Positions 1 to 64,000 of a stretch of 64,000 nt of DNA are shown in pieces. The stretch lies in contig JARWZZ010000016.1 in NCBI GenBank assembly GCA_029866125.1, forward strand, positions 1-64,000. The letters run 5' to 3'. How positions within the stretch are numbered: the stretch's first letter is position 1; every line of letters starts with the position of its first letter. The position numbers and the translations under genes were made by a program. The notes beneath the pieces are model-generated. The model had not been told where the DNA came from and did no database searches. It worked only from the letters and a program-made list of their open reading frames with translations. This DNA is from Limnobacter sp. GTDB taxonomy: Bacteria > Pseudomonadota > Gammaproteobacteria > Burkholderiales > Burkholderiaceae_B.

Positions 1-203
1 CCCAGGCTCAGGGTGGTCCACAAAATCCAGACCAACCAAAACAAGCCAAAAGCCATGGCTGCAACCGACATGCACAATGCAAAGGCGTTGACCTTCCGAC
101 GCTTCGATTGCATGGCCGCTTTCATGGCCTCTGACCGATCGATGTGCTGAGCCTTGTGTTCAGCTTCTTTTTCTAATTTACTCATTGTTGCTTCACCCAT
201 CAT
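1..203 (-). CDS. pstA: PstA, phosphate ABC transporter permease (N-terminal fragment)
   Basis: The 3' part of the gene lies beyond the left edge, so only about 67 codons are visible. The protein starts MMGEATMSKLEKEAE or, from the internal ATG at 185, MSKLEKEAEHKAQ. A charged cytoplasmic stretch is followed by a first membrane segment rich in Phe, Leu and Trp near residues 42-66. The start at 203 is preferred because AAGGGG lies about 8 bases upstream, right at the pstC stop. PstA and PstC form the inner-membrane channel of the high-affinity phosphate importer. The 11-bp gap to pstC implies co-transcription. The identity rests mostly on position behind pstC, as most of the conserved permease domain is missing. 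Confidence 0.75.
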   Translation of the reverse strand, partial: MMGEATMSKLEKEAEHKAQHIDRSEAMKAAMQSKRRKVNAFALCMSVAAMAFGLFWLVWILWTTLSL

Positions 204-214
204 TTTCCGGCCCC

Positions 215-1174
215 TTACCCTTTCTTGCCTGCACTTTTAGCAAGCTGGGCCAATAGGATCTTGGACGCAACCAGCACGATGAAGGTAATCAGGAACAGGA
301 TCAAACCCAACTCCATCAACGCGGAGGTGTGTAAACCCGCCTCAGCTTCCGCAAACTCGTTGGCCAGCGCCGACGTAATGCTGTTTCCCGGGGAGAACAA
401 GGACACATCATTGAGGTAGTTGGTGTTACCAATCACAAAGGTAACCGCCATGGTTTCGCCCAATGCGCGGCCTAGGCCCAGCATCACGCCACCAACAACT
501 CCTACCTTGGTGTGGGGCAATATAATTTTCCAGATCACTTCCCAAGTGGTGCAACCAATGCCGTAGCCGGCTTCTTTCAACATCACTGGGGTGACTTCAA
601 ACACATCACGCATCACCGCTGCAATGTAGGGAATGATCATGATTGCCAGAATGACACCTGCGCACAACAGGCCAATACCAATCGGTGGGCCTTGAAACAA
701 AGCACCAATCACAGGGATTTGACCCACGGTGGCATTCAGGGGTTTTTGTGCGTATTCAGCGAAGATGGGTGCAAATATCAGCAAACCCCACATGCCGTAC
801 ACAATGGAAGGCACTGCGGCCAGCAACTCAATGGCAATACCCATCGGGCGGCGCAACCAAGGTGGGGCCAATTCAGTCAAAAACAAAGCAATACCAAAAC
901 TGACCGGTACGGCAATAATGAGGGCAATCAACGAGGTGACCAAGGTACCGTAGATGGGCACCAAAGCACCGTACTGATTATTGGGTGGATCCCAGTCCGC
1001 GGTCGTCAGAAAGCTCAGACCAAATGCCTCAATGGACTCCCAAGAGGAGATGAACAAGGAGGCTATGATTCCGCCCAGCAGAAACAAAGTGAGCAAGGCG
1101 GCTGACGTGGTCAACAGCCCGAACACAACATCACCAGACTTGCTCGGCGGCTTGATCGTAGAGGTATTTGACAT
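215..1174 (-). CDS. pstC: PstC, phosphate ABC transporter permease
   Basis: The 319-residue protein has about six membrane segments and the binding-protein-dependent permease domain. It includes the stretch [20 protein letters not shown], the EAA-loop that contacts the ATPase, and [17 protein letters not shown], typical of PstC. Its length is normal for the family. With PstA it forms the inner-membrane pore for phosphate delivered by PstS and driven by PstB. No pstS lies directly upstream: the next gene on the same strand is rlhA, 178 bp away. The operon therefore appears to start at pstC, and candidate Pho boxes in that gap fit PhoB control. The start MSNTST is the first ATG of the frame. 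Confidence 0.95.
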
Positions 1175-1256
1175 AGTGGGTGCTTAAAAAAAGCGAAGAT
1201 GGAGCGTCACAACGAACGCACAATCGACGAGCCAATCGTTTACAGACCGTAGCTTA

Positions 1257-1313
1257 ATCATTATTTATGACAAAACAAAGACAAATGGGCACGGCGATGC
1301 ATTTTATGACAAT
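1257..1313 (-). promoter_or_regulatory. Candidate Pho boxes upstream of pstC
   Basis: Read on the minus strand, two TTGTCATAAA half-sites occur, at 1313-1304 and 1274-1265, in the 178-bp gap between rlhA and pstC. The PhoB consensus half-site is CTGTCAT followed by an A/T-rich spacer of four bases, so each copy matches one half plus spacer (TTGTCAT-AAAA and TTGTCAT-AAAT). The second halves (TGCATCG and AATGATT) are weak. The two copies are 39 bp apart. Position before a pst operon makes phosphate-starvation control likely, but it is inferred from pattern alone. Confidence 0.45.
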
Positions 1314-1352
1314 TCATAATTCAGGCCAACCCACTCCAACATCAACTTCCAA

Positions 1353-3329
1353 TCACTGGGCTGGGCGCTGCTTGAAAAACTTCAGCTCAACCACGCTGGG
1401 CGGTGCGCTTTTGAAAATTTCCGGGCGCATTTTACCCATGATGTGCATTTCACACGGCTTGCAATCAAACACGAGGGTGTATTTTTGGTCGCCATTGATT
1501 AGGGTCATAGGCTCTGCTTTGACTTGCCCTTGAACGCCTTTTACACCTTTGGCCTGTTTTGGGCACAAATTAAACGAGAATCGCAGACAATGCTTGGTGA
1601 TCATCACCGGCACTTCGCCTGCCTCTTCGTGTGCCTCATAGGCTGCGGCAATCATTTCCACGCCATGCTGAGCATAAAAGTCACGCGCCTTCTGGTTGTA
1701 CACGTTGGCCAAAAAGCTCAGTGACTTTTCTGGGTACTGGGCCAAGGGCTGCACTTTTTCGCGACGTAGAGGCCGCGCCCAAGCCGCCACACGGGCTTTG
1801 TCCAGCGCAGCCACCGCATCGCGGCGTAAAGCATTCAACACGCTGGAAGGTAAAAACCAAGGCTGACTCAAAGCCAGCTTCACACCCAAAGCGGCGTAAT
1901 CGCTGCCCCCCAACTTGCCCAACTGGGTTTCTGCCGTTTTCAAAGCCTTTTCAGCTTGGTCGGCCACTTGCAAATCCAAGTCTTGGTGCAGGGTGACGGT
2001 TACGCCATCTTCATCCACCAAAGTCAGTTTCAAACCACGGGGCTTGTTGACCGCATCGGGCGAATCATTGTGCCAATCCTCAAGGCTAAGCCACACATCA
2101 ATTTTACGTTCAGCACTGGCCTTGGCCAAAGCCATGTCCCAAGCGTGGTCCCGGTTGCGGTGAATGGGCAGGCCCGCCTTCAAACCGGTGTAAGTGGCAA
2201 TGGGGTCACGCGGGAAAATGCGGTACATACCCCCCACTTTCTCGGCGCGGTTCACCGACACCCCCACCACCTCTCGCTTGTTCATGAAGTTCAAGCCATC
2301 GGCATTGTTCAAAGTTTCCGTGCTTTCTACATCAAACCAACGGTCGCCCACCTGCGCCACAGTGCCCACAGGCAAACCGATGAATTTGGGCGAATCAAAT
2401 GCACCAATGTCTTCTTTGCGGCCAGTTGCAAAATAGTCGGTCGAACCACGGTGGAAATTGCGGTCTGGGTCGGGGCGGAAATAGTGGCGGGTTGTCCCGC
2501 TGGATGCGCGGCTAAACTCGCTGCGGCTTTCCATAATCTCATCCAGCAACAAGCGGTAATGGGCTGTGATGTTTTTCACATAGGCCATGTCTTTGTAACG
2601 GCCTTCAATCTTGAATGACCGCACACCCGCATCAATCAGGGCTTCCAAGTTACCACTTTGGTTGTTGTCTTTCATGGACAGCAAATGCTTGTCAAAGGCC
2701 ACCACGCCACCCTCTTGGTCAGTCAGGGTGTACGGCAAGCGGCAAGCTTGGGAGCAATCGCCCCGGTTTGCACTGCGCCCAGTTTCGGCATGGCTAATGT
2801 TGCATTGGCCTGAAAAGGCCACACACAATGCACCGTGTATGAAGTATTCCAAAGTGGCATCCACCTTGGCATGGAATTCGTGGATCTGACCCACAGTCAA
2901 CTCACGCGGCAAAACCAATTGAGAAAACCCGCTGGCCGCCAAAAACTGGGCTTTTTCTACGGTGCGGATGTCGCACTGGGTACTGGCATGGATTTGGATA
3001 GGGGGAATATCCATCTCCATCACACCCATGTCCTGCACAATCAAAGCATCCACGCCCGCGTCGTACAACTGATGAATCAGCTTTCGGGCTTCTTCCAACT
3101 CAGCATCATGCAAAATGGTATTCAGGGTGGTGAATATGCGAACATGGTATTTGTGCGCAAATTCCACCAATTTGGCGATATCTTGCACCGAATTACTGGC
3201 ATTGTGCCTCGCCCCAAAAATAGGCCCGCCAATGTAAATGGCATCTGCCCCATGAAGAATGGCTTCACGGGCAATCTCCGTGTCACGCGCAGGGGCAAGC
3301 AATTCAAGTTCGTAGGGCAGCAAGCTCAT
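1353..3329 (-). CDS. rlhA: RlhA-like 23S rRNA C2501 hydroxylase (peptidase U32 family)
   Basis: The 658-residue protein begins with the U32 TIM-barrel pattern ELLAPARDTEIAREAILHGA and YIGGPIFGARH. It carries the family cysteine cluster CNISHAETGRSANRGDCSQ near residues 175-195, with a third Cys four residues later, and two more Cys in FDCKPCEMHIMG near the C-terminus. The length matches E. coli RlhA (YdcP, about 653 residues) and not TrhP (YegQ, about 450), because a long C-terminal DUF3656-type extension is present. E. coli RlhA hydroxylates C2501 of 23S rRNA with help from prephenate. Function here is inferred by family. It stands alone; its 3' end faces the pstC promoter region. Confidence 0.85.
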   Translation of the reverse strand: MSLLPYELELLAPARDTEIAREAILHGADAIYIGGPIFGARHNASNSVQDIAKLVEFAHKYHVRIFTTLNTILHDAELEEARKLIHQLYDAGVDALIVQDMGVMEMDIPPIQIHASTQCDIRTVEKAQFLAASGFSQLVLPRELTVGQIHEFHAKVDATLEYFIHGALCVAFSGQCNISHAETGRSANRGDCSQACRLPYTLTDQEGGVVAFDKHLLSMKDNNQSGNLEALIDAGVRSFKIEGRYKDMAYVKNITAHYRLLLDEIMESRSEFSRASSGTTRHYFRPDPDRNFHRGSTDYFATGRKEDIGAFDSPKFIGLPVGTVAQVGDRWFDVESTETLNNADGLNFMNKREVVGVSVNRAEKVGGMYRIFPRDPIATYTGLKAGLPIHRNRDHAWDMALAKASAERKIDVWLSLEDWHNDSPDAVNKPRGLKLTLVDEDGVTVTLHQDLDLQVADQAEKALKTAETQLGKLGGSDYAALGVKLALSQPWFLPSSVLNALRRDAVAALDKARVAAWARPLRREKVQPLAQYPEKSLSFLANVYNQKARDFYAQHGVEMIAAAYEAHEEAGEVPVMITKHCLRFSFNLCPKQAKGVKGVQGQVKAEPMTLINGDQKYTLVFDCKPCEMHIMGKMRPEIFKSAPPSVVELKFFKQRPAQ

Positions 3330-3436
3330 GATTTTTTTGATAGTTTTCGGTTAAGGGTTGCCATTATTTCAAAAAGCAGCCCAAAGGGAAAGCTATTCCT
3401 TAGAAGAGTGACCCAATGGCCCCTCACCCCGCCTGT

Positions 3437-4309
3437 CTACAGAACCCAATACAGCGCCAAAGAGACAAACACCAAGCTCATCAGGTTGCCAATCATCACC
3501 ATGGAGGCCACTTTGCTGGGCTCCACATTGTACTTTTCAGCAAAAACGAAGTTCAACACCGCCGGTGGCAGCGCCCCAAACACAATCAACATGGCCTGAT
3601 GCTCTGGGCTCAAAGGCAACATCATGGCCATGGGCCAGGCAATCAGTAAACCAGTCAATGGGCAAACCACGCCTGCGATCACACCCATTTTGAAATCACC
3701 AAAGGCCGACTGGGTCAGGCGCACCCCCAGGCTGAACAACAAAAGCGGAATGGACACATCGCCCGTCAATTTAATCGCAAAATTCAGGGGGGGCCAGATG
3801 CTCCATTCCATCATGCTGATGGTTAAACCAATGATGGATGCAATCACCACCGGCTGTTTGAGCACATGCAGGGGGTTGGACTTTCGACTCAGCGCCCAAG
3901 TACCCAGGGAGTAATGCATGGTGTTTTCCACCATAAACATCACCACGGCAGCAGGCACTGCCGCCTCACCAAACGCCAACAAAGCCAAAGGAATACCCAT
4001 ATTCCCGCTGTTGTTAAACATGATGGGCGGAATAAAAGTACGGGGGCTTTGATTGAGCCACCTTGCAATAGGGTAGGCCAACAAACCCGAACCCAGCACC
4101 ACCGCCAAGGCCCCCAAAGCCAGCATGGAATAAGTAGACAGTTGAATGGACTTGCCAGCCAAGGAGGACAGCACCAGTGCAGGTACAAAAACATCCATGT
4201 TCAGCTGGTTGGCAAACTTCATTTCCGGTTTTTTAAACCGACCATACAAGTAACCAAGGCCAATAATGGCGAAGATGGGGAAAATCACCGCCACAATGCG
4301 CATAAACAT
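3437..4309 (-). CDS. AEC (auxin efflux carrier) family permease
   Basis: A 290-residue, very hydrophobic protein with about ten predicted membrane segments. It opens with [20 protein letters not shown], the usual first segment of bacterial AEC/Mem_trans permeases, and contains [17 protein letters not shown] near residues 97-114 (the Asn-rich crossover typical of the family) and [18 protein letters not shown] near the C-terminus. Family members export small organic acids such as malate or malonate; no substrate can be assigned from sequence. It is a single gene, divergent from htpX. An in-frame ATG two codons downstream is an equally good start. Confidence 0.85.
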
Positions 4310-4511
4310 AAAAACAATTCCTGCTGGGGTCGCTTAGGCGCAAAGTGTAATGACTCTGCGTTCAGTTTTCCAATCCGGCATTACCCGCAGCGTGATAAGC
4401 CCACCCTCACTGAATCACATCACATCGAGCATATCGAACAAATAATCAGTTTTTATTCGATTTATTCTTATAGTCCAATCACATACACTGAACCCGCTTC
4501 TTCTTTCCTTG

Positions 4512-4574
4512 TCTTACATTTGCCGATGGATGCTCATCCCTTCGGTAAATACCCCGAACCAAGGCAATGTAAGA
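4512..4574 (+). promoter_or_regulatory. Candidate structured leader RNA (three-way junction) upstream of htpX
   Basis: In the 327-bp gap before htpX, bases 4512-4524 (TCTTACATTTGCC) pair with 4563-4574 (GGCAATGTAAGA), giving 12 pairs with one bulged T. Inside lie two small hairpins: 4528-4539 (GGAT/ATCC) and 4541-4558 (TTCGG/CCGAA). Together they form a three-way junction ending 62 bp before the htpX start. A weak -10-like TATAGT at 4469-4474 would place it in the transcript. It matches no riboswitch class I could recall. The rest of 4310-4636 shows no gene; the htpX ribosome site is the AGGAAA about ten bases before its ATG. Confidence 0.4.
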
Positions 4575-4636
4575 GGAAGCTCCCCTTAAAACGGGATACT
4601 CTTGTAAAAAGAAAAACTCACAGGAAAATAAGCACT

Positions 4637-5518
4637 ATGAAAAGGATCGTTCTTTTTCTCGTAACCAACATGGCAATCATGCTGGTGTTGGGCATTACAG
4701 TTCAAGTACTGGGCATTAACCAGTTTATGGCTGGCGGCAATTTGAACCTCACCATGTTGCTGGCATTCAGCGCGGTGATGGGCTTCGGCGGTTCTTTCAT
4801 CAGTTTGATGATGAGTAAAACCATCGCCAAATGGAGCACAGGCGCCAGGGTGATTGAACAACCCAGCAACGACATGGAACGCTGGCTAGTCAGCACCGTG
4901 CAGCGCTTGGCCCAGCGCGCCAACATTGCCATGCCTGAGGTGGCTTTGTACGAGGGCGCCCCCAACGCATTTGCGACGGGCCCCAGCAAATCCAACTCGC
5001 TGGTGGCTGTTAGCACGGGCTTGTTGCAGTCCATGACCAAAGAGGAAGTGGAAGCTGTGCTTGCCCACGAGGTTGCACACGTGGCCAATGGTGACATGGT
5101 GACTCTGACCCTGATCCAAGGTGTGGTCAACACGTTTGTGTTCTTCCTTGCTCGGGTGGTGGGCTTTTTGGTGGATCAGGCTTTGCGCAAAAACGATTCC
5201 GAATCGTCAGGCCCCGGCATTGGTTACATGGTCACCGTGATTGTGATGGAAATAACTTTGGGCATTTTGGCCAGCATCATTGTGATGTACTTTTCGCGTC
5301 AGCGTGAATTCCGCGCCGACTCAGGTGCCGCACATTTGATGGGTAACCGCCAACCCATGATTTCAGCCTTGCGTCGCTTGGGCGGTTTGGAATCGGGTGC
5401 ACTGCCCTCGCAAATGGCTGCTTCGGGTATTGCAGGCAAAGGTGGTGTAATGGCTTTGTTTACAAGCCACCCGCCCATTGAGCAACGCATTGAAGCCTTG
5501 CAAAACAACCGGGGCTAA
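4637..5518 (+). CDS. htpX: HtpX, membrane zinc metalloprotease
   Basis: From ATG 4637 the protein is 293 residues, the same length as E. coli HtpX, and starts [15 protein letters not shown] with two N-terminal membrane segments. The zinc-binding HExxH motif is H144-EVA-H148 in [12 protein letters not shown], and the third ligand region [14 protein letters not shown] follows near residue 220. Two further membrane segments lie between them. HtpX degrades misfolded inner-membrane proteins with the active site facing the cytoplasm. The frame is open far upstream, but that stretch is antisense to the AEC gene, so the short start is right. AGGAAA sits about ten bases before the ATG. The leader may be structured. 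Confidence 0.95.
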
Positions 5519-5526
5519 ACAAGCCC

Positions 5527-6408
5527 TTAGTCGGGTTTGAACAAATCCCGGAACAAAGGGTGGTCGACGCTGCGGGGGTGAACAAAAGCAAAATACTGCT
5601 CAATCACCCCTTCAGCTTCACCCAAGCAGTCCAAGCCCTCATCCAGCGCGTTGGGGGACAATCGGGAAGAGGGCATGGGAAACACGCCCACGCCCTTTCT
5701 TCCAAACACTTCCATCAAGGCCAAATCATCAAACTCGCCCACCACATGGGGTTTGATGTCCAATGAATCAAACCATTGCTCCAACCGGATACGCAGCATG
5801 TTGCCGCGTGAAGGCAGCAAGATGGGCGCAGTTTGAAGCACCTCCACCAAATCAAAACCGTATTTTGCGGTCAAAGGGTGGTTGGCAAAAAACTGGACCG
5901 GGAATGAAGACAGTGAGCGGGATTGAAGTTGAGCGGTGCCCTGCCCCCCAGGCCGCTCTGCCAGTACCAAATCAATACGGTGTTGTGACAACTCGCTGCA
6001 TAGCCAAGTAAATTGCCCCTCTTTACACACCAAACGCACCGGGTGTTTGTCCAACACGGGGGCCAAAAGGCTATAACAAACGGGCTTGGGCAGCGCATCG
6101 GCAATACCCAATGTAAGCCGCATGGTGCTGTCTAGGTTTTCATCTTGGAGGCTGTCCACCAACTGGTCGCCAATTTGAAATATTTGGTCGGCATAGCGCA
6201 GCGCTACCAAACCCGCCTCGGTAAGGACTAACCCCCTACCTTGGGGTTTAAAAAGGGACCGACCCAGACTAAGCTCTAGGGCACGGACTTGGCTGGAAAG
6301 GGTCTGAGGGCGAAGCCCAGCCTGATCCGCAGCCTGCGTCATACTGCCGTACTTCGCAACCATCCAGAAGTAACGTAGGTGGTGGTAATTGAGATGTTCA
6401 GAGTTCAT
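5527..6408 (-). CDS. LysR-family regulator, NhaR-like
   Basis: A 293-residue LysR protein. The N-terminal winged helix reads LNYHHLRYFWMVAKYGSMTQ with AADQAGLRPQTLSSQVRALE, closely resembling NhaR of enterobacteria, which senses sodium and activates nhaA. The C-terminal ligand-binding half is intact to about residue 290. No Na+/H+ antiporter gene is adjacent, so the target is unknown; a role in sodium, pH or stress response is only a family-based guess. It is convergent with htpX, with 8 bp between the stops, and divergent from the hibernation-factor gene, sharing a 124-bp A/T-rich promoter region. Confidence 0.85.
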   Translation of the reverse strand: MNSEHLNYHHLRYFWMVAKYGSMTQAADQAGLRPQTLSSQVRALELSLGRSLFKPQGRGLVLTEAGLVALRYADQIFQIGDQLVDSLQDENLDSTMRLTLGIADALPKPVCYSLLAPVLDKHPVRLVCKEGQFTWLCSELSQHRIDLVLAERPGGQGTAQLQSRSLSSFPVQFFANHPLTAKYGFDLVEVLQTAPILLPSRGNMLRIRLEQWFDSLDIKPHVVGEFDDLALMEVFGRKGVGVFPMPSSRLSPNALDEGLDCLGEAEGVIEQYFAFVHPRSVDHPLFRDLFKPD

Positions 6409-6532
6409 GCTTCAATATTTTCGAAACAATAGTCCCCTATAATCTCATTTATTCTTAGAATCACAAAAATTAAAATTGACCGGTTGAAGCAAAACATCGA
6501 TAAAAACTTCGCACGGCAGAGGAGCAAACGCA

Positions 6533-6880
6533 ATGAAGACATCCATTTTGAGTCGCCATCAAGAAATTGATGAAACGATCAAACGTTACGTGCATCAACG
6601 TATTCAATCCGCTTTGAAGTTGTTGATTACGCAGGTGCAAGACATCACTGTGCATTTAAGTGCCGAACACGCGGCCGATGGGTCACGCCAAAAAGCATGT
6701 GAAATTGAAATACAACTGGGCGAAAACCAATTGGTGGTTGTCAAAAGCAACACCAGCCACTGGCTGGCCGCAATTGATCAAGCTGTGGAAGCGGCTGCAC
6801 GCGCAGTGCGCCGTAAACTAAGTCAAACCTTGAAGACCATCGCGCTCAAGCCCATGGTCATCAAGGGGTCTTCCATTTAA
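6533..6880 (+). CDS. HPF/RaiA-type ribosome hibernation factor
   Basis: A 115-residue protein of the short RaiA/HPF (sigma54-modulation) family. It has the beta-alpha-beta-beta-beta-alpha pattern, with the helix RHQEIDETIKRYVHQRIQSA at residues 8-27 and a basic C-terminal helix AAARAVRRKLSQTLK. It lacks the long C-terminal dimerisation domain of long HPF. Such proteins bind the 30S decoding region in stationary phase and block tRNA and mRNA binding. The start is well supported by GAGGAG about ten bases upstream. The divergence from HPF next to rpoN is notable: this copy sits alone beside a LysR gene. Confidence 0.8.
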   Translation: MKTSILSRHQEIDETIKRYVHQRIQSALKLLITQVQDITVHLSAEHAADGSRQKACEIEIQLGENQLVVVKSNTSHWLAAIDQAVEAAARAVRRKLSQTLKTIALKPMVIKGSSI

Positions 6881-6907
6881 CCCCACACACTGGCTCTACA
6901 AATAAGC

Positions 6908-8212
6908 TTAATAAGTCACACCCAAGCTGACGCTCAAAGAGTTCTGGTGCATGTAGATGGACTCCCGGGGACTGATTCCCGGCAAAGACAAGATCGACGC
7001 ACCAGACACATTCACTTCAGTGGCCCTCATGTAATGGCCAGACAACTCGACGTTCTCTGCCACTTTGTAAGTGCCTCCCAAGGTGTAGTGTTTGCTTACA
7101 ACGCCTGGGGCAAGGATGTTGAAGCTGACATCCCTTGGGCTGACTGGGTTGTCCCCTTTGTTAAAACCACCACGTACAGTCAGTTTGGGCGACAACTTGT
7201 ACTCAACCGCAAATTTTTGAACTTTGACATTGCCCCATCCAAAACCGGGTCCATCTGAATTACCCAAGCAGTTGCAGCCCATGGTGGCGCTTGTACTTGG
7301 ATTCCCCACTGAGGGTACTTCACTGAATTTGATGACTGAGTAATCAAAACCCACCAACAAACGCGGGCTAGGGCGGAACGCCACACCGACACCATAGTTG
7401 GTGGGAATATCAAAATCACCCTGCCCTGCAAATAAGCCGGCGTATTCCTTGAACTTGCTCATGTTAATGCGAGGCGAGTAAGCCGCACCCACTGTCACTT
7501 GGTCAAAGTTTCCGAAGTAGCCTACTCGATAGCCTTTACCAAAACTCGTGCTGGTGCCATTGTTGGTCAGCTTGTCGGGGTCGCTGCTGTAATTACCTAA
7601 CAAGGGGTTTGCAAAAAACTGCAAACCCATCGCAGCAAAGCGCTGATACACAAACAATGGGCTGATGCCCACTGAGTGATTCCTATCGAATTGATAGGCC
7701 AATGTGGGTGCCACCACCAACTGCTCGAGATTCACCCCAGCAGCACCCTGACCACAAAACGGATTTCCCCGACCTGAAGTGGTCACGATGGGGCAACTGG
7801 TGCTATCTCCTTCCTGATACTCGGTATTCAACCCACCATTGCCATACACATGCAAACCAATTGCAGTCGACTTTGAAAGCGTCTTGCTCATCGCCAAATC
7901 AGGAATGACAAAGACATCTCTGTCGCTGTCTTCCTTAAACCCAAAACCGTTGGTACGTTCTGCGCCACGCTTGGGCACAAATATTTCAAATGCCGCATCA
8001 ACTCGGTTACCAACCTCGACCAACACAGCGGGGTTGTTTGCACCCGCAGTGGCGTCGTCTGCAATGGCCAGGGACACTCCACCCCGGCCCTTGGCCTTTG
8101 TGCCGTAGCCATGCGCGAAGTATCCATTGGTGGCTGATACATCGGAGGTATTGAGCAAGAGGATGCCGCTGATCGAAATGGCGAGAAAGGAATACAGATT
8201 CGGGGTGCTCAT
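6908..8212 (-). CDS. FadL/OmpP1-family outer-membrane channel
   Basis: A 434-residue precursor with a signal peptide ending near residue 27 (DVSA-TNGYFAHGYG). The mature N-terminus NGYFAHGYGTKAKGRGG, followed by AIADDATAGANNPA, is the classic hatch start of FadL-family barrels, and the chain ends in an aromatic-rich strand, SVSLGVTY. FadL channels admit hydrophobic molecules such as long-chain fatty acids, hydrocarbons or aromatics through a lateral opening. The gene faces away from the RoxA-like haem locus but shares a 12-bp upstream element with it. A role in bringing a hydrophobic substrate to that system is plausible but unproven. Confidence 0.88.
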   Translation of the reverse strand: MSTPNLYSFLAISISGILLLNTSDVSATNGYFAHGYGTKAKGRGGVSLAIADDATAGANNPAVLVEVGNRVDAAFEIFVPKRGAERTNGFGFKEDSDRDVFVIPDLAMSKTLSKSTAIGLHVYGNGGLNTEYQEGDSTSCPIVTTSGRGNPFCGQGAAGVNLEQLVVAPTLAYQFDRNHSVGISPLFVYQRFAAMGLQFFANPLLGNYSSDPDKLTNNGTSTSFGKGYRVGYFGNFDQVTVGAAYSPRINMSKFKEYAGLFAGQGDFDIPTNYGVGVAFRPSPRLLVGFDYSVIKFSEVPSVGNPSTSATMGCNCLGNSDGPGFGWGNVKVQKFAVEYKLSPKLTVRGGFNKGDNPVSPRDVSFNILAPGVVSKHYTLGGTYKVAENVELSGHYMRATEVNVSGASILSLPGISPRESIYMHQNSLSVSLGVTY

Positions 8213-8221
8213 GGAGAACGG

Positions 8222-8233
8222 ACACTTGTTAAC
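8222..8233. promoter_or_regulatory. Possible operator upstream of the FadL-type gene
   Basis: The 12-mer ACACTTGTTAAC lies ten bases before the channel gene, and is extended here to the perfect palindrome CTTGTTAACAAG (8225-8236). The identical 12-mer recurs at 9347-9358 upstream of the RoxA-like gene and no other copy was noticed in nearby intergenic DNA. The binding protein is unknown. The remaining 8237-8332 is A/T-rich and shows nothing else. Confidence 0.35.
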
Positions 8234-8332
8234 AAGGCGCCCAATCTACCAGACCTACCCGATTTATGAACTGATATTTTTGATTTTACTTATATGAAAA
8301 ACGCATAGTCTTCAAAATGAGAAGGTTCCCAA

Positions 8333-8815
8333 TCATTCCCTTAGAAATGGAAGCACGCGCTTGGCCGTCACATAGCGGCTGCGCCAGTAGGGGTCGTTCA
8401 GGCTGGCAGTGCTGACGCCCACACTGGAAGCGGCGTGGATGAACAAATCCTCACCCACGTAAATGCCCACATGGGGTTGCTTGGCACTGATTTGAAAAAA
8501 AACCAAATCGCCGGGAATGATGCTGCGGCGGGAAATGGGGTCACCTTCCCGCTGCTGATCATAAGTGGCACGTGGCAGGGCATAGCCAAAGGCATTTCGC
8601 ATCACCTGCTGCACAAAGGCTGAGCAATCCACCCCAGCTTTGGAGCTACCCCCGTACTTGTATGGGGTGCCTAGCCACTGGTCATATTGCCCTCTAAGGG
8701 CAACAAGCAGCTCGCCCCGATCGCCAGACCACTCGTATTTACTTTTTTTACCAGGCCCAACCGAGGAGCATGCGGTTAAAACCAGCACCAAACCGAGCAA
8801 AAACCATCGAATCAA
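8333..8815 (-). CDS. NlpC/P60 cysteine peptidase lipoprotein (Spr-like)
   Basis: A 160-residue lipoprotein: a short signal MIRWFLLGLVLVLTAC with the lipobox LTAC at residues 13-16, then an NlpC/P60 domain. The catalytic Cys is in VDCSAFVQQV (near residue 65), the first His in HVGIYVGEDLF (near 117), and the third polar residue in FIHAASSVG (near 128). Such enzymes cut the D-Glu-mDAP bond in peptidoglycan; E. coli Spr (MepS) is the model. The start is a TTG directly abutting the TAG of the upstream membrane gene. No in-frame ATG gives a complete signal, and AAAGGCGG lies nearby, so translational coupling is likely. Confidence 0.88.
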   Translation of the reverse strand: MIRWFLLGLVLVLTACSSVGPGKKSKYEWSGDRGELLVALRGQYDQWLGTPYKYGGSSKAGVDCSAFVQQVMRNAFGYALPRATYDQQREGDPISRRSIIPGDLVFFQISAKQPHVGIYVGEDLFIHAASSVGVSTASLNDPYWRSRYVTAKRVLPFLRE

Positions 8816-9166
8816 CTACACCACCGCCTTTCGCTCTACAAAACGCAAACCACCTTTGACGTATCTGTACAACTGCCAAAAGAAAACGCCAACGTAAATT
8901 AACCACCCTAAACCAAACAGCCAAAAGGTTGCAAATGACACAATGCTGCCGATGATACCAATCCAAAATGTCTTGATCAGCCAAGTGTAGTGCGACAAAT
9001 AAATACTACCGCCAGACTCGTCTTTTTTAATGTACGCAATAATCAAAGCCACCACCGTGGCCAGTGCCCCTGTAAACATACCCACCGCCCCCAGCAGGTA
9101 ACAAACCAAGACCAGCGTACGTGCAGTGTCGTCGGTAGAGCCCGGATTGGGCGTGAGTTGGTTCAT
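8816..9166 (-). CDS. Small DUF4870-like membrane protein
   Basis: A 116-residue protein with about three membrane segments: residues 18-45 (LVCYLLGAVGMFTGALATVV), 66-85 (FWIGIIGSIVSFATFWLFG) and 86-105. The interhelical loop AYIKKDESGGSIYLSHYTW resembles DUF4870-family proteins of Proteobacteria. The function of that family is unknown. Its stop codon touches the start of the NlpC/P60 gene, so both are probably translated from one message and may act together at the envelope. Confidence 0.65.
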   Translation of the reverse strand: MNQLTPNPGSTDDTARTLVLVCYLLGAVGMFTGALATVVALIIAYIKKDESGGSIYLSHYTWLIKTFWIGIIGSIVSFATFWLFGLGWLIYVGVFFWQLYRYVKGGLRFVERKAVV

Positions 9167-9291
9167 GAATCTTCCTGTGAGTGAGCCTAAGCTGCAGTTT
9201 AAATGATTCTGCTGATTCCCCCGAATACACCACTCGATTCAGGTAAAGGCATGTGAAATCAGTGATTGTCAGATATTACTTATTTTTGCAT

Positions 9292-9320
9292 TTGACAAAG
9301 ATTTCTGTCATTTTTACAAG
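9292..9320 (+). promoter_or_regulatory. Candidate sigma70 promoter, distal, RoxA-like locus
   Basis: A perfect -35 TTGACA (9292-9297) is followed by a 17-bp spacer and TACAAG (9315-9320), which matches four of six -10 positions. It lies in the 408-bp gene-free stretch 9167-9574 before the RoxA-like gene. Between it and a second promoter candidate lie the 12-mer shared with the FadL-type gene and the inverted repeat AAGGTA-AG-TACCTT (9364-9377). Confidence 0.35.
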
Positions 9321-9346
9321 GGGTTTGAACAGGCCCTCTAGTCCAA

Positions 9347-9377
9347 ACACTTGTTAACCTACAAAGGTAAGTACCTT
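9347..9377. promoter_or_regulatory. Shared 12-mer and inverted repeat upstream of the RoxA-like gene
   Basis: ACACTTGTTAAC (9347-9358) repeats exactly the element found at 8222-8233 before the FadL-type gene. Six bases on is an inverted repeat with arms AAGGTA and TACCTT around AG (9364-9377). Both lie about 70-100 bp before the proximal promoter candidate, a usual place for an activator site. The regulator is not in view. Confidence 0.35.
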
Positions 9378-9447
9378 CGGGTAACTCGACCCAGTGTTTA
9401 CGCCACTTTCACCACAAAATACGCTTTTTTGTAAGCTTTTTACGAGC

Positions 9448-9476
9448 TTGTCAGCCTTGCATTGCTCACCTACACT
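9448..9476 (+). promoter_or_regulatory. Candidate sigma70 promoter, proximal, RoxA-like locus
   Basis: TTGTCA (9448-9453, five of six -35 positions), a 17-bp spacer, then TACACT (9471-9476, four of six -10 positions). A start near 9483 would give a leader of about 90 bases to the gene at 9575. Its ribosome site is AGGAG about nine bases before the ATG. Confidence 0.4.
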
Positions 9477-9574
9477 GGGTCCGTGAAAAACGCTGTCGCA
9501 GCGGCTTTTGCAATTTTAAAAAAGCTCCGAAGCAGAGAGCCTAACAACAAAAAACTCAACAGGAGACAGCCGCA

Positions 9575-12022
9575 ATGCGTCTTGTTTTTTCCAACACAGC
9601 ATTAGCCATTGGGCTGAGCGCTGCGCTTGTCGCAGGATTTCTAGCCCCAGCGGCTTCAGCCGCCCCCCCAATCGAGAAGAAAACAGGTGTAGTGCCCGCG
9701 CCAGACTACTGGCCTGCAAGTGCAAATGTGCCGATACCCAAAACACCGCACAAAGAAACAATCCGCTCGGTGTCGCTGGAAGATTTGGACAAACGCGGCG
9801 TGTTGCCTCTGGGGGTTTACAACGGCACACCGCAACTGAATACCAACCTGAAATGGTACGAAGACAACTTTTACGCCACCTTGGCCGCCAAAAAGGTGTG
9901 GAACAAAGGCACCAGCCCCAAAAAGCATGAGTTTCAAGGCCCAATTACTTGGACCTACGCGCCCATTCCCCAAAAGGCACCACCCCCTTGCGACCAGCCC
10001 CAGCCCACTGGCTATGATGCCGACAGCTGCCGGTATGTGTTGACCCTGTTTAAAGACGTGGAAGCCAAGGACCCCGCCAAAGCAACTGCTTTGCGCAACC
10101 AAGTGCGCCGTGGCCGAGATGTTTGGTACAAAGGCACGTTCGGCAATCAAGACGAGCCCTATTTGCACTTTGCCCGCGCTGCGGGTGGGCAAGACAAAAT
10201 TTGGTACCCGTGGCTAGACACCCGTGAGCGTAAAAACCGCTTTACCAAGTACGGCTTGATCAATGACCCTGATTGCACGGAAGGCGATGCGTCAACCAAC
10301 TGGTGGGACAAATGCCAAGACCCGCACAGCTCGGGAGTACTGGGTTATCGCAAGTACTATGCAGACCCAACCGTGGATGAAAAATCAGGCAAGGTGGTGT
10401 TTGACCCTAAAAAGTCCCCGTACCAGAAAGACGAGCTGCAGAAAAACATGCGCTACGTGGTTGGGCACCCCTGCATTCAGTGCCACGTGGGCATGAACCC
10501 CAATAACCCGCCAAGCAACCCCAACGAACCCAAGTGGGAAAACCTGTCGGGCACCATCGGCAACCAGCACATTATTCAGCCTTTGATGTTTTTTCAAGGT
10601 GCTGACCATGACGCAGTGGCCAAGCACATCCTGAAAGCTGGGCGCCCAGGAACCATTGACACCTCCCTGGTGGCCAATGACTTCATGAACAACCCGGGCA
10701 CGCAAAACAACATCATGGACTTTCAGAACCGCCGGGTGTTCAAGCACAAAATGAAAGACCCCATTACGGGCGAAATCAAGGAAGGCTTGACCCAGAACGT
10801 GCTGAAAGGCGGTGAAGACTCTGTGGGCGACCGTTTGGCTTTGATCCGCGTGTACGTGAACATTGGTATGTGCACCGAAGAATGCTGGACGCCCAACTTC
10901 CCGACACCGGGTAAGTTTTTGGGTGAACGCGCCAAGCAAAGCCCATTCAGCATCAAACAGTGCGCGGCAGAATGCGAGCCTTGGAATTATGCAGATGCCA
11001 AAATGCATGACTTGGCCGCCTACCTGATTACCGGCGGCCCCAATTACCTGCTGAAGTCGCAGGAGGCGGACGGCACGCCCGGTGCGAAATACGTGGACTT
11101 GAGCAAAGTGCCTCAGGGACGCAAAATTTTCGCGCAGGAATGTGCAAGTTGCCACTCTTCCAAAGTGGCTCCTGAAAACATTCGTCGGGACAAAGCTGCG
11201 GTGGCCCGCTTCTACGAAGGCCATGTGTTTGGTAACGAAGAATTTTGGCAATACGAGTTCACGAAAGAAGAACGCGAGTCGGCTGAGTTCATTGCCAAAT
11301 ACCTGACCAAAGATGCGAAAGGCGTGTTGAAACCCAAGCAGTTCGCGGAGAAAGGCGTGTTTGGTCAAGATTGGTTAGGCAGTGATGAACCCACTCCCTT
11401 CCATGAAATTGGTACCAATATGTGTCGCGCCATGCATGACAACCACAACAAAGGCCAAATTTGGGAAGAGTTCTCCTCCGAGACCTTTAAGCAGCGCAAA
11501 TCCCCCGGCAAAGTGGATGTGGTGATGAACCGCATGGTGCCAGGGCTTGGTGGCGTGAAAGTGGGCGAGAAGGAAGTGACAGGCGGCCCTGGGTATTACC
11601 GCAACATCAGCTTGTTGTCGGCATGGGCTACATCACCCTTCTTGCACAACAATGCAATTGGTGAAATGCCTGTGCTGAAAGACGGCACGCCTGATGTATC
11701 TATCCGTGGTCGAATCAAAGCCTTTGAAGACGCATTTGCTGAACTCATGATGAGTGACGACCCGAACGTCAAGCCCAGCCGTCCGCAAAAAATCTCAAAG
11801 ACCGATGTTGACCTGAAAATTGCGCCTAGGGAAGACATGCAAGGCCCCATCAAACTGCCTGTGTCCAAAGGTACACCGTATGCGAACTTTGCATCCAGCG
11901 ACCCCCACAGGCCCATCACACAAAAATGTGATGATTTGGTGGAAAACAAGGGGCACCAGTTTGGCGTCTCACTCACACCCGAGCAAAAAACGGCTCTGCG
12001 TGAGTTCCTGAAAGTGATGTAA
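9575..12022 (+). CDS. RoxA-like di-haem c-type cytochrome (oxygenase/peroxidase superfamily)
   Basis: An 815-residue secreted protein with a signal peptide cut near ASA-APP (residue 28). It has two haem c motifs, C300-IQ-CH304 and C523-AS-CH527. The first is followed by VGMNPNNPPSNPNEPKWENL and TIGNQH, as I recall from rubber oxygenase RoxA relatives. Near the C-terminus SLLSAWATSPFLHNNAIGEM, with H691, matches the MauG/CCP/RoxA segment that supplies a distal haem ligand. RoxA cleaves poly(cis-1,4-isoprene) with O2; MauG and CCP act on proteins and peroxide. At 815 residues this is longer than RoxA (about 680). The substrate is unknown. It begins a four-gene haem-rich locus. Confidence 0.72.
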   Translation: MRLVFSNTALAIGLSAALVAGFLAPAASAAPPIEKKTGVVPAPDYWPASANVPIPKTPHKETIRSVSLEDLDKRGVLPLGVYNGTPQLNTNLKWYEDNFYATLAAKKVWNKGTSPKKHEFQGPITWTYAPIPQKAPPPCDQPQPTGYDADSCRYVLTLFKDVEAKDPAKATALRNQVRRGRDVWYKGTFGNQDEPYLHFARAAGGQDKIWYPWLDTRERKNRFTKYGLINDPDCTEGDASTNWWDKCQDPHSSGVLGYRKYYADPTVDEKSGKVVFDPKKSPYQKDELQKNMRYVVGHPCIQCHVGMNPNNPPSNPNEPKWENLSGTIGNQHIIQPLMFFQGADHDAVAKHILKAGRPGTIDTSLVANDFMNNPGTQNNIMDFQNRRVFKHKMKDPITGEIKEGLTQNVLKGGEDSVGDRLALIRVYVNIGMCTEECWTPNFPTPGKFLGERAKQSPFSIKQCAAECEPWNYADAKMHDLAAYLITGGPNYLLKSQEADGTPGAKYVDLSKVPQGRKIFAQECASCHSSKVAPENIRRDKAAVARFYEGHVFGNEEFWQYEFTKEERESAEFIAKYLTKDAKGVLKPKQFAEKGVFGQDWLGSDEPTPFHEIGTNMCRAMHDNHNKGQIWEEFSSETFKQRKSPGKVDVVMNRMVPGLGGVKVGEKEVTGGPGYYRNISLLSAWATSPFLHNNAIGEMPVLKDGTPDVSIRGRIKAFEDAFAELMMSDDPNVKPSRPQKISKTDVDLKIAPREDMQGPIKLPVSKGTPYANFASSDPHRPITQKCDDLVENKGHQFGVSLTPEQKTALREFLKVM

Positions 12023-12030
12023 TAGAAACC

Positions 12031-12067
12031 ACCGCCGAGGGCTATAAACCTTCGGCGGTTTGTTTTT
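12031..12067 (+). terminator. Rho-independent terminator between RoxA-like gene and next gene
   Basis: An 11-pair stem (12031-12041 with 12049-12059, one G-T pair, loop CTATAAA) is followed by TTTGTTTTT. It begins nine bases after the stop of the RoxA-like gene and lies before the next gene of the same strand. Either the downstream genes have a further promoter or they are expressed by read-through at a lower level. Confidence 0.8.
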
Positions 12068-12109
12068 GGCTTGATCACCTACATAATTGGGAAATTCAAA
12101 CAGCATCCT

Positions 12110-13900
12110 ATGACTATTTTTAATCCTTTAATCGGTATTAAAACCTTTCCCATTGCAGTGATGGCTCTGACCTTCAGCTTGTTAGGCTGCAGCAAATCGG
12201 ATGAACCTTTGTCCACCGCACAAGTGACAGACTTGGCCTCAGCACAAGTCCAAACCCAAACGGACGAAGGCAGCGAGAAGTTGGAAATTACACCCCGCGT
12301 AATTCCGCAAACCGACTTGCCGCCTGAAGGCACAAGGTCGCTTTTTGACCACTTTGCCGCACAAAACCATGGCGTGCCCTACCCCTTCAGCAAACTGGTA
12401 GAAACGCTGGGCAAACTAAACCCTGAAGGCAAAGCACCTGTGGTGGTGATGCTGCCCCATGGCCGTTCCCTGTTAAAAGGGCAAGCCAATGATGAAAAGC
12501 CAAGGGTGCTGCTGGCTGCTGACTTTCAAGCCCCCAACACCGAAGCCGCATTGGGCGTGAACATGCGCGGGCAAATGTTTTTGGGCTTTACCGAAAATGC
12601 GGACGAAATTGAAGTCCTGAGTTACAACGAGGCGGCAGGCCGATTTGAATTTCAACTGGTGCAGGACTACACCGAAACGGGCTCACGCAAGCTGGTGTAT
12701 GCCAAACGGCAAATTTGCCTGACCTGCCACCAAGGCGGTGCGCCTATATTCTCGCAACGCCCGTGGAACGAGACCAACGCCTCCACCCAAACCATTCAAA
12801 ACATATTGACTGCCAGAAAAGGCGCTGGGCTGGACCCCCACAGCTATTTGGGCTTACCCACTTCTGTGCCCCTATCCGAACCCGAGCGTTACGATGAATT
12901 AACCGATGTTGCCAGCTTTTTCGCAACCACCCAGAAGCTTTGGCTAGACGGCTGCGGCAAAGGCGATGAAGGCATGGCTTGCCGCAAAACCCTGTTTAAA
13001 CTGGCCCTGGAGTACAAAGCACAGCCCGGCGATTTCAAAGAGGAAGGCCCGATTGTCAGCACACTGAAAGAGTTGCAAAAAGCAAGTTTGGGCAACAAGC
13101 CGATCTTGGTTGCAGAGTCGGATTTGGTAAACCGGGACCCGTATGCCGAAATTGGCGGATGGAAAGGCTTTGTCCGCAAATTCACCAGCGCCAACATCAA
13201 GCTGGGCGACGGCGCCAAAAACAATGAAGACTTGGAGGCGTTTGACAAACTACCCAAATTGCCCGTTGCCTTGGACCCGCTCACCAAGCGCCAGCCCAAA
13301 CGCACACTCACGGCAGACCACATTGACGGCGTATACGGCGTGGCCAGCTTGCTGACTGAAAGCGACATTCAAAGCCTGATGAAACGGGCAGACTTTCAAA
13401 TTGGAACGCTGACCCGCGCGGTTGACCAATTGCCCAACGAGCTGTTTGGTGAACGGCAATTCGAACGCGTCAAACTGGTCCAAGCCTTGATGGAATCCAA
13501 GAATCTTCCCGGTCCGTCCAAAAACTTGCAGTACGCGTTTACAGACGTGTCGGAGATGTCGCCCCCAGTTGCATCAGGCGAGCCGCCTTTGGAACTCTCA
13601 GCCAACTCCCCGCTACTGGCCTACAAGGAGTACTGCTTCTCCTGCCACCGAGGCAACCCCTCCAAGCGCCTTAACTTTTTGGGTGCCGACACGGAGGACA
13701 AAGTATTGGCTGAGTTGAAAGATAAAATCGAAGTACGGGACGCGCTGGACTGGGACAGGTACAAAGGCACGGACAAGGCTTCCATACTGATGCCCCCCAC
13801 AGACTCTGCCCAATATGCAAAACTGGTGGACCATTTGAAAAAAGACCCCGACGCTTTGAAAACCATGCGGGCCACAGTGCCGGGTTTGTTTGGCCTGTAA
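12110..13900 (+). CDS. Di-haem c-type cytochrome lipoprotein
   Basis: About 596 residues from ATG 12110. The frame is open to a TTG at 12071, but the ATG gives a normal lipoprotein signal, MTIFNPLIGIKTFPIAVMAL, ending in the lipobox LLGC. Two haem c motifs are visible, C203-LT-CH207 (in KRQICLTCHQGGAPIFSQRP) and C509-FS-CH513 (in YKEYCFSCHRGNPSKR), about 300 residues apart. The stretch between them matches no domain I can name; I recall similar uncharacterised proteins in other Proteobacteria. A lipid anchor and two haems suggest an envelope-bound electron carrier. It probably passes electrons to or from the RoxA-like enzyme, but this is inferred from position. A terminator precedes it. Confidence 0.7.
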   Translation: MTIFNPLIGIKTFPIAVMALTFSLLGCSKSDEPLSTAQVTDLASAQVQTQTDEGSEKLEITPRVIPQTDLPPEGTRSLFDHFAAQNHGVPYPFSKLVETLGKLNPEGKAPVVVMLPHGRSLLKGQANDEKPRVLLAADFQAPNTEAALGVNMRGQMFLGFTENADEIEVLSYNEAAGRFEFQLVQDYTETGSRKLVYAKRQICLTCHQGGAPIFSQRPWNETNASTQTIQNILTARKGAGLDPHSYLGLPTSVPLSEPERYDELTDVASFFATTQKLWLDGCGKGDEGMACRKTLFKLALEYKAQPGDFKEEGPIVSTLKELQKASLGNKPILVAESDLVNRDPYAEIGGWKGFVRKFTSANIKLGDGAKNNEDLEAFDKLPKLPVALDPLTKRQPKRTLTADHIDGVYGVASLLTESDIQSLMKRADFQIGTLTRAVDQLPNELFGERQFERVKLVQALMESKNLPGPSKNLQYAFTDVSEMSPPVASGEPPLELSANSPLLAYKEYCFSCHRGNPSKRLNFLGADTEDKVLAELKDKIEVRDALDWDRYKGTDKASILMPPTDSAQYAKLVDHLKKDPDALKTMRATVPGLFGL

Positions 13901-13945
13901 ATTAAAACAAAACCAAGCCGAAAGCACAGGCAGGAGACCCCAAAA

Positions 13946-14722
13946 GTGAATATGAATTTGAAGACAATACCACTGGCACTGACCTTGACGATGAGCTGCT
14001 TTGCAACTGCGCAAGCACAGCCCCTATTTGCCAACCTGTACAAGCAGCAGTACGGTTACACACCTGCCTGTATTGCCTGCCACCGGGATGGCGGGGGCTC
14101 GGTGCTTAACAGCTATGGTGAACAGTTCAAAAAGGCCGGTGAATCAGCCGCCGCATTCAAAGCGGTTGCGGACAAAGACTCCGATGGCGATGGATTTGCC
14201 AATGCGGTCGAAGCTTTGGCCAAAGCCAACCCGGGCAGGAAGGACTCCACGCCCAAAGACAAAGGCCAATGGCTGGATGTTTCAAGCTTGATTCCCAAGG
14301 AAGTTCAGGATCAATTCCCAACCGTCAAAGAATACCTGCCGCGCGATGCCATGCTGACCGAGCAAGACATCAGCCGCGCCAAATCCATGGGCGCAACTCT
14401 GAGCAATGCGGACATCAACACGATTTACATCCCGTTGGTGGACCGCAAACCGGCAGGTACCGGCCTGATTTTTCAAGCTGAGTTTAAGGGCAAGCCCTTT
14501 TTCCTGATGATGACCACCGACCGCAACCTGAACATCACCAAAGTGGCCCCGGTAAACACTCGTCAAGTGGAAGCAGCAGCCAAAGCCACGGTGTACAAAA
14601 TCTTTGAGGGTGTGGCGTTGGACAAGTTACCCGAAGCCAAGGGCGATGATTTGAATGCTGCCATTACCCAAGCGGTCAAGAAGGCAGGCACACTGGTCTT
14701 TGTTCGATTGAAAAGCGCCTGA
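13946..14722 (+). CDS. Periplasmic mono-haem protein with Asp-rich motif
   Basis: A 258-residue secreted protein. The start is GTG 13946, because AGGAG at 13932-13936 is nine bases upstream; the ATG two codons later is too far. The signal peptide ends near AQA-QPL. One haem c motif, C42-IA-CH46 in ACIACHRDGGGSVLNSYG, is followed by DKDSDGDGF (residues 76-84), an EF-hand/thrombospondin-3-like calcium motif. The C-terminal half contains FQAEFKGKPFFLMMTTDRNL, faintly like an FMN-binding domain, which I would not assign. The pair of haem site and DxDxDG loop is common in small multidomain cytochromes. It is likely a soluble partner of the flanking haem proteins. Confidence 0.7.
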   Translation: MNMNLKTIPLALTLTMSCFATAQAQPLFANLYKQQYGYTPACIACHRDGGGSVLNSYGEQFKKAGESAAAFKAVADKDSDGDGFANAVEALAKANPGRKDSTPKDKGQWLDVSSLIPKEVQDQFPTVKEYLPRDAMLTEQDISRAKSMGATLSNADINTIYIPLVDRKPAGTGLIFQAEFKGKPFFLMMTTDRNLNITKVAPVNTRQVEAAAKATVYKIFEGVALDKLPEAKGDDLNAAITQAVKKAGTLVFVRLKSA

Positions 14723-14730
14723 GTGGGCTG

Positions 14731-15636
14731 ATGAGAGTGGCTGGTATGCAAAGTTTTTTGCAAAAGTTTATTTTGACAGCGGTACTGGGTGTTTCGATTG
14801 GATCTGGATTTGGGCTAACCCAAGGATTCAAAATAGATACCCCTTCGGCCAATGCTCAAACCCAGGAGCAGGCTCAGAGCTCAGCAACAACAGCTTCATC
14901 AATCGATGCAAGCCCCGCTGCCCCCCCCGCTGAAAACTTTGATTTTTTCAGTGATGCCCCAGTGGAATCCAAGGAGATTGTGGTCATTCCACCCGCCAAT
15001 TCAAAGTGGATTACGGTGGGCGGCCCCGCAGCCCTGCTGTCTTTCATGGTGTTGCTGCTGTGGATCACCAAAATACTGATTCCATTTGAAAAGCACACGG
15101 TTGACATCAACTTGCGCAACTTCCCCCCTGCTGCCAAACGGGGCATGGCCATTGCCGTGGTGTTGTTTGGAATTGCGTTTACTTTCGGTGCAAGTCAGGT
15201 TTGGTATCAAATGCAGTTTTTCAGCAGCTCGGCTGAATACATTGCCAGCATGTCCATGGGCAAACTCATCGTCATGACCCATGCCCACTTGTTTGGTTTC
15301 ACCACCGCATTTTTTATTGTGGGCATCCCGTTTTCGATGCAATTCAATCACATCCGCTTTTACCAATGGATTTTCCCGATCGGACTTGCGGCTTCATTGA
15401 CTGACGTGATGAGCTGGTGGGGAATCAAATACATTGACCATTCTTTCGAATGGGTGTCGATGGTGTGTGCGCTTTTGTTTTCAGCCACCTACCTGTTTAT
15501 GCTGATTGGCTTGCTTCGTACTTTGGCCTTCCCTGAGGTAATTTGGGCCTCAGACAAAGACAGGGCAGCCCGCATCGAGAGAATTCAACGAAAACGGGCC
15601 GCCAGCAAAGAGTTCAAGAAGTTTTTTGATCAATAA
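14731..15636 (+). CDS. Multi-pass membrane protein with conserved-looking histidines
   Basis: A 301-residue protein starting at ATG 14731, nine bases after the previous stop; ATG 14746 is an alternative. It has a first hydrophobic segment or signal (residues 8-30), a Gln/Ala/Ser/Pro-rich linker to about residue 75, and then about five membrane segments from residue 90 to 275. The C-terminal tail is very basic (RAARIERIQRKRAASKEFKK). Within the membrane part lie MTHAHLFGFTTAFFIVGIPF, FNHIRFYQW and IDHSFEW. Paired helix histidines could bind haem b or a quinone. I do not recognise a named family. It is the likely membrane electron-transfer partner of the three haem proteins. Confidence 0.6.
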   Translation: MRVAGMQSFLQKFILTAVLGVSIGSGFGLTQGFKIDTPSANAQTQEQAQSSATTASSIDASPAAPPAENFDFFSDAPVESKEIVVIPPANSKWITVGGPAALLSFMVLLLWITKILIPFEKHTVDINLRNFPPAAKRGMAIAVVLFGIAFTFGASQVWYQMQFFSSSAEYIASMSMGKLIVMTHAHLFGFTTAFFIVGIPFSMQFNHIRFYQWIFPIGLAASLTDVMSWWGIKYIDHSFEWVSMVCALLFSATYLFMLIGLLRTLAFPEVIWASDKDRAARIERIQRKRAASKEFKKFFDQ

Positions 15637-15643
15637 GTCTTAA

Positions 15644-16051
15644 TCACAGGCCCAAAGCTGCGATGCCGGCTTTGGCGATTTGTGCATCTTGGTCTGATTT
15701 CACGCCTGATACACCCACAGCACCTACCACCTGCCCATTGACCAACACAGGCACGCCACCTTCCAACAAGCCATCCACGTAAGGAGCTGTTACAAAGGCT
15801 GTTCTTCCGTTGTTGATAATGTCTTCGAGAATTTTGGTTTCGCGCCGGGCCACTGCCGCAGTTTTGGCTTTGGAAGGGCCAATGTGTGCACTCATTGGGG
15901 GAGCACCATCCAAGCGAAGCATGCCCAGTAAGTGGCCACCGTCGTCCGCCACGGCAATGGTGACTGCCCATTGATTGGCCAATGCCTCAGCCTTGGCGGC
16001 TTGCAAGATGGTTTCGACGTCCGCGCAGGACAAAGCTGATTTGGTGTACAT
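15644..16051 (-). CDS. GlcG/HbpS-family protein (DUF336)
   Basis: About 135 residues from ATG 16051, the usual family length; TTTGGGGA ends five bases before it. A longer frame to 16141 is rejected. The sequence MYTKSALSCADVETILQAAK, VADDGGHLLGMLRLDGAP, SKAKTAAVARRETK and LPV-type end GGVPVLVNGQVVGAVGVSG are characteristic. Members include GlcG of glycolate loci and HbpS, an extracellular haem-binding sensor in Streptomyces. It has no clear signal peptide here. It converges with the haem locus, with seven bases between the stops, which makes a haem-related role attractive but not established. Confidence 0.85.
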   Translation of the reverse strand: MYTKSALSCADVETILQAAKAEALANQWAVTIAVADDGGHLLGMLRLDGAPPMSAHIGPSKAKTAAVARRETKILEDIINNGRTAFVTAPYVDGLLEGGVPVLVNGQVVGAVGVSGVKSDQDAQIAKAGIAALGL

Positions 16052-16137
16052 GTGATCCCCAAAGGTGTGAAATGAAGGTGTGGAAATGATCATGAGATTA
16101 AACAATCTCAGATTATGACGCATCTGGGGATTACCCC

Positions 16138-16620
16138 TCACTGTGCAACTGAAACCGTGGGCTGAGTTGTGGATTCCACCGTGGGCTCAACTTTCTGGTC
16201 GCTCATTGACTCCCTCATTGGCTCGCTGGGTGCTTCTATCACCGGCTCGGGCTCGGGCAAAGGTGGAGGCACCACCACTCCGCAAGTAAGTCCTTCCGTG
16301 GGTGGCGGGCAAAGCGCGGGCTTGGCAGCCTCACCCGCACCAGCAGTGACGGATTTGCCTGCACCAATCTCAACAATCACTTCGTTTTGTAAGCGAAACT
16401 GCGTGCTGTCTGTTCGAATCAGCAAACGCTCTTGATCCTGGACCACTTCACGCATACCGGCACCAAAGCCCGAACTGAAGCCCGAACTGAAGTCGGTACC
16501 GAACCCACCCGAAAGCCCCGAAGAGCCCGAAAAAACTGGCCCCTGAGCGACAGCCAGATTCAAAAACAAAGTAGTCACCAACAATGAGCCCACAGACACA
16601 ACAGCGGCAAATTTTCTCAC
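16138..16620 (-). CDS. Small secreted protein downstream of the TpsB transporter
   Basis: About 160 residues from GTG 16620, with AAGGA ten bases upstream overlapping the transporter's stop region; the frame is open to 16731 but the extension lies inside the transporter gene. A signal peptide (RKFAAVVSVGSLLVTTLF...AVAQ) leads to a Gly/Ser-rich stretch SGLSGGFGTDFSSGFSSGFG, a short charged section EVVQDQERLLIRTDSTQFRL, and a Pro/Glu/Ser-rich tail. No known domain. It could be an unusual secreted substrate of the transporter, but it lacks the large filamentous-haemagglutinin-like TPS domain expected of TpsA. Confidence 0.6.
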   Translation of the reverse strand: MRKFAAVVSVGSLLVTTLFLNLAVAQGPVFSGSSGLSGGFGTDFSSGFSSGFGAGMREVVQDQERLLIRTDSTQFRLQNEVIVEIGAGKSVTAGAGEAAKPALCPPPTEGLTCGVVVPPPLPEPEPVIEAPSEPMRESMSDQKVEPTVESTTQPTVSVAQ

Positions 16621-16633
16621 GATGCAAGCATCC

Positions 16634-18403
16634 TTAAAAATGGTAGCGCAAGGCACCAAACAAGCGACGCGTTTCCGTCTGCTCTGCAAAAACCCCATGA
16701 AGCGAGGGTTTGGACCACACCAACTCGACACTCAAGGGTGAGGGCTCATTTCCAGCGGCTTGATTGCTAAAATCTGCAAACGCTTTGCCCAAATCCATAT
16801 TGAGTGAAACGCCGTAGCCACTGAGGTCATTTTCATTGCCGATTTGTGCAAATCGAAAATCTGCATCTTCACGAAAACGCACGGTACCCCGGTCGTAAAA
16901 AAGATTGACCGACAATGATTTGATTCCACTGGGCAACCAATCCCGAGGCACAATGTATCGGGCCTCAGCGGTCATGATCATGCAGCTGTCACCCGGCGCT
17001 GCGCCCTGCGCAAAGGCGCGAACATTCCTTGCGCCGCCCAATGCACACTGGTTGGTCGAGTCCAAGTTGTTCTCGGCCTCTTGTCCGCGAATGGAAACCC
17101 AACCCAACACCCGACCAGGAATCAAAGACTGCAAACGGGAAAAATTGTATTTAAAGGCTGAGGTTCGAGGCTCATCATCCAAGCCCAGCGGACGACCGTT
17201 GTCGTACTCGACTTGACTGTAACGCCAAGACACTTCAAACGCCGTAATACCGCCGCCCATCCAATCATCACGAGAGTCACCACTCACGAAAGCTTCGATG
17301 GAGTCGACATCTTTCTCAACATTGGATTGACCGCCTTGGAATTGATCTGAATAGCGGCCATGCTCCAAACTCAGCAAACCAAACACATTCAAATTTCTAG
17401 ACCGAATCCAGGGGTAAAGCCCATACAGATTGAATGTTTGAGAATCGCCTTCAAGACGATCTTGGCCATTGGTTTGTACAGGCTCATTCAACTCGTAATC
17501 CAAGTTGGAAACCGAAGCCCCCAAGCGCAAACCGGAATTGCCCACGGGTGAGGAATAATTCAACAGGCTGAACTCCAACTCGCCACCGAAAGACCTCAAG
17601 TGGCTCGCACTGAGCGAATCCCCACGGCCAAACGGGCTGTTTAAAGTGGCAGCAACGCCAATCCTTTCTCGGCCAATGGCTTTGGACCCATGATTGTCCA
17701 ACGTTACCCGTCCAGTAACCACTTGATCCAAGGAAGGTTGAACCACCAACACGGCATAGCCCGCCTTGGTTCCGGGCTTGACTTTGACGGTGAAACGGAT
17801 GCCCTTCAAATCGTTCAGGAGGAACAACACGCGCTCGACTTCGTCCACACGCAGCACACTTTCTGGCTGCAATTGCGACAGGTGGCTGTCCACCACACTC
17901 CGCTGCACGGGCAAGCCCTCTGACCACACCAACTCCACCTCTTGCAACTTGCCGGGCAAAACCTGAATACGAATGACGCCATCCAGCATGCGCTGTGAAG
18001 GCAAGTAAGCATAGGCCAAGTAAAGCCCTTCCTCGCTTTGCATGTAGCGTGTCACCACAGTCACCGCGTGGCTCAGGTCTTCATAAGTTTTTCCCGGCCC
18101 AATGAAGGATTGCAATTTGGGCAACAAACGTTGAACCACCTCGGGGTCAACGCCTTGAATATCAAATTGGCGAATGTCCACTCGCAGATCTTGCGTCGGG
18201 GGAAGCGGCTCAAGCAACTGAGGGGCTTCCTCCTTTTCAAGTTGACCTTTGCGGTCATCCAAAATCTCGCGAACGGGGGCATCCCGAAGCGGCCCAGAGT
18301 ACAACAGCACCTCCGGTGTTGCCACTTGAGCGAAAACCTGAGGCATAGAAAAACCGAGCAGTAGGAGTAAAAAAATATTAAAAATGGGGCCCAACAAGCG
18401 CAT
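16634..18403 (-). CDS. TpsB-type outer-membrane transporter (ShlB/FhaC/HecB family)
   Basis: About 589 residues from ATG 18403 (the longer frame starts only at TTG). A signal peptide ending QVFA is followed by a linker and two POTRA domains: IRQFDIQGVDPEVVQRLLPK at about residues 75-94 and SEGLPVQRSVVDSHLSQLQP near 170-190. A 16-strand barrel follows and ends in LFGALRYHF with terminal Phe. These proteins secrete a partner TpsA exoprotein such as a haemolysin or adhesin. In place of the conserved L6 loop motif VRGY/F this protein has NVRAFAQGAAPGD, with Ala replacing Gly. No TpsA gene is adjacent. Confidence 0.88.
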   Translation of the reverse strand: MRLLGPIFNIFLLLLLGFSMPQVFAQVATPEVLLYSGPLRDAPVREILDDRKGQLEKEEAPQLLEPLPPTQDLRVDIRQFDIQGVDPEVVQRLLPKLQSFIGPGKTYEDLSHAVTVVTRYMQSEEGLYLAYAYLPSQRMLDGVIRIQVLPGKLQEVELVWSEGLPVQRSVVDSHLSQLQPESVLRVDEVERVLFLLNDLKGIRFTVKVKPGTKAGYAVLVVQPSLDQVVTGRVTLDNHGSKAIGRERIGVAATLNSPFGRGDSLSASHLRSFGGELEFSLLNYSSPVGNSGLRLGASVSNLDYELNEPVQTNGQDRLEGDSQTFNLYGLYPWIRSRNLNVFGLLSLEHGRYSDQFQGGQSNVEKDVDSIEAFVSGDSRDDWMGGGITAFEVSWRYSQVEYDNGRPLGLDDEPRTSAFKYNFSRLQSLIPGRVLGWVSIRGQEAENNLDSTNQCALGGARNVRAFAQGAAPGDSCMIMTAEARYIVPRDWLPSGIKSLSVNLFYDRGTVRFREDADFRFAQIGNENDLSGYGVSLNMDLGKAFADFSNQAAGNEPSPLSVELVWSKPSLHGVFAEQTETRRLFGALRYHF

Positions 18404-18499
18404 GTGTAAAGTAATCAATTTCGGAAAGATCCTATTGAACCATTGACTTGAAAATAAGAGAAACGGGTGCTTAGACCACAGTCATCCGATGTAATGACC

Positions 18500-19303
18500 C
18501 TAAGAGGGGCATAGCACGGCCACAGCGCTTAAGTTGTCGATAGACCCAGTCGAACCTTTTAGGATCTGAGCACCCAAGGCATCCAAATGCTGCTGCAAGT
18601 TAAAGCCCTCGGGCACTGTGTCCAGCGCCCAATCGGTATCCACAAAACCAGTCCAGAAGCCATCGGTTAAAAGTAAAAAAGAGGATGACTCAGGTATGCG
18701 CCTAGGCTGCGCCGTTACCTGAACTTGCAGGGAAGACTCTGGCTCGCCCAAGGCGGTGTAAAGTGCGGACTGATGAACGGGTAGCTCATCCGAAAGTCCG
18801 CGATCACGCCACAACTGCATCAAACTGTGGTCATGCGTGCGCTCCAGCAGCACGCCGTTGCAATAAAAATAAAGCCGGCTGTCACCGCTGTGGCACCAAG
18901 TGGCCATGCGGTCGATTTTGTCGATGAATACAGCAACCACCGTGGCATGCATGTCCGCACAAGAAGGGGTTACTTTTTGCAAGTGGAGCAACTGGGCATT
19001 GGTTTGTTTCACCAGATCAGCAATGTAAGCAGACTCCAATGCGGGTTGCGACGAAAACCTGCGCAGCAAATCAGAGACTACCGTGTTGGCTGCCAACTCA
19101 CCGCCCACATGGCCACCCGCGCCATCGGCCACCACGGCGCAAAGCCAGCGCTCATTTTCCCAAACACCAAGGGCATCTTGATTGCTGTCGCGCCCACCAA
19201 TGTCCGTGTAGGTAGCAACACGAAAACGATCAACGGAGGAACTGGGGCATTCAGTCAGCTTATCCAACTCTTGCATCAGGTTTGAAAATTGACTTTGGCT
19301 CAT
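18500..19303 (-). CDS. pppA: PppA-type PP2C phosphatase of the type VI secretion system
   Basis: A 267-residue PP2C/SpoIIE-type serine/threonine phosphatase. Metal-binding motifs are seen in order: GGRDSNQDALGVW (residues 32-44), VVADGAGGHVGGELAAN (58-74), CHSGDSRLYF (near 136) and LLLTDGFW (near 210), with a final Asp in SIDNLSAV. In T6SS loci PppA reverses the PpkA-dependent phosphorylation of the FHA protein and turns assembly off. Its ATG overlaps the stop of the FHA gene by four bases, and the kinase partner is encoded in the other arm of the island at 33137. Confidence 0.92.
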   Translation of the reverse strand: MSQSQFSNLMQELDKLTECPSSSVDRFRVATYTDIGGRDSNQDALGVWENERWLCAVVADGAGGHVGGELAANTVVSDLLRRFSSQPALESAYIADLVKQTNAQLLHLQKVTPSCADMHATVVAVFIDKIDRMATWCHSGDSRLYFYCNGVLLERTHDHSLMQLWRDRGLSDELPVHQSALYTALGEPESSLQVQVTAQPRRIPESSSFLLLTDGFWTGFVDTDWALDTVPEGFNLQQHLDALGAQILKGSTGSIDNLSAVAVLCPS

Positions 19304-20679
19304 GGCTGCGTGCCTTTGTTGTATTGCTCAAACGCAAGTCGAAAGGCATCTGCCAACAATGCAGAAACCGGGTCCGCCGCATGACCAAAAATTGAGCGGT
19401 ATGTCTCCACATGCGCCTCCCATCGGGCTTTGTATTTTCTGAACTCCCAAGCGGCAGAGTTTTCTTCAGTTTTTGAAATCAAAACATCTGGGTCAAATGA
19501 CTCTGCCAACTGTCCAATCACCATTCGCAAAGCCAATGCAGTGGCACGCTGTTGCCCCAACAAATCTTGGGTTGTAGCCTCAATGGTTTGAGTGGGCTTG
19601 AGGTAAGAGTCATTAACCCCAGCAAACCAACGCAGAAAAAGGTCATCCACATTCGGGCAGGACTTCAAGGGGTTGTTGTCCCGTGGGACCAAGGTGGTGT
19701 GCTCGGCATGCATTTGGTTTTTGAGCAAAGTACGCGCTGACATCAGCGCCATCATGCCTTCCAACGTTTTGCGATAGCTCAAACCCATCTCGTAAGCAAA
19801 ATCTGGGCTCACCTCATGCGCCTGTTTAAGCACCCAAGCGCTTAAACCCAAACCTTCAATAAAGCGAGACTCAAAGTCAGCAGTGCCTTGGGGGCGCTCA
19901 ACCGGCCTAGTGATTGAATCACTTTTTGACTCACTTTTTGACTCACTTTTTGATTCACTTATTGACTCAGCCATTCGCGCATCCTTCGCTGGGGCTGCTG
20001 ACGGTGCCACGGGTTCTGTCGTGACTGAAAAACCATGCCGCGCATGTAACTCATCCATCCAAACAGGTGCACTTGCAGTCGAGGTCGAAGCCACTGAGTT
20101 GGACGGGCCCAAACCCAGCAGGTCGTCGATTGGTGAGGCTTCAGCAAACAAGGTGTTTTCGGGCGCTTTTGATTCGGTATTGGCCTCAAGCTCGGTCTGT
20201 TGAAAAATGCTGTTCAGCTTGTCTTCTTTGAATTGATTCGGCATGAAGTCATTGCTAAGCAACTCCACAGGCGCAGCGGGTAACTCCATCGGGTTCCAGT
20301 CCTCAGGTATTGCGGCCACAGCCACTGAAGGTGTACGCAACGCAACTTGAAAAACATACGGATCCAAACAAATCACATCATTGACTTTCAGAATTTTCTG
20401 AGTGCCCTTTTCCAACGGAACTTCATTCACCCAACTTGGGTTGGAGCCTAGCTGCTGCCACACTGCATTGCCCTGAATCAAGGCCACACGCGCCTGCACT
20501 CTGGAAATTAAACGGGCTTGGTCAGCCAAACTGATGGTGCAATCAGGCGCCCTGCCCACAGTTAAGCCCGCTTCACTGATGATCCAGAAAGGACGAGACC
20601 CAGACACGGCCAGAGGGCCTTGCTCCAAGCGCAACAAATACACAGACTCAGGATGAGAATCACTTTTATCGAACAACAT
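19300..20679 (-). CDS. FHA-domain type VI secretion regulator (Fha/TagH-like)
   Basis: About 459 residues from ATG 20679 (AAAGG upstream; the open frame to 20727 lies in the preceding gene). The N-terminal FHA domain covers about residues 15-105: FWIISEAGLTVGRAPDCTIS, then LISRVQARV, the phosphothreonine-binding Arg and Ser loops. A long low-complexity linker with an ESKS repeat near residues 237-252 follows, then a C-terminal helical domain of TagH type (GLGLSAWVLKQAHE, ending HAADPVSALLADAFRLAFEQ). Fha binds threonine-phosphorylated partners to license T6SS assembly. It overlaps both neighbours by a few bases, so it belongs to the minus-strand arm. Confidence 0.88.
   Translation of the reverse strand: MLFDKSDSHPESVYLLRLEQGPLAVSGSRPFWIISEAGLTVGRAPDCTISLADQARLISRVQARVALIQGNAVWQQLGSNPSWVNEVPLEKGTQKILKVNDVICLDPYVFQVALRTPSVAVAAIPEDWNPMELPAAPVELLSNDFMPNQFKEDKLNSIFQQTELEANTESKAPENTLFAEASPIDDLLGLGPSNSVASTSTASAPVWMDELHARHGFSVTTEPVAPSAAPAKDARMAESISESKSESKSESKSDSITRPVERPQGTADFESRFIEGLGLSAWVLKQAHEVSPDFAYEMGLSYRKTLEGMMALMSARTLLKNQMHAEHTTLVPRDNNPLKSCPNVDDLFLRWFAGVNDSYLKPTQTIEATTQDLLGQQRATALALRMVIGQLAESFDPDVLISKTEENSAAWEFRKYKARWEAHVETYRSIFGHAADPVSALLADAFRLAFEQYNKGTQP
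19921..19968 (-). repeat. 12-bp tandem repeat inside the FHA gene
   Basis: Four consecutive 12-bp units based on ACTTTTTGACTC (plus-strand reading): the first two identical, the third with one change and the fourth with one. On the coding strand they give ESKS-ESKS-ESKS-DS in the linker between the FHA and TagH-like domains. Because the unit is a multiple of three, copy-number change would alter linker length without frameshift. Confidence 0.85.
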
Positions 20680-21424
20680 AAACTTGCCTTTGAATGACGG
20701 CCAGGTGCAGGGGGATGCTCCACTCACCAGCGGGATCCACCCAATTTAGAAAAGGTCGACTCGCCTTATCACTCAGGTAATAAAGGGGAGAAGACCCAGT
20801 GGGAATACCCGTTGGAATGCAAACGCAATCTTCGGGATTGATGTAAAACGAGGCACTTTCCATGGACTGTGAAAGTTCCATCACGCGTTTTTTGAAACTG
20901 TCCGCAAAGTCGATTGTGTCCAGCCCATACGCGGCGCACAACTCTTTGTTGCGAATGGAGAACATGGCATGAAGCATTGCAAAATCACGCTTTAACAAAG
21001 CGCCGAGTAACTCAGGCAGAAAGTACTGAATGCAAACAGCATCACTGGGCTCAGCTTTCATTTGCTGTATGTCCAAGAATTTCCATCGAGGAAAACTAAC
21101 TGGCAAATCCACATCAACTTGCAGCAGGCATCCACCTTTGATCCATTTCAAACCTGGGTGGCTTGTATTCCAGCGGTGCAGCATTTGGTTTTTGTCTTTG
21201 CCCATCAACTGGATATTGAGGTGCACCCACACCTCAGTTTTGGGTAGAAAATTGGCAGCGTCCACCCTCTGTAGGCGAATGTCATTCGCGCCGCGAACCA
21301 AATACTGATGAATGGACTGGACCCAGGTGGCACCCGGTTCCACCAAACCCACCACAACACCATTGACCCACAACCACGCGCTAGAACCTTGAATTTGAGC
21401 GGTCAAAACAATCAGGCTATCCAT
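20666..21424 (-). CDS. Unrecognised protein of the type VI island
   Basis: About 252 residues from ATG 21424, with GGAG ten bases upstream; a TTG three codons earlier is an alternative. The first 95 residues look beta-rich (SLIVLTAQIQGSSAWLWVNG, VWVHLNIQLMG). The C-terminal half contains ALLKRDFAMLHAMFSIRNKE and ends in a hydrophobic strand, EWSIPLHLAVIQRQVYVV. No signal peptide, membrane segment or known motif is seen. It overlaps the FHA gene by 14 bases and the 696-residue gene by eight, so it is tightly tied to the VgrG-FHA operon. It could be an adaptor or regulatory partner; no function is assigned. Confidence 0.7.
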   Translation of the reverse strand: MDSLIVLTAQIQGSSAWLWVNGVVVGLVEPGATWVQSIHQYLVRGANDIRLQRVDAANFLPKTEVWVHLNIQLMGKDKNQMLHRWNTSHPGLKWIKGGCLLQVDVDLPVSFPRWKFLDIQQMKAEPSDAVCIQYFLPELLGALLKRDFAMLHAMFSIRNKELCAAYGLDTIDFADSFKKRVMELSQSMESASFYINPEDCVCIPTGIPTGSSPLYYLSDKASRPFLNWVDPAGEWSIPLHLAVIQRQVYVVR

Positions 21425-23507
21425 GCGGACCAAACTCCATGCCGAATATCAAAGCCTCGGGCAGCAGGGCTTGAATGCGCTTTTGTTGACCCAGGGTCAG
21501 GTGAGTTTCATGCAGGTGCAAATGAAGCGGCGTCACCTTTGCCATCACGCGCAATTTCAAATTGGACGGGGCTTCACCGTAAATAACTTGGTATTTCAGC
21601 TGAACCTCGCCACACTGGCGATTCGCCAAATGGGCTTGATGCATAGGCACCTGGTGCAACTGCTCAGGGCTACAAGCATCCATCATCACTTCAAGGGGAA
21701 TGCTGATCGAGCCCTCACTCACTACGGCATTGCCCTTCAAGGCTTCAATTGGGATTTCAACATCGCGGTCCACACGCCAGTCAATCGCCTTGGAGGGGCG
21801 AATGCGCAAAGTGGAGTCCACGGCGCCCGCCGGGGCCAATGCGGACAAAAGCAGAAAATCTTCTGACCAAACCCATGCCAAACCAAGGCCCAACTTGACC
21901 TTGGAATTGCAGTCGCTCAATGCCCACCGCATACGAATGTTGATGGCGGGAAACACCTCGCGGCACTCCAGCACTGCGGCTTTGAGCAAATTGGCTGATG
22001 GAGTGAACCACGCAGGCCCAATGCTTTGATTGTCGACAAAAGGGTCGCCGCTGTGGGGTGCGGTAACCATGCTGCACCATTTGAAATGAGCTGGATCGGC
22101 GGGGCTGCATGTAGCATCCAGTACCTTGTTTGCGATCAAACCCGACGCCACGGCGGGGCGCTCCCCCACGGAGGAAATACCTTGCTGCAAAGAAAGCCGC
22201 TGATGCCCGGATGCAGGCATGGACATGGTTAATCCATACACCGTGCGATTGATCAAGCATATGGGCTTTTCCAACTGCAGGACGCTCAGGTTGACATGGC
22301 CCAAAGGCTTCGAATTTAATCGAGTGGGGACCAACCGGGTTTTGTACACCGCAGGCAGCAAGGGCCGAGAAACATCGGGGGGTTGCTTGGTTTGCAAAAA
22401 ATGATTCAGCGTGGCGTCAATTTGATTGGGCTCAAACAATGAGCTTGAACCACCTGAGTCATCCATGAGCTGGAACTCCACCCGATGCGCTTCGGGGCTT
22501 AAGGTGACATGGTTTTGAATTCCATGGGAATTGAAAACAACATCACTGCCGTTGACTTTGATTTTCGACAACGCTTGGAAGTCCCAAATGGTGTGCGGGC
22601 TGGCACCGCTCAACCAAGGAAAACGAACATCGCCCCAAGCCTGAAAACATTGACTCAAGGCAGCCAACATTTTCTGAGTCAAACCAGCCTGCAGGGCCGA
22701 ATCCAAAAGCCGGGCACTGTTTCCATCCGACTGAGGCAAGCCCTGTTGGCTACCCGCTTGAATCAAGCCCATCATGACCCAAATGCCGATGAGCTCGGCA
22801 GAGCAATAGCCTTGAGCCAGCGCCAAGGGGATTGCCTGGCTGCAAATAACGTCCAGTTTGACATTCGCACTGATGGACAATTCACCCCTGTACTGCTTAA
22901 GAAACTCAGCCAAGGCGTGCGCATAATCATTCAATGAAAACTGCACAAATGCGCCTAAATCGCTGGACACTGGAGGCGGCACCGAAGCGGAACTCCGATC
23001 ATCATCATGGGTTTCCCGTTTGTGAATGCAGTGCCAAGCACCCTCGACATTTGAAGCCACAGAAAGGATGGGACCAAACAGGCCTTGCCTTTTCAGGCCG
23101 GTGGTTTGCTGGCAGTACGCCACAAAATACGAAGCCCTAAACCACGGCCACTGCACCAGCCGCCGGTTTTCTGTCTCAATAAATCGCAGCCCAATGAAAT
23201 GATTTTTCACAACGCTGATGGTGCAGTTCTCAACCCGAATCAGGTAAGTTGTTGGGTAGCGCTGAAGCAGTGCAGCGCCCCATTCCGACCAGTCCTGATT
23301 GCAAACGCCAAACTGGATTAGCCCGATGGTTTGGGGGTGCAAGGGATGGCAGGAAGGCTCCGCCTGCAAGCGGACAAGGCGGAAATCTGCAAGCTGCAAA
23401 TCTGCTGCGCCCACAGCGTTTGCATGTTGGCGAAAGTGTGCAAGGCTTTCAGGCGTGGCTTGCTCCCCAACCCAAAAAATCGATTCGGATTTCAAGTCGC
23501 TGGTCAC
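21417..23507 (-). CDS. Large unrecognised VgrG-linked protein, possibly with a DUF4123-like N-terminus
   Basis: A 696-residue protein starting at GTG 23507, four bases after the vgrG stop. No signal or membrane segment. Residues 95-150 (FIETENRRLVQWPWFRASYF...QGLFGPI) recall the pattern of DUF4123 adaptors, where a basic-aromatic stretch is followed by a helix and FFGP. DUF4123 proteins load effectors on VgrG, so this would fit the position, but the match is faint. The remaining 450 residues include a beta-rich middle and WALSDCNSKVKLGLGLAWVW near residue 555; I recognise no enzyme motif. It could be a cargo effector, an adaptor-effector fusion or a structural accessory. Confidence 0.65.
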   Translation of the reverse strand: MTSDLKSESIFWVGEQATPESLAHFRQHANAVGAADLQLADFRLVRLQAEPSCHPLHPQTIGLIQFGVCNQDWSEWGAALLQRYPTTYLIRVENCTISVVKNHFIGLRFIETENRRLVQWPWFRASYFVAYCQQTTGLKRQGLFGPILSVASNVEGAWHCIHKRETHDDDRSSASVPPPVSSDLGAFVQFSLNDYAHALAEFLKQYRGELSISANVKLDVICSQAIPLALAQGYCSAELIGIWVMMGLIQAGSQQGLPQSDGNSARLLDSALQAGLTQKMLAALSQCFQAWGDVRFPWLSGASPHTIWDFQALSKIKVNGSDVVFNSHGIQNHVTLSPEAHRVEFQLMDDSGGSSSLFEPNQIDATLNHFLQTKQPPDVSRPLLPAVYKTRLVPTRLNSKPLGHVNLSVLQLEKPICLINRTVYGLTMSMPASGHQRLSLQQGISSVGERPAVASGLIANKVLDATCSPADPAHFKWCSMVTAPHSGDPFVDNQSIGPAWFTPSANLLKAAVLECREVFPAINIRMRWALSDCNSKVKLGLGLAWVWSEDFLLLSALAPAGAVDSTLRIRPSKAIDWRVDRDVEIPIEALKGNAVVSEGSISIPLEVMMDACSPEQLHQVPMHQAHLANRQCGEVQLKYQVIYGEAPSNLKLRVMAKVTPLHLHLHETHLTLGQQKRIQALLPEALIFGMEFGPHG

Positions 23508-23511
23508 GCGG

Positions 23512-25527
23512 CTACTTCAACTGACTGTGGGACTGAACTTCATTCGTGGGTGTGGCATCTGGAATTTCCGGCACCTCAGCAGGACGCGGTTGCGCAGGTA
23601 TTGCACCACCGCCTTGTATGACTGGGCCATTCAAGTAAATTGCATTGGGGCCAATAATGATGGAACACCCACCCGCACTGAGTGTAATGGTTTCGCCTGC
23701 ACTCACATTCAGCTGCGTACCCACCTTGATTTGGCCATCACTCCCCGCATTCAGGGAGTATTGGGCATCCGTGGATTGAATCAAGTCGCTTTTGGATGAA
23801 ACGCTGACTGTGGAGTCGGAGTGAAGTACCCACTCACCCGTTGCGTGGGTTTGCATTTGGCCGTTGATGCGGCTCAGCGATGCACCTTCGGTCTCCAAGC
23901 TGTCAGACCCTTGAATAATTTGCTGCCGGTTTCGGTGGATGTGCACAAAATGGTCGCGCCGAATTTCATCATGCCGATCATTTTTGGTCAGGCAGAAAAA
24001 ATCTTTCTGCGCCTGCACGTACACATATTCCTCACCCTTCTTGTCTTCAAACCTCAGTTCATTGAACTCGGAGGCGCCCCCCTGCAAAGTGGAGCGGGTT
24101 TTAATCCCAGACACGGTTTTCTCTGCCACCAAAGGGTAAGTCACTTCTTGTTCGGCGTTGTGAATACGGCCTGTCAAAATGGGGCGATCGGGGTCACCAT
24201 TTTCAAACTCGATCAGTACTTCTTGACCAATGCGCGGCACGCTGGCGAAGCCCCAGCCTTTTCCAGCCATGGGTTGTGCCACACGGATCCAGCAAGAGGC
24301 CTCTTCCATTTTTCGAACATTCCTGTCCCAAAAAAAGAAAACCCGAACACGACCAAACTCATCGGTGTGAATTTCCTCACCGGGTGGTCCAACCACCTTG
24401 GCCAAATAAATGCCATGTGCTTTGGGCTTCGGTGTGGGTCGCCCGGGCCGGAAGGGTGTGGACAAGGGCACGGCACCAAAACCGCATTCCACCCCAGAAG
24501 AGCGTTGGGTATTTGCCTCTTGGTCTGGCAGAGTCAACACCATTTGAATGCTGGCAATCAGCATCGGTTCCTGCAGACCCGACACTTGATGCTCGGTGGC
24601 GGTTACAACATGGCCCACTGCAATACCGCGACACCTTGCAGTACCCGACATCACCTTTTCTTTGGCTTGCTCTTCCTCTCGGCGTACATCGACGTAATGC
24701 TGGCCTTTACCCGTGTCGGGGTAGTTGCCCGGAAAGTCGTACTTCTCGTATTTTGAGTTGGCCTTGGTTTGTGGCCCAACTGCCTTCACCTCAAGCGGGT
24801 CTGATGGCTTCTTGAAGTTGTAGTCCTTCAGCATGTACTTGGGCGTGCGTATGACCTTTGCAAATCCAAGGGCATGAATCAGCTCCATCTCCGACTCCAT
24901 CCACTGATTGTGGTTGGGGCTGTAGGGAATGCTGGCATAGCCCGGGAAGGGCTGGTGGTGGCCCGCATGGTCAACCAACATCATGGTGTGGCTGCCCGCC
25001 TGATGTTTGAAGTAGAAGTAAATGCCCTCCTGCTCCATCAACCTGCGAACAAAACTGGCGTCCGTTTCCCCGAACTGAACACAGTACTCCAGCGCAGGGT
25101 AAGATTTACTGAGCCCAGCCAGACTGTAGTCAGACCCACCACGGCCATTTCGCTTGAACACCTCTTCGATGATGGCGGGAATGGTTTTGTCTTGGTAAAT
25201 CCAGAAGTCTTGATTGCGCTTGAGCAACTCAGTCCAGCTGGATACAGTCAGCTGATAGCGGGTTTTTGACGCATGGGTGTCATGCATGTGAGCCATCGAC
25301 ACCACAATGCCGTGGTAGTACCGTCTACCCGCACTGGTTTTGATGTCCAAGCACAGGGTTTCGCCCAGGAAGTCCTCTGGACTCAAGTTCTGATTGGGCG
25401 AGTCAACAACCAAGAGCGCCGAAGAGTCTTCCGAAAAAGACTCATTGACGCTTGCTTGCCGCAAGACCAGCTTATCCAAGATCCCCGAGGAGACAGAGCC
25501 TGTGAGTTTAACGGACTTCTCGGACAT
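23512..25527 (-). CDS. vgrG: VgrG (TssI), type VI spike protein
   Basis: A 671-residue VgrG. The gp27-like part holds YYHGIVVSMAHMHDTHASKT and the conserved CVQFGETDASFVRRLMEQEG with IYFYFKHQ (about residues 150-176). The gp5-like OB-fold has EEIHTDEFGRVRVFFFWD, and AGKGWGFASVPRIGQEVLIE with FENGDPDRPI follow. The end is a beta-helix with repeated AGxxI-type strands (NVSAGETITLSAGG) and a 50-residue Pro/Gln tail, so there is no C-terminal effector domain. The trimer caps the Hcp tube and carries cargo. Only three bases separate it from the upstream OmpA-like gene. Confidence 0.96.
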   Translation of the reverse strand: MSEKSVKLTGSVSSGILDKLVLRQASVNESFSEDSSALLVVDSPNQNLSPEDFLGETLCLDIKTSAGRRYYHGIVVSMAHMHDTHASKTRYQLTVSSWTELLKRNQDFWIYQDKTIPAIIEEVFKRNGRGGSDYSLAGLSKSYPALEYCVQFGETDASFVRRLMEQEGIYFYFKHQAGSHTMMLVDHAGHHQPFPGYASIPYSPNHNQWMESEMELIHALGFAKVIRTPKYMLKDYNFKKPSDPLEVKAVGPQTKANSKYEKYDFPGNYPDTGKGQHYVDVRREEEQAKEKVMSGTARCRGIAVGHVVTATEHQVSGLQEPMLIASIQMVLTLPDQEANTQRSSGVECGFGAVPLSTPFRPGRPTPKPKAHGIYLAKVVGPPGEEIHTDEFGRVRVFFFWDRNVRKMEEASCWIRVAQPMAGKGWGFASVPRIGQEVLIEFENGDPDRPILTGRIHNAEQEVTYPLVAEKTVSGIKTRSTLQGGASEFNELRFEDKKGEEYVYVQAQKDFFCLTKNDRHDEIRRDHFVHIHRNRQQIIQGSDSLETEGASLSRINGQMQTHATGEWVLHSDSTVSVSSKSDLIQSTDAQYSLNAGSDGQIKVGTQLNVSAGETITLSAGGCSIIIGPNAIYLNGPVIQGGGAIPAQPRPAEVPEIPDATPTNEVQSHSQLK

Positions 25528-25530
25528 GGA

Positions 25531-26082
25531 TTATTGAATTCCCATTCGACCAATTTCAACCCGACGGTTGACCGAACCCAAAGGATTGGCAGGGTCTGCC
25601 AAACGGCGCGCGCCATCGCCATGCACCACCAAAAGCTTGGGCTGTACACCTTGGGCAATCAGGTAGGACTTCACCGCTTGAGCACGTTGGCGCGACAAGG
25701 CGTTGTTCACCTCTTCGGTGCCGCTTGCATCTGCATGCCCAACGATGCGAATTTCTGGCCCGGTGGCTGAACGCTCTTTTAAAACCGTCGCAAACACGTC
25801 AAGTTGAACCCTCAAAGCATCCGACAACTCAGAAGAGCCCAATGCAAAACGGGTGGCCGGCAATGAAAAATTCAAGGCGGGCTTAAAGCCCATACATTTA
25901 AAGCCAGTTTGTTTCAGCTCCTCGCACATTTGGTCGGGGTAAAGGCCTTCTTTGACTTGCTCAGCCGTTGGCACGTCCGCACCCAAGTGGACGGTGGACT
26001 GTTTTGAAGCGTCTTTGGCTTGGCTCACACCGGGGAAAATCATTAAAGCCGTGAGGGCAGATAGAAACAGTCGAGCTTTCAT
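25531..26082 (-). CDS. OmpA-family peptidoglycan-binding protein of the type VI island
   Basis: About 183 residues from ATG 26082 (AAGGGAG eleven bases upstream; the frame is open to 26124). A signal peptide (MKARLFLSALTALMIFPGVS) ends near SQA. The C-terminal 110 residues form an OmpA/MotB domain: ARFALGSSELSDALRVQLD, EIRIVGHADASGTEEVNNAL, SRQRAQAVKSYL, NPLGSVNRRVEIG, with the Asp and Arg that grip diaminopimelate. It may anchor the secretion complex to the cell wall, as TagL-type proteins do. It heads the minus-strand operon and diverges from tssK. It is not a lipoprotein, so it is not TssJ. Confidence 0.82.
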   Translation of the reverse strand: MKARLFLSALTALMIFPGVSQAKDASKQSTVHLGADVPTAEQVKEGLYPDQMCEELKQTGFKCMGFKPALNFSLPATRFALGSSELSDALRVQLDVFATVLKERSATGPEIRIVGHADASGTEEVNNALSRQRAQAVKSYLIAQGVQPKLLVVHGDGARRLADPANPLGSVNRRVEIGRMGIQ

Positions 26083-26245
26083 ACGTATGAGTACTCCCTT
26101 ATAGGTAGGAAAAAAGGGGATCAATCCCCCTTCAATTAACGCGTGCTAGGATTCGTTCAATTTTTCGAGGCGAGTCTATTCCTTCTTTGGCGAAGTACCA
26201 AAAAAGACTCCCCCACTTAACTCGAAGTGAGCAACCCCACTAACA
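26083..26245. promoter_or_regulatory. Divergent control region between the two type VI arms
   Basis: This 163-bp gap must hold promoters for both arms. An imperfect hairpin spans 26172-26210 (arms GAGTCT/AGACTC, inner arms TTTGG/CCAAA), and a second short one CACTT/AAGTG lies just before tssK. No convincing -35/-10 pair or sigma54 box was found, and tssK lacks a clear ribosome site. Confidence 0.35.
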
Positions 26246-27601
26246 ATGAGTAGATTCAGCAAAGTGGTCTGGAGTGATGGACTTTTCCTTCAGCCCCAGC
26301 ATTTCCAGCAGCAGGACCGTCACGTCACACATGAGATTCAGGTGCGGCAAACTCGGCTGGCCTCGCACGCTTATGGATTCAAAAAACTTGTTTTGGATCA
26401 GGAGCTTCTGCAGCAGGGGCAGATCGGAATTCTGGAAGCAGAAGGTTTTTTCGAAGACGGCACCTACTTCCAAATCCCCAATCACTGCCCTGCCCCACAC
26501 ACCTTAAGCATTCCGATTCAGCAAGCCGGGGAGCTTGTTTACCTTGTTGTTCCCACCCACCATTGGAAAACTTGCGAGTTGGAGCGAGAACAGGGCAAAA
26601 AAGGGGAATCGGCGCGATTCACATCGGAAATCATTGAATGCAGCAACATTCACGAGCAGGAAGTGCAGCTTGAGGAAGTTGAAATTGCCCAGCTGAAACT
26701 TGAACTGCGCCTTGAGTCTGAGGGCTTGAGTGGTTACATGCACCTGCCGCTGGTTCAAATTTTAGACCACCTTGAGACCAAAGGTATTGTGTTGGAGCAG
26801 CGCTTCATACCCCCGGCATTGGATATTTTTACCAGTGTGTACTTGCTGCAATTGATACGGCGTATCAAGGGGCTTTTGGAACAGAAAATCAACTTGATTC
26901 AATCCCGTCGGCTGGGGAAAACTGCGCAAACTGCAGAGTTGGGTGACTTCTTGCTGTTGCAAACCGCCTGCCGCTATCGGCATGTGCTGCAATATTTTGA
27001 GACGCACGCCAGCATACACCCCGAGCAGATTTACATTGAATTGCTGAAATTGCTGGGGGATGCAAGCCTGTTTCACCCCTCGCAGAAAAACCTCGAATTT
27101 ACTCCGCGATACAGGCACAGGCAGCTGAGGGAAACTTTTGAATCGGTGATGGCTGCGCTGGAGTTCGTGCTGATGGGCGTCAGCGAGCAACGGGCATTCA
27201 TGATTGAGCTGGTTGAAAGGCAGTTTGGGGTGCGCTTGGGGCAAGTGCGCAACTTGCAGTTGTTTGCAGATTGTTATTTTGTACTGGCAGTCAAAGCCAA
27301 CGACCCCGTGGAAACCATTCTGCGTGAGTTTCCAAGCACAGTCAAAATGGGGCCGCCCGAACACATTCGCGACTTGGTCAACCTCAACCTGCCCGCAGTC
27401 GCTTTGCGCCACTTGCCGCACCCGCCACGTGAAATGCCATTCTATTCCGAGTCGGTTTATTTCCGCCTAGAAACCCAAGGCAATGCCTTGTGGCAACAGG
27501 TTGCTGAAAAGGGCAACCTTGCCTTGCATTATGCCGGGCCATTGAACAGCTTGTATTTGGAGTTGTGGGCAATCCGTAAGGACGAAGGAGACGGTGCATG
27601 A
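26246..27601 (+). CDS. tssK: TssK, type VI baseplate-to-membrane connector
   Basis: A 451-residue TssK (ImpJ/VasE family). The diagnostic start VVWSDGLFLQPQHFQQQDRH is at residues 7-26, and LGQVRNLQLFADCYFVLAVK, then VNLNLPAVALRHLPHPPREM and FYSESVYFRLE, mark the C-terminal domain that binds the TssL/TssM complex. TssK trimers link the baseplate wedge to the membrane complex. The gene begins the plus arm; its stop overlaps the start of tssL by four bases (ATGA). Confidence 0.95.
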   Translation: MSRFSKVVWSDGLFLQPQHFQQQDRHVTHEIQVRQTRLASHAYGFKKLVLDQELLQQGQIGILEAEGFFEDGTYFQIPNHCPAPHTLSIPIQQAGELVYLVVPTHHWKTCELEREQGKKGESARFTSEIIECSNIHEQEVQLEEVEIAQLKLELRLESEGLSGYMHLPLVQILDHLETKGIVLEQRFIPPALDIFTSVYLLQLIRRIKGLLEQKINLIQSRRLGKTAQTAELGDFLLLQTACRYRHVLQYFETHASIHPEQIYIELLKLLGDASLFHPSQKNLEFTPRYRHRQLRETFESVMAALEFVLMGVSEQRAFMIELVERQFGVRLGQVRNLQLFADCYFVLAVKANDPVETILREFPSTVKMGPPEHIRDLVNLNLPAVALRHLPHPPREMPFYSESVYFRLETQGNALWQQVAEKGNLALHYAGPLNSLYLELWAIRKDEGDGA

Positions 27602-29007
27602 ACCCAGCCAACCCTTTCGACTCTGTCGAGTCTGATAAAACAATCATTAAACCCAGATTGGGAAAAGCGCCAGCCAAACCAGAAGAGCACCGAGAACCGA
27701 AAGATGTGAATTTCTTTGAGGCTCGCTTTGAAGCTCAATCACTGAGCTTCAAATCATTTCCAGAATCGGCAACCGCTTCCAACCCTGCATCGCCTGAAAA
27801 ATTGTGGGCAACAATTGCCCACGCCAGCGAAGATTGGATTGAAGGTGCAAACCCCAACGCTTTGCTGGCGTCGGCCAAGCCACTCATACGCTATGCAAGG
27901 CTTTTGAAAGAGCACAGTTTTGATGCAGAAGCCATGAGCCGCTTCCTCACCCTTCAACTCGGAAAATTTGAGCAACGCGCCCAACAAGCCGCTTGCGACA
28001 AAGTGGAAACCGAGGCTGCGAAGTATGTACTTTGCACGGTACTGGATGAGTTTGCTGGGGACAGCATTTGGGGTGGATCAGGCGTGTGGGCCAGACACAG
28101 CATGCTTTTGATTCACTTCCGTGAAACCTGGGGTGGCGAAAAAGTGTTTCAGCTTTTGGAGCGTTTTCAGCGTGACCCCAAGCGCTTTATCCAAAGCCTT
28201 GAATTGATTTATTGCTGCATGGGTGTGGGCTTCAAAGGCAAGTTTCACATTCAGCACGAGGGCGACTTGGCGCATCAGGCTTTAAAAAGCCAGCTGTTCA
28301 AGCAAATACGCTTGCAAAGGGGAAATACGCCCGAGGCACTGGCGGATGATTGGACCAGCAAAGCGCCAAAGCACCGAACACGCCTGCGGGTTATTCCATG
28401 GTGGTTAGCGCCTGTGGGCACAGTGTGCCTGTTAAGCCTACTGTACATGGGCGTCTTGTTTCACCTCCACGGAATTGCGCAAGACAGCGCCAATGTGATT
28501 GCAAACATACGACCCACACCCCCCAATTTCGGATCGATTGCAGAAGTCAAATCCGACATGAGTTTGAGCATTCGGCTGCGTGATTTATTATCGGACGAGA
28601 TTGCACGCTCTGCAGTCAGCCTTGATCAACGGGGTGTGAACACCGTGCTGACTGTGGGCGGCGACGGCATGTTTGACTCAGGCCAAGTCACCCTGAAGCC
28701 GCAAATTTTGGCTTTGATGAACCGAGTTGTGCAATCGCTCCAGCAAGTTGAAGTGACTGTGCTGGTGCAAGGGCATACGGACGGGCAAGCCATTCGATCG
28801 CTGCGCTTTCCTTCCAACTGGGAATTGTCTGAAGCACGGGCAGAAGCGGTCAGTAATTACTTTCAAAGCCGCGGCCTGCGCCATGCCATTCGTAAAGAGG
28901 GTTTGGGCGAGTCGCAACCTGTTGCCAACAACGCCACCCCCGAAGGGCGTGCGTTGAATCGTCGGGTGGAAATTCAACTCACCCCATTGAACAATCAAGT
29001 TCTCTAG
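27598..29007 (+). CDS. tssL: TssL with C-terminal OmpA domain
   Basis: A 469-residue extended TssL (IcmH/DotU family). After a 90-residue leader, the cytoplasmic DotU domain has CTVLDEFAGDSIWGGSGVWA, LIHFRETWGGEKVFQLLERF and LELIYCCMGVGFKGKF (about residues 140-215). A single membrane helix (IPWWLAPVGTVCLLSLLYMG) lies near residues 265-290. The periplasmic part ends in an OmpA-like domain, TVLVQGHTDGQAI to RALNRRVEIQLTP, for peptidoglycan binding. TssL, TssM and TssJ make the T6SS membrane complex. No tssJ is seen here, and the OmpA domain may supply wall anchoring. Confidence 0.95.
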   Translation: MNPANPFDSVESDKTIIKPRLGKAPAKPEEHREPKDVNFFEARFEAQSLSFKSFPESATASNPASPEKLWATIAHASEDWIEGANPNALLASAKPLIRYARLLKEHSFDAEAMSRFLTLQLGKFEQRAQQAACDKVETEAAKYVLCTVLDEFAGDSIWGGSGVWARHSMLLIHFRETWGGEKVFQLLERFQRDPKRFIQSLELIYCCMGVGFKGKFHIQHEGDLAHQALKSQLFKQIRLQRGNTPEALADDWTSKAPKHRTRLRVIPWWLAPVGTVCLLSLLYMGVLFHLHGIAQDSANVIANIRPTPPNFGSIAEVKSDMSLSIRLRDLLSDEIARSAVSLDQRGVNTVLTVGGDGMFDSGQVTLKPQILALMNRVVQSLQQVEVTVLVQGHTDGQAIRSLRFPSNWELSEARAEAVSNYFQSRGLRHAIRKEGLGESQPVANNATPEGRALNRRVEIQLTPLNNQVL

Positions 29008-29016
29008 AGAATACCC

Positions 29017-32000
29017 ATGTGGATTCAACTGCTGCTTAGTACCCTAGGATTTGGCCTGGCGGGCGCCTTGATCTGGTGGATCGGCCCTTTGGTTTCGATT
29101 GGTGATTTCACGCCCCTTTTGGAAGAGTGGGCACGAATGCTGACGATTGGGCTTGTTGGCCTTGCCATATTCCTTCCGCTGACATTCAAATGGGTGCGTC
29201 ACAAGCGCGCTGAACGGGCATTGAACCGGGCACTGACCGAATCCGACGAACGGGTACAAGCCCAAGAGTCGAAGCTGGAAAGCATATTCAGTGATGCGAT
29301 TCGCACACTGAACCAAGGAACCAAAGCGGGCAATCAAGCGGGCACACAACCGGGTAATCAGCCCGGTACCAACAAGCAGCCGTGGTGGAAGCGAATTCTA
29401 AGCAGTAACGAGAAGGGTTTGTACCAAATGCCTTGGTACGTCTTCATAGGCCCACCCGGTTCAGGCAAAACAACCGCACTGATGAATTCAGGCCTGCGCT
29501 TCCCCTTGCAGCAAAAACCGGGCACTGGCTCCATCAAAGGCATAGGCGGCACCCGGCAATGCGACTGGTGGTTTTCAGAAGAAGCCGTGTGGATTGACAC
29601 GGCTGGCCGCTTTACGACTCAAGATTCTGACCCCCACACCGATGCAGCCGGTTGGAAACGCTTCCTAAGCTTGCTCAAAACCCACAGGCCGCTGCAACCT
29701 TTGAACGGAGTCGTACTGACCTTGAGTGCGAGCGATTTGCTTGCAGACGAGCAAACACGCGAATCCACATTCAACCGGATACGCTTGCGCATACAAGAGC
29801 TTGTGGATGGCTTGGGCATGTGCCCACCCGTTTATTTGCTTTTGACCAAGCTGGACCATGTCAGTGGCTTTGAAGAAACCTTTGAACTGCTGTCCAAGGA
29901 CTCTGCCCGCCAAGGCTGGGGCGTGAATTTTGAATACGGAAAGCCCTTGGGCGACATTCTGAACCAAGACTCCGCAGACGGCTTGCAAGCCAGTTTGAAA
30001 GCACTGTTGACCCGTTTGAACGAGCAAACTGTGGAACGCATGGAGAATGAACCTGCGAACAATAGACGAGTCAAAATCTTTGGTTTTTCTCACGAACTGG
30101 GAAAAATTTTCCCCTACCTTTTGACTTGCGTGCAACAGGTGTTTGCGGGGCAAAGCGTATTTGAAAAGTCCGTCATGCTGAGGGGCATTTACCTGTCCAG
30201 CGGCACACAGTTTGGCACGGGGCTGGACAGGCTAGTGGGTGAACTTTCACACTTGAGCGAACCCAGCAAAGGGCGGGCCTACTTCATTCAATCCATGTTG
30301 AAGGACGTGATTCTGGCCGAACGCCATTTGGCATCGTGGAGCAAACGCCATGTCCGTTTGCAATGGATTTTGCTGCATGGCGGTGCCTTGTTTTCAGCTG
30401 CATTGCTGATTCTGACTTTGATTGCATGGGTCAGCAGTTACAGCAACAACGCCAGCTGGCTGGAATCGGTGCATGCCAAAGCCTCAGGCCTTGAGGAGCG
30501 CGCAAAAAACCTGAGTTCAAAGGACGAAGAATCCCGCGAGCCGCTAATTCGATTGATGGACGACTTGGAAACGTTGACCCTGTACATGGGACAGGAGAAT
30601 GATTTTCCGTGGTCTTACAAAATGGGTTTAAATCAAACAGACAACATCCAAAAGGCCAGCCAGTCGCGCTATGTGCAAATTCTGGACGACTCCATCATTC
30701 CCCGCATTTACAAGTCTCTTGAATTGCAACTGCAACAAGATGTTGAAAAAAACGCGGCAACTTTGCGTAGCAGCCTAAAAGCCTACTTGATGATGAGCAC
30801 ACCCGCGCACTACAAAGCCGATGAGCTTTGGCCAGTGGTGGAAAAAAACTGGAGCATGAACGCATTCAAAGGTTGGTCCGACGAGGAGCAAGCCAAGGCA
30901 CTTCGGCACCTGAAGGCCGCAATCGACAAAGGCCCGCCCGCCCGTTTGCCCGAAACGCATATGGGCTTGATTAGCCAAGCGCGTCAGATACTGAGTCAAC
31001 TTGGACCTGAAGAGTTGATTTTTCAAGGACTGAAAGCACAAGTAGAAGCGATGAAGCTGGGGCACTTTGATGCGGTCAGGCGCGTAGGGCCAGAAATTTC
31101 CAGCCTGCTGGTGCGTGAAGGGGGTAGGCCTTTACAGGACGGACCCTCCACCTTTTACACGCGCGAGGGCTTCCTCAAAGGCTTTAGTACGCAACTGGCA
31201 GTCAACATTCAGGTGCAAACTGAGGAATACAAATGGGTGATGGGCGAGGAAGGCCAAGAGGCCAACGGCAAGCTTTCGTTCGGTGATTTGTCCAAGCGAA
31301 TTCGCGAAATGTACGTGAGTGCGTACATTCAGGAGTGGGAGGGCTTTTTGAGCCAAATCCGCGTTAGGCCAATCGGTCAATTGACCTCCGCTGTGGAACT
31401 GGCAAGGCTGATGGCATCGCCCAACTCGACGCTGAAGCGATTCATGAAGGAAATTTCTGAAGAAACCACCTTGGTAGGGCAGACGGAACGGGTTGCGCAA
31501 GCGATTGGCGACCGAGTGACGGAACGGATCAACAGAAAAGCAAACATGATTCCCCGCGATGTTTTGAAGAAAAGCATGGACAAGGAAGTGTCTGACAGTT
31601 TGATTGAACAAAGGGTGGACGAGCACTTCTTTGCGATTCACCGCTTGTTTTTGGACAAGAATGCAGGTTATGCGGAAATTGAAGCCTTGTTCAATCGCTT
31701 GTACACGCAATTGTCTGCTGTGCTTGCAGCACAACGGGGCAAAACCCTTGCACCAGACCCAGCGGTGTTTTTGGAAATCCAATCGCAAGCAGGCTTACTG
31801 CCTGAGCCCATGCGCAGCATGATTACGCAGTTGGGCACACGGGCCAGTGAGCAAAATGAAAGCACCCTAAAGTCCCAACTGAGCACTGAGCTGACCCACT
31901 CGCTGGACATGTGCAGACGCATGACTGAGGGGCGTTACCCCTTTTACGCGCAGGCCAATTTTGATGTATTGCCGGAGGACTTCGTTCGCCTGTTTTCTCG

Positions 32001-32520
32001 GCAAGGCCTGATGAATGAATTACAAAACACTCAGCTACAAAACAACCCGCCGGGTAAGGCACTGTGGAACCCTGACGCACAAAGTAATTTAGACAGGGCC
32101 AAACGGATTCAGGAAGCATTTCTTGCCAATGGAAACAAGGCTGGGTTTTCAGTGGAGGTTCGCTTGATCAGTAGCAGTAACCCCAATGATACTTTTTACT
32201 GGGAACAAGACGGCAAGCTGCTGATGTTCTCACAACAATTTGACCCCAAGCATGTGGTGAACTGGAATTTAAATTCAGGCAACGGGGATTTGAAACTGCG
32301 GTCCAGTGACGACTCCAACAGCGTCACTTACAAAGGCCCGTGGTCTTTGTTCAGATTTTTGGATGCCGGTCAAATCCAATTGGGCTCTGGGCCTGAGCGT
32401 TTTCAATTCACCTACCGACTCAATGGCAAGGTGTTTGAGTTTGAAATGATCTCCCAGTCCACACTGAACCCACTGCGCCTGAGTGACCTTAAATTGTTCA
32501 AATGCCCGAGGGTGTCATGA
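29017..32520 (+). CDS. tssM: TssM (IcmF), type VI inner-membrane channel protein
   Basis: An 1167-residue IcmF-family protein. Two membrane helices lie at residues 1-60 (STLGFGLAGALIWWIGPL; GLVGLAIFLPLTFKW). A Gln/Gly/Thr-rich linker (about residues 105-120) leads to the cytoplasmic NTPase-like domain with Walker A GPPGSGKTTAL at about 146-156 and WIDTAGRF. A third helix (GGALFSAALLILTLIAWVSS) is at about 450-472, and a large periplasmic domain follows, ending in the usual beta-sandwich (GPWSLFRFLDAGQIQ). It is the central membrane component bridging TssL to the outer-membrane lipoprotein TssJ. Length is normal and Walker A is intact. Confidence 0.96.
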   Translation: MWIQLLLSTLGFGLAGALIWWIGPLVSIGDFTPLLEEWARMLTIGLVGLAIFLPLTFKWVRHKRAERALNRALTESDERVQAQESKLESIFSDAIRTLNQGTKAGNQAGTQPGNQPGTNKQPWWKRILSSNEKGLYQMPWYVFIGPPGSGKTTALMNSGLRFPLQQKPGTGSIKGIGGTRQCDWWFSEEAVWIDTAGRFTTQDSDPHTDAAGWKRFLSLLKTHRPLQPLNGVVLTLSASDLLADEQTRESTFNRIRLRIQELVDGLGMCPPVYLLLTKLDHVSGFEETFELLSKDSARQGWGVNFEYGKPLGDILNQDSADGLQASLKALLTRLNEQTVERMENEPANNRRVKIFGFSHELGKIFPYLLTCVQQVFAGQSVFEKSVMLRGIYLSSGTQFGTGLDRLVGELSHLSEPSKGRAYFIQSMLKDVILAERHLASWSKRHVRLQWILLHGGALFSAALLILTLIAWVSSYSNNASWLESVHAKASGLEERAKNLSSKDEESREPLIRLMDDLETLTLYMGQENDFPWSYKMGLNQTDNIQKASQSRYVQILDDSIIPRIYKSLELQLQQDVEKNAATLRSSLKAYLMMSTPAHYKADELWPVVEKNWSMNAFKGWSDEEQAKALRHLKAAIDKGPPARLPETHMGLISQARQILSQLGPEELIFQGLKAQVEAMKLGHFDAVRRVGPEISSLLVREGGRPLQDGPSTFYTREGFLKGFSTQLAVNIQVQTEEYKWVMGEEGQEANGKLSFGDLSKRIREMYVSAYIQEWEGFLSQIRVRPIGQLTSAVELARLMASPNSTLKRFMKEISEETTLVGQTERVAQAIGDRVTERINRKANMIPRDVLKKSMDKEVSDSLIEQRVDEHFFAIHRLFLDKNAGYAEIEALFNRLYTQLSAVLAAQRGKTLAPDPAVFLEIQSQAGLLPEPMRSMITQLGTRASEQNESTLKSQLSTELTHSLDMCRRMTEGRYPFYAQANFDVLPEDFVRLFSRQGLMNELQNTQLQNNPPGKALWNPDAQSNLDRAKRIQEAFLANGNKAGFSVEVRLISSSNPNDTFYWEQDGKLLMFSQQFDPKHVVNWNLNSGNGDLKLRSSDDSNSVTYKGPWSLFRFLDAGQIQLGSGPERFQFTYRLNGKVFEFEMISQSTLNPLRLSDLKLFKCPRVS

Positions 32521-33140
32521 ACGCGGGCAGTTTACGAGGATGGTTTGGCAAGTTGCCTTGCGCGGGGGATTTTCTTTCCCAAGGCTTGCCGCTGAGCATG
32601 TCGGCAGCACTCGACAACTGGCTAAGTAACAAACTGCATTGGTTGAACGAGAATCAAGCCGATTGGACCACCCTTTACTTTGAGGCCCCTGCCAGCGGCT
32701 TTTTGATTGAAGGTGCCAGTGCAAACAGCCAAGGCAAACCGTGCGAGGTGGTGGGTATATTGATGCCGTCAGTTGATTCTGTGGGCCGACTGTATCCATT
32801 TGTGATGCTTCAGTCCTTTGAACACTTGGGCAAACCCAGTGGCCAGACACTGCACTCGGCTTTGACTGCCATGTGGTCAGCCTGCTCACAAACCTTAGAA
32901 CACAATTGGACCCCAAGCGAATTGCTTAAAGTGCTGGATGAAGAGATGCAGACCTATGGGTTGACAAATTCTGTAGGCTCATGGATTGAGCCTGCTTTGC
33001 TATCAGGACCTGGTTCTTGGTTGAGTTTGCAACCCGAAGTCAATCAGCCACTGGCAATATCGGAAATTTCAGGCCTAAGGGGTTGGCCACAAGGCGCATC
33101 ATTTCTTCAGTTGTTGCGCCCGACACGAGGTGAAGCATGA
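32517..33140 (+). CDS. tagF: TagF (ImpM), type VI post-translational repressor
   Basis: About 207 residues from ATG 32517, which overlaps the tssM stop (ATGA); an ATG at 32502 is also in frame. The family start GSLRGWFGKLPCAGDFLSQG is clear, as are GILMPSVDSVGRLYPFVM (residues 80-97) and SWLSLQPEVNQPL. TagF blocks T6SS assembly by binding Fha, independently of the kinase-phosphatase pair. Its neighbours PpkA, PppA and FHA in the same island form the full threonine-phosphorylation control set. Confidence 0.92.
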   Translation: MNAGSLRGWFGKLPCAGDFLSQGLPLSMSAALDNWLSNKLHWLNENQADWTTLYFEAPASGFLIEGASANSQGKPCEVVGILMPSVDSVGRLYPFVMLQSFEHLGKPSGQTLHSALTAMWSACSQTLEHNWTPSELLKVLDEEMQTYGLTNSVGSWIEPALLSGPGSWLSLQPEVNQPLAISEISGLRGWPQGASFLQLLRPTRGEA

Positions 33141-34939
33141 GTGAGGACGACCAAACTTTCATTATCCGCAAAGAGACTAAGCCTGAGTCAAACCCCGCGG
33201 TAGAGGCTGACTTAGACGTTTCTGAAGACACTTCAGTGGATACTTCGGCGGATACTTCAGCAAATATTTCTTCGGATACTTCTGCTGACTCCAAGGCAAC
33301 GCCGCCCGCTTTGACTATCCATGCATCGTCCGGCCATTTACCCAAAGGCACTCGAATTGAAGGGTTTGAAATCATCAACCTGTTGGGCATGGGTGGATTT
33401 GGCTTGGTCTACAAAGCGTGGGACCCCACCCTTGAGCGCGAAGTGGCGCTGAAAGAGTACCTACCAGAAAGCCTGGCTTACCGGGATGCGCAAGGCTTGG
33501 TGCGGCTTAAGAAGGAAGGCCACAAAGAAACTTTTGACGCGGGCATGAGAAGCTTTGTGAACGAGGCCAAGCTTTTGGCTCGATTTGATCACCCCGCGTT
33601 GATTAAGGTTTTCCGGTTCTGGGAGTCCAATGGCACCGCCTACATGGTGATGCCCTATTACAAAGGTAAAACGCTTAAGGCGCGCCAAGCTGACATTCAA
33701 AGCCCAATCACAGAACACCTGCTGCTCGACATGATTTTGCCGATGTGTGACGCCTTGCACATCATGCATCAGCAGCATTGTATTCACCGGGATGTTTCGC
33801 CTGACAATGTGATCGTGCAGGAAGAAAGTGGCAATCCGATTCTGTTGGATTTTGGTGCGGCACGCAGGGCCATTGGTCAATGCGGGCAGTCCTTCACTGT
33901 GATTTTAAAATCGGGTTATGCGCCGATTGAACAGTACGCCGAAATACCCCATTACCAGCAAGGCCCGTGGACCGATGTTTACGCCCTAGCAGCATTGGCA
34001 CACTACCTGATTCGTGGCAAAGCCCCTTCACCCGCGGTTGGACGGATGGTGCACGACACCCATCAACCTTTGGCGGAGGATGTCACATTGCCCTATGCAA
34101 AACACCTCTTGAAGGCATTGGATTGGGGCTTACAGATTGAGCCTGACAAAAGACCACAGTCGATGCATGAGTTTCGTGCAGCGTTGGTTGGGGCGTCCTT
34201 GTTTGGAACCGCATTGTCGGGCTCCAAATCGGATGAAGACTCGTTACTGACTGCGTTTCTCAATGAATCTGAATCTAGCTCGGGAAGTTCTGAGAGCGAT
34301 GCGACCGGAGATGAAGCACGACAGTCTATCCGCTTGACGGGCAAACAATGGATGAAATGGATGGGCTTGGTGCTTATTCCGTTGGCGTGTTTGGTGTATG
34401 TGTTGACCGCGGTTGAACTAACCCCACCAGCAGCACCTGAAGTGCCCAGTGCTCCGATTGTTCCCGACATTCCGGATGTTCCAAGTGTGCAGGTTACCCC
34501 GCAAGTTCATGCTGAGGCTGCTGAGCCAAATCCATTCGAACTGATTTTACAATCTGCCACGCCGGGTTGGACTGTAACCGTCGATAGCCCTCTGAAGCAG
34601 CTGCGAATCGACAAAGACCTTCTGCGTCTGAACATTACCAGTGCGAAAGATGGCTACTTGATGGTTTGGGTTGAATCAGCAGGCGGTGCGGTGGACGTAT
34701 TGCCATTGAGCTCCAAGTCCAAACCACTGAAGGTGAAGGCAGGGCAGGCCATTCAAGCCCCAGACATTTCTGAACCCTTACTGGCAGGCGGGCCTGAGGG
34801 TAAAAACCGGATTCTGGTACTTGTTACCGAGAATCCGCTTGACCGCAAAACGGTGGCTTCGCTTGAAATAGCGACAAAGGGCTTGGTGAATTATGGCGCG
34901 GGGGTGCTGGAGATTGAGCAGGTGGCCTCGGCAAATTAA
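33137..34939 (+). CDS. ppkA: PpkA-type serine/threonine kinase of the type VI system
   Basis: A 600-residue membrane kinase; ATG overlaps the tagF stop by four bases. A Ser/Thr/Asp-rich leader with DTSA repeats covers residues 25-52. The kinase domain has the Gly loop LLGMGGFGLVYKAWD near residue 80, the Lys in EVALKEYL near 104, the catalytic H217-RD-VSPDN224, and D238-FG. One membrane helix (MGLVLIPLACLVYVLTAVEL) is near 412-432. The periplasmic end has SAKDGYLMVWVESAGGAVDV and LPL, like DUF4384 sensor-type domains. PpkA phosphorylates Fha to trigger T6SS assembly. The external domain may sense envelope stress. Confidence 0.93.
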   Translation: MSEDDQTFIIRKETKPESNPAVEADLDVSEDTSVDTSADTSANISSDTSADSKATPPALTIHASSGHLPKGTRIEGFEIINLLGMGGFGLVYKAWDPTLEREVALKEYLPESLAYRDAQGLVRLKKEGHKETFDAGMRSFVNEAKLLARFDHPALIKVFRFWESNGTAYMVMPYYKGKTLKARQADIQSPITEHLLLDMILPMCDALHIMHQQHCIHRDVSPDNVIVQEESGNPILLDFGAARRAIGQCGQSFTVILKSGYAPIEQYAEIPHYQQGPWTDVYALAALAHYLIRGKAPSPAVGRMVHDTHQPLAEDVTLPYAKHLLKALDWGLQIEPDKRPQSMHEFRAALVGASLFGTALSGSKSDEDSLLTAFLNESESSSGSSESDATGDEARQSIRLTGKQWMKWMGLVLIPLACLVYVLTAVELTPPAAPEVPSAPIVPDIPDVPSVQVTPQVHAEAAEPNPFELILQSATPGWTVTVDSPLKQLRIDKDLLRLNITSAKDGYLMVWVESAGGAVDVLPLSSKSKPLKVKAGQAIQAPDISEPLLAGGPEGKNRILVLVTENPLDRKTVASLEIATKGLVNYGAGVLEIEQVASAN

Positions 34940-34969
34940 GCAAATACGAGGCCCCTGTTAATTGTCTGA

Positions 34970-35992
34970 TTAGCTGGCCGAGGAATTGATATCCACCCCC
35001 GCCCCATGCGCTTGTTGATCCGCATGGTAGCTGGACCGAACCATTGCACCCACCGCCGCATGGACGAAGCCCATTTCGTACGCTTTTTCCTCAAACATTT
35101 TGAACACATCGGGGTGCACATAGCGGCGCACGGGCAAATGGTGCCCAGACGGTGCAAGGTACTGGCCAATGGTCAGCATGTCCACATTGTGGGCGCGCAG
35201 GTCTTTCATCACTTCTAGAATTTCTTCATCGGTCTCGCCCAAGCCAACCATCAAACCGCTTTTGGTGGGCACGTCTGGGTGCACGTCTTTGAAATCTTTC
35301 AGCAGCTTCAGCGAATGGTGGTAATCCGAACCGGGGCGTGCCTCTTTGTACAAACGGGGCACAGTTTCCAAGTTGTGGTTCATCACATCGGGTGGGGCAG
35401 CTTTCAAAATACCAAGTGAGCGGTCTAGGCGGCCACGGAAATCGGGCACCAAAATTTCGATGCGGGTGTTGGGTGACAATTCACGGGTTTTCTCAATGCA
35501 AGCCACAAAATGCCCGGCACCGCCGTCGCGCAAATCGTCACGGTCCACCGAGGTAATCACCACGTAATTCAACTTAAGGGCTGCAATGGTTTTGGCCAGG
35601 TTGAGCGGTTCGTCTTGATCAAGCGGGTCGGGGCGACCATGACCCACGTCACAGAAGGGGCAACGGCGGGTGCACTTGTCGCCCATGATCATGAAGGTGG
35701 CGGTGCCTTTGCCAAAGCACTCGCCGATGTTGGGGCAAGAGGCCTCTTCACACACGGTGTGCAGCTTGTGCTCGCGCAGAATTTCCTTGATTTCATAAAA
35801 ACGCGTGCTGGGCGAACCAGCCTTGACTCGAATCCAACTGGGCTTTTTCAACTGCTCGGCAGGCACAATCTTGATTGGGATTCGCGCTGTTTTGGCGGCA
35901 GCCTTTTGCTTGAGGCTGGGGTCGGACACCGCATCAAGTGTACGCACGGCCTCGGGTTTGGATTCCAGATCTGACACGGTTTGCTCCTGCAC
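34970..35992 (-). CDS. lipA: Lipoyl synthase
   Basis: A 340-residue radical-SAM enzyme. The auxiliary cluster motif [12 protein letters not shown] and the SAM-cluster motif [10 protein letters not shown] are both intact, and the conserved [11 protein letters not shown] and [11 protein letters not shown] follow. It inserts two sulfur atoms into protein-bound octanoyl chains to make lipoyl groups for pyruvate and oxoglutarate dehydrogenases and the glycine-cleavage system. A 60-residue N-terminal extension ahead of [14 protein letters not shown] is common in betaproteobacteria. It lies 65 bp after lipB, the enzyme that makes its substrate, on the same strand, and converges with ppkA. Confidence 0.97.
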
Positions 35993-36057
35993 GGGCCTGT
36001 GTTGAGGCCCAGCTTGTGGTTGGTTTGCTGAAATGAGTTTAATTCAGCAAGCTTTCA

Positions 36058-36741
36058 TCAGTTTGACTCCACGGCTTTGGGTTTCAAGGCTTGGAGTTTT
36101 TCAATCAATAATTTCACAATATGCAATTGCATCTCGTTAAATGAGATTTTAACACCTGCACCGAATAAGTCTACGGTCTCCAGACCGGAATAACCACATG
36201 GGTTGATCCAAGTGAAGGGAGTGAGGTCCATCTCGATATTGAGGGACAGGCCGTGGTAAGTGCAACCCTTGCGGATTTTGATGCCCAAGGCTGCAATTTT
36301 GGCCAACTGCCCGGTGGGAAGCGCCTCCCTTTTCTTGAGACTTTGATTCCAACCGATGTAAACACCGGGTGCGTCGGGCTTGCGTTGGGCGTCGTTCAAA
36401 CCCAAAGCCACCAAGCTGTCGATGATGACTTGCTCAAGCAGTTGCACGTATTCACGCACTTTGAGGTTGTAACGCTTGAGGTCCAAAAGAGGATAAACCA
36501 CCAGTTGGCCGGGGCCGTGGTAAGTGATTTGCCCGCCACGGTCGGTTTTAACCAAGGGGATGTGGCTAGACTGCAACAAGTGGGAAGGGTCGCCCGCCAA
36601 GCCTAGGGTGTAAACGGGGTCGTGCTCACACACCCAAATCTCGTCTGGAGTTGAATCCTGCCGCGCTTCGGTGAAATCTTTCATGGCTTGCCAAGTGTCT
36701 GGGTAGTTCACTCGACCAAGCTGCTGTATCTTTATGCTCAT
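36058..36741 (-). CDS. lipB: Octanoyltransferase LipB
   Basis: A 227-residue protein with RGGQITYHGPGQLVVYPLLD near residues 68-87, the acyl-thioester Cys in WINPCGYSGLE near 183, and the catalytic Lys in ALGIKIRKGCTYHG. LipB moves octanoyl from acyl-carrier protein to lipoyl domains in the first step of lipoate synthesis. It precedes lipA on the same strand. It diverges from the GNAT gene over a 49-bp gap which must contain both promoters. Confidence 0.97.
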   Translation of the reverse strand: MSIKIQQLGRVNYPDTWQAMKDFTEARQDSTPDEIWVCEHDPVYTLGLAGDPSHLLQSSHIPLVKTDRGGQITYHGPGQLVVYPLLDLKRYNLKVREYVQLLEQVIIDSLVALGLNDAQRKPDAPGVYIGWNQSLKKREALPTGQLAKIAALGIKIRKGCTYHGLSLNIEMDLTPFTWINPCGYSGLETVDLFGAGVKISFNEMQLHIVKLLIEKLQALKPKAVESN

Positions 36742-36790
36742 ATACTTTAGATGGATGCCAAGTTTGGCATTTCAATGGGTTGAATGAATT

Positions 36791-37447
36791 ATGTCAGTAG
36801 AATCGCTGGAGTGGTTTGATATTCCCGCCGTCTTGGGCAGAACAGCGGCATCGGTACTGGGCTTGTCCAAGGTGCCGATTGTGGATTTGGATGAAACCCA
36901 TCGCCCCTTGGTGCTGGCCCATTTGCTGGCCCTGGATGCAGAAGACCGCCGCCTGCGCTTTAGCCATGCCTTGAGCGATTTGGGCATTGCCCGCTACATG
37001 AACAATGTGGACTTTAAGCGGGACTCCTTGTTTGGAATTTTCGGCAAGGACGACATGCTGGTGGGCGTGCTGCATTTGGCCTTGATTCCCCATGAGGAGG
37101 GCTCCACCACGCCTGTGGCGGCTGAGTTGGGCCTATCCCTTCGGCCTGAAGTGCGGGGCCATGGCTTGGGTACGGCCTTGTTTAAAAGGGCGTTGCGGCA
37201 TGCGCGCAATTTGGGCGTGGAGCGCCTGTTTATTTTCACACTGATGGACAATGAGCCCATGTTGGGCATTGCCCGCAAGCTGGAAATGGATGTGGTGAAA
37301 TCCGACGGGCAATGCGAGGCACACTTGAAACTGCCTTCAGCCAGCGCCATGTCAACGGTGACCGAGTTTGTGGACGAGAATTTGGCGGAACTGGATAAAC
37401 TGTTTAAACGCAGTTTGAATCAAGTGCTGAGTTGGGTGGATTTGTGA
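36791..37447 (+). CDS. GNAT-family N-acetyltransferase
   Basis: A 218-residue acetyltransferase. The acetyl-CoA loop is LRPEVRGHGLGTALFKRALR at about residues 116-135 (RGHGLG matching R/Q-x-x-G-x-G/A), followed by LFIFTLMDNEPMLGIARKLE, the usual beta5-alpha4 end. The N-terminal 40 residues and the C-terminal 35 residues are extra to the domain. The substrate cannot be read from sequence. It stands alone between lipB (divergent) and a cupin gene (convergent). Confidence 0.85.
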   Translation: MSVESLEWFDIPAVLGRTAASVLGLSKVPIVDLDETHRPLVLAHLLALDAEDRRLRFSHALSDLGIARYMNNVDFKRDSLFGIFGKDDMLVGVLHLALIPHEEGSTTPVAAELGLSLRPEVRGHGLGTALFKRALRHARNLGVERLFIFTLMDNEPMLGIARKLEMDVVKSDGQCEAHLKLPSASAMSTVTEFVDENLAELDKLFKRSLNQVLSWVDL

Positions 37448-37493
37448 TGCGAAGTTGTAAAGCTCATTTAAATGCAGGATATTGACACACAGG

Positions 37494-38264
37494 TCACAAG
37501 TCTCCCTTTTCAAAAAGGTCAATTAGACCTCCCGAGGTGTTATCAAAGTCATCAGCAACTTGTATTTGTTTGGCATAAACTCCAGCGCTCCGAAATGGCT
37601 GACTTTGATGAACGAGCAAATGCCCAGTCTTCACAAAAATCAAACACCCTTCAGGGCTTGATGGCTTATGGGTGCTGAGGTGTGGGCTTCGAATCCAGTC
37701 GCCTTGATGGTAAACACCATTCTCGTCTTGCAGGCTGCCTTCAATCACAAAGATTTCTTCCCCGCCCATGTGGCGGTGCATGTTAAACACGGTGCCCGGT
37801 GCCCAGCGGACCAACGCGGTGTGTTGGGTTTCAAATTCGGCAAGCGGCAGCACTTTTAAACCGGGTACCAAACCTTGACGCCACTGCGCCGTAGGCCAAT
37901 GGATTCGAGCTTGTTCGGTGTCGCGGCTGTCCATGTGGCGCAGCTTGACAAACAATGTGCAGCCCTTGGATGAGCCGGGCGCGTGTGAGGTGCCCACCGG
38001 GTTTTTGAGGTAAGTGCCTGCGGGGTGGCTGCCGTATTCGTCTTCAAACACGCCTTCCAACACCAAAATTTCCTCTCCACCGCCGTGCGTGTGCGTGGGG
38101 AATTGCGAACCTTGGGCATAACGCACGATGGAGGTGGCCCGGGCTACCTCTTCACCATCCCGTTCCAACATTTTGCGGTGAATGCCTGCTGCGGGTGAAG
38201 GCACCCAGTCCAGCTGGGCAGAGCGCATGACTGCGCGTTGGGAGAGGTTTGCGTTGAGTTGCAT
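37494..38264 (-). CDS. Double-cupin protein, ChrR-like
   Basis: A 256-residue protein made of two similar cupin domains. The first has PTHTHGGGEEILVLEGVFED (residues 57-76) and the second NMHRHMGGEEIFVIEGSLQD (about 161-180), each with the two His and the Glu of a metal site. The pattern resembles the cupin half of ChrR anti-sigma factors, but the N-terminal zinc-binding anti-sigma domain is absent and no ECF sigma gene is adjacent, so a regulatory role is doubtful. It may be a metal-dependent oxygenase, isomerase or binding protein. Confidence 0.75.
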   Translation of the reverse strand: MQLNANLSQRAVMRSAQLDWVPSPAAGIHRKMLERDGEEVARATSIVRYAQGSQFPTHTHGGGEEILVLEGVFEDEYGSHPAGTYLKNPVGTSHAPGSSKGCTLFVKLRHMDSRDTEQARIHWPTAQWRQGLVPGLKVLPLAEFETQHTALVRWAPGTVFNMHRHMGGEEIFVIEGSLQDENGVYHQGDWIRSPHLSTHKPSSPEGCLIFVKTGHLLVHQSQPFRSAGVYAKQIQVADDFDNTSGGLIDLFEKGDL

Positions 38265-38356
38265 GGTCTTGGAAACTGGGTGCTGCTGGATGCCTTAGTG
38301 TAACAAATAGACCTCGGATAATCACCCTTGCGTCCCAGGCAAAACATAGGAAGAGC

Positions 38357-39715
38357 TTATTTCACCCCAAGCCGCCACAGTGAAGTCACTTCTTTGGAGC
38401 GGGCTTTGTGCAAAGGGTCGCTTGGGTCGATGGCTTTGGCGTGGCGGGGCTTGATGTCGCTTTTGCCCAGCAGTTTGAGGCCAGCGGCGTCAATGGCTTG
38501 CAGCAGTTCGTCGCGGGTGCGTAAGCCAAGATGCTCAGCAATGTCAGACAAAATCAACCAGCCTTCGCCTTTGGGCAGCAGATGTTGGGCGAGGCCGTTG
38601 ATGAAGCCCATCAACATGTGGCTGCCTTCGTCGTACACGGCACGTTCAATCGGGGCACTGGCCTTGGCGGGTATCCACGGTGGGTTGCACACAATCAGGT
38701 TGGCTTTGCCTTCGGGAAACAAATCGGCTTTGACCAACTGCACCATGCTGCCGCATTGCAAATTTTCAAAGTTGAAGGCGGCACATTCCAAGGCGCGGTC
38801 TTCCGTCTCGGTGGCAACTACCTTGAGTACCCCACGGTGCAAAAGCAGCGCAGTCAAAACGCCAGTACCCGTACCAATGTCGAAGGCCAGAACACCACCT
38901 TCCACTTGCGGAATGGGGGCTTTGGCAACCAGCTCCAAGTATTCGCCACGTACGGGGGAATACACGCCGTAGTACGGGTGGATTCGGTTGTAAGGTGGCT
39001 TGCCCAGCTCGGGAATTTCCAAGCCTTTGCGGCGCCATTCATAGGCACCAATCAGGCCTTGTATTTCACGCAAGGGGGTCAGAATGCGAATGGGCTTGTT
39101 GAGTTGATCGGATGCAGAACCTGCTTCCATGCCTGCATCGTAGGGCTTTTCTTCTTCAGGAGGGGCGTTGGGGTCAATGGTGACGGGCGGCAGGTGCAAT
39201 GCAGATGCTGGGCCCCATGACTGCTCACACACCTCTTGAATATCTGGGGCGCGGCGCAGGGGCACGGTGTAATCGTCGGCTAGGGGAATCAGAACGCTGC
39301 TGAGAATCTTGCTGCGCTGCAGCTGTGCCAAACGGTGCGCATGGAATGCATGCGCGGGGCTAAGTTGTTCCGATTTTGAGTTTGTGTCAGCGTCTTGTGA
39401 AGCACTGGCTTTGGCAGCACCACGCTTGGCTTCCTTGCCTTTTTTGCTGAGCTTTTTTTCCACATTTTTTTCAATGCGGCGTGCCATGGCTTGAATCAGC
39501 TGGCGTGCATTTTGAAAATCGCTACACCACAGTAGGGCTGTGCCCTCACATGCAAGGCGATAGGCTGTGTCTGCCGACAGGGTGTCGTCTGCAAGAACCA
39601 CGCGCTTAGGCGGCGCAGACCCGCGCTCGGTCTGCCACAGGGCGGTGTGGACAAGACCGTTTTCTTCCCATTGGACAAACGCTTGGGGCTGAACTGCGGA
39701 CGGGTGATTCGACAT
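38357..39715 (-). CDS. Class I SAM-dependent methyltransferase
   Basis: A 452-residue protein. The C-terminal half is a Rossmann methyltransferase with motif I LAFDIGTGTGVLTALLLHRG near residues 283-302 and motif IV VCNPPWIP near 352, the NPPW type used by N-methyltransferases acting on Gln, adenine or guanine (PrmC, RlmG/RsmC relatives). The N-terminal half has a very basic segment KNVEKKLSKKGKEAKRG at about residues 88-105, which may bind nucleic acid. The target is not known. The gene is monocistronic and follows the BVMO cluster on the same strand. Confidence 0.8.
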   Translation of the reverse strand: MSNHPSAVQPQAFVQWEENGLVHTALWQTERGSAPPKRVVLADDTLSADTAYRLACEGTALLWCSDFQNARQLIQAMARRIEKNVEKKLSKKGKEAKRGAAKASASQDADTNSKSEQLSPAHAFHAHRLAQLQRSKILSSVLIPLADDYTVPLRRAPDIQEVCEQSWGPASALHLPPVTIDPNAPPEEEKPYDAGMEAGSASDQLNKPIRILTPLREIQGLIGAYEWRRKGLEIPELGKPPYNRIHPYYGVYSPVRGEYLELVAKAPIPQVEGGVLAFDIGTGTGVLTALLLHRGVLKVVATETEDRALECAAFNFENLQCGSMVQLVKADLFPEGKANLIVCNPPWIPAKASAPIERAVYDEGSHMLMGFINGLAQHLLPKGEGWLILSDIAEHLGLRTRDELLQAIDAAGLKLLGKSDIKPRHAKAIDPSDPLHKARSKEVTSLWRLGVK

Positions 39716-39784
39716 ACCTAAAACCTTGAAATTGAAAGCGTATGCACTGTATCAGAAGCCGCAGTCCAGTGGTGGAATTGAATT

Positions 39785-42298
39785 CTAAGTCGTTGATGCC
39801 TCGTCCAGATTTTTCGCCATAAAATCAGCCAAATCCACCAAGGCCCGGCGTGCCGAGCTCAAGTACAAGGATTGCAGGTGAAACACATGCCAACGCTTCT
39901 CAAAAATATCCAGTTGGCACGGTACGCCATGCACCTTTAAACGAGCAGCCAAGCGAGTCGAGTCAGACAACAAGATTTCACGCTCGCCCACTTGAATGTA
40001 CACAGGTGGAAGGCCGGTCAGGTCAGCATCCAGCGGCCGCAAGGCTTCATCATCCAAGTGGGGAGCGAATGCGGATACGCCTTGCTTGAGCCACCCCAAG
40101 CGGACCATGGGGTCTTGGGACGCCAAGCTGTTGATGGTGCTGCCTTGCAGGTTCAAGTCTGTGACTGGGGAGATCAAAGCCAAAGCAGCGGGCATAGGCA
40201 GGCCCTCTTGCTTTAAACGCAAGGCCAAGGCAAGGCTGAGGAAGCCCCCTGCGGAATCGCCAGACACCACAATTTCAGACCCGGCATAACCTTGGGCCAG
40301 CAGGGCTTTGTAAGCCACCACACAATCGTCGATTGCGGCTGGGCAAGGATGCTCGGGTGCCAATCGATAGGCGGGCGTGTACACGGTGCGCCCAGACTGG
40401 TGCGCCAAATAACTGGTGACAGACACATGGCTTTTGTGTGAGCCCAGCACGAATGCGCCACCATGCAGGTACAAAATGGCCCCGCGCTTTTCGCCAGTTT
40501 GGGGTACGCACACGTCTGAGTCCAAACGCCCCAATTTGGAGGTGTAATGTGTTACACCACCGCGACCGGGCATAAGGGGGCCTAAGGCTCGCACGATGAA
40601 CCTCTGCACTTTGGGCGGAGTGGGATTACCCACTGGTGTTTTAAAAGCGACCGTGAGAAACCCTGCGAAAAAATGCCCCAACGCATTGTCGAGCTTGCTG
40701 TGTGAGGCGCGCACCCGTACAGGTACCCCCGGGGATACTTCGGCGTGTTTGGTTTTGGTGAACTTGAACTCGTTCAAGCGGGAGCTACTGGTCAACCACC
40801 TGTACGTTAAAGTAAAGCCTGGCCATGACACGCTGTTGTGGCCTTTGTCGTCGATGTACCAGCTCTTGCAGCCGTTCCACACCGTGTGGCCCAAGGCGGA
40901 TTGAATGTCCTCGTTGTAGGTTTTGTAGGTGTCTTCATGCAGCTCAATACGCTGGGCATGCTGCAGGCGCATTTCTTCAAATGCACGCATCACGTAGCGG
41001 ATTTGACTTTCCAACATGTACACAATCGAGTTGTGACCCAAGTTGGTGTTGGGGCCGTACAGCATGAACATGTTCGGAAAGCCGGGCACGGTAATGCCCA
41101 AATGGGCTTTGGCGCCCTGCTTCCAAGCTTGCTTGAGGGTTTGACCATTCAGGCCTGTGATCTCCAAAGGGGCAAGGAAGTCGGTTGCGGCAAAACCGGT
41201 GCCATAAATGATGGTGTCAACTTCGTGCTTTACACCGTCTTTGGTTTGAATGCCGTTCTCGTACACGCAGTCGATACCATCGGTAATCAACTCCACATTG
41301 GGGCGCGTCATGGTGCGCAGGTATTCGCTGGACAACAGCAAACGCTTGCAACCCACTGGGTAATCCGGAATCAATTTTTCGCGCAGGGCTGGGTCTTTGA
41401 CCTGCCTGTTGAGCATTTTTTCGAACGGGCCAGCAGCGGCCACTTTCATCAAACCTTTGAAGCGGGTAAATGCCAACGCCCGTGACTCATAAGTGAGGTA
41501 AATACCCAAGCGATGCAAGCGGTTGATGACCGGCAGGCTGCTGTGAATTGATTTGGTGAGATCGGAATACCTGCGATTTTGCCGTGGCAAAATATAACTG
41601 GCAGAGCGCTGGAAAAGCTTTAGGTGCTGGACTTCAGGCGCAATGGCGGGTACAAACTGAATGGCCGACGCACCCGTACCCACTACAGCAATACGCTTGC
41701 CTTTTAGGCTCACATCATGAGCCCACTTCGCGGAATGAAATGATTTACCTTTGAATGTTTCAATGCCTTTGATTTTGGGAATGGAGGGGCGACTCAATTG
41801 CCCCATGGCGGTGATGAACAAACGTGAGCGCACGGTTTGCCCATTCAACAGGGTGATGTGCCAAATGGAATCCTGCTCATCAAACCGGGCAGAGGCCACT
41901 TCGCAACCAAACTTGAAATGCTCTTGCAACTTGTATTTTTCAACACAGTTTTTAAGATAGGCGTGAATTTCCGCTTGTGGGGCAAAGGTGTGAGTCCAAT
42001 TGGGATTCAATTCAAAAGAGAATGAATACAAATGCGAGGGCACATCACAGGCAGCACCGGGGTAGGTGTTGTCACGCCACACGCCACCAGCGTCTGCACC
42101 TTTTTCAAGAATGATAAAATCGCGTATGAATTTTTTGCGCAACTCAATGGCCATGCCAATGCCGCCAAAGCCACTGCCTACGATGACTGCAGACAGCACT
42201 TCGGTGGGCAACGAGGATGAGGCGTTTGCAGCTTCTTGCTGAGCAGTGCCTACTCCCGGTTTTTTTGACAACAACGCATCTGAAATGGGGGCATTCAT
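39785..42298 (-). CDS. Flavin monooxygenase (Baeyer-Villiger type) fused to an alpha/beta-hydrolase
   Basis: An 837-residue two-enzyme fusion. Residues 30 to about 540 form a class B flavin monooxygenase: FAD site VIVGSGFGGIGMAI, the BVMO fingerprint FKGKSFHSAKW (F-x-G-x-x-x-H-x-x-x-W) and the NADPH site AVVGTGASAIQF. Residues 560-837 form an HSL-family esterase with oxyanion motif LHGGAFVLGS near 610, nucleophile GDSAGG near 680 and final His in RWHVFHLQ near 802. A Baeyer-Villiger enzyme turns a ketone into an ester, and the fused esterase would cleave it. The ATG overlaps the GMC dehydrogenase stop, so the two genes are coupled. Substrate unknown. Confidence 0.9.
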   Translation of the reverse strand: MNAPISDALLSKKPGVGTAQQEAANASSSLPTEVLSAVIVGSGFGGIGMAIELRKKFIRDFIILEKGADAGGVWRDNTYPGAACDVPSHLYSFSFELNPNWTHTFAPQAEIHAYLKNCVEKYKLQEHFKFGCEVASARFDEQDSIWHITLLNGQTVRSRLFITAMGQLSRPSIPKIKGIETFKGKSFHSAKWAHDVSLKGKRIAVVGTGASAIQFVPAIAPEVQHLKLFQRSASYILPRQNRRYSDLTKSIHSSLPVINRLHRLGIYLTYESRALAFTRFKGLMKVAAAGPFEKMLNRQVKDPALREKLIPDYPVGCKRLLLSSEYLRTMTRPNVELITDGIDCVYENGIQTKDGVKHEVDTIIYGTGFAATDFLAPLEITGLNGQTLKQAWKQGAKAHLGITVPGFPNMFMLYGPNTNLGHNSIVYMLESQIRYVMRAFEEMRLQHAQRIELHEDTYKTYNEDIQSALGHTVWNGCKSWYIDDKGHNSVSWPGFTLTYRWLTSSSRLNEFKFTKTKHAEVSPGVPVRVRASHSKLDNALGHFFAGFLTVAFKTPVGNPTPPKVQRFIVRALGPLMPGRGGVTHYTSKLGRLDSDVCVPQTGEKRGAILYLHGGAFVLGSHKSHVSVTSYLAHQSGRTVYTPAYRLAPEHPCPAAIDDCVVAYKALLAQGYAGSEIVVSGDSAGGFLSLALALRLKQEGLPMPAALALISPVTDLNLQGSTINSLASQDPMVRLGWLKQGVSAFAPHLDDEALRPLDADLTGLPPVYIQVGEREILLSDSTRLAARLKVHGVPCQLDIFEKRWHVFHLQSLYLSSARRALVDLADFMAKNLDEASTT

Positions 42299-43992
42299 AC
42301 TGTAGCCTCAGTGGACTTCAAGCTGGCTTTTACGTCAGGCTGCACGTCGGATTGTTGAGCAGTGGCCAAAATAAGCTGCGCCTCGGGCGACACACGGGAA
42401 AACCCACGAATCATGTCCACCGCTTTTTCCGCCATCATGACAATAGGCGCATTGGTGTTGCCACCGACCAAGCTGGGCATCGCAGAGCCGTCCACAATAC
42501 GCAGGCCTTCAATGCCATGCACTCTCAACTCAGGGTCAACCACGGACATGGCATCGGTACCCATTTTGCAGGTGCCTGTGGGGTGGTAAACCGTGTCGGT
42601 GCGCTTGCGCAAAATGTCGCGAATGTCGTCGTCGGTTTTGACATCGGCGGTGAATAAATCTTTCTCAATCCATTCAGCCATGGCGGGGGCTTTCATCAAC
42701 TTTTCAGTCATTTTGTAGCCGGCCACCATGTCTTCCAAGTCTTGTGGGTCATTCAAGAAACCGATGTCAATGACCGGGGCTTGGCTCATGGACTTGCCTT
42801 GCAACTGAACACTTCCACGGCTGCGCGGGCGCAGCAAGCAAACGTGGCAGGACACGCCGTGGCTGGTGTGGAAATTACGGGCATGGTCATCCACCAAGGC
42901 AATCACGAAGTGCAGCTGCACATCGGGTGCGGGCAGTTCGGGTTTGGTTTTGAGGAAAGCGCCACCTTCGGCGAAGTTGCTGGTCAACATGCCCCGGCGT
43001 TCACGGCGGAAGCGGAAAATCTCTTTCAACATTTTCCATGAACCCCTGAGCGAGATGCCCATGGTGTCCACGCTTTTGTTGGCGTATCCAAAAATGAAGT
43101 CCGGGTGGTCTTGCAAATTTTTGCCTACACCAGGTAGGTGATGCACCAGCGGAATGCCATGCTGAGCCAACTCGCTGCTGTCACCCACACCGGACACCAT
43201 CAACAACTGGGGTGTTTGCAATGCGCCTGCGGCCAAAATAATTTCCTTGCGGGCTTCCAGCGTAAACATTTGGCCATTGATATTGACTTCCACAGCCACG
43301 GCGCGTTTGCCTTTGAACACGATGCGCTCGACCAAGGCCTTGGTGTGCACTGTTAAGTTGTCGCGCTTGCCAATGTAGGGCAGCAAGTAACCACGGGCCA
43401 CGCTCCAGCGCTCGCCGTGCTTTTGGGTGACTTGGTAAATGCCCACGCCTTCTTGGTCGGCACCGTTGAAGTCGTCAGTGATTTTGTACCCAGCTTGCTC
43501 GCCCGCTTTCAAGTACCGTTGTTGGAATGGGTTGTCAGTGCGCAAATCGCTGACATTCAAAAGCCCAGTGCGGCCATGGTACTCGTTTTGAATTCGCTCA
43601 TTGCATTCAGACAATTTGAAATAAGGCAGCACGTCTTTGTAGGACCAACCTGCGCAGCCCTCTTCATTGGCCCAGCGGTCGTAATCGGTTTTATCGCCAC
43701 GGATATACACCATCGCATTGATGGCGGATGAACCACCCAAGGTTTTGCCACGGGGTTGGTATCCGCGACGGCCATTTAAACCGGGTTGCGGCGTGGTTTC
43801 AAACGCCCAGTTGTTGATTTTGGTGGGCAGCATGGCCACGGCACCGGCTGGAATGTTGATGATTGCACCTGTGCCATCACCACCCGCTTCCAACAAACAG
43901 ACTGAAGTGGATGGGTCTTCGCTGAGCCTGCTGGCCACTACGCAACCGCCGGAACCACCGCCCACTACAATGTAGTCGAAACTTGTTTTCAT
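42295..43992 (-). CDS. GMC-family FAD-dependent alcohol dehydrogenase
   Basis: A 565-residue GMC oxidoreductase. The FAD-binding start is YIVVGGGSGGCVVASRLSED with LLEAGG. GMC signature 1 is GKTLGGSSAINAMVYIRG, signature 2 is ILAAGALQTPQLLMVSGVG, and the catalytic His lies in YHPTGTCKMG near residue 470. It resembles choline and aliphatic alcohol dehydrogenases (BetA/AlkJ type). As first gene of a two-gene operon with the monooxygenase-esterase fusion, it would oxidise an alcohol to the carbonyl that the next enzyme oxygenates. AAGGAGA lies eight bases before ATG. The divergent AraC gene is the likely regulator. Confidence 0.93.
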   Translation of the reverse strand: MKTSFDYIVVGGGSGGCVVASRLSEDPSTSVCLLEAGGDGTGAIINIPAGAVAMLPTKINNWAFETTPQPGLNGRRGYQPRGKTLGGSSAINAMVYIRGDKTDYDRWANEEGCAGWSYKDVLPYFKLSECNERIQNEYHGRTGLLNVSDLRTDNPFQQRYLKAGEQAGYKITDDFNGADQEGVGIYQVTQKHGERWSVARGYLLPYIGKRDNLTVHTKALVERIVFKGKRAVAVEVNINGQMFTLEARKEIILAAGALQTPQLLMVSGVGDSSELAQHGIPLVHHLPGVGKNLQDHPDFIFGYANKSVDTMGISLRGSWKMLKEIFRFRRERRGMLTSNFAEGGAFLKTKPELPAPDVQLHFVIALVDDHARNFHTSHGVSCHVCLLRPRSRGSVQLQGKSMSQAPVIDIGFLNDPQDLEDMVAGYKMTEKLMKAPAMAEWIEKDLFTADVKTDDDIRDILRKRTDTVYHPTGTCKMGTDAMSVVDPELRVHGIEGLRIVDGSAMPSLVGGNTNAPIVMMAEKAVDMIRGFSRVSPEAQLILATAQQSDVQPDVKASLKSTEATV

Positions 43993-44147
43993 ATGCGTCT
44001 CCTTAGCCCAATGAAATTTCTATTTTTTATGTGTACTTGTTTTTAGTGACACTATCATAGGCTGACTCAGGGACAAAAAGCCATGACAAAATTCTATTCT
44101 TACTTTATTATTTAGGCCATTGTATTTTAAAAAAGTCTTTATAACTC

Positions 44148-45197
44148 ATGCGCTTCTGGGACTTCAACCGAAACATTGGCAGTGTATTGATCCTGCTGGA
44201 ATTCGCAAAAAAACTGGGCCTCAACCCGCATGATTTGCTGGAAAACTCTGGCATTACAGAGTCGCAATTGCAGGAGCCTGATGCCGAGCTGAGCGCCGCG
44301 CAGGAATTGCAAGTGATACACAACCTGCTGCAGAAGCACCCCCGCCCCCAGGCACTGGGCCTCAAATGCGGGCAAATTTACACTTTGGACTCCTTCGGTA
44401 TTTGGGGCTACGGTTTGCGCAGCAGCCCTACGCTTGGGGAGGCAGTTAAGTTGGCCCTACGCTTTATTCGATTGACCTATGCTTTTTCGCTGATTTCCCT
44501 GTATGAAACCAAAAACCATGTGATTTTGACCTTTGGCGAACCCAATTTGAATGGGGACATGACCCGCTTTTTGGTGGAAAGGGACATGATTGCTGCGGTG
44601 GGGCTTTTGTATGAGCTGGCGGGGCCTCATTTGAAAATAGAAAACTTGAGTTTTAGATTCAAGTCCTTGGGCACTGAGAAAGACATTTTGGCTGGGCTTA
44701 AAGCGGATTTCGGGGCGCGATTCAATTCCATCACCATTCCGCGTGATTACTTTGCACTACCCCTACCCAACTCCGACCCAAGCATGGTGGCCGTGGTTGA
44801 AAAAATGTGTTCAGACCTTTTGGAAAGGCGGCGGCTGAGCATCAGCATCAGCCAACAAGTCAAACAGTACTTGCGTGTACCGGGCATGGACATCCCCGAC
44901 CAACCGACCATGGCCCAGCTGATGAGCATGAGCGAGCGCACCTTGAAGCGCCGTTTGGCTGCTGAGGGCACGAGTTTTCGAGAAATTTCAAGTGCGGTGC
45001 GTAAAACCATGGCGGCAGATTTGCTGAAGAAACCTCAGTTCAGCATCTCCGAAGTGGGTGCACGGCTGGGCTTCAGCGACCTGTCCAGCTTTTCGCAGGC
45101 ATTCAAACGCTGGTACCAATGCTCGCCCCAGCAATTCAGAACACTGAACGACCCTCAAGCCAGTCAGACTGCATCTGCGGATTCTGCAGCACTTTAA
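44148..45197 (+). CDS. AraC-family regulator of the GMC/monooxygenase cluster
   Basis: A 349-residue regulator with the arabinose-binding-like N-terminal domain seen in OruR/ArgR-type members (LEFAKKLGLNPHDLLENSGI, IWGYGLRSSPTLGEAVKLAL) and a C-terminal AraC DNA-binding domain: MSERTLKRRLAAEGTSFREI and SISEVGARLGFSDLSSFSQA with FKRWYQCSPQQFR. It diverges from the GMC gene over 155 A/T-rich bases, the standard layout for a local activator. The last 62 bases overlap the convergent YkgJ gene in antisense. The inducer is presumably a substrate or product of the pathway. Confidence 0.92.
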   Translation: MRFWDFNRNIGSVLILLEFAKKLGLNPHDLLENSGITESQLQEPDAELSAAQELQVIHNLLQKHPRPQALGLKCGQIYTLDSFGIWGYGLRSSPTLGEAVKLALRFIRLTYAFSLISLYETKNHVILTFGEPNLNGDMTRFLVERDMIAAVGLLYELAGPHLKIENLSFRFKSLGTEKDILAGLKADFGARFNSITIPRDYFALPLPNSDPSMVAVVEKMCSDLLERRRLSISISQQVKQYLRVPGMDIPDQPTMAQLMSMSERTLKRRLAAEGTSFREISSAVRKTMAADLLKKPQFSISEVGARLGFSDLSSFSQAFKRWYQCSPQQFRTLNDPQASQTASADSAAL

Positions 45198-45921
45198 GCA
45201 AAGCGTCACACAGCTCCAGGATTGGGCTTTGGAAGCCTGCAGCCTCATACCCTTGGGCCACACCCGCCATCCACACCTCCGCCCCCAATACAAAACCGTA
45301 ATGCAAAGGCAATTCGGCTTGGTCAGCCTTGCAGGCTTGGGCATCGTAGGAATGCCCCTTGCGGCACGCAGCTGGGCGCACGGGGTACACGCTGCAACGG
45401 TTATCAACCAACAACGCGCAAGCGGGCCGGGTACTCCAATGTGACTCGGGGGCTGGGGCGGCTGAACGAGAAACCAGGCGGGAAATAAATACTGGGCGGC
45501 GGTCTTCCTGTTCCGCAGCGAGGTAATTGGCAATCGCAAAAACCTCGGGGGGCGTGACCTCCACCCGCGCATGACAGCAACTGGTGCAACCTTCTTTGCA
45601 AGCGAATGCGCCAGTGGAAAGCTGGGCGGTTTGTGCCAGAAGGTCCACCTGCGAATGCAATTCCTGAATCCATTGGACGGGATAATGAGAAGGTGCGCCA
45701 CCCGCCCCTTCCTCACCAGCCCGTGGCGCTTGCCCTTGCGTCAAAGCATGGAGAGCTTTGACTTTGATGTTGCCCACCGATTGCTCCACAGACTGACGCA
45801 GTTGATTCAGTCGGGCTGGATCCTGGAGGTTGGGATCTTGATCTGTGGAATTTGGCAAATCATTCACTCCCTTGAGTGATAGAAACTGCCCCAGTTTGAC
45901 CTGCTGCGCCGCCTTGTGCAA
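45136..45921 (-). CDS. YkgJ-family cysteine-cluster protein
   Basis: Up to 261 residues; the start is uncertain (TTG 45921 is the longest, GTG codons downstream such as VNDLPNST are possible). The C-terminal half has the family pattern CKEGCTSCCHARVEVTPPEV (residues 122-141), then CALLVDNRCSVYPVRPAACR and GHSYD, a Cys-rich site for zinc or an iron-sulfur cluster. The family function is unknown. The first 100 residues are polar and not conserved. Its 3' end overlaps the AraC gene by 62 bp tail to tail, and its 5' end faces a small membrane gene. Confidence 0.8.
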   Translation of the reverse strand: MHKAAQQVKLGQFLSLKGVNDLPNSTDQDPNLQDPARLNQLRQSVEQSVGNIKVKALHALTQGQAPRAGEEGAGGAPSHYPVQWIQELHSQVDLLAQTAQLSTGAFACKEGCTSCCHARVEVTPPEVFAIANYLAAEQEDRRPVFISRLVSRSAAPAPESHWSTRPACALLVDNRCSVYPVRPAACRKGHSYDAQACKADQAELPLHYGFVLGAEVWMAGVAQGYEAAGFQSPILELCDALLKVLQNPQMQSDWLEGRSVF

Positions 45922-45960
45922 TCGTCCGTGCTGATCAAACCCCTTTGAGTGAGCAGAAAC

Positions 45961-46287
45961 ATGTTGCTCTTTTATTCCACCATGATTTTGCAGCTCGTTT
46001 TAATCTATTGCGGTGCGTACCATGTGGTCAAACAATTGTTGCGTGCCCAGTCCGCGCAACTCATCGGCACTTGGCAAATTGCTTCACAATTCTTGATGCT
46101 GTTGCTGTTTGCCAATGTGTGCTTTTTTGGGGTGTGGCACCCTTGGTTGACTTGGACGCAGCTGCTACTGGCTGTGCTGTTTTTCAATGCTGGCATGGCC
46201 TTGCCAGCGGGTTGCGCACATGCAATGCACATGGAACGCCTTCAAGTGTCGAGAAACCCGAGGAACCGGGGAAAGCCTATTCAATGA
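45961..46287 (+). CDS. Small hypothetical membrane protein
   Basis: A 108-residue frame from ATG 45961 (a GTG four codons earlier is possible). It has three hydrophobic stretches: residues 1-16, IASQFLMLLLFANVCFFGVW, and TQLLLAVLFFNAGMALPAGC, and a basic tail. No other gene occupies this strand region, and codon choice resembles the neighbours, which supports a real gene. No family is recognised and the ribosome site is weak. Confidence 0.4.
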   Translation: MLLFYSTMILQLVLIYCGAYHVVKQLLRAQSAQLIGTWQIASQFLMLLLFANVCFFGVWHPWLTWTQLLLAVLFFNAGMALPAGCAHAMHMERLQVSRNPRNRGKPIQ

Positions 46288-46316
46288 TGGGCTCACGCAA
46301 TTGAATTAGATGTGCG

Positions 46317-46613
46317 TCAGACCGTTTTCTGGCAGCCCATGCAGAAAACATGTCCACCAAACTTCGGCTTATTGAACCAGCAGAACTTTGCCACACTGTA
46401 TGTGACCGCTTCTTCGCAAGAATGGCAGATTAACTTCTGCTTGGGCTTCTGTTCTTGTTGCGGCTCAGCTTTCTGTTCTTGGTGCTGTTCAAGCTTGTGC
46501 TCTGGCTTGAGTTCTGGTTTTGCCTCGTCGGCTGGAAGGCCAAACTTGGCTGCCCAGTTGAACTGAAGACTAGCATGGCGATGTGGGCGGTCAATCCCTC
46601 GAATGGACCCTAC
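46317..46613 (-). pseudogene. Remnant reading frame ending in a four-cysteine zinc ribbon
   Basis: A 98-codon minus-strand frame with no ATG, GTG or TTG before residue 74, so it is probably the 3' end of a gene that lost its start. It reads SIRGIDRPHRHASLQFNWAA, then a Lys/Glu/Gln/Pro-rich linker, then LICHSCEEAVTYSVAKFCWF and GGHVFCMGCQKTV. The CxxC pairs at residues 63/66 and 91/94 suggest a zinc ribbon, as found at the ends of some nuclease-like proteins. An ATT start cannot be excluded. It fills most of the otherwise gene-free 46288-46632. Confidence 0.45.
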
Positions 46614-46632
46614 TCACTGGACTGGCGGGCGC

Positions 46633-46929
46633 TCATTTTGACTTTTGGTCAGACAATGTGGATTGCACCCCACCGTCCTGATGTTGCCGTTCCAACCGAT
46701 CCATTTGCCACGCGAAGTACGCCACTGCGCCCAAAAAGCCCAGCAGCAAAACGCCGGATATGAGCCAGTAAGCCAAGGGAATTCCAAACACTTGCAGTTT
46801 GATCATGGGGCTAAGCAGCACCGCGGCCAAAATGGACACCACCCAAAACACCAGCACTTTCCAAGTCAGTTGCTTGACTGCATTCCAGTAGGGGCTGTAA
46901 AGAGGGGATTGATCGGGCTTGGTGTTCAT
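46633..46929 (-). CDS. DUF4212-like small membrane protein
   Basis: A 98-residue protein with two membrane segments: VLVFWVVSILAAVLLSPM (residues 25-42) and LAYWLISGVLLLGFLGAVAY (53-72), followed by QMDRLERQ. The pattern YW...W.VVS...FGIPL.+W...YA..M.RL.R matches DUF4212, the small subunit paired with SSS-type sodium/acetate-like symporters. Normally the symporter gene follows at once; here a broken zinc-ribbon frame follows instead, so this subunit is an orphan. It lies 24 bases downstream of nothing on its own strand except metW's far side, so co-expression is unclear. Confidence 0.6.
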   Translation of the reverse strand: MNTKPDQSPLYSPYWNAVKQLTWKVLVFWVVSILAAVLLSPMIKLQVFGIPLAYWLISGVLLLGFLGAVAYFAWQMDRLERQHQDGGVQSTLSDQKSK

Positions 46930-46953
46930 GGCTGAAGTGTCAATCCCTCGTTG

Positions 46954-47592
46954 CTAAGCGAAGCGTGGCTTGAAGCGGTAAACTGCCAGCGTGCTGCGCA
47001 GGTGGCCTAGAAAATCCACCACTTGCCCATCAAGGAACAATTGCTTGCCCAGCACGGTGTAACCGATTTGCTCAATCAGGGCTTCAAAGTCCTTGGGCGT
47101 ACACAGGTGGATATTGGGTGTGTCGTACCACTGGTAAGGCATTTGCTTGGACACGGGCATGCGGCCCAGTGCAATGGACACCACATGGTACCAATGCCCA
47201 AAGTTGGGAAAGGACACAATACCTTCTCGCCCTACACGCGCGATTTCTTGCAGAATGCGCTCGGTGTTGTGCATGGCTTGCAAGGTTTGGGACAGGATGA
47301 CGACATCAAAGGAATGATCGTCGAACATGGCCAAACCCGCTTCCAAATCCTGCTGGATGACATTGATGCCGCTTTTGATGCTGGCCCGTATGTTGTCATC
47401 CAGAATATCCACGCCATAGCCGCTTACATTTTTATTGCGCATCAGGCGGGCAAGGAGGGAGCCATCCCCGCAACCTAAATCCAGCACGCGGGCGCCTTGG
47501 GGCACCCAACTTTCAATCAGGTCAAGGTCTGCACGCGGCAAAACAATGGGTAAGGGGGCAAAGTCTTTTTTAACGGGGGTGATGTTTTTCAT
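46954..47592 (-). CDS. metW: MetW, partner of MetX
   Basis: A 212-residue SAM-binding protein. Motif I is [20 protein letters not shown] near residues 34-53, and [31 protein letters not shown] and [20 protein letters not shown] are typical MetW landmarks. MetW is needed for homoserine acylation by MetX in Proteobacteria and forms a complex with it. The ATG overlaps the metX stop by four bases, giving the standard metXW operon. Confidence 0.95.
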
Positions 47593-48761
47593 GCGCTCAC
47601 CTCCACTTGAATGGGTTTTAACTCAGCAGTCAGTTCAGCTGCAATTCGCTCAAAGTAGCTGCCGACCACGGCGTGATAACGCTCATCGGTCAACAAGAAG
47701 GCATCATGACCGTGCGGCGCATCAATCTCTGCGTAAGTCACATCCCGTTTGTTGGCCATCAAGGCTTCAACAATTTCGCGGGTGCGCTCGGGTGCAAAAC
47801 GCCAGTCTGTGGTGAAGGACACCAGCAAAAACTTGGCTTTGGCTTTGGCCAATGCGAGCTTTAAATCGCCACCGGTGTGACGCGCTGGGTCAAAATAATC
47901 CAGCGCCTTGGTAATCAGGATGTAGGTGTTGGCATCAAAGTATTCGGCAAACTTTTCGCCTTGGTAGCGCAAGTAACTTTCCACTTGAAAGTCCACATCC
48001 AGCCCGTAGTTGTAGTCGTCGCCTTTCAGAGTTCGGCCAAACTTTTCGGACATGTCATCGCCCGACAAGTAGGTGATGTGACCAATCATGCGGGCCAGTT
48101 TGAGGCCGCTTTTGGGTATGACACCATGCGCATAATAGTTGCCACCATGAAAGTCAGGGTCGCTGACTATGGACTGCCTTGCCACTTCGTTGAATGCAAT
48201 GTTTTGGGTGGACAATTTGGGCGTGGAAGCAATCACCAAGCAATGGCGCACCCGGTCTGGATAACTCAAGCCCCACTGCAGGGCTTGCATGCCACCCAAG
48301 CTGCCGCCCATGACAGCCGCAAATTGCGCGATGCCCAAGCGGTCGGCCAAGCGGGCCTGCGCTTCAACCCAATCTTCCACCGTGACAAACGGGAAGCTGG
48401 CGCCGTAAGGCTGGCCTGTGGCTGGGTTAATCGACATGGGCCCTGTAGACCCAAAACATGAACCTAAATTGTTAACGCCCACCACAAAAAAACGATTGGT
48501 GTCCAAGGGTTTGCCGGGGCCAACCATGTTGTCCCACCAGCCGGTGCTGCGCTCTTGACCTTGGTACTCCCCCGCCACGTGGTGGGATGCATTTAGGGCA
48601 TGACATACCAGTACTGCGTTGCTTTTGTCTGCATTCAGGGTGCCGTAGGTTTCCACCATCAAATCGTAGCTAGGCAAAGTCAGTCCGCAGGCGAGTTTGA
48701 TCGGTTCAGTGAATGAATACAGGGTGGGCTCTACAAAGCCCACCGATTGTGGATTGGACAC
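47589..48761 (-). CDS. metX: Homoserine O-acyltransferase MetX
   Basis: A 390-residue alpha/beta-hydrolase-fold acyltransferase. Nucleophile elbow [20 protein letters not shown] is near residues 145-165, [20 protein letters not shown] is the conserved loop, and the catalytic His is in [12 protein letters not shown] near 357. It acylates homoserine in the first committed step of methionine synthesis; in proteobacteria with MetW the donor is usually succinyl-CoA, but the donor cannot be fixed by eye. The start is GTG 48761. Upstream lies a 117-bp leader with a direct 15-bp repeat and a TATACT -10-like box. Confidence 0.95.
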
Positions 48762-48793
48762 GGTACAGGTTCGACGAAAATGGGTTGAACTAA

Positions 48794-48823
48794 TTGGGCT
48801 GCAATACGTTGGGCTGCAATACG
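48794..48823. repeat. Direct 15-bp tandem repeat in the metX leader
   Basis: TTGGGCTGCAATACG occurs twice back to back (48794-48808 and 48809-48823), 33 bp before the metX start. On the minus strand it follows a TATACT box, so it would be at the start of the transcript. It may be a duplicated operator or a replication slip. Confidence 0.8.
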
Positions 48824-48878
48824 TGACACAGTATAAATCGCAATCGGGGACAAGTGACCCAGCCCGCGCCGCTTGCGG

Positions 48879-50627
48879 TCAATCCATGGCGAGTTGCTTC
48901 ATCAGTTTTTCTATTTTTTCAGGCTCAAAGGTGCGGGTCATCAGTTTGACTTGCTTGTGCACAGCATCAAACTCGGTTTTCAGCAAAAGTTCTTTCACAT
49001 CCAGCAGTTGGGAGGTGTGCATGGAAAAGTTGGTCAAACCCATGCCCAGCAACAGGCGAGTCAGACGCACGTCGCCAGCCATTTCGCCGCACACGCTAAC
49101 CGGCACACTGGCTTTTTCAGATTGGGTAATCACCTCGTACACCAAACGCAAAATAGCAGGGTGCAAGGGGTCGTACAGGTGGGCAACCTGGTGGTCTACC
49201 CGGTCCACCGCCAAAGCGTATTGAATCAAGTCGTTGGTACCAATGGACACAAAGCTGAGGTATTTCAGGAAATGGCTCAAGCACAAAGCAGCGGCGGGCA
49301 CTTCAATCATGCCGCCAATGGTGACTTCGTTTTTGATTTGAAAACGGCGGCTTGTCAACTGCTCCCGCGCCATGTCAATGTAAGTCAGTGCTTGCTGGGC
49401 TTCCCGAATATTGGTCAGCATGGGCAGCAAAATTTTAACCGGGCCAAATTTGGTGGCACGCAACAAGGCGCGAATTTGGGTGAGAAAAATGGCAGGCTCA
49501 GCCAAACTGAATCGGATTGAGCGCAAACCCAATGCCGAGGTGGTGGACAAGCCAGGCCCGCCGCTGTTGGGGCCAAATTGCAAGGTTTTGTCGGCCCCCA
49601 AATCCAAAGTGCGCACCGTGACAGGTTTGCCCTTCATGGCTTTGATAACTTTGCCGTAGGCTTCAAACTGCTCGTCCTCGGACGGCCAGTCTTTGCGGTT
49701 CATGAACAAAAATTCAGAACGGAACAAACCAACCCCATCCGCGCCCACATCCACCACGCTGTCAATGTCGTCAGGCAACTCAATGTTGGCCATCAGCTCC
49801 ACACGGCGGCCGCATTGGGTGCGGGTTTCAGACTTTTTAAGGCGCTTAAGACGTTGACGGGCCAAGGCCAAAATAGCCTGCTTGCGCTGGTATTCCTCCA
49901 CCACGCTTTGGGTGGGGTCAAGAAAAACGGCACCAATTTTACCGTCCACCACCACCAAATCGCCGTTGTGCACAAACTCCAATGCACGGGGTACACCCAC
50001 CACCGCCGGTATGCCCAAGCTGCGAGCCACAATTGCAGTGTGTGAGGTTGCGCCACCCATTTCCGTCACGAATGCACCCACGCGGCGGCCTTTAAGCTGC
50101 ACCATGTCGGCTGGGGAAATGTCGTGCGCTACAATCAACCAAGGGTCTTCATCATCGCCCTCGGGGGGCAGCGGCATGCTCATGGCATTGCCACTTAAAG
50201 CTTTCAGCACCCGCTCGGACACTTGGCGCACATCGGCGTTGCGCTCTCGGAAGTACTGGTCTTCAATACTCGCAAATTGCTCCAGCAACACTTCCATTTG
50301 CTGAGTCAGCGCCCATTCGGCATTGATCAGCTTTTCCTGAATCAACTCTTTGGGTACTTCTGACAAAGTGGGGTCTTGCAGAATCAGGGAGTGCAAATTC
50401 AACAGCGCATCAAACTCGGCTGGCGAGTCCGAGGTCAGCTGCCCGCGTAAATCGTCCAGCTCGTCGGTGACGCGCTTGACTGCGTTTTCAAAGCGCTTGA
50501 TTTCAAATTTGACTGACTTTTTGTCGATGCGATTGCGTGGCACATCGCGAAACGCGCTGTCCCAAACCAATGCGCGGCTGACTGCAATACCCCGCGAGAC
50601 CGCGATGCCATGTAAGGCAAGGGTCAT
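48879..50627 (-). CDS. ptsI: PTS enzyme I
   Basis: About 582 residues from ATG 50627, supported by AGGAG nine bases upstream; the frame is open to 50744 but that extension is charged and unlike EI. The phospho-His lies in GGATSHTAIVARSLGIPAVV near residue 190, and the PEP-binding barrel has DGVGLFRSEFLFMNR, VRTLDLGADK and EVPAAALCLSHF, with Cys in VSVCGEMAGD. It passes phosphate from PEP to HPr. No sugar-specific EIIB/EIIC genes are here, so the chain more likely serves regulation, as in other Burkholderiales with a gsh-linked PTS. Confidence 0.96.
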   Translation of the reverse strand: MTLALHGIAVSRGIAVSRALVWDSAFRDVPRNRIDKKSVKFEIKRFENAVKRVTDELDDLRGQLTSDSPAEFDALLNLHSLILQDPTLSEVPKELIQEKLINAEWALTQQMEVLLEQFASIEDQYFRERNADVRQVSERVLKALSGNAMSMPLPPEGDDEDPWLIVAHDISPADMVQLKGRRVGAFVTEMGGATSHTAIVARSLGIPAVVGVPRALEFVHNGDLVVVDGKIGAVFLDPTQSVVEEYQRKQAILALARQRLKRLKKSETRTQCGRRVELMANIELPDDIDSVVDVGADGVGLFRSEFLFMNRKDWPSEDEQFEAYGKVIKAMKGKPVTVRTLDLGADKTLQFGPNSGGPGLSTTSALGLRSIRFSLAEPAIFLTQIRALLRATKFGPVKILLPMLTNIREAQQALTYIDMAREQLTSRRFQIKNEVTIGGMIEVPAAALCLSHFLKYLSFVSIGTNDLIQYALAVDRVDHQVAHLYDPLHPAILRLVYEVITQSEKASVPVSVCGEMAGDVRLTRLLLGMGLTNFSMHTSQLLDVKELLLKTEFDAVHKQVKLMTRTFEPEKIEKLMKQLAMD

Positions 50628-50715
50628 AGTGTTGTGCTCCTGAGTGTGAGAGGCCTTGTGACCTTCTTCTTTGTGTCTTGTTTTATTTTGTAAGTGTTTT
50701 TTATGACCTGATGCG

Positions 50716-50985
50716 CTATTCGCCTTCGCCAAATTTGTCTTCAAACAACTCAGCCAAGGCAGTCATGGCTTCTTTTTCATCAGAACCTTCGATTTCCAAG
50801 GTGACGGTGGAACCCAAGCCTGCAGCCAACATCATGACACCCATGATGCTTTTGGCGTTGACGCGCCGGCCGCCTTTTGAGATCCAGATGTCACTCTGAA
50901 AACTGCTGGCCATTTTGGTCAGCTTGACTGAAGCCCGGGCGTGCAAGCCCAGTTTATTGCTGATGCTGATTTCTTGCTGAATCAT
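50716..50985 (-). CDS. ptsH: HPr phosphocarrier protein
   Basis: An 89-residue HPr. The phospho-His is in NKLGLHARASVKLTKMAS (His 15), and the serine-site region is AKSIMGVMMLAAGLGSTVTL with Ser 46, so it could be a target of an HPr kinase. It relays phosphate from enzyme I to the EIIA encoded just upstream. Its start lies 32 bases inside the EIIA gene in another frame. Confidence 0.95.
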   Translation of the reverse strand: MIQQEISISNKLGLHARASVKLTKMASSFQSDIWISKGGRRVNAKSIMGVMMLAAGLGSTVTLEIEGSDEKEAMTALAELFEDKFGEGE

Positions 50986-51418
50986 CTGTTTCTGCCGGAT
51001 TAAAAGTTTGTTGTTGGGGTGCCGTCGTCCCAGTGCTCACAATCCCGTTACGCCCACCGGCGACCAAGCGCTCGGCCATTTCAGAAATGGGTAAATCCCG
51101 ATAACTGATGGCCCGCAGCACCATAGGTAGGTTTGCACCCGCAACCAGCACAGTGGCCATGTTGGCGCAAGCCAACCCTGCTTTCATGCTGGCATTGCTG
51201 GGCGTTGCACCAAACAAGTCTGTCAAAAATACCACGCCTTCGCTGTTGTTGACTTCACGTGCAAGAGTTTGAATTTTGCTGACCGTTAAATCAACTGGTT
51301 CGTCGGGTGGTACGTCCAAGACGCGAAACGCCTCGGGCATTTCACCCATGACGTGTTTGACGCAGACCAACATGGCACTGGCCAAAGGCTCGTGCATCAC
51401 GACGACCAAACCAATCAT
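50954..51418 (-). CDS. PTS EIIA, mannose/sorbose family
   Basis: A 154-residue EIIA of the mannose family. The phospho-His is in VVVMHEPLASAML (His 9), and VVFLTDLFGATPSNASMKAG and VLVAGANLPMVLRAI are typical. The last 25 residues are a polar tail (TAPQQQTFNPAETDDSARNQ) encoded where HPr overlaps. In the absence of EIIB/C partners it probably senses PEP/pyruvate status. The ATG overlaps the gshB stop by four bases, which ties carbon signalling to glutathione synthesis. Confidence 0.92.
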   Translation of the reverse strand: MIGLVVVMHEPLASAMLVCVKHVMGEMPEAFRVLDVPPDEPVDLTVSKIQTLAREVNNSEGVVFLTDLFGATPSNASMKAGLACANMATVLVAGANLPMVLRAISYRDLPISEMAERLVAGGRNGIVSTGTTAPQQQTFNPAETDDSARNQHQQ

Positions 51419-52389
51419 GCCTGCCCCCCTTGAGAAAGGGCGACTGCTTTTTCAATGGCTTGGACAAAGGTGTCTGCAACTGGAAAGCCGGTTTGGTCCA
51501 TGATTTCACGGAAACAGGTGGGGCTGGTTACATTCACTTCAGTCAAATTTGTACCAATCACATCCAGCCCAACCAGCATCAGGCCACGTCGAATAAGTTC
51601 GGGGCCCAAGGTATTGGCAATGTGCATGTCGGTATCAGACAAAGGTTGCGCCCTGCCCGTTCCACCTGCGGCCAAGTTGCCACGGTGCTCGCCCTCTTTG
51701 GGCAAACGGGCCAAAGCATAGGGCACGGGTTGCCCCGCAATAATCAAAATGCGCTTGTCGCCATCCACAATTTCGGGAATGTAGCGTTGAATCATGGCGG
51801 TTTTGCGGCCGTAGTCGGTCAGGGTTTCCAGAATAACGCCCACGTTCTGGTCGCCCTTTTTCATCCTGAAAATGGAGGTGCCGCCCATGCCATCCAAGGG
51901 TTTGGCGATGGCATCGGGATACTCGTCCAAAAAGGCTTTCAGTTGTGCGGCATTGCGCGACACCAAGGTGGGCACGATGAATTGGCGAAACTGCGCAATG
52001 GTGAACTTCTCGTTGTGGTCGCGAATGGCAGAGGGTTTGTTGAACACCCGCGCCCCTTCACGCTCGGCTTGCTCCAGCAGCCAGGTGGCGGTGACAAACT
52101 CGGCATCAAAAGGTGGGTCTTTGCGCATAATTACGGCAGTCAAAGACTTAATCGGCAAAGTGTCGCGGCTAAGTTCTGTAAACCAAACCTTTTGGCTGCG
52201 GTCAATTTTGATCCACACCACCTCGGCGCACACACCCAATTTGTGGGACCAAAACAGCCCTCCGTCTTGAATCACGCCCACCCGCCACGCCCGGCTTTGC
52301 GCAGCCTCCATCATGGCGATGGATGAATCTTTTTTGGGATTCAAAGACGCCAAGGGGTCGATGACGCAAACAAAGGTTTGAACGGTCAT
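51415..52389 (-). CDS. gshB: Glutathione synthetase
   Basis: A 324-residue ATP-grasp enzyme: VCVIDPLASLNPKKDSSIAM at the N-terminus, PDAIAKPLDGMGGTSIFRMK near residues 152-171, VDGDKRILIIAGQPVPYALA, and the C-terminal DVIGTNLTEVNVTSPTCFRE. It joins gamma-glutamylcysteine and glycine to make glutathione. It overlaps gshA upstream and EIIA downstream by four bases each (ATGA), a tight operon conserved in Burkholderiales. Confidence 0.97.
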   Translation of the reverse strand: MTVQTFVCVIDPLASLNPKKDSSIAMMEAAQSRAWRVGVIQDGGLFWSHKLGVCAEVVWIKIDRSQKVWFTELSRDTLPIKSLTAVIMRKDPPFDAEFVTATWLLEQAEREGARVFNKPSAIRDHNEKFTIAQFRQFIVPTLVSRNAAQLKAFLDEYPDAIAKPLDGMGGTSIFRMKKGDQNVGVILETLTDYGRKTAMIQRYIPEIVDGDKRILIIAGQPVPYALARLPKEGEHRGNLAAGGTGRAQPLSDTDMHIANTLGPELIRRGLMLVGLDVIGTNLTEVNVTSPTCFREIMDQTGFPVADTFVQAIEKAVALSQGGQA

Positions 52390-53675
52390 GCAGGCTGCTC
52401 CACCGGGGCCATGCGATCCAACTCATACGATGCAGCCAATGCGGCCATGCGGCCAATGACGCCATAGGCATAAAAACGATTCACCGCCGCGTCGGGCCGG
52501 TCTGCGCAGTCCGGCGTGTTGCAAGGCTTTTCAAAGGCCAGGGGCACAAAATGCATGCCGGGGGCGTTGAGGTTTTCGTCACGGCCACGGCCTGTGTGCA
52601 CGCGGTAAAAGCCGCCCACCACATAGCGGTCGATCATGTAAACCACGGGCTCGGCCACGGCGTCATCAATGCTTTCGAAGGTGTGCACACCCTCTTGAAT
52701 AATGACATCCGACACTTCAAGGCCTTCCTTGACGACTGACATTTTGTTGCGCTGTTTGCGGTTGAGGTTAACCACCTCTTCACCGCTTTTGACAGTCATG
52801 ATGCCCATGCCGTAGGTGCCTGCATCGGCTTTGACCACTACATAGGGCTCTTCGGTGATGCCGTACTCGGCATATTTGGCGCGGGTTTTGGCCAATACGG
52901 ATTCCACCGCTTCCGCCAAACTGTCTTCACCCACTCGCTCGTGGAAATTCAATTGGCTGCGGCTGTCGAAGTAAGGGTCCATCAGCCAAGGGTCGATGCT
53001 GAGCATTTCAGCGAAACTTTCGGCAACCTCTTTGTAAGCTGCAAAATGCAGGCTTTTGCGACGCGTGGCCCAACCGGCATGCAAAGGTGGAAGCACCACT
53101 TGCTCGGTCAAGCCGCGCAAAATGGGCGGCACACCTGCCGACAAATCGTTGTTCAACAACACGGCGCAGGGGTCCAGCCCAGCGACTCCGACCCGGTCAC
53201 CTTTTCGAATCAGGGGTTCCATGGTCAAAAATTGGCCATCGGGCAGTTCAAACTTGGTGGGGCCGGTGATTTCATCAGAAACCGATGCAATCCGAATGTC
53301 CAAGCCGGTTTGCTTCAAAATGGCGGCCAAGCGGGCCACATTGCTGAGGTAAAAGGTGTTTCGGGTGTGTTTTTCGGGCACCAGCACCAAGCTACGGGCT
53401 TCGGGGCAGATTTTTTCAATCGCGCTCATCGCAGCCTGAATGGCCAAGGGAATCATCTCAGGGGCTAGGTTGTTGAAGCCACCGGGAAACAGATTGGTGT
53501 CCACCGGGGCCAATTTAAAGCCTGCGTTGCGGACGTCCACTGAGGAATAAAATGGCGGTGTGGACTCATTCCAAGCCAAGCGGAACCAACGCTCAATCTC
53601 GGTGGTTTTGTCCAGCATGCGCTTTTCTAAGTCCAGCAATGGGCCGGTGAGTGCGGTAATTAGGTGGGGAACCAT
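52386..53675 (-). CDS. gshA: Glutamate-cysteine ligase, proteobacterial type
   Basis: About 429 residues from ATG 53675, where AGGAAG lies four bases upstream; the frame is open to 53744 but has no better start. It is the GshA type found in beta- and some alphaproteobacteria (VDTNLFPGGFNNLAP, VVLPPLHAGWATRRKSLHFA, VVKADAGTYGMGIMTVKSGE), not the larger enterobacterial enzyme. It catalyses the first step of glutathione synthesis. Its ribosome site sits in a hairpin (53680-53702), suggesting translational control. gshB overlaps its stop. Confidence 0.95.
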   Translation of the reverse strand: MVPHLITALTGPLLDLEKRMLDKTTEIERWFRLAWNESTPPFYSSVDVRNAGFKLAPVDTNLFPGGFNNLAPEMIPLAIQAAMSAIEKICPEARSLVLVPEKHTRNTFYLSNVARLAAILKQTGLDIRIASVSDEITGPTKFELPDGQFLTMEPLIRKGDRVGVAGLDPCAVLLNNDLSAGVPPILRGLTEQVVLPPLHAGWATRRKSLHFAAYKEVAESFAEMLSIDPWLMDPYFDSRSQLNFHERVGEDSLAEAVESVLAKTRAKYAEYGITEEPYVVVKADAGTYGMGIMTVKSGEEVVNLNRKQRNKMSVVKEGLEVSDVIIQEGVHTFESIDDAVAEPVVYMIDRYVVGGFYRVHTGRGRDENLNAPGMHFVPLAFEKPCNTPDCADRPDAAVNRFYAYGVIGRMAALAASYELDRMAPVEQPA

Positions 53676-53679
53676 CAAA

Positions 53680-53702
53680 CTTCCTGTGAAACTGACAGGA
53701 AG
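53680..53702 (-). promoter_or_regulatory. Hairpin masking the gshA ribosome-binding site
   Basis: On the minus strand CTTCCTGT (53702-53695) is followed by a 7-base loop and its perfect complement ACAGGAAG (53687-53680), which contains the gshA Shine-Dalgarno AGGAAG four bases before ATG. Eight pairs would hide the site from ribosomes unless melted or bound. No U-run follows, so it is not a terminator. Confidence 0.6.
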
Positions 53703-53727
53703 AGTGTAATCCAAAATGGGGGATTTG

Positions 53728-55677
53728 TTATTGCAATGCGGCAAGCTCGTTGTTGAAATGGCTTATCACATAGGCTTCCAAGTTTCTGCGCAGGTGGGGG
53801 TTGACGGCCAGCGGGTGGTTTGCGTAGTGAAAAGTTATTGCGGAAACACCTTGCGACCTAAGTTCACGTTCGTAATCAGCTTTTTCTTCGGGGGTTGCTG
53901 TTTGCCGGAATTGCGCCTCGCCTTTTAAGGCTTCTTTGATAATTTCCGGTTTGATGGCTGCACGGCCTATTAAATATTGCATGTTTCTAAAGTTATTTTT
54001 AACAGCCTGCATGCCGATTGTGACGTCACTGCGAATTCTTGTCGAAGTATTCCCGAAAGGACCCCATGCGTGACTGGCGGCCAAGGCTATCTGTTCGTCG
54101 TCTCGAAAGGCTTCCGAAATGTAGTGCATGTTCAGAGCATCGGCATTGATGCCATCCAATGCCAAGTCTCGGTCTTCAGCCAATTCAGCCTTTAAGGGCT
54201 GGGTCACAAATTCAATGGCTGAATAAGCTTGCTGCACTGCCGCGCGCGCAATCACAGGGTCGCCTTTAAACTGGGGCAAGGCATGCATAAGGGTTTCTCC
54301 GCTTGCCTGCACGGACCTTAAAACAAGTCCTCGATCGAGTTTTAACCTGTCACTGAGGTGCTCCAAGGGGCTGGAGTACCCCGCTTCCAGACCGCCTTTT
54401 TGGTTGTCCAAGGCCAAGCAAGCCACTTCATAATCGTCATGAAACTCAGTTAAATACTGGAATGCTTCACTGCTGACTTGCACTGCTGCTTTGGCAAAGT
54501 CAAGATTGCGACGCAACTCATCGGGCAAGTTTCTAACAGCTTCCACGTTGTGTTTCAGTACATAGAGAATGAACTCAGGGTCCAAGCGCAGGTAATCTGG
54601 GGCTTTATTTACATCGAAGGTAGGGACTTGAACAAAGGCAGACAGCAGTTCTTGGCACCTTAAGTTTTGGTATGCCCATGCGGCATCCGATTCCGGCACA
54701 AAACACCGTTTTTGCAGTGTGTTGAGTATTCGCGTTTTTGAAGATCGCATCAAATTGGCGGTGTTTGCGAAGGTTGCCATGGCTTCGTCGTGGGGGTAAA
54801 TGCTTGCAAACAAATCACTCAGGCTATCAAGGCCTGTGGTGTGCAATATGCCGAGGGCAATCTTGGGTTCGGGATCGGTCTCATTCATGGACTCGGACTT
54901 GGACGCGGTTAAATCCATGGCCAAAAGGGCCAAGCCTTTCAGCAGCTCATTTTTTGCGGCGACTTCTTGCGGCGTATGAGCCTCTTGCTGAAGGGCGGTT
55001 TCAACCACCTCAGCAAATGCAGTGGACATCAATTCACTCCATGGGTCCATCTCGGTGAAAGGGTGGGGTGTTTCACTGAATAACAAGTGACCCAATGTGC
55101 TTTTAAGCGATTGCGCACTGGGCAACTGCTGAGCATTGCGTGCGTAAAGCAGCTGGGTCAAGGGGTAGGCCGTAGAAGTTGCCCTATTGGCGGCAAGGGC
55201 ATGGGCGTGCCCCACCACATCCGGCACTTTGCCAGTAAAAAGTTCGTTTGCATCCAAACACACTCTCAAGGCCTTCAACAGGGTAATTAGCTGCCCCCGT
55301 GGGCTTGACCCTACCCAAGGATATGGATTGGAGGGCGGGGCGGGTGAATTCGCTTGGAGGCTTGGGGCCTCTTCGTCATTTGCAGCCCACTGGTTTAACA
55401 CATCGGCAAGCCTGGGTGTGGAAAGCGGGCTGCCTGCTGCCGCTTGCGCGGGGTGAGTAAACACGGGGCCCCTGCTTGTAGGGCTCGCATCGGCTGCGCG
55501 GCTGTTGGTAGGGCCATTGGAGCGTAAGGCAGCAAACAGATTGCGCGCAACGTTGAGCAACCTGCGCCCCGGCCCGGCGGAAACTTGCGTGCTCTGCGTG
55601 GTAATCGGTGAGGCACTCAATGAGGGATTGAGTGCTGTAGCGGGGTTGGTCTGAGTATTTCGGGAAATTCTGAACAT
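53728..55677 (-). CDS. DUF4116-repeat protein of unknown role
   Basis: About 649 residues from ATG 55677 (a TTG six codons upstream is possible; the ribosome site is weak). Residues 1-130 are Ser/Thr/Pro/Ala-rich and appear disordered (NTQTNPATALNPSLSASPIT, SNSR, TSRGPVF). The C-terminal 300 residues are helical repeats of the DUF4116 type: LRLDPEFILYVLKHNVEAVR, NLDFAKAAVQVSSEAFQYL, DPVIARAAVQQAYSAIEFVT, IRSDVTIGMQAVKNNFRNMQ. Such repeats occur in uncharacterised and effector-like proteins of host-associated bacteria. There is no signal peptide. It could be a secreted effector, but nothing proves it. It precedes gshA by 52 bp. Confidence 0.7.
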   Translation of the reverse strand: MFRISRNTQTNPATALNPSLSASPITTQSTQVSAGPGRRLLNVARNLFAALRSNGPTNSRAADASPTSRGPVFTHPAQAAAGSPLSTPRLADVLNQWAANDEEAPSLQANSPAPPSNPYPWVGSSPRGQLITLLKALRVCLDANELFTGKVPDVVGHAHALAANRATSTAYPLTQLLYARNAQQLPSAQSLKSTLGHLLFSETPHPFTEMDPWSELMSTAFAEVVETALQQEAHTPQEVAAKNELLKGLALLAMDLTASKSESMNETDPEPKIALGILHTTGLDSLSDLFASIYPHDEAMATFANTANLMRSSKTRILNTLQKRCFVPESDAAWAYQNLRCQELLSAFVQVPTFDVNKAPDYLRLDPEFILYVLKHNVEAVRNLPDELRRNLDFAKAAVQVSSEAFQYLTEFHDDYEVACLALDNQKGGLEAGYSSPLEHLSDRLKLDRGLVLRSVQASGETLMHALPQFKGDPVIARAAVQQAYSAIEFVTQPLKAELAEDRDLALDGINADALNMHYISEAFRDDEQIALAASHAWGPFGNTSTRIRSDVTIGMQAVKNNFRNMQYLIGRAAIKPEIIKEALKGEAQFRQTATPEEKADYERELRSQGVSAITFHYANHPLAVNPHLRRNLEAYVISHFNNELAALQ

Positions 55678-55852
55678 AAACCACCACCGCCGCAAAGTTT
55701 GAATACCGTCTTGCTGGGTGAGGGAATACGAGCAAATGGTTCCAATCTGGTCACTAAATGACTAACCCTTCATTGAAGACCAGAACCAAAATTGGGTAAG
55801 TAGCGAAGGACCGTGATGTTGAACGTAAACTTGAAGGAAATCAAAGAACAAT

Positions 55853-55884
55853 AAAAAAACGGCACCCGAAGGTGCCGTTTTTTA
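55853..55884 (-). terminator. Terminator of the nitrogen operon
   Basis: A stem CGGCACC/GGTGCCG with the tetraloop CGAA (55860-55877) is flanked by A-runs and T-runs, so it can act on both strands. It lies 51 bases past the amtB stop on the minus strand and ends the torF-glnK-amtB transcript. The rest of 55678-55935 shows only A/T-rich DNA that must carry the promoter of the DUF4116 gene. Confidence 0.9.
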
Positions 55885-55935
55885 TTACACAGATGTTTGG
55901 TGAGCCACCGAAGTGCCTCACCATCGAATCTGCAA

Positions 55936-57492
55936 TTAACGTGTGTAAGCCTGCTCACCGTGTGATGTGATGTCCAAGCCTTCACGCTCGTCTTCTTCGC
56001 TCACTCGTAGACCGATAGTCAGGTCAACCAGTTTGAACGCGATTACAGATACAACACCAGACCAGACGATAGTGATCAACACGCCCTTGGCTTGTGTCCA
56101 CAACTGACCAGCGATTGAGAAGTCAGCAGCGGCAACCATAGTCACTGTTGTCCAATCGGCCACCAGTGATGGGCCACCCAAGGATGGGGAGTTGAATACA
56201 CCTGTCAACAGGGCACCCAAGATACCACCTACGCCGTGAACACCAAACACGTCCAGTGAGTCGTCTGCGCCCAGCATCTTCTTGAGGCCAGAAACACCCC
56301 ACAAGCAGACGAAACCAGCGATCAAACCAATCACCAAAGCACCGCCGATGCCAACGTTACCTGCAGCGGGCGTGATGGCAACCAAGCCAGCAACCGCACC
56401 AGAGGCTGCACCCAGCATAGAGGCCTTACCTTTGTGCAATGCTTCACCCAAGCACCATGCCAATACCGCAGCAGCAGTAGCCAACAGTGTGTTTGCGAAA
56501 GCCAAGGCTGCGAAACCGTTTGCTTCCAAAGCAGAACCTGCGTTGAAACCGAACCAGCCCACCCACAGCAGGGCAGCACCCACCATAGTCAGTGGCAAAT
56601 TGTGTGGAGTCATGGACTCTTTGCCGTAACCGACGCGCTTGCCAACCATGTACGCACCCACCAAACCAGCAACAGCAGCGTTGATGTGAACAACGGTACC
56701 GCCAGCGAAGTCAAGGGCGCCCATTTGCCAGATAAAGCCGGCTTTGGCGTTCATTGCATCGACAACTTCTGCGCCTGTGTATGCATCAGGACCCATCCAG
56801 AACCACACCATGTGTGCGATTGGCAGGTAGCTGAATGTGAACCACAGCACCATGAACAGCAATACAGCAGAGAACTTGATACGCTCAGCAAATGCACCGA
56901 CGATCAGCGCACAAGTGATGCCTGCAAAAGTGGCCTGGAAGAAGGCAAACACGATTTCAGGAATATATACACCCTTGCTGAATGTCGCTGCGTTGGCAAA
57001 AGTACCTGCAGCATTGTCCCAAACACCGGCCATCATCACGCGGTCAAAACCACCGATGAATGCACTGCCTTCAGTGAATGCAAGGCTGTAACCATACACA
57101 AACCAAAGCACGGTAATCAAAGAGAATGTAACAAACACTTGCATCAACACGGACAGCATGTTTTTACTGCGGACCAAACCGCCGTAGAACAATGCCAAAC
57201 CGGGGATGGCCATCATGATCACCAGCAAAGTGGACACGAACATCCAAGCAGTGTCGCCTTTGTTGGGCACTGGGGCAGGGGCTGCAGCAGCTTCAGCAGG
57301 TGCAGCTTCAGCAGCGGGTGCGGCTTCGGCAGCCATGGGTGCTTCGGCAGCGGCCGGGGCAGCCGGGGCGGCTTCAGCAGCGGGTGCTTCCACAGCCGGG
57401 GCTGCAGGTGCAGTTTGGGCAACAGCCGTCGCCGACAGGGTGGCTAAACCCAGCGTGGCGGCAGTTAGCCATACGGTTAGAAGTTTTTTCAT
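55936..57492 (-). CDS. amtB: Ammonium transporter AmtB
   Basis: About 518 residues from ATG 57492, with GAGGA seven bases upstream. A cleavable signal (MKKLLTVWLTAATLGLATLS) is followed by an Ala/Pro/Glu-rich linker of about 60 residues, common in betaproteobacteria, then eleven membrane segments. Landmarks include DTAWMFVSTLLVIMMAIPGL, FVYGYSLAFTEGSAFIGG, DFAGGTVVHINAAVAGLVGA with the first pore His, and DVFGVHGVGGILGALLTGVF with the second. It imports ammonium and is gated by PII. The glnK gene lies 23 bases upstream, giving the standard pair. Confidence 0.97.
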   Translation of the reverse strand: MKKLLTVWLTAATLGLATLSATAVAQTAPAAPAVEAPAAEAAPAAPAAAEAPMAAEAAPAAEAAPAEAAAAPAPVPNKGDTAWMFVSTLLVIMMAIPGLALFYGGLVRSKNMLSVLMQVFVTFSLITVLWFVYGYSLAFTEGSAFIGGFDRVMMAGVWDNAAGTFANAATFSKGVYIPEIVFAFFQATFAGITCALIVGAFAERIKFSAVLLFMVLWFTFSYLPIAHMVWFWMGPDAYTGAEVVDAMNAKAGFIWQMGALDFAGGTVVHINAAVAGLVGAYMVGKRVGYGKESMTPHNLPLTMVGAALLWVGWFGFNAGSALEANGFAALAFANTLLATAAAVLAWCLGEALHKGKASMLGAASGAVAGLVAITPAAGNVGIGGALVIGLIAGFVCLWGVSGLKKMLGADDSLDVFGVHGVGGILGALLTGVFNSPSLGGPSLVADWTTVTMVAAADFSIAGQLWTQAKGVLITIVWSGVVSVIAFKLVDLTIGLRVSEEDEREGLDITSHGEQAYTR

Positions 57493-57515
57493 GTTAGTCC
57501 TCACTTCCTGTCGGG

Positions 57516-57914
<399 letters not shown>

Positions 57915-57927
57915 TCAAATCCAGTAT

Positions 57928-58710
57928 TTAGAACACTTTCTTGACTGAGAAAACCACGTCGCCTTCAGCTGGATCTTTGCCGAAGAACTTTTCTGCGTCA
58001 TTGTCAGAAGCGATGTAAGCAACGCCCAAGTCAAAGCCGTTCAGGTTGTATGTCAAACCAACGGAGTAATCAACATAGGAGTCGAAACCAGCCGCGATTG
58101 GACGGTCGAAGTCAGTTTGGCCCACAGCAGCAGTCAAAGACAATTTGTCGTTGAATGAATACTTGTATGCCAAGTTAACGTATGTGGAACCGCTCAAATC
58201 GGCTGGGTTTGCGCCAGAAACGGCGTTGTAACCAAAGTAGTCGTCAGACAGTGAGTAGTAACCGGCCAATGTGAAGCCCATGTAACCCAACTTACCGTAG
58301 ATTTCCAGTGTGTCCAAACCAGAAGTGCCTGGGCCGCCTAGTGGGTCATTAGTACCTGAATAGACATACTGCAACAGACCAATGTCAGCAGCGACTGGGC
58401 CGATTGGGAATGTGTAACCGCCATAGATGTCGGTTTCCAGACCGTTACCGCCGGCTTGGTTACCGAAGCCAATATTGGAGTTCCATACACCTGCATAGAA
58501 ACCACTGGAGTGTGCGTAATCGAAACCACCTTGGAAGGAGATGTCGTTTTGCGTTTGGCTTACACCACGGAAACGGTAGTCTGTAAACAGGCCAGCGTTA
58601 CCGGTAATTGTGTGTGGACTTGCTGCAGCGTCAGCTGCAGATGCGGTTGTAAAAGCCCCGAATGTTGACACGGCTGCCATAACAGCGTTTGCCAGAATTA
58701 GTTTTTTCAT
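57928..58710 (-). CDS. TorF-family putative porin
   Basis: A 260-residue outer-membrane barrel. Signal peptide MKKLILANAVMAAVSTFGAF ends near ASA. The mature protein starts with NAGLFTDYRFRGVSQTQNDI and SFQGGFDYAHSSGFYAGVWN, the hallmark of the TorF/TIGR02001 family, and ends DVVFSVKKVF with terminal Phe. The family is of unknown transport specificity. Here it leads an operon with glnK-amtB, behind a sigma54-type promoter, which suggests that it helps nitrogen compounds cross the outer membrane. AGGAGAG lies about eight bases before the start. Confidence 0.9.
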   Translation of the reverse strand: MKKLILANAVMAAVSTFGAFTTASAADAAASPHTITGNAGLFTDYRFRGVSQTQNDISFQGGFDYAHSSGFYAGVWNSNIGFGNQAGGNGLETDIYGGYTFPIGPVAADIGLLQYVYSGTNDPLGGPGTSGLDTLEIYGKLGYMGFTLAGYYSLSDDYFGYNAVSGANPADLSGSTYVNLAYKYSFNDKLSLTAAVGQTDFDRPIAAGFDSYVDYSVGLTYNLNGFDLGVAYIASDNDAEKFFGKDPAEGDVVFSVKKVF

Positions 58711-58764
58711 CTCACTCTCCTAAAATAGATGAATGCCGTAGAATGTTGTTGGCATAGCCCTATT

Positions 58765-58781
58765 AGCGAGAAGTGTGCCAG
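58765..58781 (-). promoter_or_regulatory. Sigma54-type promoter of torF-glnK-amtB
   Basis: On the minus strand CTGGCACACTTCTCGCT carries the -24 GG and -12 GC exactly ten bases apart, as RpoN requires; only the T before the -12 GC deviates (TCGC for TTGC). It ends about 55 bases before the torF start, leaving a normal leader. An NtrC-type site lies about 120 bp further upstream. Confidence 0.65.
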
Positions 58782-58825
58782 CGTGGACAGGCCTTCTGGA
58801 AAGTCGGTAATTTGCTGAGACAAAC

Positions 58826-58849
58826 CCCGTTTTGGTGCACCAAAACGGG
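58826..58849. promoter_or_regulatory. Perfect 24-bp palindrome upstream of torF
   Basis: CCCGTTTTGGTG is followed directly by its exact reverse complement CACCAAAACGGG, with no spacer. It includes GGTGCACC, the halves of an NtrC site in reversed order, and lies between the NtrC-type site and the sigma54 promoter. It could be a second activator site or an operator for another regulator. Confidence 0.55.
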
Positions 58850-58898
58850 TGAAGTGTCGGCTACTTGTCAATTCAAAGTCGCGGCGCACTGAATCAAC

Positions 58899-58913
58899 GC
58901 ACCAATGTGGTGC
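58899..58913. promoter_or_regulatory. NtrC-type binding site
   Basis: GCACCAATGTGGTGC fits the NtrC consensus GCACC-N5-GGTGC exactly. It is about 120 bp upstream of the sigma54 promoter for torF-glnK-amtB, the usual distance for an enhancer, and also lies just before ubiK on the other strand. Confidence 0.7.
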
Positions 58914-58937
58914 TTTTATTTTGACTTGAGGACTGAA

Positions 58938-59177
58938 TTGAGCTCAAACCCATTCGACACCATCAGCCAAAGCCTGAGCGGTTTTTTTCAAGCCAAGGGC
59001 CTTCAAAACCTGGAAAACCCAGTCACGCAACTTATCAAGCAAAGTTTGCAAGACATGGAGTTTGTAAGCCTTGAGGAGTTTGAAACCCAAAGGCAAGTGT
59101 TAGAAAGATTACGCAGCAGGGTGAAACTGCTGGAAGAACGCATCGAAGTGCTAGAAAAACGCAATCACAGCAACTAG
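58938..59177 (+). CDS. ubiK: UbiK, ubiquinone biosynthesis accessory factor
   Basis: About 79 residues from TTG 58938, with GAGGA five bases upstream; an ATG at 58905 in frame has no ribosome site and overlaps the NtrC site. The BMFP (DUF526) pattern is clear: NPFDTISQSLSGFFQ, then DMEFVSLEEFETQRQVLERL and a coiled coil RSRVKLLEERIEVLEKR. UbiK binds UbiJ and helps aerobic ubiquinone synthesis in the membrane-associated complex. It is followed by comM on the same strand. Confidence 0.85.
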   Translation: MSSNPFDTISQSLSGFFQAKGLQNLENPVTQLIKQSLQDMEFVSLEEFETQRQVLERLRSRVKLLEERIEVLEKRNHSN

Positions 59178-59294
59178 GGCACCTTGAACGGTTGATCCAG
59201 AACGAGGTAAGGATTAGACAAAACGGCTTGTGCTGAGACAATGAGGTCTTCGAACCTACAAAGACTTGCCCCAAAGTCGCAGTCCAAAGCCCCT

Positions 59295-60905
59295 ATGCCA
59301 TTGTCAAAACTGCATTGCCTTACTTTTGTCGGGATCCGGCATGTCCGGGTTTGTATCGAAGTTCATATTTCTGCGGGCCTGCCCTCTTTCGCTATTGTGG
59401 GCCTGCCCGACACCGAAATTCGTGAGTCCAAAGAGCGAGTGCGCTCTGCGCTGCTGAACAGCGGATTTGAGTTTCCGTCCCAACGCATTACCGTCAACCT
59501 TGCCCCTGCCGACTTGCCCAAAGGCACCGCCAGTTTTGATCTCGCAGTGGCCTTGGGCATTGCGCAAGCCTCTGGGCAACTGCCTGCAAAAAACTTGGAC
59601 CACTGGCTGTTTGCGGGCGAACTTTCCCTTTCCGGCGAGTTGTGCAGCACACGCAACCCATTTGCACTGGCTGTGGCTGCCCGCAAAGAGGCAATTCGTC
59701 ATGGCGAGACCCTGCACTTAATGCTGCCCCAAAGTGACGCGGTGCAAACAGCAGCCGTGCCCGACATTCCTATTTATGGTGCAAAAACCCTGTTTGAAGC
59801 CGCATCACACCTCGTGGGGCATGGCGAACCTTTGGTACCCAATGGACAGAAAGGGCAGCAAGACACACCAGTAGAACCGGACACCCTGCCTTTGGACGCC
59901 ATGTTGGACATGCAAGATGTGGTTGGACACGAGGCTGCCAAATACGCTTTGTTGGTTGCCACCGCAGGCCACCACCACATCCGATTGGTTGGCCCCCCCG
60001 GCAGTGGCAAATCCATGTTGGCCCAACGGATGAGTGGCTTAATGCCCCAACTGCCTTTTGAAGAGGCACTGGAACTTGCAGCCATTAAAAGCTTAAAAGG
60101 CGAAACCCAAAGCCTAAGCATGCGGCGCCCTTACCGAAATCCCCATGCCAGCACCAGCCTGCCCGCCTTAATTGGTGGAGGCAACCCACCCTCGCCCGGT
60201 GAAATCACACTGGCACACCAAGGCATTTTGTTTACCGACGAAGTGTTGGAATTTGACAGGCGCACACTGGAAAGCCTGCGGGAACCCTTGGAAACGGGGC
60301 GGGTGAACATTTCAAGGTCGGGCCATCAGGCCACCTTTCCTGCGCGGTTTTTGTGGATTTGTGCTCACAACCCCTGCCCTTGTGGCTGGTTTGGGCACAT
60401 GGTTAAGCCCTGCCGCTGCACGCCTGAGCAAATTCGCCGCTATCAGGGCAAGCTTTCTGGCCCATTGGCAGACCGCTTGGACATCTCAGTTGAAATCAAC
60501 CCGGTAGACCACCGCGCCCTGATCAGTGTGAACACCGAGTTTCATGTTCAACCAGAAAGCTCTAGCAGCATGCGCGACAAAGTGGGTAAGGCACGGGACA
60601 TTCAATTGAAACGCCAAGGCTGTTTGAATGGTGAACTGCCCGCAGGCCAAATACAGCGCTATTGCAAACCTGCGGTGGATGCAGAAAAGCTATTGTTGAG
60701 CTATGCCCACAAAAACCATTTGTCCAGCCGCGCAGTGCACCGCATTTGCCGTGTGGCCCGCACCTTGGCTGACTTGGACGGCAAGGCTGAAATTGAACGC
60801 AAGCACGTGGCCACCGCCATTCAATACCGTAAAAGTCTTAACGAACTGCATTCGGTGGCTACATCGCCGATTGTGAACAAATCCAATTCTGAGTTGGTGG
60901 AATAA
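59295..60905 (+). CDS. comM: YifB/ComM-family AAA+ protein
   Basis: About 536 residues from ATG 59295; an in-frame ATG at 59241 would add 18 non-conserved residues, and neither has a strong ribosome site. The N-terminal domain has the family block SFAIVGLPDTEIRESKERVR and RITVNLAPADLPKGTASFDL. The Mg-chelatase AAA+ domain has Walker A VGPPGSGKSMLAQRMSG near residue 235 and GILFTDEVLEF as Walker B, then CAHNPCPCGWFG with a zinc-type cysteine set. ComM drives branch migration during natural transformation. The window shows no other competence gene. Confidence 0.92.
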   Translation: MPLSKLHCLTFVGIRHVRVCIEVHISAGLPSFAIVGLPDTEIRESKERVRSALLNSGFEFPSQRITVNLAPADLPKGTASFDLAVALGIAQASGQLPAKNLDHWLFAGELSLSGELCSTRNPFALAVAARKEAIRHGETLHLMLPQSDAVQTAAVPDIPIYGAKTLFEAASHLVGHGEPLVPNGQKGQQDTPVEPDTLPLDAMLDMQDVVGHEAAKYALLVATAGHHHIRLVGPPGSGKSMLAQRMSGLMPQLPFEEALELAAIKSLKGETQSLSMRRPYRNPHASTSLPALIGGGNPPSPGEITLAHQGILFTDEVLEFDRRTLESLREPLETGRVNISRSGHQATFPARFLWICAHNPCPCGWFGHMVKPCRCTPEQIRRYQGKLSGPLADRLDISVEINPVDHRALISVNTEFHVQPESSSSMRDKVGKARDIQLKRQGCLNGELPAGQIQRYCKPAVDAEKLLLSYAHKNHLSSRAVHRICRVARTLADLDGKAEIERKHVATAIQYRKSLNELHSVATSPIVNKSNSELVE

Positions 60906-60923
60906 GGCTTAGCCAGTCGCTGC

Positions 60924-62228
60924 TTAGTTCATAAGGTGGCTAGTTTTTCTGCCGGGGCGGGCAAACCACAGCCAAGACAAAGTCATGCACACCCAAAGCA
61001 CGCCCATGCTGGTGCGGAAGGCGTTGGCTGGTGTAAAGCCCAAGGCTGAAAACCCGTCAATGCCCAAACCAATACCCCACTGGATGGAAAATGCACCCAC
61101 AAAAATGGCCAGGTTTAGCCCGGTGCTGGACCGGCCAGTGAGGTGCTTGGGGAACGGCTTGTTGCAGGTGGTGTAAGTCATAATGCCAGTGGACACCAAC
61201 AAGGCATGCAGCACCCAGCCCCAGATGGAAGAGTCAACCCCCATCCATATTTGAAATGCCAAAACAAGCAAGCTTAGCCCCATGCCAACCATCATGATTT
61301 GGTCTTCATCGCCCCCAGCCTCTGACACTTTTTTGGTGATGAAACCCAAAGTGAGATAACCCAGCATCAGGGTGCCTGATACCCAAAACATGGCTTGGGC
61401 GGCCTCCGCGTTACTAAGCCCGGCCATGCGAGTAAACCAAGGCCCCACCCACAAACCATGGAAGGCCATAAAGCCACCCTGCATGAAGGTGGCCAACGGC
61501 GCGACTCTCCAAAAGTGGGGGTGCTTGAACACCACTTTAAAACCCTGAAGCATGTCAGCCAAAGACTGCGACTTTTGGGGTTTAAACAGGACAGGCAGCC
61601 CGTACCAAAGCAGGGCCATAGCCAACAGGCACAAACCGCCTGTAATACCAAATACGCCGCGCCAGCCCAATGTAGGCAGCAATGCTTCAACCGGGGTGGT
61701 GACAGTCAATGCGCCCAGTGAGCCCGCAACCAACATCCAGCTGGACATGGTGGCCTGCATGTGCGGCCTAAAATACAGGGAATAGGCCTTGACTGCTGCC
61801 ATTAGACACGCTGATACACCCACGCCAATAAGCGCCCTGCCCACCCACAGCCAAGCAAAAGTGTCGGCCACTGCAAAAATAAATGCGCCCAAGCCCGCAA
61901 CCGCCATCAGTACGGCTTCGGTCCTTCGGGGACCATAACGGTCCAGCATGATGCCAACAGGCAGTTGCATCAACGCGAAAGTCAGCAAATAAGCGGAGGC
62001 CAGCAGACCCAACTGCCCAGCGCTTAAGCCCAGCTCGCGGACCAAAGGCTCTGCAATGACAGCGTTGATGGACCTAAATGCATAGGACAACACATAAGCC
62101 GCTGCGAAAATCAAAAACATACGGCGGGCCAAGCCACCGCTGACATAGCGATGCTCCACACCGTCTGCGCCCACTTCAATGGACACATCAGGGTGGTTCA
62201 AATACGGGTCAAACGTAGGGCGGTGCAT
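60924..62228 (-). CDS. MFS transporter
   Basis: About 434 residues from ATG 62228, with twelve predicted membrane segments. The loop 2-3 signature is GIMLDRYGPRRTEAVLMAVA near residues 92-111, preceded by SAYLLTFALMQLPV, and segment 1 has FAAAYVLSYAFRSINAVIAE. Charged residues after segment 6 separate the two halves. The substrate is not evident; the nearest general look is that of anion or nitrate-like MFS permeases. It directly follows a lipoprotein gene (three bases between stop and start), so they may be co-expressed. Confidence 0.85.
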   Translation of the reverse strand: MHRPTFDPYLNHPDVSIEVGADGVEHRYVSGGLARRMFLIFAAAYVLSYAFRSINAVIAEPLVRELGLSAGQLGLLASAYLLTFALMQLPVGIMLDRYGPRRTEAVLMAVAGLGAFIFAVADTFAWLWVGRALIGVGVSACLMAAVKAYSLYFRPHMQATMSSWMLVAGSLGALTVTTPVEALLPTLGWRGVFGITGGLCLLAMALLWYGLPVLFKPQKSQSLADMLQGFKVVFKHPHFWRVAPLATFMQGGFMAFHGLWVGPWFTRMAGLSNAEAAQAMFWVSGTLMLGYLTLGFITKKVSEAGGDEDQIMMVGMGLSLLVLAFQIWMGVDSSIWGWVLHALLVSTGIMTYTTCNKPFPKHLTGRSSTGLNLAIFVGAFSIQWGIGLGIDGFSALGFTPANAFRTSMGVLWVCMTLSWLWFARPGRKTSHLMN

Positions 62229-62231
62229 CAA

Positions 62232-62771
62232 TTACAAGCCCAGCAACTTGAAACCCGAAAAAAACTGAGTGACGGTGGCGGAGTCCACTTTCTGATCGGG
62301 CCCCACCAAAATCACTTCATACAGTTTGTTTTGATGCTGAAAAAACCGCCCCACCGCCCGGGCTTTGGAGCCATCGGGCAAAGTACCGTTGGCACTGACC
62401 CAGTCGACTGCTGGAAGCCCTGCCCACGGCTTTTGCTCCACCAGGGCTTTTTCAACCTTGACGTTGTTGGCCAAGGCTTGAATCAAGGCGTCGTTTAACT
62501 CTTTGCCTTTGGGGGCCAAATCACCTTTTAACTCCACCACGCCCACGGCAAAGTAAGCGCCCTCGACCACTGCAGCTTGTAGCGTCAAAGGCACTTTCAA
62601 GCCTGCCAAGTTTAAATCGCGGCTTGCAACCACCGGTTTGTCGGGAAATGTGGCTGAATAACCCGAGTCACTGTTGCTGATCACGCGCCAATTCATGGCA
62701 GGGCTGCAGGCATTCAACGCCAGCAGGGCAATGGGGGCAAGAATAGCGGCTACGAGGGAGTAATATCTCAT
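62232..62771 (-). CDS. Hypothetical lipoprotein
   Basis: About 179 residues from ATG 62771. A signal MRYYSLVAAILAPIALLALN ends in the lipobox LNAC (Cys 22). The mature domain SGYSATFPDKPVVASRDLNL and EGAYFAVGVVELKGD, ending FFQHQNKLYEVILVGPDQKV and VTQFFSGFKLL, resembles a compact family of periplasmic proteins with a beta-sheet sandwich seen in many Proteobacteria, for which I know no function. It precedes the MFS gene closely. Confidence 0.75.
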   Translation of the reverse strand: MRYYSLVAAILAPIALLALNACSPAMNWRVISNSDSGYSATFPDKPVVASRDLNLAGLKVPLTLQAAVVEGAYFAVGVVELKGDLAPKGKELNDALIQALANNVKVEKALVEQKPWAGLPAVDWVSANGTLPDGSKARAVGRFFQHQNKLYEVILVGPDQKVDSATVTQFFSGFKLLGL

Positions 62772-62890
62772 GGTACGGCAATGGCTTTGGATGGATTGAT
62801 GCGGGGCAACCTTCGCAGGGTTACCTTCGGTTTTTTTACATTGTAGCCCTTGGAACATCCTTTTTTTGAGTAATTACTAATGAGTTTTCA

Positions 62891-63226
62891 ATGAGTATTC
62901 TTAAATTCAAATCCAAAGCGGCGGCTGATATTGTCATGCTGCGTCCCAATGCAGAAGCGCTTCTTAAAATCATCGGAATGGAAGCGGGTGATCGCGGCGT
63001 GATTGAAGCGTCTGACACACCCCGGGCAATCGCCCAGCTGGTGGCTGCAATCAACCACGAGCGCATGGGCAATGAGGGCAAGCCGGAAATTGATGTGACG
63101 GATTTAAGCCCAGAGGAAAGACGCGCCTTGGCCAACCATGTGTCGCTGGAGCAGCGGTCTTACCCCTTACTTAAAATGCTGGAGGCCGCCCACAAAAAAA
63201 ATGTGGATGTGCATTGGGGGTTTTAG
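62891..63226 (+). CDS. DUF1840 protein
   Basis: A 111-residue cytoplasmic protein: MSILKFKSKAAADIVMLRPN, then EALLKIIGMEAGDRGVIEAS and LSPEERRALANHVSLEQRSYP. The family is restricted largely to beta- and some gammaproteobacteria and its role is unknown. It overlaps the convergent Mpo1-like gene by four bases and diverges from the lipoprotein gene. Confidence 0.85.
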   Translation: MSILKFKSKAAADIVMLRPNAEALLKIIGMEAGDRGVIEASDTPRAIAQLVAAINHERMGNEGKPEIDVTDLSPEERRALANHVSLEQRSYPLLKMLEAAHKKNVDVHWGF

Positions 63227-63738
63227 GCCAAAACGGGTTTGCGTACAGGGCCAGCAATGGCCTCCACTTCACGTTCCACCTTTTTACCTAAACCGACAAG
63301 AAAACCCGCTTCGGCCACGACAAACAGGGGGCCGATTACTAGGCCCATCAAGTCATCCACAAATGCAGGTTTGCGGCCTTCGTAATAATGGCCTACAAAT
63401 TGGATGACCCAACCCACTACGAACAAGCCCACACCCCAGCACAGCCAAATCACGGTTGAGTTAAGGGCAAGGTTGTCCGCCAGTGTCAGCAATACCCCAT
63501 GAACAAGGGCCATGACCAAGCCATAAGCCAAGTTGAGGCTCAAGTAATACAGGGTAGACACAATAAAAACCACGATGGCTGGGGTCAACATCACGCCCAA
63601 CACGCTAACCGACGGTTTGGACAGCAGTACAAAAACAGCCAAAACAATCATCGGGATGCCCACAAAATGGGTTTGAATATTGCGGGAGTCGCGGTGGTAA
63701 GTCGCGTACTTGGACAATTGGGCAATCAGGGGGCTCAT
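63223..63738 (-). CDS. Mpo1-like (DUF962) membrane protein
   Basis: A 171-residue membrane protein. The start SPLIAQLSKYATYHRDSRN and QTHFVGIPMIVLAVFVLLSK, and later WVIQFVGHYYEGRKPAFVDD and GLVIGPLFVVAEAG, match the Mpo1/YGL010W family. The His residues (H15, H24 and H141 region) correspond to the iron ligands of yeast Mpo1, a dioxygenase acting on 2-hydroxy fatty acids. Function in bacteria is untested; a lipid-oxidation role fits only by family. Confidence 0.85.
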   Translation of the reverse strand: MSPLIAQLSKYATYHRDSRNIQTHFVGIPMIVLAVFVLLSKPSVSVLGVMLTPAIVVFIVSTLYYLSLNLAYGLVMALVHGVLLTLADNLALNSTVIWLCWGVGLFVVGWVIQFVGHYYEGRKPAFVDDLMGLVIGPLFVVAEAGFLVGLGKKVEREVEAIAGPVRKPVLA

Positions 63739-63893
63739 GGTTTAATTTTCCATTCTGGCTCAAGCTATTGATTTCTTAAGCTGTATTTAATAAAAGTTAA
63801 GGGTAGTGTGTCAGAGACGCATATAAACATCTGTCAACTCAGCGACATTGTTGGATAATCAAACCGAGGCCAAAGACGGGTAGACGACAAACA

Positions 63894-64000
63894 ATGAAAG
63901 ATCACATTTCAGATATCCTGATGCGCGGCCGGTGGTTCTCAGAATTACCGGAAAACCTGCGTACTTACTTAATTAACCAAGGTGTGATGAAGCACCTTCA
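63894..64000 (+). CDS. Crp/Fnr-family regulator (N-terminal fragment)
   Basis: Only 35 codons are visible before the right edge: MKDHISDILMRGRWFSELPE, then NLRTYLINQGVMKHLQ. The GRWF-x-x-LP start is common in Crp/Fnr-type cyclic-nucleotide-binding regulators of betaproteobacteria. The ligand and target cannot be judged from the fragment. The 155-bp region before it, after the Mpo1-like gene, is A/T-rich and shows no clear operator. Confidence 0.65.
   Translation, partial: MKDHISDILMRGRWFSELPENLRTYLINQGVMKHL

What the first reader, a model, noticed from the sequence alone, without database searches (positions are those of the whole stretch)
9575..15636. Four-gene locus built around a RoxA-like di-haem enzyme with dedicated haem partners
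Five CXXCH motifs sit in three consecutive secreted proteins (815, about 596 and 258 residues), followed by a membrane protein with helix histidines. The first has RoxA/MauG-type landmarks, including the WATSPFLHNN segment and two haem sites. Known RoxA genes are not, to my knowledge, described with two more cytochromes and a membrane partner. The set could route electrons between quinone and a periplasmic haem oxygenase or peroxidase. Substrate is unknown; a hydrophobic one is hinted at by the nearby FadL-type channel.
Basis: partly seen in the sequence, partly recalled or inferred. Interest (0 to 1): 0.78.

Follow-up and report, generated by a model that had tools for sequence, protein, structure and literature searches.

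The report
Four-gene periplasmic haem oxidation module
Four neighbouring genes for a RoxA-like two-haem enzyme, two helper haem proteins and a membrane protein travel together through several groups of water and soil bacteria, and probably form a small electron-fed machine that oxidises a fatty or other greasy molecule outside the inner membrane; neither its substrate nor its chemistry has been tested.

Summary
Window 9575-15636 (a Limnobacter genome) holds four same-strand genes: P0001 (815 aa, two CXXCH), P0002 (596 aa, two), P0003 (258 aa, one) and P0004 (301 aa, membrane). The unit is conserved: of 36 loci with a P0001 56-80% identical (Limnobacter, Nevskiaceae, Moraxellaceae and others), 35 carry P0002, 33 P0003 and 31 P0004, in this order; three shortfalls are contig ends, two divergent loci lack P0004 there, one of them also P0003. 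P0001 belongs to the RoxA/di-haem peroxidase superfamily (98.6%, E 1e-15 to RoxA/RoxC-type proteins) but matches no RoxA, RoxB, RoxC or ordinary peroxidase model; it lies in a separate branch with NN where the others have NG or NA. Other members of that branch often sit beside lipoxygenase, OYE, lipase-like, patatin or GMC genes, which points to lipid chemistry. P0002 is the older partner; P0004 is a haem-less relative of a widespread membrane cytochrome. Most likely: a lipid-directed di-haem oxygenase or peroxygenase fed by its own electron chain. The FadL hint is not supported.

The parts
9575..12022 (+). P0001, 815-aa secreted di-haem protein of the RoxA/di-haem cytochrome c peroxidase superfamily ('NN' branch)
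10472..10486 (+). haem 1 site of P0001, C300-I-Q-C-H304 (counterpart of RoxA H195, the catalytic haem)
   Evidence: RoxA roles from PMC6311187 (passages)
11141..11155 (+). haem 2 site of P0001, C523-A-S-C-H527 (counterpart of RoxA H394)
11624..11653 (+). W684-A-T-S-P-F-L-H691-N-N, counterpart of the RoxA WATAPYFH517NG (MauG) motif
11954..11956 (+). H794 near the C-terminus, counterpart of RoxA H641 (second axial ligand of haem 2)
   Evidence: alignment; 38 of 38
12110..13900 (+). P0002, 596-aa membrane-anchored (lipobox here) di-haem protein; only sub-threshold cytochrome matches, no named family
12716..12730 (+). haem site 1 of P0002, C203-L-T-C-H207
13634..13648 (+). haem site 2 of P0002, C509-F-S-C-H513; invariant M561 (13790-13792) is a candidate second ligand
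   Evidence: (weak cytochrome-domain match); ligand role inferred
13946..14722 (+). P0003, 258-aa secreted mono-haem protein; residues 38-106 match NF041762 (GEGP di-haem protein) below its cut-off; C-terminal part without family
14069..14083 (+). haem site of P0003, C42-I-A-C-H46
14731..15636 (+). P0004, 301-aa polytopic membrane protein; haem-less relative of a widespread membrane mono-haem family
15280..15288 (+). H184-A-H186 in THAHLFG: invariant His-x-His of P0004 in or near a membrane segment (179-197)

Best explanation
A four-component periplasmic redox module. Shown by sequence: P0001 is a RoxA-superfamily di-haem protein; P0002, P0003 and P0004 are inherited with it. Inferred: haem 1 of P0001 (proximal H304) activates O2 or a peroxide on a lipid-like substrate, most likely an unsaturated fatty acid, its hydroperoxide or another acyl or isoprenoid lipid, giving an oxylipin-type product; haem 2 (H527/H794) relays electrons to it. 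P0004, in the inner membrane, takes electrons from the quinone pool and passes them through P0003 and the anchored di-haem P0002 to P0001, keeping the catalytic haem reduced for repeated turnover. In the passages on RoxA that I saw no dedicated electron donor is described. Which cytochrome comes first, the direction of electron flow and the substrate are not shown.
For: Conserved unit: 36 loci with P0001, P0002 in 35, P0003 in 33, P0004 in 31, same order and strand. Phyletic agreement: in 60 relatives (own included) P0001 orthologues over 70% identical, P0003, and strong P0004 matches fall on the same 4 genomes; in 369 class genomes strong P0001 and strong P0004 fall on the same 5. P0001-P0002 is a wider pair: homologues in 24 and 21 of 399 order genomes, 19 shared. 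RoxA kinship: hhalign 98.6%, E 1.2e-15 over residues 214-815; four collinear pieces with RoxA 4b2n holding H195, H394, H517 and H641 (each piece weak alone). Lipid setting of the same branch: of 27 cyanobacterial loci, lipoxygenase in 15, OYE in 22, LCAT/lipase-like hydrolase in 16, a second di-haem protein in 21; OYE in 8 of 12 acidobacterial loci; patatin in 4 of 18 long-type Burkholderiales loci; GMC in 2 further Burkholderiales loci; GMC and OYE on a Sinorhizobium plasmid. In the clade, 13 of 36 loci have a fused acyl-reductase/SDR gene downstream (the one member scanned has PF07993 plus adh_short and 841 bits to PRK07201). P0004 shares its membrane core with membrane mono-haem proteins (97.9%). 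Known parallels: PA2077 oxygenates oleate (PMC4496055, passages); the 2024 review suggests unsaturated fatty acid oxidation for RoxC (PMC10837239, section 7).
Against: No structure or assay. The lipid genes lie beside related branches, not beside the four-gene clade: there lipoxygenase, patatin, lipase and GMC are in 0 of 36 and OYE in 2 of 36; the one lipid-type neighbour (13 of 36) is absent from the Limnobacter and Moraxellaceae-type loci. Six other loci of the branch (3 Nitrosomonas-type, 1 myxobacterial, L138, L141) have none of these lipid genes. The cyanobacterial loci are mostly Nostocales, so not independent. RoxA F317 and W302 equivalents could not be placed: three alignments disagree. 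Invariant polar residues between the two haems (Q331, D362, T363 in 38 of 38; N379, D382 in 24 of 24 clade members) do not resemble RoxA's hydrophobic pocket, if they lie there, and may fit peroxide chemistry better. In the PDB profile search RoxA was second to a cbb3 cytochrome. P0004 matches no Pfam or NCBIfam model and no PDB chain, so quinone contact is conjecture. L107 and L115 lack P0004 at the locus; the genome of L115 has a P0004 on another contig, so the unit can break up.
Confidence: 0.42

Rival explanations
1. Quinol-fed peroxidase: P0001 reduces H2O2 or lipid hydroperoxides in the periplasm, with P0002-P0004 as its electron supply, and makes no oxygenated product.
For: Superfamily of di-haem peroxidases; weak match to the CytoC_perox model (42.6 bits); invariant polar residues between the haems; a dedicated chain suits a reductive enzyme. 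A lipoxygenase near related cyanobacterial proteins would supply lipid hydroperoxides (15 of 27 loci).
Against: Below the cut-off of that model (150 bits) and CCP_MauG not listed; 815 aa against 361 for a di-haem CCP-like protein of the same genome (L161); not grouped with it in the tree, though long branches make that uncertain.
Confidence: 0.25
2. MauG/MbnH-like maturation: P0001 oxidises a residue of a partner protein (for example the invariant W109 of P0003), and the partner is the working protein.
For: MauG-type motif and dedicated small partner; W109 of P0003 invariant in 30 of 30. That such enzymes exist is recalled for MauG and MbnH; PMC6405878 on di-haem enzymes was seen as a search listing only.
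Against: The partner P0003 is itself a cytochrome and is absent from the wider P0001-P0002 pairs examined (0 of 18 and 0 of 1); no sign of a modified cofactor.
Confidence: 0.1
3. Reverse flow: the module is a dehydrogenase or respiratory branch that takes electrons from a periplasmic substrate to quinone.
For: Several cytochromes and a membrane protein would suit either direction; GMC and SDR oxidoreductases near some relatives.
Against: RoxA/di-haem peroxidase folds are not known as dehydrogenases (recalled); no PQQ or flavin protein in the unit.
Confidence: 0.12
4. A rubber or isoprenoid cleaving oxygenase, a RoxA in function.
For: RoxA superfamily, same four landmarks.
Against: Not listed for RoxA/B/C models; haem 1 motif CIQCH instead of CSACH/CHACH, PFLHNN instead of PY[FM]HNGSVP; even RoxC proteins, closer to RoxA, showed no rubber activity (PMC10837239 section 7).
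Confidence: 0.06

Closest known systems
RoxA (Steroidobacter cummioxidans 35Y, PDB 4b2n) and RoxB rubber oxygenases
   Same: Two c haems in the same order; counterparts of H195, H394, H517 and H641 in collinear places; secreted; profile match to RoxA/RoxC-type proteins.
   Different: Not listed for the RoxA/B/C models; HNN instead of HNG; long N-terminal part and a Cys-rich stretch between the haems (C433, C437, C463, C467); haem spacing 223 against 199 residues; conserved partner genes; F317/W302 not placed.
P. aeruginosa PA2077 (10S-DOX) and PA2078 (7,10-diol synthase), the 'FadCcp' group
   Same: RoxA-like di-haem proteins in a periplasmic lipid pathway (PMC4496055, passages); lipid enzymes near related branches here.
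   Different: PYFHNGSVP motif and a tandem pair of enzymes there; no PA2077 or PA2078 sequence was compared here.
RoxC-type and 'CytoC_perox' (NF040606, about 500 aa) proteins
   Same: C-terminal haem domain of the 500-aa proteins related to P0001 (99.1%); encoded near P0001's distant relatives in 15 of 18 long-type Burkholderiales loci and 21 of 27 cyanobacterial loci.
   Different: Separate group in the tree; the 500-aa queries match 0 of 36 loci of the four-gene clade.
Unnamed 250-aa membrane mono-haem family (8 relatives read: L065, L240-L246)
   Same: Membrane core with [ST]-H-x-H-LFG and D-x-x-SWW, 97.9% profile match to P0004.
   Different: 8 of 8 have a CXXCH in the periplasmic loop; P0004 and its 31 relatives at clade loci have none (0 of 32). 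P0003 is not recognisably homologous to that haem domain (3.7%).

Membership tests
RoxA / RoxB rubber oxygenases | match to NCBIfam RoxA, RoxB or RoxC model | tested here: not met
   none of them listed at E up to 0.1 for P0001
RoxA / RoxB rubber oxygenases | two covalent haem sites and the haem 2 axial histidine (H641) | tested here: met
   C300/H304, C523/H527, H794 (by sequence)
RoxA / RoxB rubber oxygenases | MauG motif PY[FM]HNGSVP | tested here: not met
   PFLHNNAIG in P0001; motif table of PMC10837239
RoxA / RoxB rubber oxygenases | F317 and W302 at the distal side and between the haems | tested here: inconclusive
   three alignments disagree; structure prediction failed
RoxA / RoxB rubber oxygenases | cleavage of polyisoprene | not testable with these tools
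   needs an assay
RoxA / di-haem peroxidase superfamily (broad) | profile homology over both haem domains | tested here: met
   98.6%, E 1.2e-15, residues 214-815; 99.1% for the C-terminal half
Ordinary bacterial cytochrome c peroxidase / MauG (PF03150) or DHOR (PF06537) | match to the Pfam model | tested here: not met
   neither listed at E up to 0.1
Ordinary bacterial cytochrome c peroxidase / MauG (PF03150) or DHOR (PF06537) | groups with them in a tree | tested here: inconclusive
   P0001 clade stands apart (SH-aLRT 100) but the two outgroup rows are very long branches
CytoC_perox (NF040606) | score over the curated cut-off of 150 bits | tested here: not met
   42.6 bits
FadCcp (PA2077/PA2078) | oxygenation of unsaturated fatty acids | not testable with these tools
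   only neighbourhood evidence
FadCcp (PA2077/PA2078) | PYFHNGSVP motif | tested here: not met
   PFLHNN; motif table in PMC4496055
Conserved four-gene system | P0001-P0002-P0003-P0004 together in other genomes | tested here: met
   P0002 35, P0003 33, P0004 31 of 36 loci
Membrane mono-haem family (relatives of P0004) | CXXCH in the periplasmic loop | tested here: not met
   8 of 8 relatives have it; P0004 family 0 of 32

The most novel reading that the evidence does not exclude
The locus is the first four-component, quinone-fed lipid oxygenase of the RoxA superfamily: a di-haem enzyme that makes oxylipin-like products in the periplasm and is kept reduced by a private chain made of a haem-less membrane subunit with an intramembrane His-x-His, a mono-haem shuttle and an anchored di-haem protein, carried between Nevskiales, Moraxellales and Burkholderiales as one unit.
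Probability: 0.28. Interest if true: 0.78.

Novelty: new variant of a known kind. Interest (0 to 1): 0.6.

Why it matters
RoxA-like di-haem proteins are numerous and mostly of unknown function; the two RoxC proteins tested had no rubber activity (PMC10837239, section 7). A branch with a fixed set of partners gives a handle: it suggests who delivers the electrons, offers a genetic unit to delete, and occurs in named strains outside the pathogens (Limnobacter humi, Agitococcus lubricus, Solimonas fluminis, Stagnimonas aquatica). It also brings out two unnamed families, P0002 and the P0004 membrane core, and a possible link between bacterial lipoxygenase clusters and di-haem enzymes.

Tried and rejected
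FadL link: the window's FadL protein was sought at 36 clade loci (tblastn, E 1e-5, the stretches held) and found at none; it occurs in 1 of the 3 other loci (L023). Rejected as evidence. LysR (2 of 36) and HbpS-like (0 of 36) neighbours likewise.

Cis-trans isomerase (Cti), considered because it is a periplasmic haem protein for fatty acids (recalled): no such family listed for the four proteins.

Idea that P0003 is the split-off haem domain of the P0004 relatives: profile comparison 3.7%, rejected. P0002 as a copy of P0001: 4.1%, rejected; only its C-terminal cytochrome part weakly resembles other c domains (41.9%).

Placing RoxA F317/W302: one search suggests F458 for F317, F448, another segment (around 389); left open.

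Plasmids: 21 records with relatives of P0001 (Rhizobium 18, Sinorhizobium 2, Mesorhizobium 1), none covering 80% of it. PHROGs: no match for the four proteins. PDB relatives of P0002, P0003, P0004: none convincing. A tblastn of a P0004 relative against plasmids found one record.

Tree caveat: one search used the quick method, flagged long branches, and its 62 rows were chosen by me; the careful method was not run. The RoxA-type proteins reach at most 553 bits to the RoxA model, under its cut-off of 1000 (0 of 100 genomes over it), and many have a third CXXCH, so they stand for RoxA/RoxC-type proteins, not for proven rubber oxygenases.
Full report
WHAT IS THERE. The window is contig C12 of genome G000. 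Its genus holds G015, whose contig has the same length (1,052,988) as the Limnobacter humi contig of locus L080, so the window is most likely from a Limnobacter species. Four + strand genes lie at 9575-15636: P0001 815 aa, P0002 596 aa, P0003 258 aa, P0004 301 aa, with gaps of 87, 45 and 8 bases. Five CXXCH motifs lie in the first three. Pfam gives only sub-threshold cytochrome c matches for P0001 and P0002, sub-threshold Temptin_C/TSP3/cytochrome matches for P0003 and nothing for P0004. NCBIfam gives CytoC_perox for P0001 at 42.6 bits (cut-off 150) and GEGP di-haem protein for P0003 at 56.9 bits (cut-off 300); no RoxA, RoxB or RoxC model is listed.

THE UNIT IS CONSERVED. In 60 relatives (own included) P0001 matches 8 genomes; 4 of them are orthologues over 70% identical (own, two others of the 16 genomes of the genus, and one other genus). 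P0003 occurs in the same 4 and P0004 in the same 4 plus one weak match. In the 3 others all four genes are in the same order. L080-L115 (36 loci, 56-80% identity) form a tight group; the other 44 are at 29-47%. By tblastn these 36 carry P0002 in 35, P0003 in 33 and P0004 in 31, same strand and order. L098 and L088 end before the later genes and L082 ends inside P0003; L107 lacks P0004, and L115 lacks P0003 and P0004, although sequence is present. L115 is the same contig as G464:C304; that genome has a P0004 on another contig (C483), with no P0003 match in the 6000 bases held of it. L080 and L081 match G015 and G027 in contig length. Named hosts include Limnobacter, Stagnimonas, Panacagrimonas, Solimonas, Sinimarinibacterium, Stenotrophobium, Perlucidibaca, Agitococcus and Amnimonas, plus MAGs. 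In 369 class genomes, strong P0001 matches (58% or more over most of the length) and strong P0004 matches fall on the same 5.

HISTORY. In the tree of 62 rows the P0001 clade is one group (SH-aLRT 100); the window, L. humi and L081 rows nest among Nevskiaceae-labelled rows (96-99), which with presence in 3 of 16 genomes of the genus suggests horizontal transfer (quick method, long branches flagged). The clade lies in a 42-row group (99) with long Burkholderiales proteins, cyanobacteria, Acidobacteria, Nitrosomonas-type, a myxobacterial MAG and a rhizobial plasmid protein; RoxA-model and 500-aa CytoC_perox proteins form another of 18 rows (98). The motif after the W..[AS]P segment separates them: xNN in 42 of 42 rows of the first (H before NN in 37; L in L063, L064, L231; N in L145, L147), HNG in 17 and HNA in 1 of 18 of the second.

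KINSHIP WITH ROXA. A profile of nine sequences finds RoxA (4b2n) at E 1.1e-4, second to a cbb3 subunit (3.8e-5), through four collinear pieces that hold RoxA H195, H394, H517 and H641, counterparts of P0001 H304, H527, H691 and H794; no piece is significant alone and the haem 1 piece scores below zero. Profile against profile with 13 RoxA-model proteins from relatives of G451 gives 98.6%, E 1.2e-15, residues 214-815; these proteins are below the RoxA cut-off. With CytoC_perox proteins the C-terminal half gives 99.1%. P0001 is thus in the superfamily but in none of its named groups that I tested. Ten cysteines outside the haem sites are kept in at least 23 of 24 clade members, so disulphides are likely (inference).

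PARTNERS. P0002 is found with P0001 far outside the clade: in 399 order genomes P0001 homologues occur in 24 and P0002 homologues in 21, 19 shared, while about 1.3 would be shared by chance (my arithmetic; the samples bear the same handles). P0002 alone: G242, G414; P0001 alone: G069 (weak), G096, G158, G224, G333. In 18 long-type Burkholderiales loci P0002 is present in 17, a 300-aa lipoprotein family of unknown function in 17 and 500-aa di-haem proteins in 15. P0002 is anchored (lipobox in 6 of 36; hydrophobic N-terminus in 34 of 36) and has an invariant M561 that could ligate its second haem (inference). P0004 has weak matches in 41 of 369 class genomes besides the 5 strong ones, one of them (G667) in another region; the 8 relatives read carry a CXXCH in the periplasmic loop and the motifs SH[IV]HLFG and D..SWW (profile match 97.9%). 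P0004 keeps the histidines but has no CXXCH (0 of 32).

FUNCTION. Neighbours of several related groups are lipid enzymes: in 27 cyanobacterial loci lipoxygenase 15, OYE 22, LCAT-type hydrolase 16; in 12 acidobacterial loci OYE 8; patatin in 4 of 18 long-type Burkholderiales loci, and patatin, lipase and GMC in L063; GMC and OYE on a Sinorhizobium plasmid. Six further loci (3 Nitrosomonas-type, 1 myxobacterial, L138, L141) have none, and the clade itself has OYE in 2 of 36 and the others in 0. The FarA counts for cyanobacteria come from cross-match with SDR proteins and are not used. In the clade, 13 of 36 loci have a fused acyl-reductase/SDR gene downstream (one member identified); that its kind makes fatty alcohols in Marinobacter is recalled (one search was read as a listing). 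These facts, with PA2077/PA2078 (PMC4496055, passages) and the suggestion for RoxC (PMC10837239, section 7), make a lipid substrate the best guess. The electron route through P0004, P0003 and P0002 is inferred from co-inheritance and haem content. RoxA's distal pocket is described as wholly hydrophobic (PMC6797691, passages), whereas this family has invariant polar residues between the haems, whose place in the fold is unknown; peroxide or peroxygenase chemistry stays open.

LIMITS. Literature: search an open-licence library only; no listed title or abstract start describes this locus, and the ten listed papers have no mention of Limnobacter. Papers seen: passages of PMC4496055, PMC6797691, PMC6311187 and PMC10837239, and section 7 of the last; all others as listings.

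VERDICT. A real, conserved and, as far as searched, undescribed four-gene system built on a new branch of a known enzyme superfamily; function plausible but untested.

Noticed in passing
window 18500-34939: Type VI secretion genes: PP2C phosphatase, FHA protein with T6SS C-terminal domain, IcmF/TssM, TagF and a Ser/Thr kinase; perhaps a T6SS with a threonine-phosphorylation switch.
   Followed up: partly
window 16634-18418, minus strand: ShlB/FhaC-type two-partner secretion transporter with POTRA domain, followed by a 197-aa protein without a Pfam match.
   Followed up: no
window 15644-16141, minus strand: HbpS-like haem-degrading family protein converging on the operon; not found at any of 36 other loci.
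   Followed up: yes
L116:510-2162 and 14 other cyanobacterial loci: A lipoxygenase lies close to two kinds of di-haem proteins, an OYE and a lipase-like gene in Nostoc-type genomes: a possible oxylipin gene cluster.
   Followed up: partly
L066:6892-7770 and 16 other Burkholderiales loci; L144:10290-10970: A lipoprotein-like family without Pfam or NCBIfam match (one member scanned), with a conserved RDEIRM-RPG-YLGRAY stretch, encoded with the RoxA-like and P0002-like genes.
   Followed up: partly
genomes G807, G850, G852, G862: Genomes related to G451 hold many RoxA-model proteins: 30 of 100 genomes match, with up to 16 matched pieces in one genome (pieces of one protein can count apart).
   Followed up: no
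L095, L099, L113: Contigs of MAGs labelled Leptospiraceae carry the four genes; in the tree the one sampled (L095) joins Moraxellaceae-type copies: transfer or mislabelled bins.
   Followed up: no
L138:8001-8918: The Panacagrimonas MAG that carries L109 has a second, divergent P0001 relative (47% over residues 419-725).
   Followed up: no
L090, L101, L108, L111, between P0001 and P0002: An inserted gene for a 210-215-aa protein, weakly like the YdjM membrane family (E 0.002, below its cut-off).
   Followed up: no
G464: C304 (L250, L115) and C483 (L249): In this divergent genome P0001-P0002 and P0004 lie on different contigs, so the unit is split or the assembly broken.
   Followed up: partly
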